DNA of 64,000 nucleotides from Lunularia cruciata (Eukaryota; Streptophyta; Marchantiopsida; Lunulariales; Lunulariaceae), in the NCBI GenBank assembly GCA_948567375.1, contig OX419756.1, positions 62,758,333-62,822,332 on the forward strand. The letters run 5' to 3'. The notes beneath the pieces were generated by a model. That model did not search any database and was not told the origin of the DNA. It was given only the letters and a program-made list of their open reading frames with translations. Positions 1 through 64,000 of this stretch are shown here, piece by piece. Made by a program: the position numbers and the translations under genes. Every line of letters starts with the position of its first letter. Within the stretch, counting starts at the first letter, position 1.

Positions 1-278
1 GCTATTGCATGTATTCCTCAATCTACAAATGTGAGCAAAGTCCAAGCATTCCTTGGATTAGCAGACTTCTATCACCACTATGTCAGAGGATTTAGTGCCA
101 TTGCCAAGACCTTGACAAAGCTGACCAAGCTTACACATGTGTGGTGTTGGAGAGATGAGTAGGAGAGAGCTTTTGTAGAGTTCAAGGACAGGTTGACATC
201 TGCTTCTATTTTGAAGAGAGAAATCAAAGGACGACCATTTCAGGTTCACACTGATTGGAGTATGTTGGGGCTTGGAGT
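1..278 (+). pseudogene. Family C gypsy pol fragment (RT thumb to RNase H start)
   Basis: This is a piece of a Ty3/gypsy polyprotein covering the end of reverse transcriptase, including the FLGLADFY-like motif that precedes RNase H, and the first RNase H strand. It matches, almost residue for residue, the segment at about 32400-32690, so it belongs to the same family as the methyltransferase/PHD element. It has an in-frame TAG where that copy has an open codon. It is cut at 278 by insertion of a family A LTR. The left part lies outside the window. Confidence 0.85.
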
Positions 279-967
279 TGTAACACCCATTTGTGCATGT
301 GTGTGGTATTATGATATTTAGCTTAGTATAACAAATAATTGAGATAAAATATTTATATAAAGATAAAGGATAGTTCTACATTAGTCATAATTAGCTAAAT
401 TTAGTCATAGCTAAGTTAATGGGGACCTACTTAAGAGGGAGAAGAAAAGATAAGCATCACTATTTTGGATTCTAGTGTGTTGACTTGATATTATTCCTAG
501 GTGTTTGGTTTTGAGGAAAGAGTTGAAAACTCTTGGGCCTGCAAGCCTTTTTGTTTTAGATTCTTTTATAGTCCAAGGATAGCCCATGTGAAAGGAATCC
601 TTGACTTAGTGGTTGGGTAAAGATAACCTACATGCTTAGCAAAATATGCCCATATGAATGGATATTCCTTTCTTCTTTTTGACCTTACTTGACTTTTAGT
701 CTAGTAACTTGAGTTACTACGCTAATTAATTACTTTGGTGCATAACTATTTCACAAGTACTTAAACTAGGGGTGAACAGGTACTCATCATCCTTTCATTT
801 GGAGCTATCTCTCTCATTGAGTTCTCTAGTGAGCAATGCCTTGAGTCTTGGAGTGTTAGGCTTGGAGGAGTATGATGGAGTTGGGTTCTTTTGCCTTCTT
901 AGTCCATGGTGCACTACCAAAATAGCCATCAGAGGTTCATCTTGAGTGAGAGATATGCCTGCTCACA
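279..967 (+). mobile_element. Family A gypsy LTR, copy 1 (5' LTR)
   Basis: A 689-bp LTR starting TGTAACACCC and ending GCTCACA. It is followed 4 bases later by a tRNA-complementary primer site, which makes it a 5' LTR. The left flank is GGAGT, the expected target duplication, but its partner is not adjacent to any 3' LTR in the window. Seven copies of this LTR are visible and all share the same ends. Confidence 0.9.
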
Positions 968-971
968 TTTT

Positions 972-990
972 TGGTTCCATTGTTGGGACC
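972..990 (+). promoter_or_regulatory. Primer binding site, tRNA-Glu type (degenerate)
   Basis: TGGTTCCATTGTTGGGACC lies just inside LTR copy 1. It is a mutated form of the site TGGTTCCGTTGCCGGGA seen after the LTR at 4318-5009, which complements the 3' end of plant tRNA-Glu as I recall it. Confidence 0.65.
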
Positions 991-1768
991 TCTCTAGAAG
1001 GCAAGATAATGTTCTATGTACAATTCTACATTAGACAAAAGTAGACTATGAGAGATCACTTGGAGAGAAATTTAGGAGAGGAGAGGGCTGAACTTATGTT
1101 AGAGAACCTGGACCATTTTGTATACTTTGTAGTTCATTATGATGTCTTTGAGGTGATTTTGTACATCTTGTACACTGAGAGGATTTGGAGAGATTTTGTG
1201 AAGCAAACTCCTTGCATGAAATTATTTTGAAAGCTACTATCCACATTGAGCGAGAATTTTTGAAACTTGATAGGGTAAACTACTCCCACAACTTCTTTGG
1301 AAAATTGTATAGAGTCTGACATTTCTTCTTTGTTTTAAGTGCATTGTTTTGAAACTTTCCAAGAAAATTCCATGCATTATATCTTACCTTTTGACACCCT
1401 ATGCATCTTTGACATCTTACCTTTTAACTCCCTATGCAAGAATGATCTCTCTAATGATCATTCTTGCATAGGGAGTTATGAGTTTTTAAGGTGAGGGGGA
1501 TGGTTTTTAGACCAAATTTGAAATAGGTGTGCTGAATAGAAAAGTGTCTGGGCCAAATGGCTCAATAAAAAGATCCAAAATTAAGCACATGGGAATGCCC
1601 TGAAATTGTGATTAAGTGTGAAAAATTTTCAGAGGAGTATGAAATACAAGCTGACAAATTTGAGTGATAGTGTGAAAAAGGGTCAATTTTACACAGTTTA
1701 GATCTTATGCATGAGGAGTGTAAGAGCAACAAAAAGCATGTTTGAGTGTTTAGACTCATCTTGGGAAC
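991..1768 (+). other. Family A 5' leader with a short conserved ORF remnant
   Basis: This is the leader between the primer site and the zinc-finger ORF. A 60-codon open stretch (1048-1230) encodes a peptide with HLER and GEERAEL motifs that recurs at 5048-5221 and on the minus strand at 53454-53687, so it is a family feature and not chance. The rest (1231-1768) has no credible open frame. It is recognisably the same sequence as the leaders at 5260-5840, 8563-8939 and 54356-54700. Confidence 0.6.
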
Positions 1769-2297
1769 ATGGAAGGTCACCAAGAGTGGAAATTGAGGCT
1801 ATGCAAGGTTTCACACAAGTTTGAGGTGATTGTAGGGGTGGATTTGATGAAAAGAGAGTTTAGAATAAAATTTAAAGAGAGTGTTGAGAGGATCCAAAAG
1901 CCTACACCACTTGGAGGAAAGAGTGAGTCTAAGTGCTTTCTATATGGAGAAAAGTGACATAAGGCAAGTTCATGTCCATTGACCTTTGAGAGCAAGAGAT
2001 TGAGGGAAAGGAGAGGTTATTGACTTTGGTTTGCATGTTGGACCATCTTCACCAAGATTGGAAGGGAGAAGATCTAAGACCAAGGAGTTATGTGACATTT
2101 GTGGAGTGGAAAGACTTCCAAAAGGACATAAGTGTAATGGAGAAAAAGCACTTTATGAAACTTTTGTGAAGGATTTTAGACAGATTCTTAGTATAGCTAC
2201 AGAAATACTACCACCTTCATCAGCTAGTTCAGTTCAGTTTAGTTTATCATCAGTTCTCAAGATTAGTGATGAAGCTAATCTTTCAATTTATGAATAA
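1769..2297 (+). pseudogene. Family A upstream zinc-finger ORF, decayed
   Basis: This corresponds to the small protein that begins MEGHQEWKL in other copies. The first finger has lost a cysteine (CFLYGEK) and is followed by a stop at about 1956. A frameshift precedes the second part (2031-2297), which keeps a CDICG...KGHKC motif. The best-preserved copies are at 8940-9497 and 5869-6237. It sits about 200 bp upstream of the gag start in every copy. Confidence 0.7.
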
Positions 2298-2499
2298 ACT
2301 ATCCATGAGGGTTTGATTAATATGCACTTTAGGATTTGATGTTGCTATAGAAATCTTGGAGCAACCTGAACGTTTTGTGCTCCCTAGGTTGGATTACTCT
2401 CAAATGGTGTTAGTCATGTATATCTTCTATTAATTAAAGAGTAAGAGAAAAGAAAAGAGAACAAAAATTGAGAGAAATGAAAGATAATGAGGGGTTAAA

Positions 2500-3978
2500 A
2501 TGGAGAAACTTCCGGTTTTCTTTGGCAAGGATGGAGAAGATGTGGAAACCTTTGTGAGAGACTTCAAGAGAGCTTGCATAAAAAACAATGAGAGGAGGAA
2601 GAATGAATGGGGCACATTATTACCAAATTTCTTTGAGGATGCAGCACTTACATGGTATGAGTTAGAATACCAAAAGAGAGAGAGGAAAGATGGGGAAGAA
2701 GAGTCTTGGGAGAGTTTAACTTCAGTATTCACTGAAAAATTTCTTCCAGATGAGATTTATGAGAGATTGATGAGTGCGGTTACCTTTCTCAAGCAAGGAG
2801 ATAGAGAGAAAGTGAGAGTCTATATAGAAAGAGTGGAAAAGTTAGAGTCTAGATTTTTCATAGTGTTGAGGAAGGGTGGGGATGATGCGGAGACTACTAT
2901 GATTGGCATAGGAGCTATGCTCCCCAAGATTTTTATGGGAGGGTTGAGACCAAAAATCAAAAGGAAGGAGAGAGATGAGAAACCTTCTTCCAAGGTTGAA
3001 GCTATCAAGATTACAATTTGTAAAGAGGAGAGTTTGGAAGGGGATGAGAGTGATTTGGTGGTGAAGGAGGTTGTGCATCCTCCTCAAGGTTAAATTCTGG
3101 TGAAACTTCTGATATTTTGGTGGCAAGGGTTGCACTCCAAGTAGTAGTTCCTCCGGTTCTTGCACCTCTACCAAATGATCCACTTCAAACCATCACATGA
3201 CAACTTGCAGATCTCAAGATCAATGTGGTGAAACTATGGGAGAAGAGAGAGATGGATCAGAAATGTAGGGAGAGGACCTAGGAGTTATGGAAACTATCCA
3301 TATAGAGGAGTCCAACCAGCCAACAATTTCAATGATAGAAATTGTTTTGGTTGTAGAGGAAGAGGCCATATCCAAAAGAATTGCCCAAATTCCACTTACC
3401 ATGGAGGAAGGGGTTATGAGGGAGCCAATAGAGAGAAAGAAGGAGGTAGTGAAATCCAAGTGGCTCCTAATCCAAATAAAGGTAAGAAGATAGCATCTAT
3501 AAATATGTTTGAGAGTAAGTATGAGAAGGGAGAGTGCTCAAACTCCAAGGGTCTTAATTTGGAGCTTTTGGCATAAGAGAAGAAGAGAGCTTGTTTTGCA
3601 AGGATGTGCACTCTTTTCAAGTATTTACTCCTAGCAAGGATACTCCCATGCCTACTAGGAGCAATTGCACCTCAACACTATCAACAACAAAGACTCCAAG
3701 AGAGAAGTTGGAGATGGAGGACTTCTTGATCTCCAAGCAACAATGCAACTATAATGTGTTGAAGGATGTTAGTAGTCACAAGGCTAACATCATAGTGAGC
3801 CAATTGGTTGCTTTGAATCCTACTTTGAGAAAGGAGCTTAGAGGTGGTTTGAGTTCTACAAGGAGCAAGAGGAGGAAGAAGGGAAAAGCTCCCATATCAA
3901 TAGGGGTGGTGGATGCCAAGCCAACAGCATGGAAGGCTTGTGAATATGCCTCCAAGATTGATGTGAGAGTGAATGGTC
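2500..3978 (+). pseudogene. Family A gag and N-terminal protease, truncated
   Basis: Gag starts at ATG 2500 (MEKLPVFFGKDGEDVE). The retrotransposon gag fold is visible, with the TWYE motif, the long ESRF helix and the GGLRP motif, up to a stop at 3091-3093. The nucleocapsid part continues in other frames, with a CCHC knuckle (C-x2-C-x4-H-x4-C) at about 3343-3384, and then a basic linker containing SKRRKKGKAP. The sequence stops at the codons just before the protease active site, where an LTR begins at 3979. Frameshifts lie near 3090 and 3590. Confidence 0.85.
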
Positions 3979-4317
3979 TATAACACCCATTTGTGCATGT
4001 GTGGTATTGTGATATTTAGCTTGGTATTACAAGTACTAAAGAGATATTATTTATATAGAGATCAAGGATGGTTCTATATTAGTCATGGTTAGCTAAAGTT
4101 AGTCATAGCTAAGATAGAGTGGACCTTACTTAAGAGGAAGTAGAAAAGATGAGCACCACTATTTTGGATTTTAATGTGTTGACTTGGTATTATTCCTAGG
4201 TGTTTGGCTTTGAGGAAAGAGTTGAGAACTCTTGGGCCCGTAGGCCTTTTTGTTTTGGATTCTGCTTTAGTCCAAGGATAGCCCATGTGAAGGAATCCTT
4301 GACTTAGTGGTTGGGTC
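3979..4317 (+). mobile_element. Family A LTR, copy 2 (5' half only)
   Basis: This copy starts TATAACACCC, with the TG end mutated to TA, and matches the first ~340 bp of the other family A LTRs. It stops in GGTTGGGTC, where another LTR begins. It abuts protease-coding sequence, so most of pol was lost before or when this junction formed. Confidence 0.85.
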
Positions 4318-5009
4318 TGTAATACCCATTTATGCATGTGTGTGATATTGTGATATTTAGCTTGGTATTACAAGTATTTAAGAGATATTATTTATATAGA
4401 GATAAAGGATGGTTCTATATTAGTCATGGTTAGCTAAAGTTAGTCATTGCTAAGATAGAGGGGACCTTACTTTAGAGGAAGTAGAAAAGATGAGCACCAC
4501 TATTTTGGATTTTAGTGTGTTGACTTGGTATTATTCCTAGGTGTTTGGCTTTGAGGAAAGAGTTGAGAACTCTTGGGCCCGCAAGCCTTTTTGTTTTGGA
4601 TTCTTCTTTAGTCCAAGGATAGCCCATGTGAAGGAATCCTTGACTTAGTGGTTGGGTCAAGATAAGACCACATGCTTAGGGGAATATGCCCATGTGAATG
4701 GATATTCCTTTCTACTTTTTGACTTTACTTGACTTTTAGTCTAGTAACTTGAGTTACTACGGTAATTAGTAACTTTAGTACGTAACTATTTCACAAGTAT
4801 ATAAACAAGGGGTGAGGAGGTACTCATCATCCTTTCATTTGCAACTATCTTTCTCTCATTGAGTTCTCTTGTGAGCAATGTCTTGAGTCTTGGAGTGTTA
4901 GCCTTGGAGAAGTATGATGGAGTTGGGGTTCCTTGCTTTCTTAGTCCATGGTGCGCTACCGTTATAGCCATCAGAGGTTCATCTTGAGTGAGAGACAGGC
5001 CGGGTCACA
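4318..5009 (+). mobile_element. Family A gypsy LTR, copy 3 (5' LTR)
   Basis: A 692-bp LTR, TGTAATACCC...GGGTCACA. It has a TATA box (TATATAAA) at 4798-4805 and is followed by the clearest primer site of the family. It lies directly against truncated LTR copy 2. By eye it is very close to the LTR at 28670-29360, which could be its 3' partner, but the flanks (GGGTC and GAGCT) do not match. Confidence 0.92.
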
Positions 5010-5013
5010 TTTT

Positions 5014-5032
5014 TGGTTCCGTTGCCGGGACC
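5014..5032 (+). promoter_or_regulatory. Primer binding site, tRNA-Glu type
   Basis: TGGTTCCGTTGCCGGGACC begins 4 bases after the LTR. Its first 17 bases complement the acceptor and T-arm end of plant tRNA-Glu (…CCCGGCAACGGAA plus CCA, from recall). It differs from the tRNA-iMet site used by the chromovirus at 11720. Confidence 0.75.
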
Positions 5033-5868
5033 TCTCTAAAAGGCAAGATAATGTTTTGCGTTCAATTCTACATTAGGCAGAAGGAGGCCATGAGAGCTCA
5101 CTTGGAGAGAACTTTAGGAGAGGGGAGGGCTGACCTTATATTAGAGAACCAAGATCCATTTGTATACTCTAAAGTTCATTATGATGTCTTTGAGGTGATT
5201 CTGTACATCTTGTACACATGAGAGGAATTGGAGAGATTGTGTGAGGTGGATTGTAGATTTTGGGGATGAAGGTGATTTTGGGCAAAATCTCAAGTTTGAG
5301 ATATGGACTTGGAATTTCTACACATAATAGCCTAGGTTATTTTTCATTTAGCACTCTTGAAATTATTGTGAGAGCTACTATGTGCACTGGGCTAGAATTT
5401 TTGAAAGTTGATAGGGTAAAGTGCTCCCGCAACTGCATGCTCTCTAGAAAATTGTACAGAGTCCACCATTTCTTCAATTTTCAATGAATTGTCCTGAAAA
5501 TTTCCAAGAAGATTCAGGGCATTGTATCCTACCTGCTGTCACAAAAAATTAGAGAGAGATCATTTTTGCGCAAAGAGTTATGAGTTTTCGAAGTGAGGGG
5601 GTGGTTTTCTGACCAAATCTGAAATATGTGTGTTGAATAGAAAGGTGTGTAGGCCAAATGCCTTGATGAAAAGCTCTGAAACTTTCCAAGGAGGGAAATC
5701 CTAGAATTTTGATCAAGTGTGAAAAATTTCAGAGGATTGTGACATACTGGTTGGGAGATTTTAGTGACATTGTGAGGAAGGGTCAATTCTGCAGAGTGGA
5801 GATCTTATGCATGAGGAGTTTGAGATCAACAAAAAGCATGTTTGAGTGTTTACATTCATCTTGGGAAC
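5033..5868 (+). other. Family A 5' leader, copy at LTR 3
   Basis: It contains the open stretch 5048-5221 (MFCVQFYIRQKEAMRAHLER...), conserved at the peptide level with 1048-1230 and 53454-53687. A second short open stretch (5260-5487) is conserved on the minus strand at 53206-53457. No known domain is recognised. The remainder appears non-coding. Confidence 0.55.
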
Positions 5869-6237
5869 ATGGAGGGTCATCAAGAGTGGAAATTGAGATT
5901 ATGCAAGGTTCCCCAAGGGTTTAAGGTGATTGTAGGGGTGGATTTGAGGAAAAGAGAGTTTACAATAGAATTTGAAGAGAGTGTTGAGAGGATCCAAAAA
6001 CCTACACCACTTGGAGGAAAGAGTGAGTCTAAGTGCTTTCTGTGTGGAGAGAAGGGACATAAGGCAAGTTCATGTCCATTGACCTTTGAGAGCAAGAGAT
6101 TGAGGGAAAGGAGAGGCTTACTTGACTTGGGTTTGCATGTTGGACCTTCTTCACCAAGATTGGGAGGGAGAAGATCTAAGACCAAGGAGTTTGTGGAGTT
6201 GAAGGACTTGCAAAAGGACATGAGTGTTGTGGAGTAA
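5869..6237 (+). CDS. Family A upstream zinc-finger protein (ORF-Z)
   Basis: This is a small open frame that starts at the ATG in MEGHQEWKL (5869), the start shared by other copies. About 55 residues of basic and hydrophobic sequence precede a CCHC knuckle, CFLCGEKGHKASSC. A basic, arginine-rich linker (KRLRERRG, GGRRSKTKE) follows. Here a frameshift removes the second Cys-His motif that is present at 9384-9428. It lies about 330 bp upstream of gag and is encoded separately. An RNA-binding accessory role is inference. A knuckle after a short hydrophobic domain also recalls LINE ORF1-type proteins. Confidence 0.6.
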   Translation: MEGHQEWKLRLCKVPQGFKVIVGVDLRKREFTIEFEESVERIQKPTPLGGKSESKCFLCGEKGHKASSCPLTFESKRLRERRGLLDLGLHVGPSSPRLGGRRSKTKEFVELKDLQKDMSVVE

Positions 6238-6565
6238 AATCACTTTTGGAGACTTTGGTGAAAGATCTTGGAGAGAATCTTAGTACAGCTACAGAAATAC
6301 TACCACCTTCATCAGCTAGTTCTGAAGACTAGTGATGGAAATAATCTTTCAACTTATGGATAAACTATCCATGAGGGTTCGATTAATATGCACTCTAGGA
6401 TTTGATGTTGCTATAGAAATCTTGGAGCAACCTGAACCGTTTGTGTTTCCTAGAGTGGATTATTCTCAGATGGTGTTAGTTATGTATATAATCTATTAGT
6501 AATAGAGTGAGAGAAAAGAAAAGAGAAAAAAAAATTGAGAGAAAAGAAAGATAGTGAGGGGTTAA

Positions 6566-7120
6566 GATGGGGAAACTTCCGGTTTTCTTTGGCAAGGATG
6601 GAGAAGATGTGGAGGCCTTTGTGAGAGACTTCAAGAGAGCTTGCATAGGAAACAATGAGAGGAGGAAGAATGAGTAGGTCTCATTATTACCAGATTTCTT
6701 TGAGGATGCAGCACTTACATGGTATGAGTCAGAATACCAAAAGAGAGAGAGGAGAGATGGGGAAGAGGAGTCTTGGGAGACTTTGACTTCAGCACTCATT
6801 GAGAACTTTCTTCCTGATGAGAGTTATGAGAGATTGATGAGTGAGGTTACATTTCTCAAGCAAGGAGATGGAGAGAAAGTGAGAGTCTATGTGGAAAGAG
6901 TGGAAAAGTTGGAGTCTAGATTTCGCATAATGTTGAGGAAGAGTGGGAATGATGTGGAGATTACAATGATTAGCATAGGGGCCATGCTCACCAAGAATTT
7001 TGTGAGAGGGTTGAGACCACAAATTAGAAGCAAGGTGAGATATGAAAAACCTTCTTCCAAGGTTGGAGCTATCAAGATCGCAATTCGTATGGAGGAGAGT
7101 TTGGAAGGAGATGAGAGTGA
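6566..7120 (+). pseudogene. Family A gag, interrupted
   Basis: Gag starts at ATG 6566 (MGKLPVFFGKDGEDVEAF). An in-frame TAG occurs at 6676-6678, where other copies have TGG (Trp), a G-to-A change. The frame is otherwise open to 7120, where a family E element is inserted within the acidic GDESD segment. It shows the TWYESEYQKRER and EKLESRF motifs typical of this family's gag. Confidence 0.85.
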
Positions 7121-8562
7121 TGTGGTACCCACATTTTTCATTTTGGACAAGATTTGAAGAAGAAGTGCCTTGCTGAAACCAAATTGAAACCAAATTGAGA
7201 AGAAATGAATGGAAACTTGTGTTTTGATCAAACCGGAGGAAGTCAACTTCATGTAAGAGGAAGAAAGATTCGGACTAGATCAAACCCGAAGAACCTTACT
7301 TTGTGTCAGAGGAGGGGAAAACTTGGATTAGACGCCAAAGGAAGGTTTCTTTGCATCGGAATGAAGGTTACAGGTTAGGATTCTTGAGGGAGCTATATCT
7401 CACTGACGACAAGTCTAAATCAAGCGTGCTATATCTCGTTACAAGTGTCTCCTTTAGGTTTTTTCATTGCTACCAAAATCTCAAAGTTTGGAGGTCTCTA
7501 GAAGAAGTAACAAGCATTTGAAGTTTTGGGAGTAGATGTACTTCGGGTTGAGGTTCTTTGGGTCAATGTGACTTTGTACTTCGGACTTCGTACTTTGGGT
7601 TTACATGACTTCGGGTCTAAAGACTTTGCCTCAAGATAAAAATGACTAAATCCAAGGTAGTTGGACCTTGGAGTGGACCAATGAAGGTGACTTGGGGAGT
7701 CTTACTAGAGGGATTAGAGGAAGTTAGAGTAGGGAAAGAAGATAGTTAGAATACCCATGACTTTAATTTCAGTTCTAATTGAAGATGAAACATGAATTGA
7801 AGGAGAAGTTGCAGCAGTGAATAAACCCAAAGTGCAGGATCAGACAGTAAGTGTCTTCGGGTTAGTAACATGAGTGATTGTGGAAAGTGGGTTACAAATT
7901 GAAGGTGTAGATAGTGTACCCATGCTTCAATTACAATTCTTGATGATGACACAATAGAATTAGTAAAGGAATTGATAGTAGTTAAACCCGAGGTAAGAGA
8001 GATAGGAGTGTAGGTGTCTTCGGATTTGACATTTGACACTTTAGAGAAGAGTGGGTTGGGATATAGAGATTTAGAAGGCTTAACTATGATAGGAATTTCA
8101 TATCAGGAAAGAGAAATGTCATAATTAGTGGAGGAATTAGGAGTTGTGAAACCCGAGGATAGAGTAGTAGGAAGTAAATTTACTCCGGGTTCGGGTTTGA
8201 AAGCCGAAGAAGAAGTAGACATCGAATCGGAGTAGAAACTGATTTGAGATTTGAAGAGACAAATATGAAAGGTTGCATTGTCATATGAGATCTGCATGTT
8301 TGTAGAGTTGCTAGGAAGAGGTACATTAGAAAGATAACTGTCAATTGATTCACTATTGAAGAGTGGCATTCATAGTATCATGTTGTTCAGTGCTCATTAT
8401 TTCTGAGAATAGATAAAGCGAAGTGCTGTGAAGCAGTGCTCGTCGCTTGAGCTTGATTCCGAGTATCAACTTTGCAATTGTGTTTGTGAGTGTGTGAAGA
8501 AATTCAAAGTGCAAGTCAGTGTGCTTGTTGGATGTTGGATTCCATAGCCTTGATCTTCATTT
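7121..8562 (+). mobile_element. Family E element, subtype B, 3'-truncated
   Basis: It starts TGTGGTACCCACATTTTTC at 7121, the same start as the 1.9-kb copy at 56737-58653 (read on its minus strand). The expected target duplication is AGTGA (7116-7120). It keeps the C-terminal coding region, ending in a VDIESE-like tail and stop near 8235, and part of the 3' UTR. It breaks off at about 8562, where family A leader sequence begins, so the terminal TTGTCACA and the right target repeat are missing. Imperfect repeats of ACTTCGGGT-like units lie at about 7540-7640. No long ORF survives. Confidence 0.8.
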
Positions 8563-8939
8563 TATTATGAGAGCTACTATGCGCACTGGGCTAGAATTTT
8601 TGAAAGTTGATAGGGTAAAGTGCTCCCGCAACTGCATGCTCTCTGGAAAATTATACAGAGTGTGCCATTTCTTCAATTATCATTGAATTGTCCTTAAAAA
8701 TTTCCGAGAAAGTTCAGTGCATTGTATCCTACCTGTTGCCACAAGAATTAGAGAGAGATCATTTTTGCACAGGGCGTTATGAGTTTTTGAAGTGAGGGGG
8801 GTGGTTTTGAGACCAAATCTGAAATTTGTGTGCTGAATAGAAAGGTGTGTAGGCCAAATGACTTGATGAAAAGATCTGAAATTTTGTAGGGAGGGATATC
8901 ATAGAATTGTGATCAAATCTAGAAAAATTTCAGAGGACT
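8563..8939 (+). other. Family A 5' leader, 5'-truncated
   Basis: It aligns with 5365-5740 of the previous copy and begins mid-leader (GAGAGCTACTATGCGCACTG). No LTR or primer site lies before it, so this is a second family A element whose 5' end was removed at the 8562 junction. Confidence 0.75.
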
Positions 8940-9497
8940 GTGACATACTGGTTGGGAGATTTTAGTGACATTGTGAGGAAGGGTCAATTCTGTAGAGTAG
9001 AGATCTCATGCATGAGGAGTTTGAGATCAACAAAAAGCATGTTTGAGTGTTTAGATTCATCGTGGGAATATGAAGAATGGAAATTGAGATTATGCAAGGT
9101 TCCCCAAGGGTTTGAGGTGATTTTAGGGGTGGATTTGAGGAAAAGAGAGTTTACAATAGAATTTGAAGAGAGTGTTGAGAGGATCCAAAAACCTACACCA
9201 CTTGGAGGAAAGAGTGAGTCTAAGTGCTTTCTGTGTGGAGAGAAGGGACATAAGGCAAGTTCATGTCCATTGACCTTTGAGAGCAAGAGATTGAGGGAAA
9301 GGAGAGGCTTACTTGACTTGGGTTTGCATGTTGGACCTTCTTCACCAAGATTGGGAGGGAGAAGATCTAAGACCAAGGAGTTGTGTGACCTTTGTGGAGT
9401 GGAAGGACTTCCAAAAGGACATGAGTGTTGTGGAGTAAAAGCACTTTTGGGAACTTTGGTGAAGGATCTTGGAGAGAGTCTAAGTATAGCTACATAA
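8940..9497 (+). CDS. Family A upstream zinc-finger protein (best copy)
   Basis: This is the longest intact version of the upstream ORF (185 codons as open frame). The family ATG is at MEGHQEWK elsewhere, and here that start is altered to YEEWKL. The first motif is a CCHC knuckle (C-x2-C-x4-H-x4-C) at 9225-9266. After a basic linker there is a second motif, CDLCGVEGLPKGHEC (C-x2-C-x7-H-x1-C), at 9384-9428. That spacing is not a standard retroviral knuckle. A stop follows at 9495-9497, about 270 bp before gag. Because gag has its own knuckle, this family carries two separate Cys-His proteins. Function is unknown; nucleic-acid binding is inferred. Confidence 0.65.
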   Translation: MTYWLGDFSDIVRKGQFCRVEISCMRSLRSTKSMFECLDSSWEYEEWKLRLCKVPQGFEVILGVDLRKREFTIEFEESVERIQKPTPLGGKSESKCFLCGEKGHKASSCPLTFESKRLRERRGLLDLGLHVGPSSPRLGGRRSKTKELCDLCGVEGLPKGHECCGVKALLGTLVKDLGESLSIAT

Positions 9498-9766
9498 ATA
9501 CTACCACCTTCATCAGTTAGTTCTCAAGATTAGTGATAGAGATAATCTTTCAACTCATGGATAAACTATCCATGAGAGTTAGATTAATATCCACTTTAGG
9601 ATTTGATGTTGCTATAGAAATCTTGGAGCAACCTGAACCTTTTGTGTTCCCTAGAGTGGATTATTCTTAGATGGTGCTAGTCATGTATATACTTTATTAG
9701 TAATAGAGTGAGACAAAAGAAAAGAGAAAAAAAAATTGAGAGAAAGAAAGATAGTGAGAGGTTAAG

Positions 9767-10983
9767 ATGGGGAAACTTCCGGTTTTCTTTGGCAAGGATG
9801 GAGAAGATGTGGAGGCCTTTGTGAGAGACTTCAAGAGAGCTTGCATAGGAAAAAATGAGAGGAGGAAGAATGAGTGGGCCTCATTATTACCAGATTTCTT
9901 TGAGGATGCAGCACTTACATGGTATGAGTCAGAATACCAAAAGAGAGAGAGGAGAGATGGGGAAGAGGAGTCTTGGGAGACTTTGACTTCAACACTCATT
10001 GAGAACTTTCTTCCTGATGAGAGTTATGAGAGATTGATGAGTGAGGTCACATTTCTCAAGCAAGGAGAAGGAGAGAAGTGAGAGTCTATGTGGAAAGAGT
10101 GGAAAAGTTAGAGTCCAGATTTTGCATAGTGTTGAGGAAGGGTGGGGATTATGTGGAGACTACAATGATTGGCACATGGGCCATGCTCACCAAGAATTTT
10201 GTGGGAGGGTTGAGACCACAAATTAGAAGCAAGGTGAGATATGAAAAACCTTCTTCCAAGGTTGAAGCTATCAAGATCGCACTTCGTATGGAGGAGAGTT
10301 TGGAAGGGGATGAGAGTGATTTGGTGGTGAAGGACGTTGTGCAGCCTCCTCAAGGCTACAAGTATGGTGGAACTTCTAATACTTTGGTGGCAAGGGTTGC
10401 ACCACAAGTAGTAGTTCCTCTAGTTCTTGCACTCCACCAAAGGATCCACTTCAAACCATCACAGAACAACTTGCGGATCTCAAGATCAATGTGGTGCAAC
10501 TATGGGAGAAGAGAGAGGTGGATCAGAATGTAGGGAGAGGGCCTAGGACTTATGGAAACTATCCATATAGAGGAGGCCAACCAGCCAACAATTTCAATGA
10601 TAGAAATTGTTTTGGTTGTGGAGGAAGAGGCCATATCCAAAGGAATTGCCCAAATTCCACTTACCATGGAAGAAGGGGTTATGAGGGAGCCAATAGAGGG
10701 AAAGAGGGAGGTAGTGAAACCCAAGTGGCTCCTAATCCCAACAAAGGTAAGGGGATAGCATCCATAGATGTGGTTGAGAGCAAGTATGAGAAGGGAGAGT
10801 GCTCAAACTCCAAGGGTCTTAATTTGGAGCTTTTGGCACAAGAGAAGAAGAGAGCTTGTTTTGTGTAGAGGATGTTCCCTCTTCTCAAGGATTTACTCCA
10901 AGCAAGGATACTCCTATGTCTACAAGGAGCACTCGCACCTCAACACCATCAACAACAAAGACTCCAAGGAAGAAGTTGGGGAT
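9767..10983 (+). pseudogene. Family A gag with nucleocapsid, frameshifted and interrupted
   Basis: ATG 9767 opens MGKLPVFFGKDGEDVEAF. The N-terminal gag fold is intact to about 10075, where loss of one A in GAGAGAAGTGAGAG (other copies have GAGAGAAAGTGAGAG) shifts the frame. The new frame carries EKLESRF and GGLRPQIRSK. Another shift leads to the nucleocapsid, with GRGPRTYGNYPYRGG and a CCHC knuckle (CFGCGGRGHIQRNC) at 10608-10649. The gag-protease linker is cut at 10983 by the chromovirus and resumes at 17588 after the GGGAT target repeat. Confidence 0.88.
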
Positions 10984-11718
10984 TGTAATACCAAGGGTTA
11001 GCCATATGATCTAGATGTGAAATTTGGTTTGGTAACATCTGGAATGATGTTATACATGATGGTCAAAATAGATCAGATAGAAGTATCACCAAAAGAGTAC
11101 TTCTACAAATAGGGCAGAAACCAAAATAGTCTTGAGAACCTTAGAACCAGTAGCTAGACATATGATTTAAAGGTGAGAATTGGTTTGGTAACATCTGGAA
11201 GGATGTTACACATGATGGACTAAACAGATCAGAAAGAGGTATCACCAAAAGAGGACTTCTACTAATAGAGTAGGAACCAAAATATGCCTGAAATCTTTGA
11301 AGGCAATTTCGGAGGCCTAAACAGATGAATTAGGCCTTGAAAATGTGCCGCCCCCCCAATAGAGGAAAGGCTGGCCTTCCCTCCCCCTTGGTTTGTCTCA
11401 TCGAGAGCTTTCCAATGGTACCTTACTCATGTGATTCTGAGATTCCTACAGGAAGATTCCCTAAAAGATTCCCTCTGGTCAAAGCTTGTTTGACCAACCA
11501 GATAGGACCTAGACCAGACAAGTCACCCATTCAAGTAAGTAATCCAAGGGTGGAGCTTGCTGACATGTCACCTATCTATGTCCCTAATCCTATGGTGGAG
11601 CTTCCTTGGAAGAGATCCTCTTTGTCTATATAATAAAGAGAAGGTGCTCCCTTGGGGCATCGAATGTTTGAGTGTGCAATCTGTGTTTTCTCTCTTCTCT
11701 TGTCCTCGGAGTATTAGA
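10984..11718 (+). repeat. Family B 5' LTR
   Basis: 735 bp, TGTAATACCAAGG...TATTAGA; the terminal TACA is mutated to TAGA. An overlapping TATA/poly(A)-like motif TATATAATAA lies at 11627-11636. An internal near-duplication of about 170 bp (TTTGGTTTGGTAACATCTGG) occurs at about 11029 and 11184. Confidence 0.93.
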
Positions 11719-11719
11719 A

Positions 11720-11739
11720 TGGTATCAGAGCGAGTGTTC
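11720..11739 (+). promoter_or_regulatory. Family B primer binding site, tRNA-iMet type
   Basis: TGGTATCAGAGCGAGTGTTC follows the 5' LTR by one base. TGGTATCAGAGC is the canonical plant initiator-methionine tRNA complement. Confidence 0.9.
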
Positions 11740-12309
11740 TAGTCCAAGAGAGTGGATCACCCCTCTTGGAATAGCACGAACTACTGAAATTGAGTAATTT
11801 GAGGTGGAGAACATAGAGTAATCGCTAGACTTAGGAAGGACTTTAGAGAGCGGATGGGATGGATGCGCCGGGGGGACAATTTCCCGCACCTAGCTTTCCA
11901 TTCTCAAACCCATTCCACATCAAGTTTATGTACATCCAGCATGAGCAGATGAGAGTATCGCTAATTTATCACTTTGGCGCGGAATTCATGGACAAAGTGA
12001 TGAACTCACCAAACCCGGTGATTCTACCTATGGTGATATATGACAGAGAGTGGGATTTGACGATCTACATTCTATTATGATAATATGGATATGAATGTCC
12101 CAAATCCTCTCCCTTTCAACACTCAAGTAGAAATCCGTTATGTAGTGAGGCTGAAAGTGATGTTTAGAGATTTTGTGGTTAGGAATTTTGGTGAGGAGTA
12201 TTATCAACGAGTGATAGCTTCTGAGGTCCCAATGGTAGTTCCGATAGTTCATGCGCCTTCTAGAGTGATTATATTGACTCTGTATTGAAGCAGACGTTAG
12301 CAATTGGGT

Positions 12310-13408
12310 GTTGTAGGAACCATGGATCTGCAGTTGCAAGAGCTGGTGCAAGGAATGCAAGGAATGTTGAATGAATTTCAAGAGATTAAGATGACCATGG
12401 AGACATTACAAAGTCAAGTGCAGATCCTCAGGAACGATCAAGCCATGCAAGAAGAAGAGCCGTCTCAAAACCCAGTACCTACAACTGAAGTACTTGGAGA
12501 GGCACCCGTGCCTACAAACCCTATCAACGATGAAGCCACATTGCTACTCCGGATGAAGAAGACCTGCAACATTGAGCCTTACAAGGGGCAGCGTATGATG
12601 GGGGTAGTGGAGAATTGGATCTCGAGAATGAATCGATATTTTTGATTGTTCTCAACAGAGATCACAGAGCATGCTGCAGGCGTGTTTGCATGTGGGTACT
12701 TGACCGATAAAGCCCTCACATGGTATGATGCTTGGGAACGATCTATGTTGGCAGAGAGAAGGGAGGTCACATGGACAGCAATGCAAGGACTGCTCAAGAA
12801 TTTCCAATCGGTGGATTCCGTGCAGATGGCTCGAACCCGACTATGGGGATTGAGACAAAAGAATAGCGTACAAGAGTATGTGGAGGCATTTTTGGATCTA
12901 CAAGTCGCAATTACCGACATGAGTCCAGCATAGGCTCTCGACAATTTCAAACGAGGGTTGAAAGAGCGGATTCGCCAAGAAGTCATGGTGCAAAACCCTC
13001 GCATGGTATTTGAAGCTATTGCTTGTGCGCAGAGAATAGCCAGAGCATTAGGTGGAGGTGAAGGAGTAGTTCCACCTCAACATTATCGAGCAGAAATGTC
13101 ACACATGGGTGGACCAGTACCGATGGAATTGGGCAACCTTTGATTTTGGGATCAAGGAGCACGGCCGCTTCAAGGAGAGCGGGAACGGATAGAAGAACAA
13201 AGAGATGGAGTCCCACAAGGAGAAGGGACTCAAGGAGAACAACACCGTTGTTACAATTGTGGCCGTATTGGGCACATATCTACCAATTGTCGCACTCGTT
13301 TCCCTAGAGGCCCTCGGCCTTTGTACAAGCGATCTTTGAACAACATGGAGAGGCACATTGAAGAGAAGGAGGTGGAAACCACTTCGGAAAATGAAGATCA
13401 CCAGTAAA
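12310..13408 (+). pseudogene. Family B gag
   Basis: The frame opens near 12322 (MDLQLQELVQGMQGM), a short coiled-coil start, followed by the gag core with the ALTWYDAWE motif and a CCHC knuckle (CYNCGRIGHISTNC) at 13249-13290. Stops interrupt it near 12643 (TGA), 12931 (TAG) and 13141 (TGA). The first and third fit CGA-to-TGA and the second fits CAG-to-TAG. An upstream open stretch at 11859-12288 may be the true gag N-terminus or 5' leader. Confidence 0.85.
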
Positions 13409-13502
13409 TGTACCTCACGGCCTTACTGGCTCAATAAGGAAGCAGAGAAGCAAGGGAAGGAAGAAGAATAATGCACAAAGATCCCGAAAGGCAACCTCAC
13501 AA

Positions 13503-16500
13503 TTGATTGTCATGAGTGGAATCCTAGAAGGTAATCAAGTGAGAGTATTAATAGATCCGGGAGCAATAGAGAATTTCTTGTCTCGCTCTGTTGCAATAAG
13601 CTTGGAAATGGATCTAGAGAGAGATGGAAGTGAAGAAGTAGAGTTACCAAATGGGCAAACAGAGAGGATTGAATCATTACCTAGACGGGTAACCGTCTCT
13701 GTAGGAGAATATCAGGAAGCCATTGAGTGGCGAGTGATACAATTAGCCCGTTATGATGCAATTTTAGGCATGCCATGGATGGAGCAGTACAACCCAATGG
13801 TGGATTGGAGGAAGAAAGTAGTGAGAACCCACCAATGGTCAATCATTGGGGTTAAAGAAAAATCCCACAGGCAAAAACTGCCTCTATATGTCGTAGGGAC
13901 GACAACTGTCTGTAAGACCGATAGATGTTTTATGGGTCTAATAAGAGAAGTCCAAAGTGCACAACTCGCTGGAAAAATTCCGGAGAAATTGAAGGATGTG
14001 GTGGATGAGTTTCAAGATGTCTTTCCCGATGATCTACCCTCAGGATTACCACCTAAAAGGCGAGTAGATCACAAAATAGAGACACTCCTGAGGAAGACAC
14101 CTCCTTGTAAGGCCCCATATTGCCTATCACCTCATGAGTTGGAGGAGTGTAAGACTCAAATTGAGGAGATGCTACAGAAAGGATTCATTCAACCTAGCGT
14201 ATCACCATATGGGGCCCCTGTCTTGTTTGTGAAGAAGAAGGATGGCACAATGCGCATGTGCATTGACTATCGGGGTCTCAATCAGCAAATAGTGAAGAAC
14301 AAATACCCCTTACCTCGCATGGATGACCTATTTGATCAACTCCATGGAGCGAGATACTTCACCAAACTGGACTTGCGGAGTGGTTACAATCAAATCCAAA
14401 TTGCAGAGGAGGATGTGTACAAAACTGCCTTTTGAACCAGGTATGGCCACTTTGAGTGTCTTGTGATGCCTTTTGGCCTCACCAATGCGCCTGCCACTTT
14501 CATGAGCCTAATGAATGACATATTTCGTCCATACTTGGATAAGTCTGTTATCGTCTTCTTGGATGATATATTAGTATATAGTAGCACGATGACAGAACAC
14601 AAACAACATCTACGAGAGGTCCTCCAAATTCTAAGACAGAATCAGTTGTATGCCAAAATCTCAAAGTGTGAGTTTGGCAAGTCTGAAGTAGACTACTTAG
14701 GGCATAGAGTAAGTGCAGAGGGTATTCAAGTATTGATAGATAAAATAGAGGTCATTCAAAAATAGAGTGCCCTAGAAGATCAGACTCAACTTAAGAGCTT
14801 ATTGGGGTTGATGGGATTTTATTGTAGATTTGTCAAGGACTTCTCCAAGGTTGCACAGCCTTTAACGGCACTTCTTGGCAAGGGGAAGAAGTGGACATGG
14901 GGAACCGCACAAGAGTTGGCCTTTCAAGAATTGAAGGCCGCCTTGCTACATGCACCAATCTTGAAGTGGTATGACCCAAAACGTCCAATCAAGTTGGCTA
15001 TGGATGCATCAAGAATAGCAATAGGAGCAATCCTACAACAAGAGTGGCATGACGGATGGCATCCAATTGCATATTTCTCTCAAAAGTTGTTACCGGCAGA
15101 GCGCAACTACCACACCACAGAACGAGAAGAGCTGGCCATCATTCTAGCAACCAAGCATTGGAAGCACTACCTGGGCGAGAAGGCATTTGTAGTAGAGATA
15201 GACCACAAACCTCTAGTCTACCTCGAGACGCAGAAGGATCCATCTCGTCGCCAAATTCGGTGGGCAGAGTGGCGACAACGCTTCAACATGACAATCACCT
15301 ACGTGGAAGGTAAGAAGCAACTTGCAGATGCATTCACCCGCATGCCAATGGCCAACAACTTGGTGGCAGAGGTTAAGATTAACCCTGAATTCTGGCAAGA
15401 GATTCTAGCTGCTACAAAAACTGATCCACAGATTGTAGAAGCGCAATCGTCCAAAGGTGTCACCAGCACCCAAGGACTCACCTTTTAAGAGGGCAGATTG
15501 TGGATCCCAAATGTCCCAGAATTACGCACTCCCATTCTAGCAGAATGTCATGATTTGGCCATTGCAGCTCATGTCGGAGTGGACAAGACCTTGGAGGCAG
15601 TCAAGCGCCATTACTATTGGCCCAAGATGAGCACCGACGTGATGGACTATGTGCGTAGCTGCCTATTTTGTCAACAGAACAAAGCTTCTAATCAAGCTCC
15701 TGCAAGGCTCCTTCAACCTCTCCCCACTCCTACCCAACGTTGGGAACAAGTGAGTATGGATCTCGTCTGTAAATTACCCAAGACCACCTCAGGGTTTGAC
15801 TCCATTGTAGTCTTTGTGGACCGGCTCAGCAAAATGATTCATGTATGCCCTACCACCAAGGAGGTGACCGCTCCATAACTAGCTCAACTATACTTAGATG
15901 CAGTCTTTGCTCACCATGGCTTGTCTAGAGTACTCATCACCGATAGAGGCACCCAATCCACCAGTTTGTTTTGGCGAACACTCTTTGGTTTCTTCAAAAG
16001 CAAGTTGGCCATGTCTACAGCTTCCCACCCACAAACAGATGGCCAAACAGAGCAGGCTAATCACACAATTGAAGACATGTTATGCGGCTTCACCTTAGAA
16101 GAGCAAGAGAGGTGGGACACCCTACTACCGTTGGTGGAATTTGCTTACAACAATTCAGTGAATGCCTCCACCCAGGTCACTCCGTTCTTCCTCATGTATG
16201 GTGAGCATCCCTTCACACCTTCTAGCTTGATGAAGATCCGTCCAGTGACTACCAAGGTTGATGCAGTCAACACATTTGTTTCTAGAATCCAACAAGGTGT
16301 GGAGAGCGCCAAGCACAGGTTACAGATTGCACAAAATTGACAAAAGCAGTATGCTGATGCACACCGTCGGCACATGGAGTTCAATGTTGGGGATCAAGTG
16401 TGGCTATCAAAAACCAACCTCACATTAGTTGGATCTTGTAAGCTCAGACCTTGTTTTATTGGGCCTTTCTCGATTCTTCATCGCATTGGCGCTATGGCCT

Positions 16501-16832
16501 ATCACCTTGAGCTACCACCACACATGAAGATCCATCCAGTGTTCCATGTCTCCCTATTACGCAGATATGCTCCCCGATCAGGCCAAGGTACTTCCACACA
16601 GGACATTTGACCTTGTCCGACAGTCATTGATGGCACAAAGGAATATGAAGTGGAGCGGATTCTCCAAAAGCGCATGCGTGGTACTTGCCATCCGCGGGTG
16701 GAATATCTAGTACAATGGAAAGGTTACCCCCTCTATGAAGCAACCTGGGAACCCGTTGCCAATTTGGCACATGCACCGGTGTTGGTGCAAGCATTTGAGC
16801 AACAATTGCACAACGAGGACGTTGCGTCTTAA
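13503..16832 (+). pseudogene. Family B pol: protease, RT, RNase H, integrase, chromodomain
   Basis: Protease: [11 protein letters not shown] near 13550, where the usual D-S/T-G is D-P-G, so it is probably inactive. RT: 14100-14765, with FLDD at about 14555-14570. RNase H: 14800-15350, with MDASRIAIG, TEREELA and EIDHKPL. Integrase: zinc-binding H-x3-H...C-x2-C near 15545-15675, then the catalytic core with SMDLV, TDRGTQ and a TDGQTEQ glutamate. Chromodomain: 16640-16800, with YEVERIL, YLVQWKGY and TWEP. Stops at 14433, 14763, 15486, 15876, 16338 and 16608 break the frame. The chromodomain is known in related elements to read histone marks and steer integration to heterochromatin. Confidence 0.93.
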
Positions 16833-16845
16833 AAGGAGGGAGGTC
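16831..16845 (+). promoter_or_regulatory. Family B polypurine tract
   Basis: AAAAGGAGGGAGGTC sits immediately before the 3' LTR and fits the plus-strand primer site. Confidence 0.8.
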
Positions 16846-17587
16846 TATAATACCAAGGGTTAGCCATATGATCTAGATGTGAAATTTGGTTTGGTAACAT
16901 CTAGAATGATGTTATACATGATAGTCAAAATAGATCAGATAGAAGTATCACCAAAAGAGTACTTCTACTAATAGGGCAGAAACCAAAATAGACTTGAGAA
17001 CCTTAGAACCAATAGCTAGACATATGATTTAAAGGTGAGAATTGGTTTGGTAACATCTGGAAGGATGTTACACATGATGGACTAAACAGATCAGAAAGAG
17101 GTATCACCAAAAGAGGACTTCTACTAATAGAGTAGGAACCAAAATATGCTTGAAATCTTTGAAGGTAATTTCGGAGGCCTAAACGGATGAATTAGGCCTC
17201 GAAAATGTGCAGTTCCCCCCCCCCCCAACAAAGGATAGGTTGGCCTTCCCTCCCCCCTGGTTTGTCTCGTCGAGAGCTTTCCAACGGTACCTTACTCATG
17301 TGATTCTGAGATTCCTACAAGAAGATTCCCTAAAAGATTCCCTCTGGTCAAAGCTCGTTTGACCAACCAGATAGGACCTAGACCACACAAGTCACCCATC
17401 CAAGTAAGGAATCCAAGGGTGGAGCTTGCTGACATGTCACCTATCTATGTCCCTAATCCTATGGTGGAGCTTCCTTGGAGGAGATCCTCTTTGTCTATAT
17501 AATAAAGAGAAGGTGCTCCCTTGGGGCATCGAATGTTTGAGTGTGCAATCTGTGTTTTCTCTCTTCTCTTGTCCTCGGAGTATTACA
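16846..17587 (+). repeat. Family B 3' LTR
   Basis: 742 bp, TATAATACC...TATTACA; the 5' TG is mutated to TA. TATATAATAA recurs at 17496-17505. A C-run near 17215 is longer than in the 5' LTR. It is followed by the GGGAT target repeat. Confidence 0.93.
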
Positions 17588-18105
17588 GGGATGGAGGATT
17601 TCTTGATTTCAAAGCAACAATGGAACTACAATGTGTTGGAGGATGTTGGTAGTCACAAAGCTAACATCACAATGGGCCAATTAATTGCTTTGAACCCTAC
17701 CTTGAGAAAGGAGCTTACAGGTGGTGTGAGTTCTACAAGGAGCAAGAGGAAGAAGAAAGCAAAAGTTCCAATATCAATGGAGGTGGTGGATGCCAAGCCA
17801 ACACCATGGGAGGCTTGTGAATATGCCTCCAAGATTGATGTGAGAGTGAATGGTCACAACATCAAGGATGCATTGGTTGATGGAGGATCAACAGTAAATG
17901 CCATGTCAGAAAGGTTGATGAAGAAGTTGGGTATGATACCTTCAAGACCTTCAACATTTGTGGTGAGCATGGCAACAAGTTTGACCAGTAGGGGTGATGG
18001 ATAAAGTGGTAGTTTCAGTTATGGGAGTTCAAAATCTCATGACTTTCCAAGTCTTGAAGGATTCAAGCTATGACTTACTTCTTGGGAGGCCATGGTTGAG
18101 AGCAG
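17588..18105 (+). pseudogene. Family A protease segment between two nested insertions
   Basis: It continues the gag-protease linker cut at 10983 (MEDFLISKQQWNYNVLEDVGSHKANI), then the basic SKRKKKAK linker and the aspartic protease. The active-site region is ALVDGGSTVNAM, with D-G-G-S in place of D-T/S-G. Variant triads occur in non-chromoviral plant gypsy lineages. An 8-bp loss near 17976 shifts the frame, and the second protease half (YDLLLGRPWLRA) runs to 18105, where family E is inserted. The first and second halves are joined in other copies by an in-frame TGA. Confidence 0.85.
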
Positions 18106-18899
18106 TGTGACAACCCGGCAAATATCACTTTTGTGGTAATCGGGTAAGTAAAGTTTGTTCCTACAGAGATACGAGTCAGAATTGGTCAAATATGAAGTCA
18201 AACAGTAACATGTAGTTCTTCTTGGTTTTGTCTTTAATCTCTTAGGCAGAAAACACACCCAGAAGAGAGTAACAAGCACTGACTCACAGTCTTGTCACAA
18301 ATTAACACTTCTTAATCACAACTCCATCAAATCTTTCCAAACAATCTTGATTGTGATGATTCAGGCTCTCTCGAAGACGGCACTTCACTGCAAAATGACT
18401 TCGCCTCAGAATTGTGTTCTACCCCTCCACTGAAGGCACAACTTCCTCAATTGAAATTGCTTCACATCACCTTCGCACTGCACTCACAAATGCAGAATAC
18501 TACCAACACTACAATTCCTCTCAGATGTGTCAAGGCATTGCTTCAATTGCACTTCACTCAGGATCAAACACACAAAATGAAGATCAAGGCTGTGGAATCC
18601 AACATCCAACAAACACTCTGACTTGCACTTCGAATTTCTCCAAACACTCACAAACACAATTGCAAAATTGATACTCAGAATCAAGCTCAAGCGATGAGCA
18701 CTGCTTCACAGCACTTCGCTTTATCTATTCTCAGAAATAATGAGCACTGAACAACAATTTCCTGCAAATGCCACTCTTAAATAGTGAAGCAATCAACAAT
18801 TCTAACAACTATACCGTTCTACAACAATTGTTCTAACCTACAGATCCAAAATGACAATGCACCTCTTCATATCTGCCCCTTCAAATCTCAAATCAGTTA

Positions 18900-21134
18900 C
18901 TAATCCGATCCGATGTCTACTTCTTCCTCGGCTTTCAAACCCAAACCCGAAGTAATCTTACTTCCTACTACTCTGTCCTCGGGTTTCACATCTCCTACAT
19001 CTTCTACCAGATCCAGCAATTCTCTTTCCTGATCTGAAATTGCACTAGTGGGTAATCTATCTAACTCTTCATCCTTTGACCCACTCTTTTGTAATGTCTC
19101 TGAGGGCAACTCCGAAGACATTTGGATTCCTATGTTATCTACTTTGGGTTTTGCCTTAACATCTTGCCGAAGCTTTTCTAACTCTATTCTCACTAAGTCT
19201 AATCTAATCACAATATTGTCTTCTACTTCTAAGATCTTCCTGTCTACACGAGTTCTGAGACTAATCAACAAGGCATTCAAATCTGTATCTTTTGCTTGTC
19301 TTTGCCTCGTCTCCTGCACCAACAACTTCAACTCGTGCAACCTTGTTTCTTCAATCTGAACGCTAGCTTCTATACTTAACATTGCGTTCACTCTGAGGAC
19401 TATTTCCTTCAATGGCTCCAATCTTGTCTTTTGCTCTCGTTCCCGATCTGCAAGCCATTCCTCTCTGTACATCGCTAACTCTTCTTTGAACTCGGCCTTC
19501 ACCGCTTCCTTCTCTTTCTCCTTTTGTACAATTTTCTCCTCCTGATTACGAAGTAACTCTTGTAATCTCTCTTCTTCTCTATACCGTACAGACAACTCTC
19601 TTTGCCAAAGCTGCTTCTTCTCCTCCATACTCTCCATCACTCGATCGAGCTCTTGATCCTTTGATGCTACCCTTGCCATAGCATGGATAAGCTCTACTCT
19701 TGAATCAGCAAACAGCTGCTTCAAGATTTTGTGCTCTGCTACCTGTCTCTCCCTTGCGATGTCACTCTTCCTCGCAAGATCCTCTCGATAACTCACTTCT
19801 CTCTTCAGGTCTTCCATTACCTGACTTCTCTCTACTGCTTCCGTTTGCAGTACTTCTCTCTCCTCCTCACCTCGGGTTATACTCTTCTTCAACTCCAAGT
19901 TTTCTTCTTCTAATCTTGCTACCACCTGCAATACAGTCTTTACCTCTGGACAAGTCGACTGCATCTCCTTCTTCTTCTTCTCCAACTTCACCAACAGCGG
20001 GCATACTACCTTCTGCAGGTAATCTACTCCATTACTGGCAACTTCTTCCTCCCGCGGAGTGGTCTCTCTTCTCTCTTCATGTTCTCCCGATACTCGCCTT
20101 CTTCTTTGGAGTCTTTGTATCGGAATTGACGCCTCACTGCTCGAGCTTTCTTCTACCTCTTCCTTCACTCTACTCGGCCCCGCCTCACACTTTGCCTTAC
20201 GTCTTGAGCGAACTCCTCGCTGTACTATGATCTTCTTCTCCTCGAGCACCGGTACTTTGTCTTCCAGCGCCGCATTGTCTTCGGCTTCTACTTCGGCTTG
20301 CACTTCTTCTTTGTATTCTTCAGCCGCTGGTGCTGAGGTCATTTCTCCACCGTCTTCATTGTCACTGCTAGTATCTCCACTCTGCAGTGTCAGCTCAGGT
20401 TTCTTGTTTTCTTCAGCTTTTGCTTGCTGAGTTCTCTTCTTCGTCGGGGTACTCACCACAATCTCCACGTTTTTCCCTGTCTTCGCGTAGTAATCGTCCG
20501 TGCTCCGGATTTGGAGAATGTATTGCTGCTCCTCCGCGTCGACTTCTCTTCTCAAGTCAGGATAGAAATGAGACACCATTCTATTGCGCTCCGCCATATT
20601 GAGCAAATTCAACCCGAGGTAGAAATGTGCTGCAAATGGTACGATGTAGTGAGGAGGCGACTTATCCCGCAGATTCCACACCATCTGCCTCGTTCTCCCA
20701 TGAAAGCACCTTGCCCAATTGATCGGTTCTCTTGCAAATAACTTGTGAAAGAACACCGCTTGGTGTTTCATCACATAAGTGGTTCTCTCCGGCTTCAGGA
20801 TGGCCATTAGTGCACTCACAATTCCTCTCCTCACAGGGTCTTTGTAGCTCTCAACTTTGTACCCATTCTTTGTCCTCTTCGACGAGAAGGCATCTCTCAC
20901 CTCTTGCGTTTCTTGGGCTATCTCTCCTTTCCCCAAGAACGTGGCTCCCTGCTCCAAACCCGCCTCCTTCCCGAGTATGAGTCTCCAATCCGACTTTGTC
21001 CGGCGAGCCGGATTTCCTCTCTTCCCTTCTTCCTCGGGACCATCGAGACATTTACTCTTGATGATTTCTGTCATGAATCCTGGAAAACTTACGTTCCAGT
21101 TCCATGCCAGAAAAGTGATCCGAAGTAGGCTCAA
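18900..21134 (-). CDS. Family E coiled-coil protein (longest intact frame, 744 codons)
   Basis: I do not recognise this protein. Order: a conserved N-terminal region of ~200 residues (landmarks FLAWNWNVSFPGF, KNGYKVESYKDPV, MKHQAVFFHKLF, ARCFHGRTRQMVWNLRDK, HFYLGLNLL); an acidic and serine-rich stretch with basic patches (RRRKAKCEAG, QRLQRRRRVSG); ~330 residues of charged heptad-type coiled coil (from about VDYLQKVVCPLLVKLE to RIELEKLRQDV); and a conserved tail ending ITSGLGLKAEEEVDIGSD. The listed start is a TTG. The true start is the upstream ATG (MSSNFPSPLRSR in other copies), split off here by a 1-bp loss near 21330 and a deletion near 21210, so full length is near 855 residues. No transposase, RT or integrase motif is seen. 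Confidence 0.75.
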   Translation of the reverse strand: MSLLRITFLAWNWNVSFPGFMTEIIKSKCLDGPEEEGKRGNPARRTKSDWRLILGKEAGLEQGATFLGKGEIAQETQEVRDAFSSKRTKNGYKVESYKDPVRRGIVSALMAILKPERTTYVMKHQAVFFHKLFAREPINWARCFHGRTRQMVWNLRDKSPPHYIVPFAAHFYLGLNLLNMAERNRMVSHFYPDLRREVDAEEQQYILQIRSTDDYYAKTGKNVEIVVSTPTKKRTQQAKAEENKKPELTLQSGDTSSDNEDGGEMTSAPAAEEYKEEVQAEVEAEDNAALEDKVPVLEEKKIIVQRGVRSRRKAKCEAGPSRVKEEVEESSSSEASIPIQRLQRRRRVSGEHEERRETTPREEEVASNGVDYLQKVVCPLLVKLEKKKKEMQSTCPEVKTVLQVVARLEEENLELKKSITRGEEEREVLQTEAVERSQVMEDLKREVSYREDLARKSDIARERQVAEHKILKQLFADSRVELIHAMARVASKDQELDRVMESMEEKKQLWQRELSVRYREEERLQELLRNQEEKIVQKEKEKEAVKAEFKEELAMYREEWLADREREQKTRLEPLKEIVLRVNAMLSIEASVQIEETRLHELKLLVQETRQRQAKDTDLNALLISLRTRVDRKILEVEDNIVIRLDLVRIELEKLRQDVKAKPKVDNIGIQMSSELPSETLQKSGSKDEELDRLPTSAISDQERELLDLVEDVGDVKPEDRVVGSKITSGLGLKAEEEVDIGSD

Positions 21135-21355
21135 GACTTTGATCCTCGCTACTACATCTAATCTCCGAATTGCATGATTTCTTACTACAAATTTGGAGTT
21201 CTTCTGCTTTCTTATTGTCTCTTGATTTCTCTCTCATGACTTCTCCCTTGCGCACTAACACGAGTCCAACTCTATTTCCCTTTCCCCGATCACCTGCAAG
21301 ACGACTCCTCAACGGCGAAGGAAATTGCTCAACATTTTGTCGTTGCAGTTTTGAT

Positions 21356-21363
21356 TTTTATAG
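21356..21363 (-). promoter_or_regulatory. Family E TATA box
   Basis: TATAAAAA on the minus strand, ~25 bp upstream of the conserved first ATG region. The same motif at the same place occurs at 24854-24861, at about 37700 and at about 62078, so transcription of the ORF appears to start inside the element. Confidence 0.6.
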
Positions 21364-21748
21364 AGTTGCACTTCTTTGTCTTCCATCACTTCAAGTATCT
21401 ACCGAGAAATCACACCTCCGGCATGCACCTATCACTATCAATCAACCTTTGTGCGTATGAGCTGCCAGTTTTGAAATGGCCCCTTCTTGAATTTCTCACC
21501 CCGACAAAAGGTTGTTAGACTGTCTTTGCCTCAGGTTGAGCTCCCCCCGATCCAAAGACAATCTACTTCGTATTGTATGCTGACACGGCATTTCCGAGTA
21601 CTTCGTCTTATGACCCGAAGTCACTTTACTTTGGGTTTCATCCCGAAGACAATTTTCTTCACCTTCTTCGGCCATACAGGCACAATCGGACTTCTCTATA
21701 CACTTCTTCTCCTTTATTTTCAAAAAAACAAAAAATGTGGGCACCACA

Positions 21749-22300
21749 AGCAGCACGCACAACTGATTGATGGCACAAAGGGTACTTGAGGATTGGGCCA
21801 TCAAACCATAGAGTAATAGTTCCTGTGACTAACACCACCAACACTTCACATTCAGATACACCATCTTCTGATTATTGGGAATCAGATTCTGAAGAAGGAG
21901 CTTCAGGTGTGGACACAAGCATGGAGGAGGAGACTTCCATGGAGGAGGATGAATCTGAATCTGATTCAGATGTGCATCCCTTGTGTGCTATGGATTTTGC
22001 ACCTAAGCCAGAGGTTTTGAAGGACCCAGAAAAATCACCATTGACACTTGAGGAGGTAGAGAGAAGGTTATCTACCCCCAAGTATGGCCCAAATGTTACC
22101 AGGAGGAGAAGGTGAGATTTGAGGAGATTTTCCGCTAGTTCATCCATGTGTTTGCTTTTAGTTACAAGGATTTGAAGGAAGTCACCTTGGAGGAGCACAA
22201 GATAGAGGTAGAGTCACATGCAAGACCAATCCGCCAAAAGCAACGTCACATTAGCCCACCAATATCTTTGTTGTAAAGGAGGAGATTGATAAGCTCAAGG
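21749..22300 (+). pseudogene. Family A protease end and acidic linker to RT
   Basis: After the AGCAG target repeat the frame continues through KGYLRIGPSNHRVIVP into a strongly acidic, serine-rich linker (21846-21980; WESDSEEG, MEEDESESDSD), then a helical segment (LTLEEVERRLSTPKYGP) and the RT entry region. A 1-bp loss near 22100 and a change near 22275 break the frame. The acidic linker is present in all three copies that retain this region (also 50220-50400 minus and 59220-59340). Confidence 0.8.
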
Positions 22301-22320
22301 AGGCTGGATTTATCTTTGAG

Positions 22321-23400
22321 GTGGAGAATTCAGAATGGGTGTCTCCAATTGTCATTGTGAAGAAAAAGAATGGCAAGCTTCGAGTATGTGTGGATTACAA
22401 GAAGCTCAATGCTGTTACCAAGAAGGACTACTACCCATTGCCATTCATTGATGAGATTTTGGAGGAGGTTGCAGGTCATGAGAGGTACAATTTTGGAGAT
22501 GGTTATAATGGATACAACCAAATCAAGATTGCACCAGAGCATCAACAACTCACCACATTCACCACACCTTGGAGAACTTACGCTTTCAAGGTCATGCCTT
22601 TTGGGCTTTGCAATGCTCCTGCCACATTCCAACGGTTCATGAACAAGGTATTTGAACCTTTCATTGGGAAATTTGTGAGAGACTTCATTGATGACTTTTG
22701 TGTCTATGGGAGCAAGGAGGAGCACTTTGAGCACCTTATCAAAGTCTTGCAACGCTTGGATGAGGCAAATGCATCACTCAACCCAGAGAAGTGCATTTTT
22801 GGATGTGAAGAAGGTCTACTTTTGGGGCACATCATCTCTAAGGATGGAATAGTAGTTGATCCTGAGAAGGTGAGGAAAATCTTAGACCTTCCATTCCCTT
22901 CAAGCTTGACAAATTTACGCCAATTCTTGGGAATGGTTGGGTACTATAGGAGGTTCATCTTCTCATTTTCCAACAAGACTTATGCATTGACCATCTACAT
23001 GAAGAAGGGTGTAGATTACATGGTGATTTTGGAAGACAAGGAGGCTCTCAAAGCTTTTGAGGAGCTCAAGCAATCCCTTGTTGTAGCTCCAATTCTTGCT
23101 AAACCTGATTGGAGTAAGCCTTTCATCCTCTACACTGATGCTTCTAATGTAGCTATAGGATTCACTCTTATTCAATTAGACCAAGATGGGCATGATCATC
23201 CAATAGCTTATGCTAGTAGGCAGATGGTTTCAGCAGAGAAGAACTACTCTGTCACGGAGAGAGAAGGGTTGGCAGTGATCTTTGGTCTCAAGAAGTTTAG
23301 ACACTACTTGATTGGAGGGAAAGCCACAATTGTCACGGATCACAAGGCTTTGAACTACATCTTCAACAAGACTAATGTTGAAGGGAGACTAGCAAGGTGA
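22321..23400 (+). pseudogene. Family A reverse transcriptase and RNase H
   Basis: RT carries SEWVSPIVIVKKKNGKLRVC, a DYYPLPFIDE finger-palm motif, and the catalytic FIDD at 22684-22695. RNase H follows (about 23115-23380) with YTDASNVAIG, a TEREGLAV glutamate and TDHKAL. The frame is open for 359 codons. It ends at a TGA where the minus copy at ~46275 has TGG (Trp), so the stop is a mutation and the polyprotein really continues into integrase. The sequence fits non-chromoviral (Athila/Tat-like) gypsy, because it lacks a chromodomain and uses a different primer tRNA. Confidence 0.92.
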
Positions 23401-24471
23401 ATGATACTCTTGTCTAAGTATGACTACACCATTGAGGATAGGCCACGAAAGAAACATGCAAATGCTGATTTGTTATCAAGAGCCTATGATCATGATGGAG
23501 ATGAGCCTATGGATGATTCCTTCCCGGATGAGGAGCTCATGACAATCTCAGTCACTCAAGAGGTTCCAATGGAGTACAAGGAGATTGTGGATTTTGTGAC
23601 AAGAGGTAACTATCCAAAAGGGATGCATGCTAGGCAGAGGAAGGCCCTTGCAGCAAGATCTAGACCTTACACAATGGTGGAGGATATTCTTTTTCACCAA
23701 GGAGTAGATGGTCTACTTCGAAGAGCAATGGGTAAGGAAGAGTCTATCCTACTCATAAAGGAGTTTCATGAAGGTTTAGTATGTGGAGGACACTTTGCAG
23801 GAAATGTGACTGCTTTCAAGATTCTAGATGCAAGTTACCATTGGAGAGGGATTTTCAAGGATTTTCTTGATTATTGCAAAACTTGTCATGTTTGTCAAGC
23901 TTTTGCTAGAAAGTCTACATCCACTCCACCACTTAGATCAATTCCATTGCTAGGACCTTTTGAGAAGTGGGGAATTGATTTTGTAGGTCCTCTCAGTAGA
24001 ACCCCAAGGAACACTTGGTACATTGTGGTAGTTATTGATTACCTTACCAAGTGGGTTGAGGCTAGACCATTGAGGGACAAGAATGAAGATGAAGTGGGTA
24101 GATTTCTTTATGAATGTATTATCACTAGGTTTGGATCCCCTTTGGAGTTGGTTTCTGATAGAGGAGGAGAGTTTACAGGAAGCATTACTACAGCCATGCT
24201 ACAACATTTCTCTATCACACATAGAGTAACTACATCCTATAAGCCAAATTTCAATGGCTTGGCAGAGAGAACCAATCAGACCTTGTGCATGATGTTGGCC
24301 AAAGATGCAGAAATGGAGGGGGCTAAACATCATTGGGACAAGAGGATTCATGCAGTTTTGTGGGAGTATAGGACAACCATGAAGACTTCCACCGGATATT
24401 CTCCATTTCAATTGGTGTATGATATTGAGTCTACCCTACTTATTCACTTTGATCTTCCTACCTTCCAAAGC
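23401..24471 (+). pseudogene. Family A integrase, N-terminal and catalytic domains
   Basis: The RNase H connection (DYTIEDRPRKKHANADLLSR) leads into the zinc-binding region with CKTCHVC at about 23880-23900. The catalytic core has WGIDFVGP (first Asp), VSDRGGEF (second Asp) and GLAERTNQ (Glu). The frame is open from 23401 to the insertion point, where PTFQS is followed by family E at 24472. The C-terminal part resumes at 28248, in frame once one copy of the AAAGC target repeat is discounted. Confidence 0.92.
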
Positions 24472-27400
24472 TGTGGTGCCCACAAATCTTTTTTCAGAAT
24501 AAAGGAGAAGAAGTGTATAGAGAAGTTGGATTGCGCATGTATGGCCAAAGAAGGCAAAGAAAAGAGTCGTTGGGATGAAACCCAAAGTAAAGTGACTTTG
24601 GGTCATAAGCCGAAGTATTTGGAAATGCCTTGTCAGCATACAACCCAAAGTAAATTGTCTTTGGATTGGGGGGAGCTCAACCCGAGGCGAAGACAGTCTA
24701 ACAACCTTTTGTCGGGGCAAGAAATTCAAGAAGGGGCCGTTTGAAAACTGGTGGCTCATACGCACAAAGGTTGATTGGTAGTGACAGGTGCATGTTGGAG
24801 GTGTTATTTCTTGGTAGGAACTCAAAGTGACAGAAGATAACAAAGCGCAACTGTATAAAAATCAAAATTGCAACGACAAAATGTCGAGCAAGTTTCCTTC
24901 ACCGTTGAGGAGTCGTCTTGTAGGTGATTGGGGAAAGGGAAATAGAGTTGGACTTGTGTTAGTGCGCAAGGGAGAAGTTGCAAGAGTGAAATCAAGAGAA
25001 AGTGAGAAAGTAGAAGAGATGGGAGGAGGGAAGAAGAACTCTGAATTCGCACTGAGAAATCATGCGATTCGGAGGTTAGATGTGATAGCAAGGATCAAAG
25101 TCTTGAGCCGACTTTGGATCACCTTTTTGGCATGGAACTGAAACGTGAGTTTTCCAGGATTCATGATAGAAATCATCAAGAGTAAGTGTCTCGATGGACC
25201 CGAGGAAGAAGGGAAGAGAGGAAATCCAGCTCGCTGGACAGAGTCGGATTGGAGACTCATACTCGGGAAGGAGGCAGGCTCGGAGCAGGGAGCCACGTTC
25301 TTGGGGAAAGGAGAGATAGCTCAGGAGCGCAGGAGGTGAGAGATGCCTTCTTGTCGAAAAGAACGAAGAATGGGTACAAAGTTGAGAGTTACAAGGATCC
25401 AGTGAAGAGAGGGATCGTGAGTGCTCTCATGGCAATCTTGAAGCCAGAGAGAATGACTTATGTGATGAAACACCAAGCGGTGTTCTTCCATAAGTTGTTT
25501 GCAGGAGAACCTATCAAGTGGGCGAGGTGTTTTCACGGGAGAACAAGGCAAATGGTGTGGAATTTGCGGGATAAGTTGCCTCCACACTACATTGTGCCAT
25601 TTGCAGCACACTTCTACCTCGGGCTCAATTTTTTGAACTCGGAGGAGTGGACTCGGATGGTGTTGCACTTCCATCCTGATGTGCAAAAGGAGGTCGACGT
25701 TGAGGAGCAGTAGTACGTTCTCCAAATCCGGAGCACGAACAACTACTACGCAAAGACAAGGAAGAATGTGGAGGTCGTAGTGAGTACCCCGACAAAGAAA
25801 AGGAGTTGGCAAGTAGAAGCCGAAGAAAGCAAGAAACCTCAGAAGATGCAGAGAAGTAACCCGAGGCAAAGTATGGTGGTAATTGAGTCGGAAGATGAAG
25901 ACTCAAAAGGCAAGGCCGAGCTGAAGACGGAAGACTTGGAACATGAGGAGGAACCTGAACTGACATTGCAGAGTGGAGATACGAGCAGTGACACAGTGAA
26001 GAAGGAGGAGAGATGACATCGATGCCAGCGGCTAACGAAGAAGAAGAAGAAGTGCAAGCCGAGTTGGAGGCCAAAGACAACTGGCTGTTGGAAGACTAAG
26101 TCCCGGTGCCCAAGGAAAGGAAGATCGCAATGCAGCGAGGGGTTTGCTTGAGACGTAAGGTGAAGTGTGAAGCGGGGCCGAGTAAAGTGAAGGAAGAGGC
26201 ACGAGAAAGCTCGAGAAGCAAAGCGTCAATCCCGATACAAAGACTCCAGAGAAGAAGGCGAGTATCAGGAGAACACAAGGAGAGAAGAGAGACCACTCCG
26301 CGGGAGGAAGTAGTTGCCAGTGATGGAGTCGAGTACCTGCGAGAGGTGGTGTGTCCTTTGTTGGTGAAACTGGAGTACAAGAAGAAGGAGATGCAGTCGA
26401 CTTGTCCATAGGTGAAGATTGTTCTACAGGTCTTATTGAAATTAGAAGAAGAGAACTCGGAGTTGAAGAGAGGTATAACCCAAGGTGAGGAGGAGAGAGA
26501 AGTACTGCAAGCGGAGGCAATAAGGAGAAGTCAGGTAATTGAAGACCTGAAGAGGGAAGTGAGCTATTGAGAGGATCTTGTGAGGAAGAGTGACATAGCA
26601 AGAGAGAGATAGGTAGCTGAACACAAAATCTTGAAGCAACAGTTTGCTGATTCAAGAAAAGAACTTATCCATGCTATGGCGAGGGTAGCAGCAAAGGATC
26701 AAGAGCTCGATAGAGTGATGGAGAGTATGGAGGAGAAGAAGCAACTCTGGCAAAGAGAGTTGGCTGCGCGGTATAGAGAAGAAGAGAGATTATGAGAGTT
26801 ACTTCATAATCAAGAAGAGAAAGTTGTATAGAAGGAGAAGGAGAAGGAGACGGTGAAAGCCAAGTTCGAGGCAGAGTTGGCGATGTACCGAGAGGAATGG
26901 CTTGCAGATCGGGAATGAGAAAGGAAGACAAGATTGGAGCCATTGAAGGAGATAGTCCTCAGGGTGAACGCAATGTTAAGTACAGAAGCCAACGTTCAAA
27001 TTGAAGAAGCACGTTTGCACGAGTTAAAGTTGTTGGTGCAAGAGACAAGGCGTAGACAAGCAAAAGACACCGAGATGAATGCCTTGTTGATCAAATTAAG
27101 AACTCGTGTAGACAGAAAGGTTTTAGAGGTAGAGGATAACATTTCAATTAGATTAGACTTAGTGAAAATAGAGCTAGAAAAACTTCGGAAAGATGTTAGA
27201 GCAAAACCCGAAGTAGATAACATAGGAGTCCAAATGTCTTTGGAGTTACCATCAGAGACATTAGAGAAAAGTGGGTCCGGAGATAAGGACTTAGATAGAT
27301 TACCCACTAGTGGAATTTCAGATCAAGAAAGAGAGTTGCTGGAATTGGTAGAAGAAGTAGAAGATGTGAAACCCGAGGAAAAAGTGATAGGAAGTAAAAT

Positions 27401-28247
27401 TACTTCGGGTTTGGGTTTGAAAGCCAAAGAAGAAGTAGACATCGGATCGGATTAGTAACAGATTTGAGATTTGAAGAGGCAGATATGAAGAGGTGCATTG
27501 TCATTTTGGATCTGCAGGTTAGAACAGTTGTTGTAGAACGGTATAGTTGTTAGAACTGTCAATTGCTTCACTACTTAAGAGTGGCATTCGCAGTCAAATG
27601 TTGTTCATTGCTCATTATTTCTGAGAATAGATAAAGCAAAGTGTTGTGAAGCAGTGCTCGTAGCTTGAGCTTGATTCCGAGTATCAACTTTGTGTCTATG
27701 TTTGTGAGTGTTTGAAGAAATTTGAAGTGCAAGTCAAAGTGCTTGTTGGATGTTGGATTCCATAGCCTTGATCTTCATTCTGTGTGTTTGATCCTGAGTA
27801 AAGTGCAATCAAAGCAATGCCTTGACAGATCTAAGAGGAATTGTAGTGTTGGTAGTATTCTGCACTTGTGAGTGCAGTGCAAAGTTGATGTGAAGCAATT
27901 TCAATCGAGGAAGTTGTGCCTTCAGTGGAGGGGTGGAACACAATTTTGAGGCAAAGTCATTTTGCAGTGAAGTGCTATTCTCGGGAGAGCCTGATCATCA
28001 CAATCAAGATTGTTTGGAAAGAATTGAAAGAATTGTGATTAAGGAGTGTGAATTTGTGACAAGATTGCAAGTCAATGTTTGTTACTCTCTTCTGGGTGTG
28101 GTTTCTACCTGAGAGATTAAAGACGCAACCAAGAAGAACTAAATTGTTACTTTGACTTCGTATTTGGACATTTTTGACTCATATCTCTATGGGAACAAAC
28201 TTTACTTATCCAATAACCGCAAAAGTGAAATTTGTCGGGTTGTCACA
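24472..28247 (+). mobile_element. Family E element, subtype A, complete (3776 bp)
   Basis: It begins TGTGGTGCCCACA and ends GGGTTGTCACA, with a perfect AAAGC duplication (24467-24471 and 28248-28252). It is inserted in the same transcriptional orientation as the family A integrase it splits. No internal LTR pair, primer site or purine tract is visible. TATAAAAA lies at 24854-24861 and the ORF start ATG at 24881. Confidence 0.9.
24881..27455 (+). pseudogene. Family E coiled-coil protein, broken
   Basis: It starts MSSKFPSPLRSRLVGDWGKG at 24881, the best view of the true N-terminus. Stops or shifts occur at 25142 (TGA for Trp), near 25335, at 25711 (TAG for Gln), near 26000, at 26096, 26409, near 26567 and near 26793, among others. 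Domain order matches the 18900-21134 copy: conserved N-terminal region, acidic segment, coiled coil, VDIGSD tail. The 3' UTR from 27456 to 28247 has no gene. It contains GTGCTTGTTGGATGTTGG and other blocks conserved in all subtype A and B copies. Confidence 0.85.
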
Positions 28248-28621
28248 AAAGCATTCATAGGAGATTGAAGAAAGCACAAGAAGGTGATGCAGAGAAGTCA
28301 AGGAAAGATCAACTCATGGAGTTGGAAGAGGCAAGAGCAGTTGCTATGGTTCGAGTGGAGCAAGCCCAAAGGAAACAAAAGGAGAGCTATGACAAGACGC
28401 AAGGCAAGAAGAAGGTGGAGACTTTCAAAGAAGGTGATTGGGTAATGTTGTTTGATTCCATTCGATTCAAGAGAGTGCAAAAGAAGTTTTTGCCTAAGTA
28501 CTTTGGACCTTTCATAATGGAGAAGGTGTGGGGCAATTACACCTATGATCTCAAAGAGTTGGGAGGAAGACACTTTGATAGGATTAACCATGATAAGTTG
28601 AAGATGTACCATAGAAGGTAG
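28248..28621 (+). pseudogene. Family A integrase C-terminal domain
   Basis: It resumes at IHRRLKKAQEGDAEK, then RKQKESYDKTQGKKK, the GPF-like motif (KYFGPFIMEKVW) and a lysine-rich end HDKLKMYHRR before TAG 28619-28621. There is no chromodomain. The same segment is on the minus strand at 44860-45230. The GPY/F-type module is typical of gypsy integrase tails. Confidence 0.88.
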
Positions 28622-28656
28622 AGAGACCTTCACTTTGAGGACAAAGTGAAAACTTA

Positions 28657-28669
28657 GTCCGGGGGTAAA
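28657..28669 (+). promoter_or_regulatory. Family A polypurine tract
   Basis: A G-rich run (CCGGGGGTAAA) ends directly at the 3' LTR start. The same motif occurs at 59473-59484 and, inverted, at 44793-44805. Confidence 0.75.
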
Positions 28670-29360
28670 TGTAACACCCATATGTGCATGTGTGTGGTAT
28701 TGTGAATTTAACTTGATATTACAAGTACTTAAGAGATATTATTTATATAGAGATAAAGGATGGTTCTATATTATTCATGGTTAGCTAAAGTTAGTCATAG
28801 CTAAGATAGAGGGGACCTTACTTTAGAGGAAGTAGAAAAGATGAGCACCACTATTTTGGATTTAAGTGTGTTGACTTGGTATTATTCCTAGGTGTTTGGC
28901 TTTGAGGAAAGAGTTGAGAACTCTTAGGCCCGCAAGCCTTTTTGTTTTGGATTCTTCTTTAGTCCAAGGATAGCCCATGTGAAGGAATCCTTGACTTAGT
29001 GGTTGGGTCAAGATAAGACCACATGCTTAGGGGAATATGCCCATGTGAATGGATATTCATTTCTACTTTTTGACTTTACTTGACTTTTAGTCTAGTAACT
29101 TGAGTTACTACGGTAATTAGTAACTTTGGTACGTAACTATTTCACAAGTATATAAACAAGGGGTGAGGAGGTAGTCATCATCCTTTCATTTGCAACTATC
29201 TTTCTCTCATTGAGTTCTCTAGTGAGCAATCTCTTGAGTCTTGGAGTGTTAGCCTTAGAGGAGTATGATGGAGTTGGGGTTCCTTGCCTTCTTAGTCCAT
29301 GGTGCGCTACCATAATAGCCATCAGAGGTTCCTCCTGAGTGAGAGACAGGCCGGCTCACA
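28670..29360 (+). mobile_element. Family A gypsy LTR, copy 4 (3' LTR)
   Basis: 691 bp, TGTAACACCC...GGCTCACA, with a TATA box at 29149-29156. It is preceded by a purine tract, so it is a 3' LTR. Its right flank, GAGCT, is followed by family C protease-coding sequence. No family A 5' LTR in the window has GAGCT on its left, so the original 5' end has been lost or rearranged. Confidence 0.92.
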
Positions 29361-30000
29361 GAGCTGACTTGGTTGAGGAGCATGGGATCCGTTCAGCGAC
29401 GAGTGTTTTATGCAGGCAACAGCGGCTAGATTGGAGGAGTAGCCAGCTAGACCGGCCTTTGAGAGAGCACGGTTTACACCTGGTGTTGTCCTATTGGATA
29501 ACCAAAGGGGGATTTTTCATTTGGTGGGACCTTCAAGGAAGGTCTATACACCACAAAGAGTCTTGTTAGACTCTGGTGCGTAGCCTCTTATGTTGGGGAA
29601 GGCTGCAGTTGTTGGTCTAGAGTCACGGAAGACCAATGTGGAGAGGTGTCCATTTCAGATCCAGATATCTCTAGGTGGTGGTTCGACATAGTACATCACA
29701 CGTGGAGAGCTTGTTGTTCAGGTTCAGCCTGGTCATCCAATTGATAGCTCGGTGGTGAGAGCTCAAGCTATTGCGACGATAGCTGAGTCATATGATGTGC
29801 TAGTTGGGGGAGCAGTGTTATACCCTATGGGTTTCAACATTGTCTATTGGGAGGAGACAACCTCTTATAGACCTGGTTGGCAGTCTGGTGAGGGACGGTT
29901 ATGTTGCCTACCAGTACGCTTCAGTAGTGGCAATCTGGGCTCACTACAGCCCGGGACCATGGCAGCATCAGTTTTAGCTTTCAGCGGTGCAGTCACTTGG
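29361..30000 (+). pseudogene. Family C gypsy protease region
   Basis: The frame reads through VVLLDNQRGIF and GPSRKVYTPQRV to the protease active site LLDSGA (about 29562-29579), then a TAG that replaces a sense codon, then PLMLGKAA. The second half has AESYDVLVGGAVLYPMGFN, the flap and C-terminal strand. A second stop lies near 29690. The gag region that should precede it is not here; LTR copy 4 abuts instead. Confidence 0.82.
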
Positions 30001-30239
30001 CCTGGTGACTTGTTGGAGTGGAACGCCATGCAGAGGATACTCCAGTACCAGAGGAGATCACTCGGCTTTGGAGTACAAGTGGGATTGTTCCATCCACCTT
30101 GGATGTTTCATTGTGGAGTTCAGAGGAGGCATTGCAACAACATGCAGATCAGTTGGTGCAGCAGGCTTGGAGTGGAGCCTTCGTACCATCAGGGGATGAG
30201 TGTGAGGATGAGCCTCCAGAAGGCAATTGCTTTGACACC

Positions 30240-31200
30240 TCTAGATACCACACTCATTGCTTGGCAATATCCAATAGAGGGGATATGCCTATTGGAGTTG
30301 TTTGGTGGGATCACCACCAGACTAGGTGTGGTGTTACAGACGGGTATACGAGTACAGAGGTACTTGTATGTAGAGAGAGATGAGACTGCTTGGCCTATTG
30401 GTATCCGGAGTTATTACCGATGTCAATAGTCAAAGGTTACCAGAAGGCCCTACCAGGAGACATTTCCTTACTGGGGGCGCATGACCTAGAGAGACATGGG
30501 CCTATTTACTTGGTGATTTTTGGATGGCCATGTTAGGGACATACACGTGCGGGCCGCGGTTTGGGTCTTCAGGATCCTTGTTCTGGTGTGTTTTGGGAGA
30601 TGTTACGGATACTACGACATCTCCAGGTTCATCAGTATGTTTCTCCAGCTAACCTTTTGGAGAATGTTCCCTTGATGGGTGATTCTTGCACTAGAGTGGT
30701 GGCGAGTACACATCAGGTCCATTCTTGGATGGGACCTATTGTATTGTTACATGCAGCTAGAGTGGGATCATGGGCTCATGGTCTTTGTCTTTGGTAGATG
30801 AACCTCTTACCCGGAGAGGTTCTACAACGCACTTATGATGGGATTCAACGACTTGACCACATCCTTGTTGATGATATCTTGGATGCTGGGCGTCAGTCTC
30901 AAACAATGGTAGTGGCTGATAGGTCACCTATGGTAGTGGTAAACCTAGTTGGACAGCCTAGAGCTGCATTTCCTACACTCATGAGTTTCCTAGGCTCTCA
31001 TGCTTTTTGAGAGGGAGGACTTGGACTTGTTTGGGACTCATAGTTACAGCAATTGGTGGAGCCCAACGCTGATGAGAGAGAGTAGGCAATGGGTTTTTGC
31101 ACCGGTATTACCGCTATTCCAGTAGTGTCAAAGGCATCCAGGCCTTAGGTGTTAGGTCAAGCTATGGACCTGAACTATTTGACCTGGATTGTGAGCCTTG
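30240..31200 (+). pseudogene. Cytosine-5 DNA methyltransferase-like domain inside family C pol
   Basis: Conserved C5-methyltransferase motifs appear in order between protease and RT. Motif I is LLELFGGITTRL (30289-30324), the SAM-binding FGG loop. Motif IV is GWPC at 30522-30533 with the catalytic Cys at 30531-30533, then a TAG (probably from CAG, the PCQ glutamine) and GHTRAG. Motif VI is ENV at 30660-30668. The motif VIII region is AHGLCLW near 30776, where two expected arginines are lost. The motif X-like GQAMDLNYLTW is near 31155. A frameshift lies near 30415. The family reaction is transfer of methyl from SAM to C5 of cytosine. This copy cannot be active. The assignment rests on motif recognition and order, with no search run. 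Confidence 0.8.
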
Positions 31201-31535
31201 GCTTGGCAGAGCAATGTAGGATGTGCTTGATAGGCATCACCACTCGGACACTTGTGAGCCGTGTGCCTATCAAGACGATTCAGGCACATGCTAGGCGCGA
31301 TGGACCGAGTGGACATGGTATTCTTGGGACACATCCAGTAGCTACTAAGGAGAGTGGTCTACTTGGAGTCCATCTAGGTCAGCGTGGGCTACTTGGATTA
31401 CACCCTTGGTCCATATGGGATGCAACTAGAGAACGTGTGGAGCTTGCAGCCAGAGTGGAGGGAGTTTTTTGCACAGAGGTTGGGACCTCTAGTGGTCGGG
31501 AGCATGACACTATTGCTCCCAAGGGCTCAATGTAG

Positions 31536-33049
31536 CAATTAGTCAGTACGTCTTCCACTCCTACTACAGTTACAGAGGATACTTGGGAGCCAGATCTTGG
31601 ACCCAAGCTTACTGGAGAGGAAAGACGGAGGGTTTGGAGGTTCTTGAGGAGTCACACGAGTTGTTTTGCCTTCAGTATGAAGGATTTGGTTGCTCTGAAG
31701 GGACTTGGTATACAGATTGAGCTGACTAGCAACACACCAGTTTTTCGACATCCTTATCGATATAGTGATATGAAGAGGACATTGATTTAGAGCCAGAGAA
31801 GTGACCTTTTTGAGGCTAGTTTGGTGGAGATTTCACATGGAGAGTATGCATCAGCAACAATGATACCGGCCAAGAAGGATATGCATGGCAACTATACAGA
31901 TAGGCGGATGTGTGGAGATTACCGTCCTATCAACCGATAGACCAGGGCTGATTGGTATGCCATGCCTACACCGGAGGAGATTTTTGATGCGATTGGGCAT
32001 CCAAAGGTCTTCAATACTTTGGATCTTTGAGCGGGATATCATCAGTTGTCGATCAGGGAGGAGGATAAGTCCAAGACAACATTTTGGGCTATTGATCCTC
32101 ACGGCAAGGATGTGTTATATCAATGGAGGTTCTTACCATTTGGATTGAAGAACGCTCTTGTTGAGTTCCAGAGGGTCATGGATAGGATCCTAGCTAGATT
32201 GGATTTTGCTCGGTGCTATATTGATGACATTTTGGTTCATAGCACTACTATGGAGGAGCATGAGAGACAGTTCTTGGAGGTGTTTGAGAGGTTGAGATCT
32301 CATGGACTCAAATTACATCCTAGGGAGTGTAGGTTCTTCCATGAGCAGGTTGAGTATTTGGGTCACACTATCAACCCCGAAGGACTTGGTGTCCAACAGA
32401 CCAAGGTGGAGGCTATTGCACATATTCCTTAGCCTACGGATGTGAGCAGAGTGTGAGCATTCCTTGGGCTGGCAAACTTTTATTGCCGCTATGTTAGAGG
32501 ATTTAGTGTCATTGCCGAGGCCTTGATGAAGCTGACCAAGCTTACACATGAGTGGTGTTGGGGAGGTGAGCAGGAGAGAGCTTTCGTAGAGCTCAAGGAG
32601 AGGTTGACATCTGGTCCTATTTTGAGGAGGCCGATCAGGAGACGACCATTTCAAGTTCACATTGATTGGAGTATGTTGGGGCTTGGAGCGGTGCTCACCC
32701 AACATGATGATGAGGAGAAGGAGTTTGTGGTGGCCTATGCTAGTCGCTCCAACAATTCAGTGGAGGCGAAGTATAGTTCATATGAGGGAGAGTGTTTGGC
32801 AACAGTTTGGGCAGTAGCACATTTCCAATGTTATCTATTTGGTAACCCCTTCACTCTCATCACTGATCATCAGCCGTTGAAGTGGTTGATGGAGTCCGAC
32901 AAGCTATCAAGGAAGCTTGCACAATGGGCTCTGATTTTATAGGAATATGATTTCACGGTTGTTCATAGACCTGGAGTGGTGAAGATGCAGATGGGTTGAG
33001 TAGAAACCCATGTCCCAGCCAGCAGGATCAGACCGGAGCACGTTGTCAT
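31536..33049 (+). pseudogene. Family C reverse transcriptase and RNase H
   Basis: A linker (LTGEERRRVWRFLRSH) leads to RT with a MCGDYRPIN palm motif and the catalytic YIDD at 32217-32228, then EYLGHTINPEG and FLGLANFYCRY. RNase H runs from about 32650 (a VHIDWSMLGLGAVL aspartate) through a SSYEGECLA glutamate to TDHQPLKWL. Stops occur near 31788, 31938, 32028, 32430 and 32940. The region ends in a DQTGARCH motif at about 33024-33049, where a tandem-repeat insertion separates it from integrase. Confidence 0.9.
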
Positions 33050-33199
33050 CGGGAAAATAGCCCACGTGTACTCTTGAGGCTTTTGGGCTTTGAGGTAAAG
33101 GACAGGAAAGAAAGGGCTTGGAGAGGGAGGACTAGAGAGGAGTTTTTTTCAAAGAAGAGGGCCAGAACAGGCAGAAAAGGAGGAGGAGAATTCTCAGAG

Positions 33200-33600
33200 A
33201 GATAGGCTTGGACAGGAAGGAAAAGGAAGGAGAGAAAGGCCTGCTGGGAGAAAGGGAGAATTATTGAAGGGCTAGGGCTTGGCCAGGAGAGGAGGAGAAT
33301 TTTTGAAAGTGCTTGCTGTGCAGATTTTTGGAGAGAAAGGCCTGCTGGGAGAAAGGGAGGATTATCGAAGGGCTAAGGCTTGGCCAAGAGAGAAGGAGAA
33401 TTTTTGAAAGTGCTTGTTGTGCAGATTTTTGGAGAGAAGGCCTGTTGGGAGAAAGGGAGAATTATCAAAGGGCTAAGGCTTGGCCAAGAGAGAAGGAGAA
33501 TTTTGGAAAGTGCTTGCTGTGCAGAAATTTTGGACAGAAAGGCCTGCTGGGAGAAAGGAGAATTATCAAAGCGTTAAGGCTTGGCCATGAAGGAGAGGAA
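33200..33600 (+). repeat. Tandem repeat, ~101-bp unit, about four copies
   Basis: Units containing CTGCTGGGAGAAAGGGAG and AAGTGCTTGCTGTGCAG start at 33241, 33342, 33442 and 33543, a period of about 101 bp. Units differ by small changes and 1-bp indels. Confidence 0.85.
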
Positions 33601-34860
33601 TTTTCAAAATGTGAGAGGGGAGGGTTGTGCTTGGACCAGGAGAGGAATTTTCAAAATGTGATGGGAGTCTTGCAGGGCTGTGCTTGGACCAGGATAGGAA
33701 TTTTTGAAATGTGAAGGGAGTCTTGAAGGGCTGAAGGCTTTTGGAGATGCCTGAGGGCTGTGTTTTGGACCAGGATAGGAATTTTTGAAATGTGAAAGGA
33801 GTCTTGAAGGGCTGAAGGCTTTTGGAGATGCCTTAGGGCTGTGTTTTGGACCAGGAGAGAATTTTTCAAAATGTGAGAGGAGTCTTGAAGGGCTGGGCTT
33901 GGACCAGGAGAGGAATTTTCAAAATGTGAGAGGGCATGGCTGTGCTTGGACCAGGAGAGGAATTTTTGAAATGTGATGGGAGTCTTGCAGGGCTGTGCTT
34001 GGACCAGGATAGGAATTTTTGAAATGTGAAGGGAGTCTTGAAGGGCTGAAGGCTTTTGGAGATGCCTTAGGGCTGTGTTTTGGACCAGGATAGGAATTTT
34101 CAAAATGTGAAGGAGTCTTGAAGGGCTGAAGGCTTTTGGAGATGCCTTAGGGCTGTGTTTTGGACCAGGAGAGAATTTTTCAAAATGTGAGAGGAGTCTT
34201 GAAGGGCTGGGCTTGGACCAGGAGAGGAATTTTCAAAATGTGAGAGGGCATGGCTGTGCTTGGACCAGGAGAGGAATTTTCAAAATGTGATGGGAGTCTT
34301 GCAGGGCTGTGCTTGGACCAGGATAGGAATTTTTGAAATGTGAAGGGAGTCTTGAAGGGCTGAAGGCTTTTGGAGATGCCTTAGGGCTGTGTTTTGGACC
34401 AGGATAGGAATTTTCAAAATGTGAAGGGAGTCTTGAAGGGCTGAAGGCTTTTGGAGATGCCTTAGGGCTGTGTTTTGGACCAGGAGAGAATTTTTCAAAA
34501 TGTGAGAGGAGTCTTGAAGGGCTGGGCTTGGACCAAGAGAGGAATTTTCAAAATGTGAGAGGGCAGGGCTGTGCTTGGACTAGGAGAGGAATTTTCAAAA
34601 TGTGAGGGGAGTCTTGCAAGGCTGTGCTTGGACCAGGATAGGAATTTTTGAAATGTGAAAGGAGTCTTGAAGGGCTGAAGGCTTTTGGAGATGCCTTAGG
34701 GCTGTGTTTTGGACCAGGAGAGAAATTTTCGAAATGTGAAGGGAGTCTTGCAGGGCTGAAGGATTTTGGAGATGCCGTAGGGCTATGCTTGGACCAGGAG
34801 AGAAATTTTTGAAATGTGAGGGGAGTCTTGCAGGGCTGTGCTTGGATCAGGAGATGCTAT
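33601..34860 (+). repeat. Higher-order minisatellite, ~315-bp period
   Basis: Basic units of about 55-86 bp share GGACCAGGAGAGGAATTTTC and GGGAGTCTTG. Longer units add a GGCTTTTGGAGATGCC block. A distinctive unit starting ATGGGAGTCTTGCAGGGC recurs at 33661, 33976 and 34290, with a variant at 34605, giving a period of 314-315 bp. The array is strongly purine-biased on the plus strand. Confidence 0.88.
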
Positions 34861-35884
34861 TTCAAAATCTGAGGGAGAAAAAGTGTTTTCTCTCGAAGGA
34901 TTGAACAATGTGCAGGAGAGGAAAAGCTTGGACAGAAGAGAAAATTTTGCAAGTCTGAAGGGGTTTGGGCAGAAGTTGAAGAGAACAAAATTTCATAGGG
35001 AAGCAAGAGGATAGGAGATTCAGACAGTAGAGAATTTTTGCAGGTCTGAAGGGGATTTGCTGCAGAAGTTGCCAAAGGATATCTCCCGAAGTCAGGAAGA
35101 AGAGGAGGAGAATTTTGAAGTGGATCAGTTCATCTGAAGCAAGGGCAAGAAAATATTTGAAGTTGGTTGGCCTGTTTGGATGGAGTGAATCTGATCTGCA
35201 AAACAAGGCATAGGAGAATGAAGAGGTTCGGAGGGTGAGTTGCCTTGTCTGCTGTCAGACAGAGTATGTGTGAAGTGTCGGGCTGAGTTGATGAGCAGTT
35301 GCAACCTTAGGGGCAGGCATTGCCTTGACTAGAACTATTTGACTTATCCAACCTTGTGAACTTTGTTGTTGGAATTCTTGTGAATGATGAGTCTTGGAAG
35401 CGGATTTGTGTTATGAATTGTGACTAGAGTTGAGGAAAACTCCATTGTAGGAGCTCTTAGTCTGGTCCAGGTGAAAAGCATAATTAAATGATCTGAGTGT
35501 CCGGGTTTAGGTTCAGTTAGATCACTCAGTTGTTGTTTATTTTATTTTATCAAAGGGCCACCTGACCTAGGTCTATGAACTGCCAGATCCCAAACCATAG
35601 CTTGAACCTGACGAGAAAATAGGATATGAGACCAGGCAGAGGTAGAAACCATAACACCAGACTCGCATGACAAGATTGGTTTTGCAAAAGTCAAGGATAA
35701 AACAAAACCTTCAGGGTGAGCCAACCTCAGGGAAACTGAAACAACAAGTACATATAGAGACAAATTCTCGACAATCCAGGAGTAGGTTTGGAATGTCAGT
35801 CTACAGGAAAATCCAAAAGAAAGACAGTAAGCACAAGCAGCCATGTGCTCGGCGCACTCTCAAGACCGAACATTCCCCACGACA

Positions 35885-37377
35885 ACGTTGGCATGGTGAG
35901 ACAGATGAGGAGATGGTGCCAGGTTGGCATGCATCGGTCTTTTTGTGTATATTTGCAGAGGCTTTGGTGGTATCTCTCTCAGCGCATACAAGAGGAGTTA
36001 TTGAGGTCACAAATCCAGAGTGAAGATATTGGTACAGTTCAGCAAGACATTCATGATGATGTCTTGGTGATGGACTATCTTCACACTGGTGTTGTGGGTG
36101 GCACAGTTGGAGCCAAGGAGGGAGACCATGTTCTTCAATGGGCCAGACGGTTCAGATTGGAGGTTAGACACCTTTTGTGTGTATGGGAGGATGGTAGAGT
36201 GCAAGTAGTACCACTTCTAGCACAGAGACCACAGTTGGTCCGTCATGCTCACGAGGAGCTAGGACATTTTGGAGTAAAGCGTACATATAGCTTACTCCAG
36301 AGTCATTATTGGTGGCACGGTATGCAGACCAAGGTATATCAGTTTGCTGCTAGATGTATGGTTTGTGACCAAGTTAGAGCATCATGCAATGCTCCTATGC
36401 CACAGTTACACCCATTACCTATCATGGGATTGGGTTACTGTTGGAGTTTGACTTCACCGGACCTTTACCGCTGATTGTGAGACATCATCGGTATGTTTTG
36501 GTGATGGTGGAGCACTTCTCCAAGTGGATTGAGTTGGTGGTACTTCCTGACAAGTCTAGTGAAGGGACAACTTACTTGTTCTTGGATCAAGCTCTTAGTC
36601 ATTTTGGTGCACCAACTGAGGTTTTGACTGATTAGGGTATAGAGTTCTTGGGAGAGTTTCACGTCTTGTGTGACAAGGCTTTGATTGATCATCGTACTAC
36701 ATCCCGAGATCACCTTGAGGCAGATGGCTTAGCAGAGAGAGTGATTCAGATGGTGAAGAGAGGATTGCAAAAGTATGGTTTGTAGAGAGGCCACTTGGGA
36801 GACTGGGATCTCCAATTACCTTGGTTGGCCGTGGGCTATCGGTTCAGCCGGCAAGCCTCCTTACCATCCTTCTCTCCATACTTTCTACTATATGGACAAG
36901 ATCCAGATTTACTTGCAGCTATTTGTCGAAATGCTACTATAGTTTTGGACTTGGATGATCTTGATGTATAGATGAGCGCATGTTCTCAGCAGGCAAAGAT
37001 CTTTCGGAGAGTGGTGTCGATGGCCTTTGAGAACTTGGTGATTGCTCAGCATAGAGATACTTTACGCTATGCTACCATTCAAGGAGGAGGTTATTGACCC
37101 TCGATCCGTCGATTTCATCCAGGCAACTATGTATATCTACAGCGGACAGCACCAACAACACTTGATGTTTTTATTGGCCGCACTATCTTGAGAGTACGTG
37201 AGGTTTTGCCATCTGGAGTCCTTGTTTTAGAAGGATGTGATGGTGTTGTTTGGAAGGATCATGTGTGCAATTGTGCGCCATGCCACCTTCCAAACATTGA
37301 TGGTACTATGGACCCAAGCTTGGCACTTGTACATGCAGGCTTGAGGTGTATGTTATGTGGCTCTTCTGGTGGAGCTG
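35885..37377 (+). pseudogene. Family C integrase and tail, to first half of PHD finger
   Basis: It resumes with DEEMVPGWHAS. The zinc-binding domain follows (HAHEELGHFGVKRT ... CMVCDQV, about 36246-36372), then the catalytic core with FDFTGPLP, EVLTD (then TAG) and ADGLAERV for the three acidic residues. The tail has YLQRTAP and VREVLPSGVLVLEG, a chromo-like or GPY-type strand region, then CAPCHLPNIDG. It ends with C-x2-C at 37347-37358, the first Cys pair of a PHD finger, cut at 37377 by family E. Stops occur at about 36633, 36783, 36968 and 37096, plus a frameshift near 36430. Confidence 0.88.
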
Positions 37378-40300
37378 TGTGGTGCCCACATTTTATTTTA
37401 TTTTTAAATAAAGGAGAAGAAGTGTATAGAGAAGTCGGATTGCGCGTGTATGACCGAAGAAAGTGAAGAAAGGAGTCTTTGGGAGGAAACCCAAAGTAAA
37501 GTGACTTCGGAGCGGGGGGAGCTCAACCCAAGGCAAAGACAGTCTAACAACCTTTTGTCAGGGCGAGAAATTCAAGAAGGGGCCGTTTCAAAACTGGTGG
37601 CTCATATGCACAAAGGTTGATTGACAGTGATAAGTGCATGTTAGAGGTGTGATTTCTCAGTAGGAACTCAAAGTGACGGAAGACAAAGTAGCACAACTCT
37701 ATAAAAATCAAAACTACAACGACAAAATGTCGAGCAATTTTCCTTCGCCGTTGAGGAGTCGTCTTGCAGGTGATCGGGGAAAGGGAAATAGGTTGGACTC
37801 ATGTTAGTGCGCAAGGGAGAAGTTGCAAGAGTGAAATTGAGAGAAAGTGAGAAAGTAGAAGAGATGGGAGGAGGGAAGAAGAACTCCAAATTCGCAGTCA
37901 GAAATCATGCAATTCAGGGATTAGATGTGATAGCAAGGATTGAAGTCTTGAGCCAACTTTGGATCACCTTTTTGGCATGGAACTGGAACGTGAGTTTTCC
38001 AGGATTCATGACAGAAATCATCAAGAGTAAGTGTCTCGATGGACCCGAGGAGAAGGAAAGAGAGGAAATCCGGCTCGCTGGACAGAGTCGGATTGGAGAC
38101 TCGTACTCGGGAAAGAGGTAGGCTCGGAGCAGGGAGCCACGTTCTTGGGGAAAGGAGAGATAGCCCAAGAAACGCAGGAGGTGAGAGATGCCTTCTCGTC
38201 AAAAAGAACAAAGAATGGGTATAAGGTTGAGAGCTACAAAGATCCTGTCAAGAGGGGAATTGTGAGTGCTCTCATGGCAATCTTGAAGTTGGAGAGAACG
38301 ACTTATGTGATGAAACACCAAGCAGTGTTCTTCCATAAGTTGTTTGCAGGAGAACCTATCAATTGGGCAAGGTGTTTTCACGGGAGAACAAGGCAGATGG
38401 TGTGGAATTTGCGGGATAAGTCACCTCCACATTACATTGTGCTGTTTGCAGCACACTTCTACCTCGGGCTCAATCTACTGACCTTGGTGGAGCGGAATCG
38501 GATGGTGTCGCACTTCCATCTGGATGTGCAAAAGGAGGTTGATGTCAAGGAGCAGCAATATATTCTCCAAATCCGGAGCACGGACGACTACTACGCAAAG
38601 ATAGGAAAGAACGTGGAGGTCGTAGTAAGTACCCCGACAAAGAAGAAAAGTCGGCAAGGAGAAGCCAAAGAAAGCAAGAAACCTCGGAAGATGCAGAGAA
38701 GTAACCCGAGGCAAAGTATGGTGGTGATTGAGTTGGAAGATGAAGACTTAGAAGGCGAGGCCGAGCTCAGGACGGAGGACTCGAAACATGAGGAGGAACC
38801 TGAACTGACATTGCAGAATGGAGATACGAGCAGTGACAATGAAGAAGGAGGAGAGATGACATTGGTGCCAACGGCTAACAAGGAAGAAGAAGAAGTGCAA
38901 GTCGAGGTGGAAGCTGAAGACAACTTGCCATTGGAAGACGAAGTTCCCGTGGCTGAGGAAAAGAAGATCGCAGTGCAGCGAGGAGTTCGCTCGTGACGTA
39001 AGGCAAAATGTGAAGTAGGGCCAAGTAGAGGGAAGGAAGAGGTAGAAGAAAGCTCGGGCAGTGAGGCATCAATCCCGATACGAAGACTCCAGAGAAGAAG
39101 GCGAGTATCAGGAGAACACGAGGAGAAAAGAGAGACCACTCCGCGGGAGGAAGTAGTTGCCAGTGATGGAGTCAATTACCTGCGAGAGGTAGTGTGCCCG
39201 TTGTTGGTGAAGTTGGAGCACAAGAAGAAGGAGATGCAGTCGACTTGTCTAGAGGTGACGACTATTTTGCAAGTCCTTTCGAGATTAGAGGAAGAGAACT
39301 CGGAGTTGAAGAGAGGTATAACCCGAGGTGAGGAGGAGAGAGAAGTACTGCAAGCGGAGGCAGTAGAGCGAAGTCAGGTAATTGAAGACCTGAAGAGAGA
39401 AGTAAATTATCGAGAGGATCTTGTGAGGAAGAGTGACATAGCAAGGGAAAGACATGTAGCTGAATTCAAAGTCTTGAAGCAATAGTTTGCTGATTCAAGA
39501 GTAGAACTTATCCATGCTATGGCGAGGGTAGCAACGAAGGATCAAGAGCTCGATAGAGTGATGGAGAGTATGGAGGAGAAGAAGCAACTCTGGCAAAGAG
39601 AGTTGTCTGCGCGGTATAAAGAAGAAGACTGATTACGAGAATTAAAGAAGGAGAAGGAGAAGGAGAAGGAGAACAGAGCAGACGGAGAAGGAGAACAAAA
39701 GGAGAAGGAGAAGGAGATGGTGAAGGCCAAATTCAAGGCAGAGTTGGAGATGTACCGAGAGGAATGGCTTGCAGATTGGGAACGAGAACGGAAGACAAGG
39801 TTGGAGCCATTGAAGGAGATAGTCCTCAAGGTGAATGTGATGTTAAGTATAGAAGCCAGCGTTTGAATTGAAGAAGCTTGACTGCATGAGTTAAAATTGT
39901 TGGTGCAGGAGACAAGGCAAAGACAAGCGAAAGACACCAAGATGAATGCCTTGTTAATAAAACTAAGAACTCATGTAGACAGAAAGGTGTTAGAGGTAGA
40001 GGATAACAATTCAATTAGATTAGACTTAGTGAAAATAGAGTTAGAAAAACTTCGGAAGGATGTTAGAGCAAAACCCGAAGTAAATAACATAGGAGTCCAA
40101 ATGTCTTTGGAGTTACCATCAGAGACATTAGAGAAGAGTGGGTCGGGAGATAAGGAGTTAGATAGATTACCCACTAGTAAAATTCCAGATCAAGAAAGAG
40201 AATTGTTGGATCTGGTAGGAGAAGTAGGAGATCTGAAACCCAAGGAAAAAGTGATAGGAAGTAAGATTACTTCGGGTTTGGGTTTAAAAGCCAATGACGA

Positions 40301-41099
40301 AGTAGACATCGGATCGGATTAGTAACAAATTTGAGATTTGAAGAGGCAGATATGAAGAGGGGCATTGTCATTTTGGATCTGCAGGTTAGAACAATTGTGG
40401 TAGAACAATATAGTTGTTAGAACTGTCGATCGTTTCACTATTTAAGAGTGGCATTTGCAGAGAAATGTTGTTCAGTGCTCATTATTTCTCAGAATAGATA
40501 AAGCAAAGTGCTGTGAAGCAGTGCTTGTTGCTTGTGGTTGATTCTGAGTATCATTTTTGTGTTTATGTTTGTGAGTGTTTGGAGAAATTTGAAGTGCAAG
40601 TCAGAGTGCTTGTTGGATGTTGGATTCCACAGCCTTGATCTTCATTCTGTGTGTTTGATCCTGAGTGAAGTGCAATCGAAGTAATGCCTTGACGGATTTG
40701 AGAGGAATTGTAGTGTTGGTAGTATTCTGCGTTTGTGAGTGCAGTGCAAAGTTGATGTGAAGCAATTTTGATTGAGGAAGTTGTGCCTTTAGTGGAGGGG
40801 TGGAACACAATTCTGAGGCGAAGTCATTTTGCAGTGAAGTGCCGTTTTTGGGAGAGCCTGATTGTTTCAAAAGATTTGATGGAGTTGTGATTAAGAAGTG
40901 TGAATTTGTGACAAGATTGCGAGTCAGTGCTTGTTACTCTCTTCTGGGTGTGGTTTCTACCTGAGAGATTAAAGACGCAACAAAGAAGAACTGAAATTGT
41001 TACTTTGCTTTGTATTTGACCAATTCTGACTCGTATCTCTGCGAGAACAAACTTTACTTACCCGATTACCGCAAAAGTGATATTTGCCGGGTTGTCACA
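37378..41099 (+). mobile_element. Family E element, subtype A, complete (3722 bp)
   Basis: TGTGGTGCCCACA start, GGGTTGTCACA end, perfect AGCTG duplication (37373-37377 and 41100-41104). It is inserted within the PHD-coding codons of family C. The TATA box is at about 37700 and the ORF ATG at 37727. No LTRs. Confidence 0.9.
37727..40322 (+). pseudogene. Family E coiled-coil protein, broken
   Basis: It has the same architecture as the 18900-21134 copy. Readable pieces are 37801-38121 (N-terminus), 38031-38996 (321 codons; conserved N-terminal domain and acidic segment, ending at a TGA that fits CGA), 39192-39485 (coiled coil, ending at TAG for Gln) and 39897-40322 (coiled coil and VDIGSD tail). 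A local expansion of GGAGAAGGAGAA-type sequence at about 39640-39720 lengthens the Lys/Glu run. The 3' UTR is 40323-41099. Confidence 0.85.
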
Positions 41100-41214
41100 A
41101 GCTGCTACTATGTTAGTGTGTGATTGCTGTTCGAGAGGATGGCATATGGCATGTATGACTCCTCCCCTCATGATAGTTCCTCAAGGATAGTGGTTATGTC
41201 CTAGATGTGCTTGA
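41100..41214 (+). pseudogene. Family C PHD finger, second half
   Basis: Removing family E and one AGCTG repeat restores the reading frame. The remaining C4HC3 ligands then follow: Cys 41119-41121 and 41128-41130, His 41143-41145, Cys 41152-41154, Trp 41191-41193, and Cys 41197-41199 and 41206-41208. The Trp two residues before the last Cys pair is characteristic of PHD fingers. A TAG at 41188-41190 and a TGA at 41212-41214 mark decay and perhaps the end of the polyprotein. PHD fingers read histone H3 tails; a targeting role here is inference. Confidence 0.8.
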
Positions 41215-41385
41215 CCTATAGCTAGTTCATTCTTTATATGGTATAGATTGCAGATAGGTGACTAACAATGGGGCTCCTTAGCACCTGGCCTCTTGATCTT
41301 TGCCCATTAGAGGGTATACCATATACTTGAGTAGATGGCTATCTGGAGTTAGAGGGACCTAACCGCCAGATAGAGGGGCGATTGT
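41215..41385 (+). other. Family C 3' region, no gene seen
   Basis: This non-coding or decayed tail follows the PHD finger. AGATAGAGGGGCGA just before 41386 could be the polypurine tract of family C, with TGTGGCACTTTAGAG as a possible 3' LTR start. No second LTR copy is available to test this. Confidence 0.35.
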
Positions 41386-42572
41386 GGCACTTTAGAGTTT
41401 ATGTATGACTTATGTGTGAGTTGTGCTTCTATAGTGTATGATGTTGACAGTGATGTATGTTGTGTAGCGATGTATGTTGTGTAGCAATGTATATACGCAT
41501 GACCGCTGTCACGCCATTTTTAGTTCCACATCTAGATGATCAGACACTAGAGTTCCAGTGATAGTAGTTAGAGTTATTCTAGCAGTTTCTCAAAGACTAC
41601 TTTCCGACAGTTAGATTTTGTGTTTGGGGTATTGACTTCACGGTGGGGCCCACCGTCACTTTGCACCGTTTGCATTATTGAGTGTGCCATCAGCGAGACC
41701 ATTAGGGTTTCAGTGCTAGCTCAAGTCCAAGGGGTATAGTTTTGAAGTGAGCTCCAAAGAGCTTACTTCTTTGATGTTGAGCCTTCGAGTTCCTGGCTAT
41801 GGTGAACAGAGGCTGGCAAGCGTCACCTGTATTCTCTATGCTTGAGTGGGTGTGGCTTGACTGTAATCAGTGCCCAATTGTTGGTAGTTTATAGAGTGAC
41901 AGATCAAGTACTGATCTGAGTTGAGTTGAGTTGAGACTGTTAAGCAATCTGATTATTGTGGCACTTTAGAGTCTATTTATGACTTATGTGTAAGTTGTGC
42001 TTCTATAGTGTATGATGTTGACAGCGATGTATGTTGTGTAGCAATGTTTATATGCACGATATAGTAGTCTTGGTAGTCATGAGTATTTTGATAGTTACTC
42101 ATAGACTACTAGTTGACGGACAGATCTTGTGTTTAGGGTATTGATTACATGGTGAGGCCCACCGTCATTTGCACCATTTGGACCATCAAAAGTGCCATCT
42201 ATGGGACCATTAGGATTTGAGACGTAGCTCAAGTTCAAATGGTATAGTTTTGAAGGGCAACTCAAGAGAGCTAACTTCTTTGATGTTGAGCATTCAAGTT
42301 CCTAGCTATGGTGGACTGAGGCTAGTGAGCGTCACCTAGATTCTTTTATTTAGAGTGGATGTGGCTTGATTGGAATTCATGCCTAGTTGTTGGCAGATTA
42401 TTGAGTGACAAATCAAGTACAGGTCTGATTGAGAATGATTTGAGTTGTGTAAACAAATTGATTATTGTGCACTTTAGAGTCCATGTAAGACTTATGTGTG
42501 AGTTGTGCTTCTATTGTGTGATGTTGAGAGCTATATATGTTTTGTGGTGAAATATATACTCATGACATATGG
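41386..42572 (+). repeat. Direct tandem repeat, ~0.5-0.57 kb unit, two full and one partial copies
   Basis: Units begin TTGTGGCACTTTAGAGT at 41386 and 41956, and a variant, TTGTGCACTTTAGAGTCC, at 42467. Units 1 and 2 share blocks such as TGTGTTTGGGGTATTGA / TGTGTTTAGGGTATTGA and TTCTTTGATGTTGAGC. Unit 3 aligns for only ~100 bp. It may be an internally repeated LTR of family C. Confidence 0.75.
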
Positions 42573-42721
42573 GAGCTACAAGATTGGTTTTAAGACCTAC
42601 GGGATTGGCTATTGGAGCTATAAGGATGGTTGTGGGAATAACTCTTATGGGATTCTGCTATGGGACTATATGATTCTATTGTGGGAATGGGTCTTGCAGG
42701 AATGGACCCTTGCAGGAAGGT

Positions 42722-44100
42722 GACATGTATCAATTGGTATTGTAACAATATGGAGTTTAGCGACAATGTTAGTTAGGGCTAACAAAGTAGAAAATTGGAC
42801 TAATTAGCCTAGAACCTTCTAGAAGTATCTAGGAAGCTTCCTAGTAAGCCTAGCTTACACTCTCAAGTAAGTAGCTTTAAGAAGGAAGCTTCTAGAAGCT
42901 TCCAACCATCTTAGCTTGCAAGCCAAGTAGGTGGTTGCCAGAAGGAAGCTTCTTCAGAAGCTTCTTGGTTAACTTGGCATGCAACAAATCAAGCACCTTA
43001 CTCAATTGTTGGATGAGCATGACTAGCAATGACAAGACACGTAAAGAAAGCACCAATTTGAGATGGAGAAGATTGAATTCAATTTCCAAAACCCAAGGTG
43101 TTTGAAGACAAGAATCTCCCTAGCACAATGGAGAATTTTGTGTTTGATTGCAAACATTACTTTGAAGCTACCAATCTTCAAGATGAAAAAAAATGAATGC
43201 TCTTGGCTTCTAGCCAATTGGATGGTGTGATAAAACTTTGGTGGTGATTCCGAGTAGAGTAAGCTAAATAACAAAGTGTTGCACCAATCTTGACATGAGC
43301 ATAATTCAAGAATTCAAGAATGCAGTACTTGGTCAATTTTAAATTATAAATGCCACCTAAGTTGCATAAGATAAGTTGGCGGAGTTGAAGCATATTGGCT
43401 TTATAACAAGCTATATCATGCAATTCTAAAACATCATCATGTAGATATTAGATATACAAGAAGGTGAAGTTATGGATCAATTTGTGAGGGGCTTGAAGTC
43501 ACAAACCAAATTGGAGATGACCATGCGGGAACCACAAAACATGGAAGAAGCCATGCAATTGGCTGAGTGCTTTGATTCCTTGGTTGCAACAACTTGGTCT
43601 CAATCTTGACCTACACAAAGCCTACCAATACACTACGCATGGGTAGAGGAACCAACACCAATGGAGATTGATGTTGTCCAACAGAGACCATTTTGTACAG
43701 CGGATAGAGAAAGATTGTGACAAAGTGGTGGTTGTTTTTATTGTTGTCAAGTTGGACATCACATAACTAAGTGTCCACTTAAGAATAGGCAACCTCAAAA
43801 AATTACCAAAATGGAGTTTGTGGAGCACATGATCAAGGAAACAATGAATCTTAAAAGGAGGTTTTGAGCCATCTATTAAGAACTTGCTTAGTTCCAATAA
43901 GATCAAAGGCTCAACCTATGCAAGTTTGTTTTACTTGCAAAGTATAATATATGATTATGGTTGTAGGATTTTGGTTGATTTTGGAACTTTAGAGAATTTA
44001 CATGTCCATGCAATTAGCAAAAGAATTACATATTCCTATTGAGCTAGTAATTGGAAGCAAATTAATGATGGCTAATTGTAGAAAGGTCTACATTATGTAT
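42722..44100 (+). pseudogene. Family D gypsy gag-protease fragment
   Basis: TTGGTATTGTAAC (about 42737) could be a degenerate iMet primer site. The gag core (about 43125-43255) reads MENFVFDCKHYFEATNLQDE, then KLWW, broken in an A-run near 43190. After a decayed stretch, LDIQEGEVMDQFVRGLKSQT and a CCHC knuckle (CFYCCQVGHHITKC, 43733-43774) follow. A protease remnant ILVDFGTLENL (about 43962-43995) shows D-F-G-T, probably from D-S-G. The fragment is cut at 44100 by a minus-strand family A LTR. Confidence 0.75.
42815..42995. repeat. Cluster of AAGCTTC/GAAGCTT inverted repeats
   Basis: AAGCTTCTAGAAGCTT, a perfect 16-bp palindrome, lies at about 42886-42901. Related GAAGCTTC, AAGCTTCTTCAGAAGCTT and TTCTAGAAG blocks repeat on either side within 180 bp. 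The region could form hairpins. It sits in the leader of the family D fragment. Confidence 0.6.
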
Positions 44101-44792
44101 TGTGAGCCAGCCTGTCTCTCACTCAGGATGAACCTCTGATGTCTATTATTGTAGCACACCTTGGACTAAGAAGGCAAGGAACCCTAACTCCATCATACTC
44201 CTTCAAGGCTAACACTCCAAGTCTCAAGACATTAATTACTAGAGAAATCAATGAGAGAGAGATAGTTGCAAATGAAATGATGATGAGTACCTCCTCACAC
44301 CTTGTTTATATACTTGTGAACTAGTTCCGTACCAAAGTTAGTAATTACCGTAGTAACTCAACTTACTCGACTAAAAGTCAAGTAAAGTCAAAAAGTAGAA
44401 AGGAATATCCATTCACATAGGCATATTCCCCTAAGCATGTGGTCTTATCTTGACCCAACCACTAAGTCAAGGATTCCTTCACATGGGCTATCCTTGGACT
44501 AAAGAAGAATCCAAAACAAAAAGGCTTGTGGGCCCAAGAGTTCTCAACTCTTTCCTCAAAGCCAAACACCTAGGAATAATACCAAGTCAACACACTAAAA
44601 TCCAAAATAGTGGTGCTCATCTTTTCTACTTCCTCTAACGTTAGGTCCCCTCTATCTTATATGTGACTAACTTTAGCTAACCATGGCTAATATAGAACCA
44701 TCCTTTATCTCTATATAAATAATATCTCTTAAGTACTTGTAATACCAAGCTAAATATCACAATACCACACACATGAACAAATGGGTATTACA
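44101..44792 (-). mobile_element. Family A gypsy LTR, copy 5 (3' LTR of minus element)
   Basis: 692 bp. On the minus strand it runs TGTAATACCC...GGCTCACA, and it is preceded (at 44793-44805) by the purine tract. Its outer flank is TGTAT (44096-44100). Confidence 0.92.
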
Positions 44793-44805
44793 TTTACCCC
44801 CGGAC
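44793..44805 (-). promoter_or_regulatory. Family A polypurine tract, minus element
   Basis: TTTACCCCCGGAC on the plus strand, i.e. GTCCGGGGGTAAA on the minus strand, immediately inside the 3' LTR. Confidence 0.75.
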
Positions 44806-47128
44806 TAAGTTTTCACTTTGTCCTCAAATTGGAGGTCTCTCTGCCTTCTATGGTATATCTTCAACTTATCATGGTTAATCCTATCAAAGTATCTTCCTCC
44901 TAACTCCTTGAGATCATAGGTGTAATTGCCTCACACCTTCTCCACTATGAAAGGTTCAAAGTGCTTAGGCAAAAACTTCTTTTGCCCTCTCTTGAATTGA
45001 ATGGAATCAAACAACATTACCCAATCACCTTCCTTGAAAGGCTCCACCTTCTTCTTGCCTTGCGTCTTGTCATAGCTCTCCTTTTATTTCCTTTGGGCTT
45101 GGTCCACTCAAACCATAGCAACTGCTCTTGCCTCTTCCAACTCCATGAGTTGTTCCTTCCTTGACTTCTCTGCATCACCTCCTTGTGCTTTCTTCAATCT
45201 CCTATGAATGCTATGAAAGGTAGGAAGATCAAAGTGAATAGGTAGGGTAGACTCAATACCATATACCAATTGAAATGGAGAATATCTAGTGGAAGTCTTC
45301 ATGGTTGTCCTATACTCCCACAAAATTGCATGAATCCTCTTGTCCCAATGATGTTTAGCCCCCTCTATTTCTGCATCTTTGGCCAACATCATGCACAAGG
45401 TCTAATTGGTTGTCGCTGCCAAGGCATTGGAATTTGGCTTATAGGATGTAGTTACTCTATGTGTGACAAAGAAATGTTGTAGCATGGCTATAGTAATGCT
45501 TCATGTAAACTCTCCTCCTCTATCAGAAACCAACTCCAAAGAGCATCCAAACCTAGTGATAATGCGTTTATAAAGTAATCTACCCACTTCATCTTCATTC
45601 TTGTCCCTCAATGGTCTAGCCTCAACCCACTTGGTAAGGTTATCAATAACTACCACAATGTACGAATTGTTCCTTGGGCTTTTGTTGAGAGGACCTACAA
45701 AATCAATTCCCCACTTCTCAAAAGGTCCTAGCAATGGAATTGATCTAAGTGGTGGAGTGGATGTAGACTTTCTAGCAAAAGCTTGGCAAACATGACAAGT
45801 TTTGCAATAATCAAGACAATCCTTGAAAATCCCTCTCCAATGGTAGCCTGCATCTAGAATCTTGAAAGCAGTCACCTTTCCTGCAAAGTGTCCTCCACAT
45901 ACTAAACCTTCATGAAACTCCTTTATGAGTAGGATAGACTCTTCCTTACCCACTGCTCTTTGAAGTAGACCATTTGCTCCTTGGTGAAAAAGAATATCAT
46001 CCACCATTGTGTAAGGTCTAGATCTTGCTACAAGGGCCTTCCTCTCCCTAGCATGCATCCCTTCTAGAAAGTTACTCCTTGTCACAAAATCCACAATCTC
46101 CTTGTACTCCATTGGAACCTCTTGAGTGAGTGAGATTTTCATGAGCTCCTCATCTAGGAAGGAATCATCCATTGGCTCATCTCCATAATGATCATAGGCT
46201 CTAGATAACAAATCAACATTTGCATGTTTCTTTCCTAGCCTATCCTCAATGGTGTAGTCATACTCAGACAAGAGTATCACCCACCTTGCTAGTCTTCCTT
46301 CAACATTAGGCTTGTTGAAGATGTACTTCAAAGCCTTGTGATCCGTGACAATAGCGGCTTTCCCTCCAATCAAGTTGTGTCTAAACTTCTTGAGACCAAA
46401 GATCACTACCAACCCTTCTCTCTCCATGACAGAGTAGTTCTTCTCTGCTGAAACCATCTGCCTACTAGCATAAGCTATTGGATGATCATGCCCATCTTGG
46501 TCTAATTGACTAAGAATGCATCCTATAGCTATATTAGAAGCATTAGTGTAAAGGATGAAAGGCTTACTCCAATCAGGTTTAGCAAGAATTGGAGCTACAA
46601 CAAGGGATTCCTTGAGCTCCTCAAAAGCTTTGAGAGCCTCCTTGTCCTCCAAAATCACCATGTAATTTACACCCTTCTTCATGTAGATGGTCAATGCATA
46701 AGCCTTGTTGGAGAATGAGAAGTTGAACCTCCTATAGTATCCAACCATCCCCAAGAATTGGCATAACTTTGTCAAGCTTGAAGGGAGTGGAAGGTTTGAG
46801 ATTTCCTCTCCTTCTCAAGATCAACTACTATTCCATCCTTGGAGATGATGTGCCCCAAAAGTAGACCTTCTTCACATCCAAAAATGCACTTCTCTGGGTT
46901 GAGTGATGCATTTGCCTCATCTAAGCATTGCAAGATTGTAATTAGGTGCTCAAAGTGCTCCTCCTTGCTCTCATAGACACAAAAGTCATCAATGTAGTCT
47001 CCCATAAATTTCCAAATAAAAGGTTCAAATACCTTGATCATGAACCGTTGGAATGTGGTTGGAGCATTTCAAAGCCCAAAAGGCATGACCTTGAAAGCGT
47101 AAGTTCCCCAAGGTGTGGTCAATGTGGT
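44806..47128 (-). pseudogene. Family A pol: RT palm to integrase C-terminus
   Basis: From 47128 down it carries the RT finger-palm (AFKVMPFG), YIDDF (47041-46772 frame), and the thumb. The 424-codon open frame 46775-45501 then covers RNase H (YTNASNIAIG, MEREGLVV, TDHKAL), the connection, the integrase zinc domain (CKTCHVC) and the core (WGIDFVGP, SDRGGEF). The tail at 45398-45108 and below gives IHRRLKKAQ and the GPF-type module. This is the most intact RNase H-integrase junction: it has TGG where the plus copy at 23398 has TGA. The frame breaks near 46772 and 45500. Confidence 0.9.
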
Positions 47129-47905
47129 GAGATTGTGGATTTTGTGACAAGAGGTAACTATCCAGAAGGGATGCATGCTAGGAAGAGGAAGGCCCCTCTA
47201 GCAAGATCTAGACCTTACAAAATGGTGGAGGATATTCTTTTTCACCAAGAAACAGATGGTCTACTTCAAAGAGTAGTGGGTAAGGAAGAGTCTATCCTAC
47301 TTATAAAGGATTTTCATGAAGGTTTATTTTGTGGAGGACACTTTGCAAGAAAGGTCTCTGCTTTCAAGATTCTAGATGCAAGTTACTATTGGAGAGGGAT
47401 TTTCAAGGACTATCTTGATTATTGCAAAACTTGTCATGTTTGTCAAACTTTTGCTAGAAAGTCTACATCCACTCCACCACTTAGATCAATTCCATTGCTA
47501 AGACCTTTTGAGAAGTGGGGAATTGATTTTGTAGGTTCTCTCAATAGAACTCCAAGGAATAATTGGTATATTGTGGTAGTTACTGATTATCTTACCAAGT
47601 GGCTTGAAGCTAGGCCATTGAGGGACAAGAATGAAGATGAAGTTGGTAGTTTTCTTTATGAACGCATTATCATTAGGTTTGGATGCCCTTTGGAGTTAGT
47701 TTTTGATAGAGGAGGAAAGTTTATAGGAAGCATCACTACAGCCATGCTATGATATTTCTCTACCACGCATAGAGTAATTACATCCTATAAGCCAAATTCC
47801 AATGGCTTGGCAGAGACAACCAATCAGACATTGTCCATGATGTTGGCCAAAGATGCAGAAATGGAGAGGGCTAAACAACATTGGGACAAGAAGATTCATG
47901 CAGTT
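47129..47905 (+). pseudogene. Inverted family A integrase segment inside minus element
   Basis: The coding strand flips to plus here. The open frame runs from EIVDFVTRGNYPEG through the integrase zinc domain and core (WGIDFVGS, FDRGGKF) to a TGA at about 47750. It then continues in decayed form through GLAETTNQ to KIHAVL. Both edges join at short matches with the neighbouring minus-strand sequence: GTGAG/ATTGTGG at 47128 and TTCTGCA at 47905. No LTR or target repeat lies at either junction. Confidence 0.85.
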
Positions 47906-49960
47906 CTGCATCTTTGGCCAACATCATGGACAAGGTCTGATTGGTTCTCTCTGCCAAGCCATTGGAATTTGGCTTATAGAATGTAGTTACTCTATGTGTG
48001 ATATAGAAATGTCATAGCATGGCTATAGTAATGCTACCTATAAACTCTACTCCTCTATTAGAAACCAACTCCAAAGGGCATCCAAATCTAGTGATAATGC
48101 ATTCATAAAGAAATCTACCAACTTCATCTTGATTCTTGTCCCTCAATGGTCTAGCCTCAACCCACTTGGTAAGGTAATTAGTAACTACCACAATGTATCG
48201 ATTGTTCCTAGGGGTTCTATTGAGAGGACCTACAAAATCAATTCTCCACTTCTCAAAAGGTCCTAGCAATAGAATTGATCTAAGTGGTGGAGTGGATGTA
48301 GACTTTCTAGCAAAATTTTGACAAACGTGACAAGTTTTGCAATAATCAAGACAATCCTTGAAAATCTCTCTCCAATGGTAACCTGCATCTAGAATCTTGA
48401 AAGCAGTCACCTTTCATGCAAAGTGTTTTCCGCATACTAGACCTACATGAAACTCCTTTATAAGTAGGATAGACTCTTTCTTACCCACTACTCTTCTAAG
48501 TAGAGCATATGCTTGTTGTTGAAAAATAATATCCTCCACCATTATGTAAGGTCTAGATCTTGCTACAAGCACCTTCCTCTCCCTAGCATGCATCCCTTCT
48601 GGATAGTTACCTCTTCTAGATAAACTCACAAAATCCACAATCTCCTTGTACTCAATTGGAACCTCTTGAGGGACTGAGATTGTCATGAGCTCCTCATTTG
48701 GGAAGGAATCATCCATTGGCTCATCTCCATCATGATCATAGGCCCTAGATAACAAATCAGCATTTGCATGTTTCTTTCTTGGCCTATCCTCAACGGTGTA
48801 GTCATACTCAAACAAGAGTATCATCTACCTTGCTAGTCTCCCTTCAACATGAGGCTTGTTGAAGATGTACTTCAAAGCCTTGTGATCTGTGACAATAGTG
48901 GCTTTCTTTCCAATCAAGTAGTGTCTAAACTTCTTGAAACCAAAGATCACTACAAATGCTTCTCTCTCCGTGATAGAGTAGTTCTTTTCTATTGAAACCA
49001 TCTACCTACTAGCAAAAGCTATTGGATGATGATGCCCATCTTGGTCTAATTGACTAAGAGTGCATCCTATAGCTACATAAGAACCATTAGTGTAGAGGAT
49101 GAAAGGCTTACTCCAATCAGGTTAGCAAGAATTGGAGCTACAACAAGGGATTGCTTGAGCTCCTCAAAAGCTTTGAGAGCCCCCTTATCCTCCAAAATCA
49201 CCATGTAAACTACACCCTTCTTCATGATGATAGTCAATGCATAAGCCTTGTTCAAAAATGAGAAGATGAACCTCCTATAGTACCCAACCATCCACAAAAA
49301 TTGGCATACTTTGTCAAGCTTGAAGGGAATAGAAGGTATTAGATTTTCCACACCTTCTCTATATCAACTGCTATTCCATCCTTAGAGATGATGTGCCCCA
49401 AATATAGACCTTCTTCACATCAAAAAATTCACTTCTTTGGGTTGAGTGATGCATTTGCCCCATCCAAGCATTGCAAGACCTTGATTAGGTGCTCAAAGTG
49501 CTCCTCCTTGCTTCCATTGACACAAAAGTCATCAAGGAAGTCTCTAACATGTTTCCCAATGAAAGGTTCAAATACCTTATTCACGAACCGTTAGAATGTG
49601 GTTAGAGCATCACAAAGACCAAAAGGCATGACCTTGAAAGCATAATTCTCCCAAGGTGTGGTGAATGTGGTGAGTTGTTGATGCTCTGGTGCAATCTTGA
49701 TTTGGTTATATCCACTATAACTATCTCCAAAACTATACCTCTCATGACCTGCAACCTCCTCCAAGATCTCATCAATGAATGGAAATAGGTAGTAGTCCTT
49801 CTTGGTAATAATGTTGAGCTTCTTGTAATCCACACAAAGCTTGCCATTCTTTTTCTTCAGAATGACAATTGGAGACGCCCATTCTCAATTCTCCACCCTC
49901 CTTGAGCTTATCAATCTCCTCCTTCACAACCAAAGAAATTGGTGGGCTAATGTGATGCTA
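47906..49960 (-). pseudogene. Family A pol: RT, RNase H, integrase to catalytic Glu
   Basis: This is a second, more decayed minus copy. RT lies at 49847-49590 (DYKKLNIITKKDYYLFPFIDE), the thumb at 49351-49073, the RNase H-integrase connection at 48824-48414 and the integrase zinc domain/core at 48410-48012 (CKTCHVC). It ends at GLAERTNQTLSMMLAKDAE at 47906. Together with 44806-47128, this minus element therefore contains RT, RNase H and integrase twice. Confidence 0.88.
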
Positions 49961-50562
49961 CTTTTGGCGGATTGGTCTTGCATGTAACTCCATCTCTATC
50001 TTGTGATCCTCCAAGGTGACTTCCTCCAAATCCTTGTAACTAAAAGCAAAAATATGGATGAACTTGTGGAAAATCTCCTCAAATCTCACCTTCTCCTCCT
50101 TGGTAACATTAGGGCCATACTTGAGGGTAGCTAACCTTCTCTCTACCTCCTCAAGTGTCAATGGTGATTTATTTGGGTCCTTCAAAACCTCTAGATTAGG
50201 TGCAAAATCCATAGCATGCAAGGATACACATCAGAATCCAATTTAGATTCATCCTCCTCTGTGGAAGTCTCCTCTCCCACGCTTGTGTCCACACTTTAAA
50301 CTTCTTCTTCTGAATCTGATTCCCAATAATCAAAAGATGGTGTATCTGAATGTGAAGTGTTGGTGGTGTTAGTCGCAAGGAACTATGACTATATGATTTG
50401 ATGGCCAAATCCTCAAGTTTTGTTTGTGCCATTGATCAGTTGTGCATGCTTCTCTCAACCATGTCCTCCCAAGAAGTAAGTCATAGCTTGAATCCTTCAA
50501 GACTTGGAAAGTCATGAGATTTTGAAATCCCATAACTGAAACTACCACCTTATCCATCACCC
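49961..50562 (-). pseudogene. Family A protease end and acidic linker, minus element
   Basis: On the minus strand it reads the second protease half (VVVSVMGFQNLMTFQVLKDS, YDLLLGRTWLREA), then KQNLRIWPSNHIVIV, then the acidic serine-rich linker in shifted frames (50432-50196), and then MDFAPNLEVLKDPNKSPLTLEE toward RT (50221-49958). It is separated from the first protease half by an in-frame TGA at about 50570. Confidence 0.82.
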
Positions 50563-50569
50563 CTACTAG

Positions 50570-51205
50570 TCAAACTTGTTGTTTGTTTGCCATGCTCACC
50601 ACAAATGTTGAAGGTCTTGAGGGTATCATACTCAACTTCTTTATCAACCTCTTTGACATGGCATTCATTGCTAATCCTCCATCAACCAATGCATCCTTGA
50701 TGTTGTGACCATTCACTCTCATATCAATCTTGGAGGCATATTCACAAGTCTCCCATGATGCTTGCTTGGCATCCACCACCCCCATTGATACTAGAGCTTT
50801 CACCTTCTTCTTCCTCTTGCTCCTTGTAGAACTTAAACCACCTCTAAGCTCCTTTCTCAAACTAGGATTCAAAGCAATCAACTGGCTCACTGTGGTGTTA
50901 CCCTTGTGACTACCAACATTCTCCAAGACATTGTAGTTCCATTGTTGCTTTGAGATCAAGAAGTCCTCCATCCCCAACTTTGTCCTTGGAGTGTTTGTTG
51001 TTAATGGTGTTGAAGTGCTTGTGCAAGTGCTCCTAGTAGGCATAGGAGTATCCTTGCTAGGAGTAAATCCTTGAGAAGAGTGCACATCCATTGCAAAATG
51101 AGCTCTCTTCTTTTCTTGTGCCAAAAGCTCCAAATTAAGACTCTTGGAGTTTGAGCACTCTCTGTTCTCATATTCGCTCTCAACCATATCTATAGATGCT
51201 ATCAC
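50570..51205 (-). pseudogene. Family A gag C-terminus and N-terminal protease (211 codons open)
   Basis: Open frame from the gag tail (SNSKSLNLELLAQEKKRAHF) through the MEDFLISKQQWNYNVLENVG linker and SKRKKKVK to the protease site ALVDGGLAMNAM (D-G-G; the following Ser is Leu here). It ends at MANKQQV followed by TGA. The same TGA follows the same residues at 58998. Here the next codon is CTA, giving UGA-CUA. Confidence 0.85.
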
Positions 51206-52191
51206 TTTAAATTTATTTGGATTAGGAGCCTCTTGGGTTTCACTACCTCCTTCTTTCTCTCTACTGGCTCTTTCATAACCCCTTCTTCCATGGTGAGTGG
51301 AATTTGGGCAATTCCTTTAAATGTGACCTCTTCCTCCACAACCAAAACAATTTCTCTAGTTAAAATTGTTGGTTGGTTGGCCTCCTCTATATGGATAGCT
51401 TCCATGACTCCTAGGCTCTCTCCCCACATTCTGATCCACCTCTCTCTTCTACCATAGTTGCACCACATTGATCTTGAGATCTACAAGTTGTTCTATGATG
51501 GTTTGAAATGGATACTTTGGTAGATGTGCAGGAATTGGAACAACTACTACTTGAGGTCCAACTCTTGCCACCAAAGTATCAAAATTTCCACCATACTTGT
51601 AACCTTGAGGAGGATGCACAACCTCCTTCACCACCAAATCACTCTCATCCTCTTCCAAACTTTCCTCCATCTGAATTGCAATCTTGATAGCTTCAACCTT
51701 GGAAGAAGGTTTTCATATCTCACTTTGCTTCTTATTTGTGGTCTCAATCCTCCCATAGAATTCTTGGTGAGAATGGCCCCTATGCCAGTCATAGTAGTCT
51801 CCATATCATCCTCACTCTTTCTCAACACTATGCAAAATTTGGACTCTAACTTTTCCACTCTTTTCCACATTCTTTCTCAATTCTCTCCATCTCCTTGTTT
51901 GAGAAAGGTAACCTCACTCATCAATCTCTCATAACACTCATCTGGAAGAAAGTTTTCAATGAGTGCTGAAGTCAAACTCTCCCAAGACTCTTCTTCCCCA
52001 TCTCTCCTCTCTCTCTTTTGGCTTTTTGACTCATACCATGTAAGTGTTGCATCCTCCAAGAAATCTGGTAATAATGAGGCCCACTCATTCTTCCTCCTCT
52101 CATTGTTTCCTATGCAAGCTCTCTTGAAGTCTCTCACAAAAGCCTTCTCATCTTCTCCATCCTTGCCAAAGAAAACTAGAAGTTTCTCCAT
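51202..52191 (-). pseudogene. Family A gag, minus element
   Basis: ATG at 52191 (MEKLLVFFGKDGEDEKAF). The N-terminal gag core is open to 51877. Frameshifts near 51880, 51720 and 51480 divide the rest, which still shows EKLESKF, GGLRPQIRSK and a nucleocapsid knuckle on the minus strand near 51350-51310 with one Cys altered. The promoter-proximal region 52200-52430 is AT-rich leader with no gene. Confidence 0.85.
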
Positions 52192-52429
52192 CTTAACCCC
52201 TCACTATCTTTCTTTTCTCTCAATTTTTTTTGTTTTTCTCTTTTCTTTTCTCTCACTCTATAACTAATAGAGTATATACATGAAAAACACCATCTAAGAG
52301 AAATCCACCCTAGGGAACACAAAAGTTTCAGGTTGCTCCAAGATTTCTATATAGCAACATCAAATCCTAGAGTGCATATTAATCAAACTCTCATGGATAG
52401 TTTATCCATAAGTTGAAAGATTATCTCCA

Positions 52430-52860
52430 TCACTTATCTTGAGAACTAATTGATAAAGGTACTAGTATTTCTGTAGTTGTACTAGGACTCTCTCCAAGAT
52501 CCTTCACCAAAGTCTCCAAAAATACTTTTATTCCACAAAACTCATGTCCTTTTGGAAGTCCTTCCACTCCACAAACCTCATACAACTCCTTGGTCTTAGA
52601 TCTTCTCCCTCCCAATCTTGGTGAAGAAATTCAAACATGCAAACCCAAGTCAATGGACATGAACTTGCCTTATGTTCCTTCTCTATACATAAAAATCACT
52701 TAGAATTACTCTTTCCTCCAAGTGGTGTAGATTTTTGGATCCTCTCAACACTCTTCAAATTCAATTCTAAACTCTCTTCTCCTCAATCCACCCTTACAAT
52801 CACCTCAAACCCTTGGGGAACCTTGCATAGCCTCAATTTCCACTCTTGGTGACCCTCCAT
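52430..52860 (-). pseudogene. Family A upstream zinc-finger ORF, minus element, decayed
   Basis: It starts at ATG 52860 (MEGHQEWKL). Frameshifts and substitutions damage the first knuckle. The second Cys-His motif (CGVEGLPKGHE) is readable in the 52615-52430 frame. It lies ~270 bp upstream of the gag start, as in other copies. Confidence 0.65.
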
Positions 52861-53640
52861 GTTCCCAAGATGAGTCTAAACACTCAAACATGCTTTTTGT
52901 TGCTCTCACACTCCTCATGCATGAAATCTAAACTGTGTAGAATTTACCCCTCCTCACAATGTTAGTCAAATCTTGCAAATCATATGTCACAGTCCTCTGA
53001 AATTTTTAACACTTGATCACAAATTCAGGGGCCATTTGGCCTAAGCACCTTTCTATTTAACACACATGTTTCAGATTTGGTCTAAAAACCACACCCTTCA
53101 CTTTAAAAACTTATAACTCTTTGCTCAAAAATGATCTTTGTCTAATTTTTGTGTCTATAGGTAGGAGACAATGCACTTAATTTTCTTGGAAAGTTTCATT
53201 ACAATCTACTGAAAATTGAAGAAATGGCAGACTCTGTACAATTTTCCAGAGAGCATGTAGTTGCAAGAGCAATTTACCCTATCAACTTTCAAAAATTTTA
53301 ACCTACTGCACATAGCAGCTCTCACAATAATTTCAAGTATGCTAACTAAGAGATATCCCAAGCTATTATGTGTAGAAATTTCAAGTCCAAATTCCAAACT
53401 TGAGATTTTGCCCAAAATCTGCAATCCACCTCTCACAATCTCTCTAAATCCTCTCAAGTGTACAACATGTACAAAATCACCTCAAAGACATCATAATGAA
53501 ATACAAGGTATAAAAATGGGTCTAAAGTCTCTAACATAAATTCAGCCCTCTCCTCTCCTAAAGTTCTCTCCAAGTGAGCTCTCATAGCCTCCTTCTGTCT
53601 AATATAGAATTGTATGCGGAACATTATCTTGCCTTCTAGA
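52861..53640 (-). other. Family A 5' leader, minus element
   Basis: Two short open stretches, 53454-53687 (HLERTLGEERAEFML) and 53206-53457 (YMLSGKLYRVCHFFNFQ), match the plus-strand leaders at 5048-5487. Between 52861 and 53205 I see no gene. Confidence 0.55.
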
Positions 53641-53644
53641 GAGG

Positions 53645-53661
53645 TCTTTACAACGGAACCA
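53645..53661 (-). promoter_or_regulatory. Primer binding site, tRNA-Glu type, minus element
   Basis: On the minus strand TGGTTCCGTTGTAAAGA follows the LTR end by four bases. The first 11 bases match the site at 5014 and the rest has diverged. Confidence 0.65.
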
Positions 53662-53665
53662 AAAA

Positions 53666-54355
53666 TGTGAGCCAACCTGTCTTTCACTTGAGATGAACCT
53701 CTGATGGCTATTATGGTAGCACACTATGGACTACAAAGGCAATGAACCACAACTTCATCATACTCCTCCAAGGCTAACACTCCAAGACTCAAACCATTGC
53801 TCACTAAAGAATTCAATGAGAGAGAGATAGATGCAAATGAAAGGATGATGAGTCTTTCCTCACCCCTTTTTTATATACTTGTGAAGTAGTTGCTTACCAA
53901 AGTTACTAATTATTGGAGTAACTCAAATTACTAGGCTAAAAGTCAAGTAAAGTCAAAAAATATAAAGGAATATCCTCCACATGGGCATATTCCACTAAGT
54001 ATACAATCTTATCTTGACCCAACCACTAACTCAAGGATTCCTTCACATGGGTTATCCTTGGACTATTGAAGAATCCAAAACAAAAAGGTTTGCAGGCCCA
54101 AGAGTTTGCAACTCTTTCCACAAAGCCAAACACCTACAAAAAATATCAAGTCAACACACTAGAATCCAAAAGAGTGGTGCTCATCTTTTCCACTTCCTCT
54201 AAAGTAAGGTCCCCTTTATCTTAGCTATGACTAACTTTAGTTAATCATGACTAATGTAGAACCATCCTTTATCTCTATATAATAATATCTCTCAAGCACT
54301 TTTAATACCAAGCTAAATATCACAATATGACACACATGTACAAATGGGTTTTACA
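53666..54355 (-). mobile_element. Family A gypsy LTR, copy 6 (5' LTR of minus element)
   Basis: 690 bp, on the minus strand TGTAAAACCC...GGCTCACA. It pairs by orientation with LTR copy 5 (44101-44792). The outer flank is TTGTAT versus TGTAT at the other end, so the target repeat matches only if one extra T is allowed. Confidence 0.9.
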
Positions 54356-54710
54356 TTGTATTGTTTTGAAACATTCCAAGAAAATTCCATGCATTATATC
54401 CTACCTTTTGACATAATAATTAGAGAGAGATTATTCTTGCATAGGGAATTATGAGTTTTTAAAGTGAGGGGATGGTTTTCAGACCAAATCTGAAATAGGT
54501 GTGTTGAATAGAAAAGTGCCTAGGCCAAATGGCTCAATAAAAATATCTGAAATTTTGGACACAATAATGCCCTATAGTTGTGATTAAGTGTAAAACAATT
54601 TCAAAGGAATTTGACAAACAAGTTGATAGATTTGAGTGACATTGTGAGGAAAGGTCTATTCTGCACAATTTAGATCTAATGCATGAGTGTGAGAGCAACA
54701 AAAAGCATGT
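54356..54710 (+). other. Family A 5' leader, truncated, plus element
   Basis: It begins mid-leader (TTGTTTTGAAACATTCCAAG, aligned to about 1345). The LTR and primer site of this plus-strand copy are missing at the junction with LTR copy 6. No gene. Confidence 0.7.
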
Positions 54711-55211
54711 TTGAGTGTTAAGACTCATCTTGGGAACATGGAGGGTCACCAAGAGTGGAAACTAAGGCTATGCAAGGTTTCACAAGGGTTTGAGGTGATT
54801 TTAGGGGTGGATTTGATGAAAAGAGAGTTTAGAATAAAATTTGAAGAGAGTGTTGAGAGGATCCACAAGCCTACACCACTTGGACGAAAGAGTGAGTTTA
54901 AGTGCTTTCTATGTGGAGAGAAGGGACATAAGGCAAATTCATGTCTATTGATCTTTGAGAGCAAGAGATTGAGGGAAAGGAAAGGATAAATTGACTTGGG
55001 TTTGCATGTTGGACCTTCTTCACCAAGATTGGGAGGGAGAAGATCTAAGACCAAGGACTTGTGTGAAGTTTGTGGAGTGGAAGGACTTCCAAAAGGACAT
55101 GAGTGTAGTGGAGAAAAAGCACTTTATGAAATTTTTTTGAAGGATTTTAGAGAGAGTCTTAGTAAAGCTAAAAATATACTACTAGCTTCATCAAGTAGTT
55201 CTCAAGATTAG
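54711..55211 (+). pseudogene. Family A upstream zinc-finger ORF
   Basis: Two adjacent pieces. 54711-54989 has MEGHQEWKL and the CCHC knuckle CFLCGEKGHKANSC, then a TAA replacing a coding position. 54996-55211 has the second motif CEVCGVEGLPKGHEC. Both Cys-His motifs are intact. It lies ~250 bp upstream of gag. Confidence 0.7.
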
Positions 55212-55460
55212 TGATGAAAATAATCTTTCAACTTATGGATAAACTATCTATGAGAGTTTGATTAATGTGCACTCTAGGATTTGATATTGCTATAAAAATC
55301 TTGGAGTAACCTAGACCTTTTGTGTTCCCTAGGATCAATTAGTCTCAAATGGTGTTAGTCATGTATATACTCTATTAGTTATAAAGTGAGAGAAAAGAAA
55401 AGAGAAAAAATATTGAGAGAAAAGAAAGATAATGAAGGGTTAAGATAGTGAGGGGTTAAG

Positions 55461-56736
55461 ATGGGGAAACTTCCAGTTTTCTTTGGCAAGGATGGAGAAG
55501 ATGTAGAGGCCTTTTTAAGAGATTTCAAGAGAGCTTGCATAAGAAATAATGAAAGAAGGAATAACAAGTGGGCCTCATTATTACCAGAATTCTTTGAGGA
55601 TGCAACACTTACATGGTATGAGTCAGAATACTAGAAGAGAGAGAGGAGAGATGGGGCAAAAGAGTCTTGAGAGAGTTTGACTAGAGCACTCATTAAGAAC
55701 TCTCTTCCAAATGAGATTTATGAGAGATCAATGAGTGAGGTTACCTTTCTCAAGCAATGAGATGGAAGGAAAGTGAGAGTCTTTGTGGAAAGAGTGGAAA
55801 AGTTAGAGTCCAGATTTTGCATAGTGTTGAGAAAGGATGAGGATGATGACAAGACTACTATGATTGGCATAGGAGCTAAGCTCACCAAAATTTTGTGGGA
55901 GGGTTGAGACCACAAATCAAAAGCAAGGTGAGATATGAGAAACTTTCTTCCAAGTTTGAAGCTATCAAGATTGTAATTTGTATAAAGGAGAGTTTGGAAG
56001 TGGATGAAAGTGATTTGGTGGTGAAGGAGGTTTTGCATTCTCCTCAAGGTTACAAGTATGGTGGAACACTTGATGTTTTGGTGTCAAGGGTTGCACCACA
56101 AGTAGAAGTTGCTCTAGTTCTTGCACCTCTACCAAAAGATCCACTTCAAACCATCACAAAAACAACTTGCAAATCTCAAGATCAATGTGGTGGAACTATG
56201 GGTGAAGAGAGAGGTGGATCAAAATTTTGGGAGAGGACCTAGGAGTTATAGAACTATCCATATAGAGGACGCCAACCAACCAAAAATTTCAATGATAAAA
56301 ATTGTTCTGGTTGTGGAGGAAGAGGCCATTTCCAAAGGAATTGCCCAAATTCCACTCACCATGGAGGAAGGGGTTATGAGCAAGCAAATAGAGGGAAAGT
56401 GGGAGATAGTGAAACCCAAGTGGCTCCTAATTCCAACAAAGGTAAGGAGATAGCATCTAAAGATGTGGTTGAGAGCAAGTATGAGAAGGGAAAATGCTCA
56501 AACTCCAAGAGTCTTAATTTGGAGCTTTTGGTACAAAGAAGAAGAGAGCTCATTTTGCAAAGGATGTGCACTCTTCTCAAGGATTTAATCCTAGCAAGGA
56601 TAATCCTATGCCTATTAGGAGCACTTGCAACTCAACACCATCAACAACAAAGACTCCAAGAAAGAAGTTGAAGATAGAGGACTTCTTGATCTCCAAGCAA
56701 TAATGGAACAACAATATGTTGGAGGATGTTGGTAGT
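55461..56736 (+). pseudogene. Family A gag, plus element, interrupted
   Basis: ATG near 55461 (MGKLPVFFGKDGEDVEAF). Stops near 55634, 55668 and 55758 and frameshifts near 55890 and 56240 break it. GGLRPQIKSK is readable at 55895-56242 and the nucleocapsid knuckle (CSGCGGRGHFQRNC) near 56300-56345. The MEDFL-type linker is cut at 56736 within GSHK-coding sequence by a family E element. Confidence 0.83.
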
Positions 56737-58653
56737 TGTGACAACCCAGCAAATACCACTTTTGCGGTAATCGGGTAAGTAAAGTTTGTTCCCGTAGAGA
56801 TACAATTCAGAATTGGTCAAATATGAAGTCAAACAGTAACTTGTAGGTCTTCTTGGTTTCTTCTTTAATCTCTCAGGTAGAAACTACACCCCAAAGAGAG
56901 TAACAAGCTCACAATCTTGACAACTTGTCACAAATACACACACCCATAATCACAACATAGCAAATTCTGTCCAAACAAATCTTTATTGTGATGATTCAGA
57001 TTCTCCCGAAGATGGCACTTCACTATGAAGAACAACTTCACCACAAAATTGTGTTCCACCCCTCCACTAAAGGCACAACTTCCTCGATTGAAATCGCTTC
57101 ACACCAACTTCGTGCTACACTCACAAATGTACAATACTACCAACACTACAATTTCTCTCAGATCTGTCAATGCATTGCTCCGATGCACTTCACTTAGGAT
57201 CAAACACACAGAATGAAGATCAAGGCTGTAGAATCCAACATCCACAGACACACTAATTTGCACTTCAAAATTCTCCACACACTCACAAACACAAACACAA
57301 AATTGACAATCAGAATTAAGCTTAAGCAACGAGCACTACAAACCAACACTTTGCTTTATCTATCTTCAAAACTTTGAATACTGAACAACATAATATTGCA
57401 AATGCCACCCCTTAAATACTAAAGCAAACGGCAGTTCTTCCTACTAATGCACCGCTTCCTAACATCTCTTCCTACTTGCAGATCCAAATAGATAATCCAC
57501 CTCTTCATATCTGCCTCTTCCTATCTCAAAACTATTACTACACCAATCCAATGTCTACCCCATCATTGGCTTTCAAATCCAATGATCTTCCTACTACTTC
57601 TCCTTCTTCGGGTATATCTGATTCTACCAATTCCTTCACTACTTCTACTACTTCTACAATAAGAACTACAATTAAGCTTAGGGTTACTCCATCTACTTCT
57701 TTATCTCTTGACCCACTCTTCTCTAATGTGTCAAATAACAAGTCAGATGACACTTGTATTCTTACTTCTGCAACATTGGGTCTAATTACAATCAGTTCCT
57801 TTGCTAATTCTACTATATCCTCATCACAAATTGTAATTGAAAGCATGGGTACACTATCTACACCTTCAATTTATAGCCCACTTTCCCATAATCTCTCATG
57901 TTACTGACTCAAAGACACTTAAAGTCTGATCTTGCACTTTGGGTTTATTTATTACTACTATTTCTCTTCTAATTTTATCATATCTTCAATCAAAACTAAA
58001 ATTGAAGTCATGGGTATCCTGATTATCTATTCTTCCTCTATCTTAACTCTCTCTAATTTCTTTGGCAAGATTCCAGAAGTCACCTCCACTACACTTGGAG
58101 GTCCGACTATCTCAGATCTAGTCATCTTTGTCTTGAGGCAAAGAAGCTTCTAATCCAAAGTTGTGTAAATCTGAAGTCCAAAGTCCAAAGTCTCAAGCCC
58201 AAAGCCCAAAGTCTCAAGCCCAAAATCCAAAGTCTCAAGTCCAAAGTCCAAAGTCTTAAGTCCAAAGTCCAAAAACCCGAAGACATTAACTTATTATGTA
58301 CATCTACTCCCAAAACTTCAAATACTTGTAACTTCTTCTACAAACTTCCAAACTCTGCAATTTTGGTAGCAACGGAAAGCCTTGAACACAATGCCTCTAA
58401 CAAAATATAGCGTGCTTGATTTCAACTTGTGGAAATTGAGATATACCCCCCGCAAGAATCTCTACCTATAACTTCCATTCCTCCTTTGGGTCTGGCCTCT
58501 TTCAATCCTGGCTGAGTCCGTCTTCATCTGACACAAAGTTGACTTCCTTGGGCTTGATCAAAATAAAAATTTCCTCTCATTTCTTTTCCATTTGGTTTCA
58601 GCAAGGCACTTCTTCTTCACAACTCATCCAAAATGAAAAATGTGGGTACCACA
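56737..58653 (-). mobile_element. Family E element, subtype B, complete (1917 bp)
   Basis: On the minus strand it begins TGTGGTACCCACATTTTTC and ends GGGTTGTCACA, with a perfect GTAGT duplication (56732-56736 and 58654-58658). The uninterrupted host sequence at 17645-17665 confirms the exact insertion point. Its 3' ~0.8 kb matches subtype A. Its 5' part matches only the 7121 copy, so it is a separate shorter subfamily. A diverged remnant of the coding tail (57846-57538 minus, ending LKANDGVDIGLV) is the only coding trace. Confidence 0.9.
58165..58275. repeat. Short tandem repeat inside family E subtype B
   Basis: Imperfect units such as AGTCCAAAGTC and TCAAGCCCAAAG are repeated about nine times. 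The 7121 copy has an expanded, diverged equivalent at about 7540-7640. Confidence 0.75.
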
Positions 58654-59434
58654 GTAGTCACAAGGCTAACATCACCGTTTGCCAATTGATTGCTTTGAAT
58701 CCTACTTTGAGAAAGGAGCTTAGAGGTGGTTTGAGTTCTACAAGGAGCAAGAGGAAGAAGAAGGCAAAAGCTCCCATATCAATAGGGGTGGTGGATCCCA
58801 AGCCAACACCATAGGAGGCTTGTGAATATGCTTCCAGGATTGATGTCAGAGTGAATGGTCACAATATTAAGGATGCATTGGTTGATGGAGGATCAGCAGT
58901 GAATGTCATGTCAAAAAGGTTGATGAAGAAATTGGGCATGAAACCCGCAAGACCTTCAGCCTTTGTGGTGAGCATGGCAAACAAACAACAAGTTTGACCA
59001 GTAAGGGTGATGGATAAGGTGGTAGTTTCAATTATGGGAGTTCAAAAGCTCATGTCTTTCCAAGTGTTGAAAGATTCAAGCTATGACTTTTTTCTTGGGA
59101 GGCCATGGTTGAGAGCAACACACACAAATGATTGATGTCACAAAGGGTACTTGAGGATTGGGCCATCAAACCATAGAGTTACAGTTCTTATGACTAACAC
59201 CACCAACACTTCATATTTAGATACACCATCTTCTGATTATTGGAAATCAGATTCAAAAGAAGAAACTTTGGGTGTGGACACAAGTATAGAGGAGGAGACT
59301 CCCATAGAGGAAGATGAATCTGAATTTGATTCATATGTGTATCCCTTGTGTGTTATGGATTTTTTCACCTAAGCCAAAGGTTTTGAAGGACCTAGATAAA
59401 TCACTACTGACACTTGAAGAGATAGAGAGTGAGA
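58654..59434 (+). pseudogene. Family A protease and acidic linker, plus element
   Basis: After the GTAGT repeat it continues SHKANITVCQLIALNPTL, SKRKKKAKAP, the protease site VDGGSAVNVM and MANKQQV, then TGA near 58998, then the second protease half (MDKVVVSIMGVQ) and the acidic linker (59151-59372). Coding ends abruptly at about 59434 in LTLEEIES. RT, RNase H and integrase are absent. Confidence 0.85.
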
Positions 59435-59484
59435 TCATCTACCTTCACTCCAAGTACAAAGCAAAAATTTTGTATGGGGGTAAA
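59435..59484 (+). other. Family A internal deletion junction and polypurine tract
   Basis: Sequence passes directly from the pre-RT linker to a short 3' tail and the tract TATGGGGGTAAA (59473-59484), so about 2.7 kb of pol is missing compared with the 21749-28669 copy. Confidence 0.75.
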
Positions 59485-60153
59485 TGTAACACCTATTTGT
59501 GCATGTGTGTGGTATTATGATATTTAGCTTAGTATAATAAGTACTTGAGAGATATTATTTATATATATATAAGGATGGTTCTACATTAGTCATGATTAGC
59601 TAAAGTTAATCATAGCTAAGATAGAGAGGACCTTACTTTAAAAGAAGTGAAAAAGATGATTTTAGATGGTTGGTATTATTCTTAGGTGTTTGGCTATGAG
59701 GAAAGAGTTGAGAACTCTTGGGCTTGCAAGCGTTTTTGATTTGGGTTCTTCTATAGTCCAAGGATAGCCCATGTGAAGGAATCCTTGACTTAATGGTTGG
59801 GTCAAGACAAGATCACATGCTTAGTAGAATATGCCCATAGGGATGGATATTCCTTTATACTTTTTTAACTTTACTTGACTTTTAGCCTAGTAACTTGAGT
59901 TAATTTGGTAAATAGTAACTTTAGTGCATAACTGTTTCACAAGTATATAAACATGGGGTGAGGAGGAACTCCTCATCCTTTCATTTGCATCTATCTCTAT
60001 CTCATTGAGTTCTCTAATGAGCAATGTATTGAGTCTTGGAGTGTTAGCCTTTGAAGAATATGATGGAGTTGGTTAATTGCCTTCTTAGTCTATTGTGTGC
60101 TACCATAATAGCCATCCAAGGTTCATCTTGAGTGAGAGACAAACCAACTCACA
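59485..60153 (+). mobile_element. Family A gypsy LTR, copy 7 (3' LTR)
   Basis: 669 bp, TGTAACACCT...AACTCACA, with the TATATAAAC motif near 59945. It is preceded by a purine tract. The right flank is GACCA. Confidence 0.9.
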
Positions 60154-61689
60154 GACCATATCATCCCTACTCTCACAAAGCATGGTTGCCAATCAGAACA
60201 ATGGGATTGGGTCAACTCCCAATGCATACATGTCACTAGTTGAAAATAAAGGAGAGCGCATAATCAGTTGAGCACTCCCTACATTGTGCTAGACTCAATT
60301 TGGGTACTAGTGGGTGGTTGATTAGTAGCTAGTCCATCATGCACCCCATCACCACCTACCACACCTTCACTAGGATGTCTAGGAGCCATGGATGATGTCT
60401 GTAGGGCCTCAGAGAGCGTGAAAGATTGAGGAAGTCTGACTTATCAGCCAACCTCTCCTCTCTGTGGGTCCAACTTCTCTAATGCTTCTCTAGGCTCTGG
60501 AGCATGTACGGCACTCCTAGTTGTTGTGGCAAAGGCATCTACCTATGTTTTTCCATACATGAAATCCAAGGTGTCTCTATCATTAACATATGAGGTGGAA
60601 ATCTCAACACCCAAATCTGATCTCCTCTTAGTTATGGCCATGCTAGCCAATCTTTACTCCAACTGCTCAATGCAAGTAGCCATGGCTGTATCAAAAGTAA
60701 GGGCATGTACTGCACCTCTACTAGGTGTGGATCCTCTACCATCACCTCTACCACCTTTTCCTCCATGACTTGGAGCTCCTCTACCACCTACCATAGTCGC
60801 CCTATCTCTCCACAACTCTAGGTGTAGGTCAAAGCACAAGTCACTAGTGTGACCAAATCTATTGCAATGCTCACACTATCTTTGTGTTGGCTATGATGCA
60901 CTATAGGTATTAGGTCCGCTGTCCTGAGTGCACTCTCTCCTATGGTGAGGTCCACCACCAGTCCAACAAGCAACACCACTACTCATTGGCTGTTGCTGAC
61001 CCAAAAATGAAGGTATGGGTCTAGCTACAATAGACCATCCACTTGCTCCATAGGACCTAGGATGTCTTTCAAAACCATGGTGCACTCTATTGCACTATGG
61101 AAGAAGTAACAATTGTGGAGGAGGTCTCCTTACCAAATCTAGATGTCACCACTCTCTCCTCCACCATGTTGAGCTCAATATGCTCAGCTAAACCAAAGAC
61201 CACTACCAAAGTAGGCAAAGTAGCCTATAACAACATAACATCAAGGACTCTATGTCACAACTCCTGGTACTACACCACCTCTTGTAGTAGTACCTCCACT
61301 CATAGTAGCACCATTTCCAAGAGATCCACAAGCGTTTCTAGAGCTAGAACTTGTGGGTAAAGCCAATCTACCTCTAGAAACTAAGCCTAAAACAATAGAG
61401 ACCAATACTATCTGCATAACTCCATCTCCTCCAAGTGAACTCTCCTAAACTCATATTAGGCATCCATCAATGGACCCTCTAGATGTTGAAACAAGCCCTT
61501 CTATGCATGAAGGGTGTGAACAAAATTGGGTTCCATATATGTTGTAGATCACACAAACTATCAAATTACTAGATGAAGTAATCCAACTCAATGGTACCCA
61601 CTATACAAGAGTAATTTTTGGGGCCTTTGGAGGCCCTATAGATCTTGTCCATATCCCACAACAATGGTGTGGACACATCAAGTACACTC
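60154..61689 (-). pseudogene. Degenerate retroelement gag with two zinc-knuckle motifs
   Basis: On the minus strand, about 61085-60700, there is GFERHPRSYGASGW, then a knuckle-like CWTGGGPHHRREC in which the second Cys is Gly, then CEHCNRFGHTSDLC, an intact C-x2-C-x4-H-x4-C motif near 60885-60845, followed by LHLELWRDRA. Several stops divide it. Upstream (61100-61689) only short decayed gag-like stretches are visible, and downstream (60154-60500) no reliable frame. It may be the gag of family C, whose pol here lacks one, but that is inference. Confidence 0.6.
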
Positions 61690-64000
61690 TGTGGTGCCCA
61701 CATTTTTTGTTTTTTTTCAAAATAAAGAAGAAGAAGTGTGTAGAGAAGGCGGATTGCGCTTGTATGGCCAAAGAAGGTGAAGAAAAGAGTCTTTGGGATG
61801 AAACCCAAGGTAACGTGACTTTGGATCATAAGGCAAAGTACTCAGAAATGCCCTATCAGCATATAACTTGAAGTAAATTATCATCGTATCGGGAGGGGAG
61901 CTGAACCCGAGGCGAAGACAGTCTAACAACCTTTTGGTCGGGGCGAGAAATTCAAGAAGGGACCATTCAAAAACCGGTAGCCCGGATGCGCAAAGGTTGA
62001 TTGACAGTGATAGGTGCATGCAGGAGGTGTGATTTCTTGGTAGAAACTCAAAGTGACAAAAGATGAAGAAGCGCAACTCTATAAAAATTGAACTTGCAAC
62101 AATGAAATGTCAAGTAATTTTGCTTTGCCGTTGAGAAGTCATCTTGCAGGTGATCATGGGAAGGGAAATAGAGTTGGAATCGTGTCAGTGCGCAAGGAAG
62201 AAGTTGCGAGAGTGAAATCAAGAGAGAGTGAGAAGGTAGAAGAGATGGGAGGAGGAAAGAAGAACTCCAAATTTGTAATGAGAAATCATGCAATTCAGAG
62301 GTTAGATGTAATAGCGAGTATCAAAGTCTTGAGCCGACTTTGGATCAATTTCTGGCATGGAACTAGAATGTAAGCTTTCCAGGATTCAAGACATAAATCA
62401 TCGAGAGCAAGAGTCTCGATGGACCCAAGGAAGAAGGGAAGAGAGGAAATCTGGCTTGCTGGATAGAGTCGGATTGGAGACTTGTACTCGGGAAGGAGGC
62501 AGGCTTGGAGCAGGGAGCCACGTTCTTGGGGAAGGGAGAGATAGCTCAAGAGACACATGAGGTGAGAGATGCCTTCTCATCAAAGAGGACAAAGAATGGG
62601 TATAAGGTTGAGAGCTACAAAGACCCTGTGAAGAGAGGGATCGTGAGTGCCCTGATGGCTATCCTGAAGTCAGAACCACATATGTGATGAAACACCAAGC
62701 GGTGTTCTTTCACAAGCTTTTCACAGGAGAACCAATCAATTGGGTGAGGTGTTTCCATGGGGGAACGAGGCAGATGGTGTGGAATTTGCAGGATAAGTCG
62801 CCTCTACACTACATCGTGCTATTTGCAGCACACTTCTACCTTGGGCTCAACCTGCTGAACTTGGCGGAGCGGACTCGGATGGTGTCGCATTTCCATCCGG
62901 ATCTACAAAAGGAAGTCGATGTGAAGGAGCATCAATACATCCTGCAGATCAGGAGCACTGATGACTACTATGCAAAGACGGGGAAGAATGTGGAAGTCAC
63001 AGTGAGTACCCCGACTACAAAGAAGAGGGGTCGGCAAGGTGAAGCCAAAGACATCAAGAAACCTCGGAAGACACGGAGAGGCAACCCGAGGCAAAGTATG
63101 GTGGTAATTGAGTCGGAGGACGAAGACTCATAAGAAGATGCCGAGCTCAAAACTGAAGACTTGGAACACAAGGAGGAGCCTGAGCTAATGCTGCAGAGTG
63201 GAGATACAAGCAGCGATAGTGATGAAGGGGGAGGAACAACATCGGTGCCAGCGGCTGAAGAATACAAAGAAGAAGAAGTGCAAGCCGAGATGGAAGTCGA
63301 AGACAACACATAGTTGGAAGATGAAGTAACTGTGCCCGAAGAAAAGAAGATCGCAGTATAGCAAGGAGTTTGCTCAAGACGTAAGGCGAAGTGTGAAGCG
63401 GGGCCGAATAAAGCAAAGGAAGAGGTAGGTGAAAGCTCGGGAAGTGAGGCTTCAATTCCGATACGAAGACTGCAGAGATGAAGGCGAGTATCGGATGAAT
63501 AGGAAGTACAAAGAGAAGTGGCCATACAAGAAGACATAACCCCGAGTGAAGGAATGGAGTACCTGCGGGAGAGTGTGTGTCCATTGTTGGTGAAATTGGA
63601 GCACAAAAAGAAGGAGATGCAGTCAACATGTCCAGAGGTAAAGACTGTATTGCAGGTGTTGGCCAGATTAGAAGACGAAAACTTGGAGTTGAAGAATAGT
63701 ATAACCCGAGGTGAGGAGGAAAGGGAAGTGCTGCGAGCGGAGGCAGTAGAGAGAAGTCAGGTAATTGAAGACCTGAAGAGAGAAGTCAGTTATCAAGAGG
63801 ATCTTGTGAGGAAGAGTGACATAGCAAGGGAGAGACAAGTAGTGGAGTATGAGATCTTGAAGCAACAGTTTGTTGATTCACGACTAGAAATTATCCATGC
63901 TATGATGAGGGTTGTAGAGAAGGAACAAGAGCTTGATAGAGTGATGGAGAGTGTAGAAGAGAAGAAGCAACTCTGAAAACGAGAGTTGGCAACACGATAT
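61690..64000 (+). mobile_element. Family E element, subtype A, right end outside window
   Basis: It starts TGTGGTGCCCACATTTTTTG; the left flank predicts a CACTC duplication. The leader, TATA box (about 62078) and start ATG (62107) match the other subtype A copies. The element is open at the window edge. Confidence 0.88.
62107..64000 (+). pseudogene. Family E coiled-coil protein, partial
   Basis: It reads MSSNFALPLRSHLAGDHGKG, then the conserved N-terminal domain in pieces (62505-62687, 62684-63133 with HQAVFFHKLF and HFYLGLNLLN), the acidic region with a TAA near 63131, and the coiled coil 63518-63976 ending at TGA in a position that is Trp in other copies. It is cut by the window end. Confidence 0.83.

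Follow-up and report, generated by a model that had tools for sequence, protein, structure and literature searches.

The window analysed here, that is, the whole 64-kb stretch of DNA, contains six copies of a repeat family, E (Table 1), which lie on both strands between positions 7121 and 64000 and all start, without a single mismatch, with TGTGGTRCCCACA. Matches to this start with at most two mismatches number eight in the window, versus a mean of 2.04 in shuffled sequence. The four copies with both ends in view terminate in TTGTCACA, have TG...CA termini and are flanked by perfect 5-bp target duplications, and the start and end of a copy show no direct-repeat relation. The original prediction had described the copies in just these terms (their number, fixed starts and ends, termini, duplications and unrelated ends), and all of this is borne out. 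For three of the four complete copies (18106, 24472 and 56737), an empty counterpart of the insertion site was moreover identified in a paralogous copy of the host gypsy element in the same window; none was found for insertion 37378 among the paralogous host copies within the window. Two copies, E18 and E24, are nested inside this host element, H, whose six full-length LTRs in the window each adjoin a PBS or a PPT, so that none of them looks solo.

The copies are not uniform: that each carries one long gene holds for the long type (four of the six) but not for the short type (two of the six), in which just the final part of the gene is left and one member of which, E58, is nearer to a diverged sister LTR lineage. 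The whole gene is open in E18 only.

Table 1. Family E, its gene, its candidate promoters and its host element in the 64-kb window
Feature	Position	Strand	Details
E18, complete solo LTR, long type, 3643 bp	18106..21748	-	AGCAG duplications at 18101-18105 and 21749-21753
E18 empty site	about 50439-50453	-	paralogous host gypsy copy
E24, complete solo LTR, long type, 3776 bp	24472..28247	+	AAAGC duplications
E24 empty site	near 45210-45212	-	paralogous host copy
E37, complete solo LTR, long type, 3722 bp	37378..41099	+	AGCTG duplications
E61, long-type LTR, cut by window end	61690..64000	+	7 in-frame stops in 513 gene codons
E58, complete solo LTR, short type, 1917 bp	56737..58653	-	GTAGT duplications; C-terminal end of gene only
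E58 empty site	near 3771-3776		paralogous host copy
E7, short-type LTR, 3' end lost	7121..8561	+	left insertion point agrees with empty host copies
Host gypsy element H	22255..24471	+	RT and RNase H from Pfam matches, integrase from its likeness to H copy 45504-46814
LTR gene of E18, 744 codons	18900..21134	-	frame open back to 21233
LTR gene of E24, decayed	25019..27455	+	9 in-frame stops in 739 codons
LTR gene of E37, decayed	37864..40322	+	5 in-frame stops in 739 codons; start approximate, by analogy with E24
TATA box 1 (TATAAAA), putative LTR-gene promoter	21356..21362	-	TATAAAA in 21 of 21 rows tested
TATA box 2 (TATTTAA), putative genomic-RNA promoter, end of U3	18777..18783	-	19 of 22 rows tested

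The identity of family E comes from the window's own genome (565.8 Mb, plant), from which 20 copies (L-numbered loci) were fetched as a sample. There, the same sequence forms the LTRs around PBS, gag, protease, RT, RNase H, integrase and PPT. One complete copy (L025 + L031) spans 13,688 bp, with a 5' LTR of 3779 bp and a 3' LTR of 3771 bp, and is flanked on both outer sides by ACACC duplications; L011 + L029 has CTCTA on both sides despite a partly deleted 3' LTR, and the second LTR of L027 + L030 is truncated. Outer duplications were compared in the first two of these elements, and match in both. A PBS, TGATTTTTGGCGCCGCTGCCGGGGAT, lies immediately 3' of the LTR in L011 and L015 (a decayed version is found in L025), and a PPT (GAGGGAGGGGGTA or a close variant) lies immediately 5' of the LTR in L022, L023 and L027, with common pol sequence upstream. 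LTR-PBS junctions number 1,440 genome-wide, versus none in the control. The domain set, assembled across several copies (L011/L029, L027 and L031), consists by Pfam of Retrotrans_gag, Ty3_capsid, Asp_protease_2 (a match at E 0.00044, which is under its Pfam cut-off), RVT_1, RT_RNaseH, Integrase_H2C2 and rve, the integrase frame stopping about 180 bp 5' of the 3' LTR in L031; no chromodomain was reported in the scanned frames, nor a second RNase H such as Tat elements of the Ogre/Tat/Athila superclade have. With paired LTRs and their duplications, PBS and PPT, and gag-PR-RT-RH-INT all present, E is a Ty3/gypsy LTR retrotransposon of about 13.7 kb, with LTRs of about 3.77-3.79 kb. The integrase had been foreseen to be of Ty3/gypsy kind, and the element's own integrase domains agree. 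Because of the positions of PBS and PPT, the gene is read in sense, which disposes of the reverse orientation that was also considered (TGTGACAACCC as LTR start, gene antisense).

Each of the four two-ended copies in the window is a single LTR with its own duplication and without an internal region, i.e. a solo LTR, which would most simply have been left by LTR-LTR recombination within an inserted element. Solo LTRs are also common in the genomic sample, in which 13 copies are solo, six are LTRs of elements and one could be assigned to neither; perfect duplications flank solo LTRs at 10 of the 20 copies and one-mismatch duplications at three.

As for the gene, its E18 version would encode a protein consisting of a conserved N-terminal domain, a charged linker and a long charged C-terminal part. 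It had been predicted to be a long coiled-coil gene, of which the length (744 codons) is confirmed and the coiled-coil nature of the C-terminal part is plausible, judging from composition (41-44% charged residues from residue 241 onward) and a weak 3.5-residue periodicity. A structure prediction for the N-terminal part from four window sequences was set aside (mean pLDDT 43). No relative of the whole protein was found in about 5.8 billion proteins (7,991 candidates scored), nor of its N-terminal part alone in the same collection (452 candidates scored), nor of the protein in viral and prokaryote contigs. No Pfam family matches above its cut-off, and no transposase or integrase domain shows up; the weak matches to KRIT1_FRMD8_FERM_C (0.11), Peptidase_S49_N (0.019) and Mab-21_C (0.045) are all below cut-off and were dismissed. 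Most copies are decayed, with at least one in-frame stop within the matched segment in 58 of 60 scored copies (frameshifts are outside this count). A diverged LTR lineage, E', has a recognisable version of almost the entire gene (36-60% identity), in a copy that is itself decayed (six stops).

Despite this decay, the gene has been preserved by purifying selection while the family was active. Among the pairs listed, dN/dS between E18 and other lineages is 0.14-0.18, which is below all 120 neutral runs simulated at dS 0.32 and 0.58 (minima 0.395 and 0.36, respectively). The full simulation (four sets of 60 runs) has mean dN/dS of 0.52-0.54 and an overall minimum of 0.30, at dS 0.09, and shifting the frame gives medians of 0.59 and 0.89 (29 pairs in each case). 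Constraint is strongest in the N-terminal domain (residues 61-180), where dN of 0.023-0.038 versus dS of 0.66-0.75 gives a dN/dS near 0.05. Over 171 gene pairs the median is 0.286 (range 0.141-0.587), and the purifying signal is clear only among diverged lineages; in the closest pairs, decay after insertion prevails and makes them look neutral. A built-in neutrality test is provided by the LTR pair of a single element, which holds the same gene twice, identical at the start, and three such pairs give 0.454, 0.491 and 0.306, the last (L011) a low ratio that comes from few changes over 189 codons. At synonymous sites, E18 has diverged strongly within the gene body but little towards either edge of the gene, and E61 has diverged little at its N-terminal edge (the sole edge present). 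In the flanking non-coding LTR, too, both copies diverge little. This pattern suggests that recombination between lineages, besides constraint, may shape these LTRs.

The gene frame lies inside the LTR, upstream of the second of two conserved TATA boxes. TATA 1 is 317-388 bp from the LTR start and TATA 2 is 664-682 bp from the LTR end, the latter reading CTATTTAAG in 14 rows, CTACTTAAG in five and neither in three (22 rows). Both are present in E' as well, in which the frame again sits between them and the last 1.3 kb of the LTR is only about 74% alike. This arrangement suggests that the gene is located in U3, between TATA 1 and TATA 2, where the promoters, the poly(A) site and the boundary between U3 and R are predicted from motifs.

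How firmly do these findings point to an LTR with a gene of its own? Of the two options in the original prediction, the preferred one was an LTR-less cargo unit with its own promoter and gene, which a gypsy or Ginger-like integrase would move in trans. That all six window copies stand alone, with their own 5-bp duplications in the four that can be judged, speaks for such a unit, all the more in a window where every full-length H LTR adjoins a PBS or PPT. As a general explanation it is nevertheless refuted, by the very criterion set in the original prediction, since LTRs of this sequence enclose PBS, gag-pol and PPT and, in two elements, are bounded by matching duplications. Further against it are the 1,440 copies directly 5' of a PBS, a conserved TATA box that points outward about 670 bp before the end, which fits an LTR and not a closed unit, and the gene, which shows no transposase or integrase domain; what is left of this option is extremely improbable. 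The passages of PMC2836005 on Ginger termini report TGTNR ends, as in Gypsy LTRs, and 5-bp duplications for TDD-4 and TDD-5 of Ginger2, but describe Ginger elements that differ from E in their terminal inverted repeats (about 40-300 bp), mostly 4-bp duplications and encoded integrase-like transposase. Read inverted, the ends of E have only TGTG and scattered bases alike, and the genome has LTR pairs around PBS, gag-pol and PPT in place of a Ginger-like transposon. Mobilisation by H, considered because both LTR types start with TGT and end with CACA, is superfluous given the integrase of E itself. It is therefore the other option, solo LTRs of an element with protein-coding LTRs of ~3.7 kb, that was right, and the genome search proposed for paired copies around a primer site and gag-pol, by finding such pairs, upheld it.

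If these are solo LTRs, their frame could still be a passenger, captured or fortuitous and functionless for the element, a view that would sit well with the absence of relatives in about 5.8 billion proteins and of any Pfam family above cut-off, the stops in nearly all scored copies and the existence of a short LTR type that lacks the greater part of the gene. A passenger is hard to reconcile, however, with E18-versus-lineage dN/dS under every neutral run at dS 0.32 and 0.58, with the conservation of residues 61-180 and with a gene traceable nearly full length in a diverged LTR lineage (if decayed in that copy), and we regard it as very unlikely. Selection might instead have acted on a domesticated host gene family picked up by the elements, and not on the element copies, since it was measured between LTR lineages that a host master copy could feed by conversion (20 loci sampled). 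This is very improbable, as copies traced at both ends are all in E-type LTRs (some diverged pieces, as in L024, are not among the traced copies), the frame keeps its place between the two TATA boxes even in E', and neither the whole protein nor its N-terminal part has a homologue in the protein collection. The reading that we prefer, a Ty3/gypsy LTR, present in the window as solo LTRs and containing a gene under purifying selection, with a probable location in U3 and a putative trans-acting accessory role, is as a whole very likely to be correct.

Compared to known systems, E resembles plant Ty3/gypsy LTR retrotransposons in its TG...CA ends, 5-bp duplications (found in 93.4% of the elements of PMC6317226), PBS, PPT and gag-PR-RT-RH-INT. 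It differs from them, as far as the sections on extra ORFs in PMC7264820 and PMC6317226 describe these elements, in having a conserved gene of at least 744 codons within the LTR, the extra ORFs described there being internal to the element, on either side of gag-pol. Rice Retrosat2, RIRE3 and RIRE8 have, like E, LTRs that reach about 3 kb or more and a single additional ORF but, unlike the E gene, this ORF0 precedes the gag-pol ORF, and the corresponding passages of PMC3485330 do not assign it to the LTR. Long accessory genes in plant Ty3/gypsy elements also include those of Grande, RIRE2, Retand and Ogre (plant mobile domain, Transposase_28), which in the available descriptions of Grande, RIRE2 and Retand are between pol and the 3' LTR, unlike the E gene; PF10536 and PF04195 (PMD/Transposase_28) gave no match up to E 10 or E 5, although Pfam profiles may miss distant relatives. 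For antisense accessory genes of plant retrotransposons, the relevant part of PMC7264820 states that function is not known. Among the open-access papers listed in literature searches, none dealt with a gene inside the LTRs of plant elements. A parallel exists in layout only, without any claim of sequence relationship: MMTV sag is a protein gene within an exceptionally long LTR, with two transcripts, the second from another promoter (according to the pertinent passage of PMC3026287). MMTV differs from E in being a retrovirus with a ~1.3-kb LTR, whose sag encodes a superantigen and has one message spliced from the 5' LTR.

We infer that the predicted protein of E, whose gene would have a sag-like layout, is a trans-acting accessory factor, which would aid expression or transposition of the element, possibly by (i) anti-silencing, (ii) particle assembly or (iii) nuclear import. 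The LTR gene would be transcribed from its own promoter, TATA 1, and genomic RNA would start at TATA 2, downstream of the gene, whose mRNA, with the gene in U3 upstream of R, could use the R-region poly(A) site. The gene is dispensable in cis, since E58, a short-type LTR that lacks most of it, has also inserted. With the gene placed in the LTR, a new insertion brings two copies of it and a complete long solo LTR keeps one, so solo LTRs could serve as a helper pool for the remaining full elements. The complete model, in which a selected accessory gene in U3 has its own promoter, its protein acts in trans and solo LTRs are the helper pool, is put forward tentatively, our confidence in all its parts at once falling somewhat short of an even balance.

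In conclusion, the unusual aspect of family E is its long (about 3.7 kb) LTRs with a selected protein gene. LTRs are usually viewed as control regions that encode no protein, and solo LTRs as mere inert relics, and a large selected gene in an LTR would, if true, alter both views. Such a gene would outlast the recombination that drops gag-pol, persisting as promoter-bearing single copies, and its very conserved N-terminal domain would be a workable entry point to accessory-gene function.

When the opening 1001 bases of the copy at 24472 are searched against the 565.8-Mb Lunularia cruciata assembly (74 contigs), E, the repeat family present six times in the window, falls among the LTRs of a Ty3/gypsy element. 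There were 6,930 first-look candidates; the 40 that were scored all matched the start of E with at least 91% identity, and the 20 highest-ranking places outside the window were fetched for inspection. The right flanks of three of these copies (L011, L015 and L025) resemble each other and open with a primer-binding site (PBS), TGATTTTTGGCGCCGCTGCCGGGGAT in L011 and L015 and an altered form in L025. On the left side, L022 (last 0.6 kb), L023 and L027 (3.1 kb each) have similar flanks that end in a polypurine tract; the flank of L027 codes for reverse transcriptase (RT), RNase H and integrase. Extension of L025 into L031 reveals another complete LTR, 3771 bp long, with ACACC outside both LTRs, and the whole element measures 13,688 bp; L011 (with L029) has CTCTA on each side and a partly deleted 3' LTR; and in L027 (with L030) the PBS follows a truncated 5' LTR. 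The internal region, a composite of L011/L029, L027 and L031, encodes gag/Ty3 capsid, RT, RNase H and integrase, with only a weak score for aspartic protease. LTR-PBS junctions (27-base pattern, at most two mismatches) have 1,440 matches in the genome and the reversed control none, and an internal kilobase used as query returned 2,479 first-look candidates (40 scored). E sequences flank gag-pol with a PBS and a polypurine tract and are therefore LTRs. The original prediction had favoured an LTR-less cargo element, and proposed a genome search in which two-copy elements with internal pol would identify E as LTRs; that search, now run, found just such pairs and overturns the LTR-less reading.

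The alternative that it had also entertained, solo LTRs of an element with long coding LTRs, fits most of what was fetched: 13 of the 20 copies are solo, 10 with perfect duplications (L009, L010, L012, L013, L014, L017, L018, L020, L021 and L024, the last with one base change at its end) and three with one mismatch in five (L016, L019 and L028). Three others are 5' LTRs (L011, L015 and L025), three are 3' LTRs (L022, L023 and L027) and L026 gave no clear assignment; as the best-matching places, these 20 form a non-random sample. The window copies are solo LTRs. All six copies originally reported there are present, the 13-base start occurring with zero mismatches at 7121, 21748 (-), 24472, 37378, 58653 (-) and 61690, and the four with both ends have TG...CA termini and perfect 5-bp duplications (AGCAG, AAAGC, AGCTG and GTAGT), as originally described, for which chance would account about once in 10^12 (equal base use assumed). 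Unoccupied sites for three of these four insertions exist in paralogous copies, within the window, of H, the gypsy element that hosts them; for the insertion at 37378, no paralogous site was found in the window. The long type accounts for four copies (complete lengths 3643, 3776 and 3722 bp); the other two are of a short type (1917 bp when complete) that keeps no more of the gene than its C-terminal end. E is mostly solo, whereas no full-length H LTR in the window (six, of 0.7 kb) looks solo, possibly because longer LTRs recombine more readily; a passage of PMC7251063 citing Du et al. 2012 reports that long LTRs are more prone to unequal recombination.

Coordinates of features (window positions unless a fetched place is named)
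Feature	Position	Strand	Description
LTR gene of E18	18900-21134	-	frame open, 744 codons
Palindromes in both E LTR ends	37378-37390, 41060-41092		start, TGTGG-TGC-CCACA; just before end, ACCCG...GCAAA...TTTGC-CGGGT (better preserved copies)
E' solo LTR	L023 6152-9847	-	3696 bp, into E LTR; duplications GCATT/ACATT
LTR element G	10986-17585		nested in H; LTRs ~731-738 bp, 96% alike; ends TAATACC...GTATTA, not TG...CA
Two-LTR H copy	44101-54357	-	LTR ~692 bp, TGTAAAACCC or TGTAATACCC...GGCTCACA; LTRs ~87% alike; flanks resemble ATACA, one side with extra A
H LTR duplication	3975-4658		first ~340 bp head to tail before complete H LTR
Minisatellite-like arrays	33229-34873		101-bp and 315-bp periods, rich in GGAGAGGAATTTT; surroundings otherwise unrepeated within window

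The tabulated two-LTR H copy is old, as the likeness of its LTRs implies. Among the best 120 of 375 matches to the H polyprotein, the named relatives come from Taxus, from the liverworts Riccia, Marchantia and Calypogeia and from a fern, and records labelled PITA are from loblolly pine; this spread points to a land plant, probably outside the flowering plants. At 5355-10983, H internal sequence lies in tandem (5355-7126 and 8554-10325, 93% alike) with the 3'-truncated E7 LTR (the copy at 7121) between the two, as if E7 had been fused to another H copy by recombination.

The gene carried by the LTR is open throughout in E18, the copy at 18106. Read through their stops, the other 59 scored copies have frames of 780-885 codons, which align in two segments, and E18 therefore lacks a piece of the linker; 58 of the 60 scored copies have one or more in-frame stops in a matched segment. 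In E', a diverged sister LTR lineage, the gene is still recognisable (36-60% amino-acid identity, 6 stops in the L023 copy), and the short window copy E58 (56737-58653) matches E' at 84% over ~1050 bp, more closely than E does (74%).

The two LTRs of a single element provide a built-in neutral control for selection on this gene. Site divergence within three such pairs is 6.2%, 6.3% and 4.5%, and their dN/dS is 0.454, 0.491 and 0.306 (the last from 189 codons); simulating neutral change under the polarised mutation spectrum, with 60 runs in each of four sets, gave means of 0.52-0.54, with lowest values of 0.30, 0.37, 0.40 and 0.36 at mean dS of 0.09, 0.17, 0.32 and 0.58. Between elements, the median is 0.286 (range 0.141-0.587; 171 pairs, 19 copies), the highest values belonging to close pairs, in which post-insertion decay dominates. 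Among the pairs listed, E18 against other lineages has dN/dS of 0.14-0.18 at dS of 0.44-0.53, while the other two reading frames have medians of 0.59 and 0.89 (29 pairs each). Residues 61-180 have dN of 0.023-0.038 against dS of 0.66-0.75. Post-insertion changes in the L025/L031 and L027/L030 LTR pairs are C to T or G to A in 251 of 378 polarised cases, as expected of methylated, silenced DNA.

In all 21 rows scored, TATAAAA lies 317-388 bases into the LTR, and in 19 of 22 rows a second TATA box (CTATTTAAG in 14, CTACTTAAG in five) lies 664-682 bases short of the LTR end; E' has both (positions 372 and 3018), and the second is intact in the short copy E58 and altered in E7. These motifs suggest a layout in which the second box would be the promoter of genomic RNA, placing everything upstream, gene included, in U3; such an arrangement would give the gene a promoter of its own and might let it use the shared poly(A) site in R. 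Between E18 and four other copies listed, the non-coding ends differ by only 8-13%, although dS in the gene is near 0.5, which means either that these ends are strongly constrained or that recombination repeatedly swaps gene bodies among LTRs. Along the gene, dS is high in the middle and falls towards the edges, which speaks for at least a contribution of recombination.

The LTRs of Retrosat2 are similarly long, but ORF0 in that element is upstream of gag-pol and, in PMC3485330, is not described within the LTR, where the E gene sits. The nearest known layout is that of MMTV, whose long LTR encodes Sag according to PMC3026287; a limited literature search turned up no plant element whose LTR holds a protein gene. 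No relative of the product was found in the protein collection searched or in viral or prokaryote contigs, Pfam gave no match above cut-off and the structure model was unusable. E is thus filed as an ordinary Ty3/gypsy element with ordinary solo LTRs, the unusual part being a selected gene within the LTR. Our best guess is that this gene encodes a trans-acting accessory protein, since it is under selection, a short LTR that lacks most of it was still able to insert, and its predicted product combines a strongly conserved N-terminal domain with a charged, probably coiled-coil stretch after it; such a protein might serve in anti-silencing, assembly or import.
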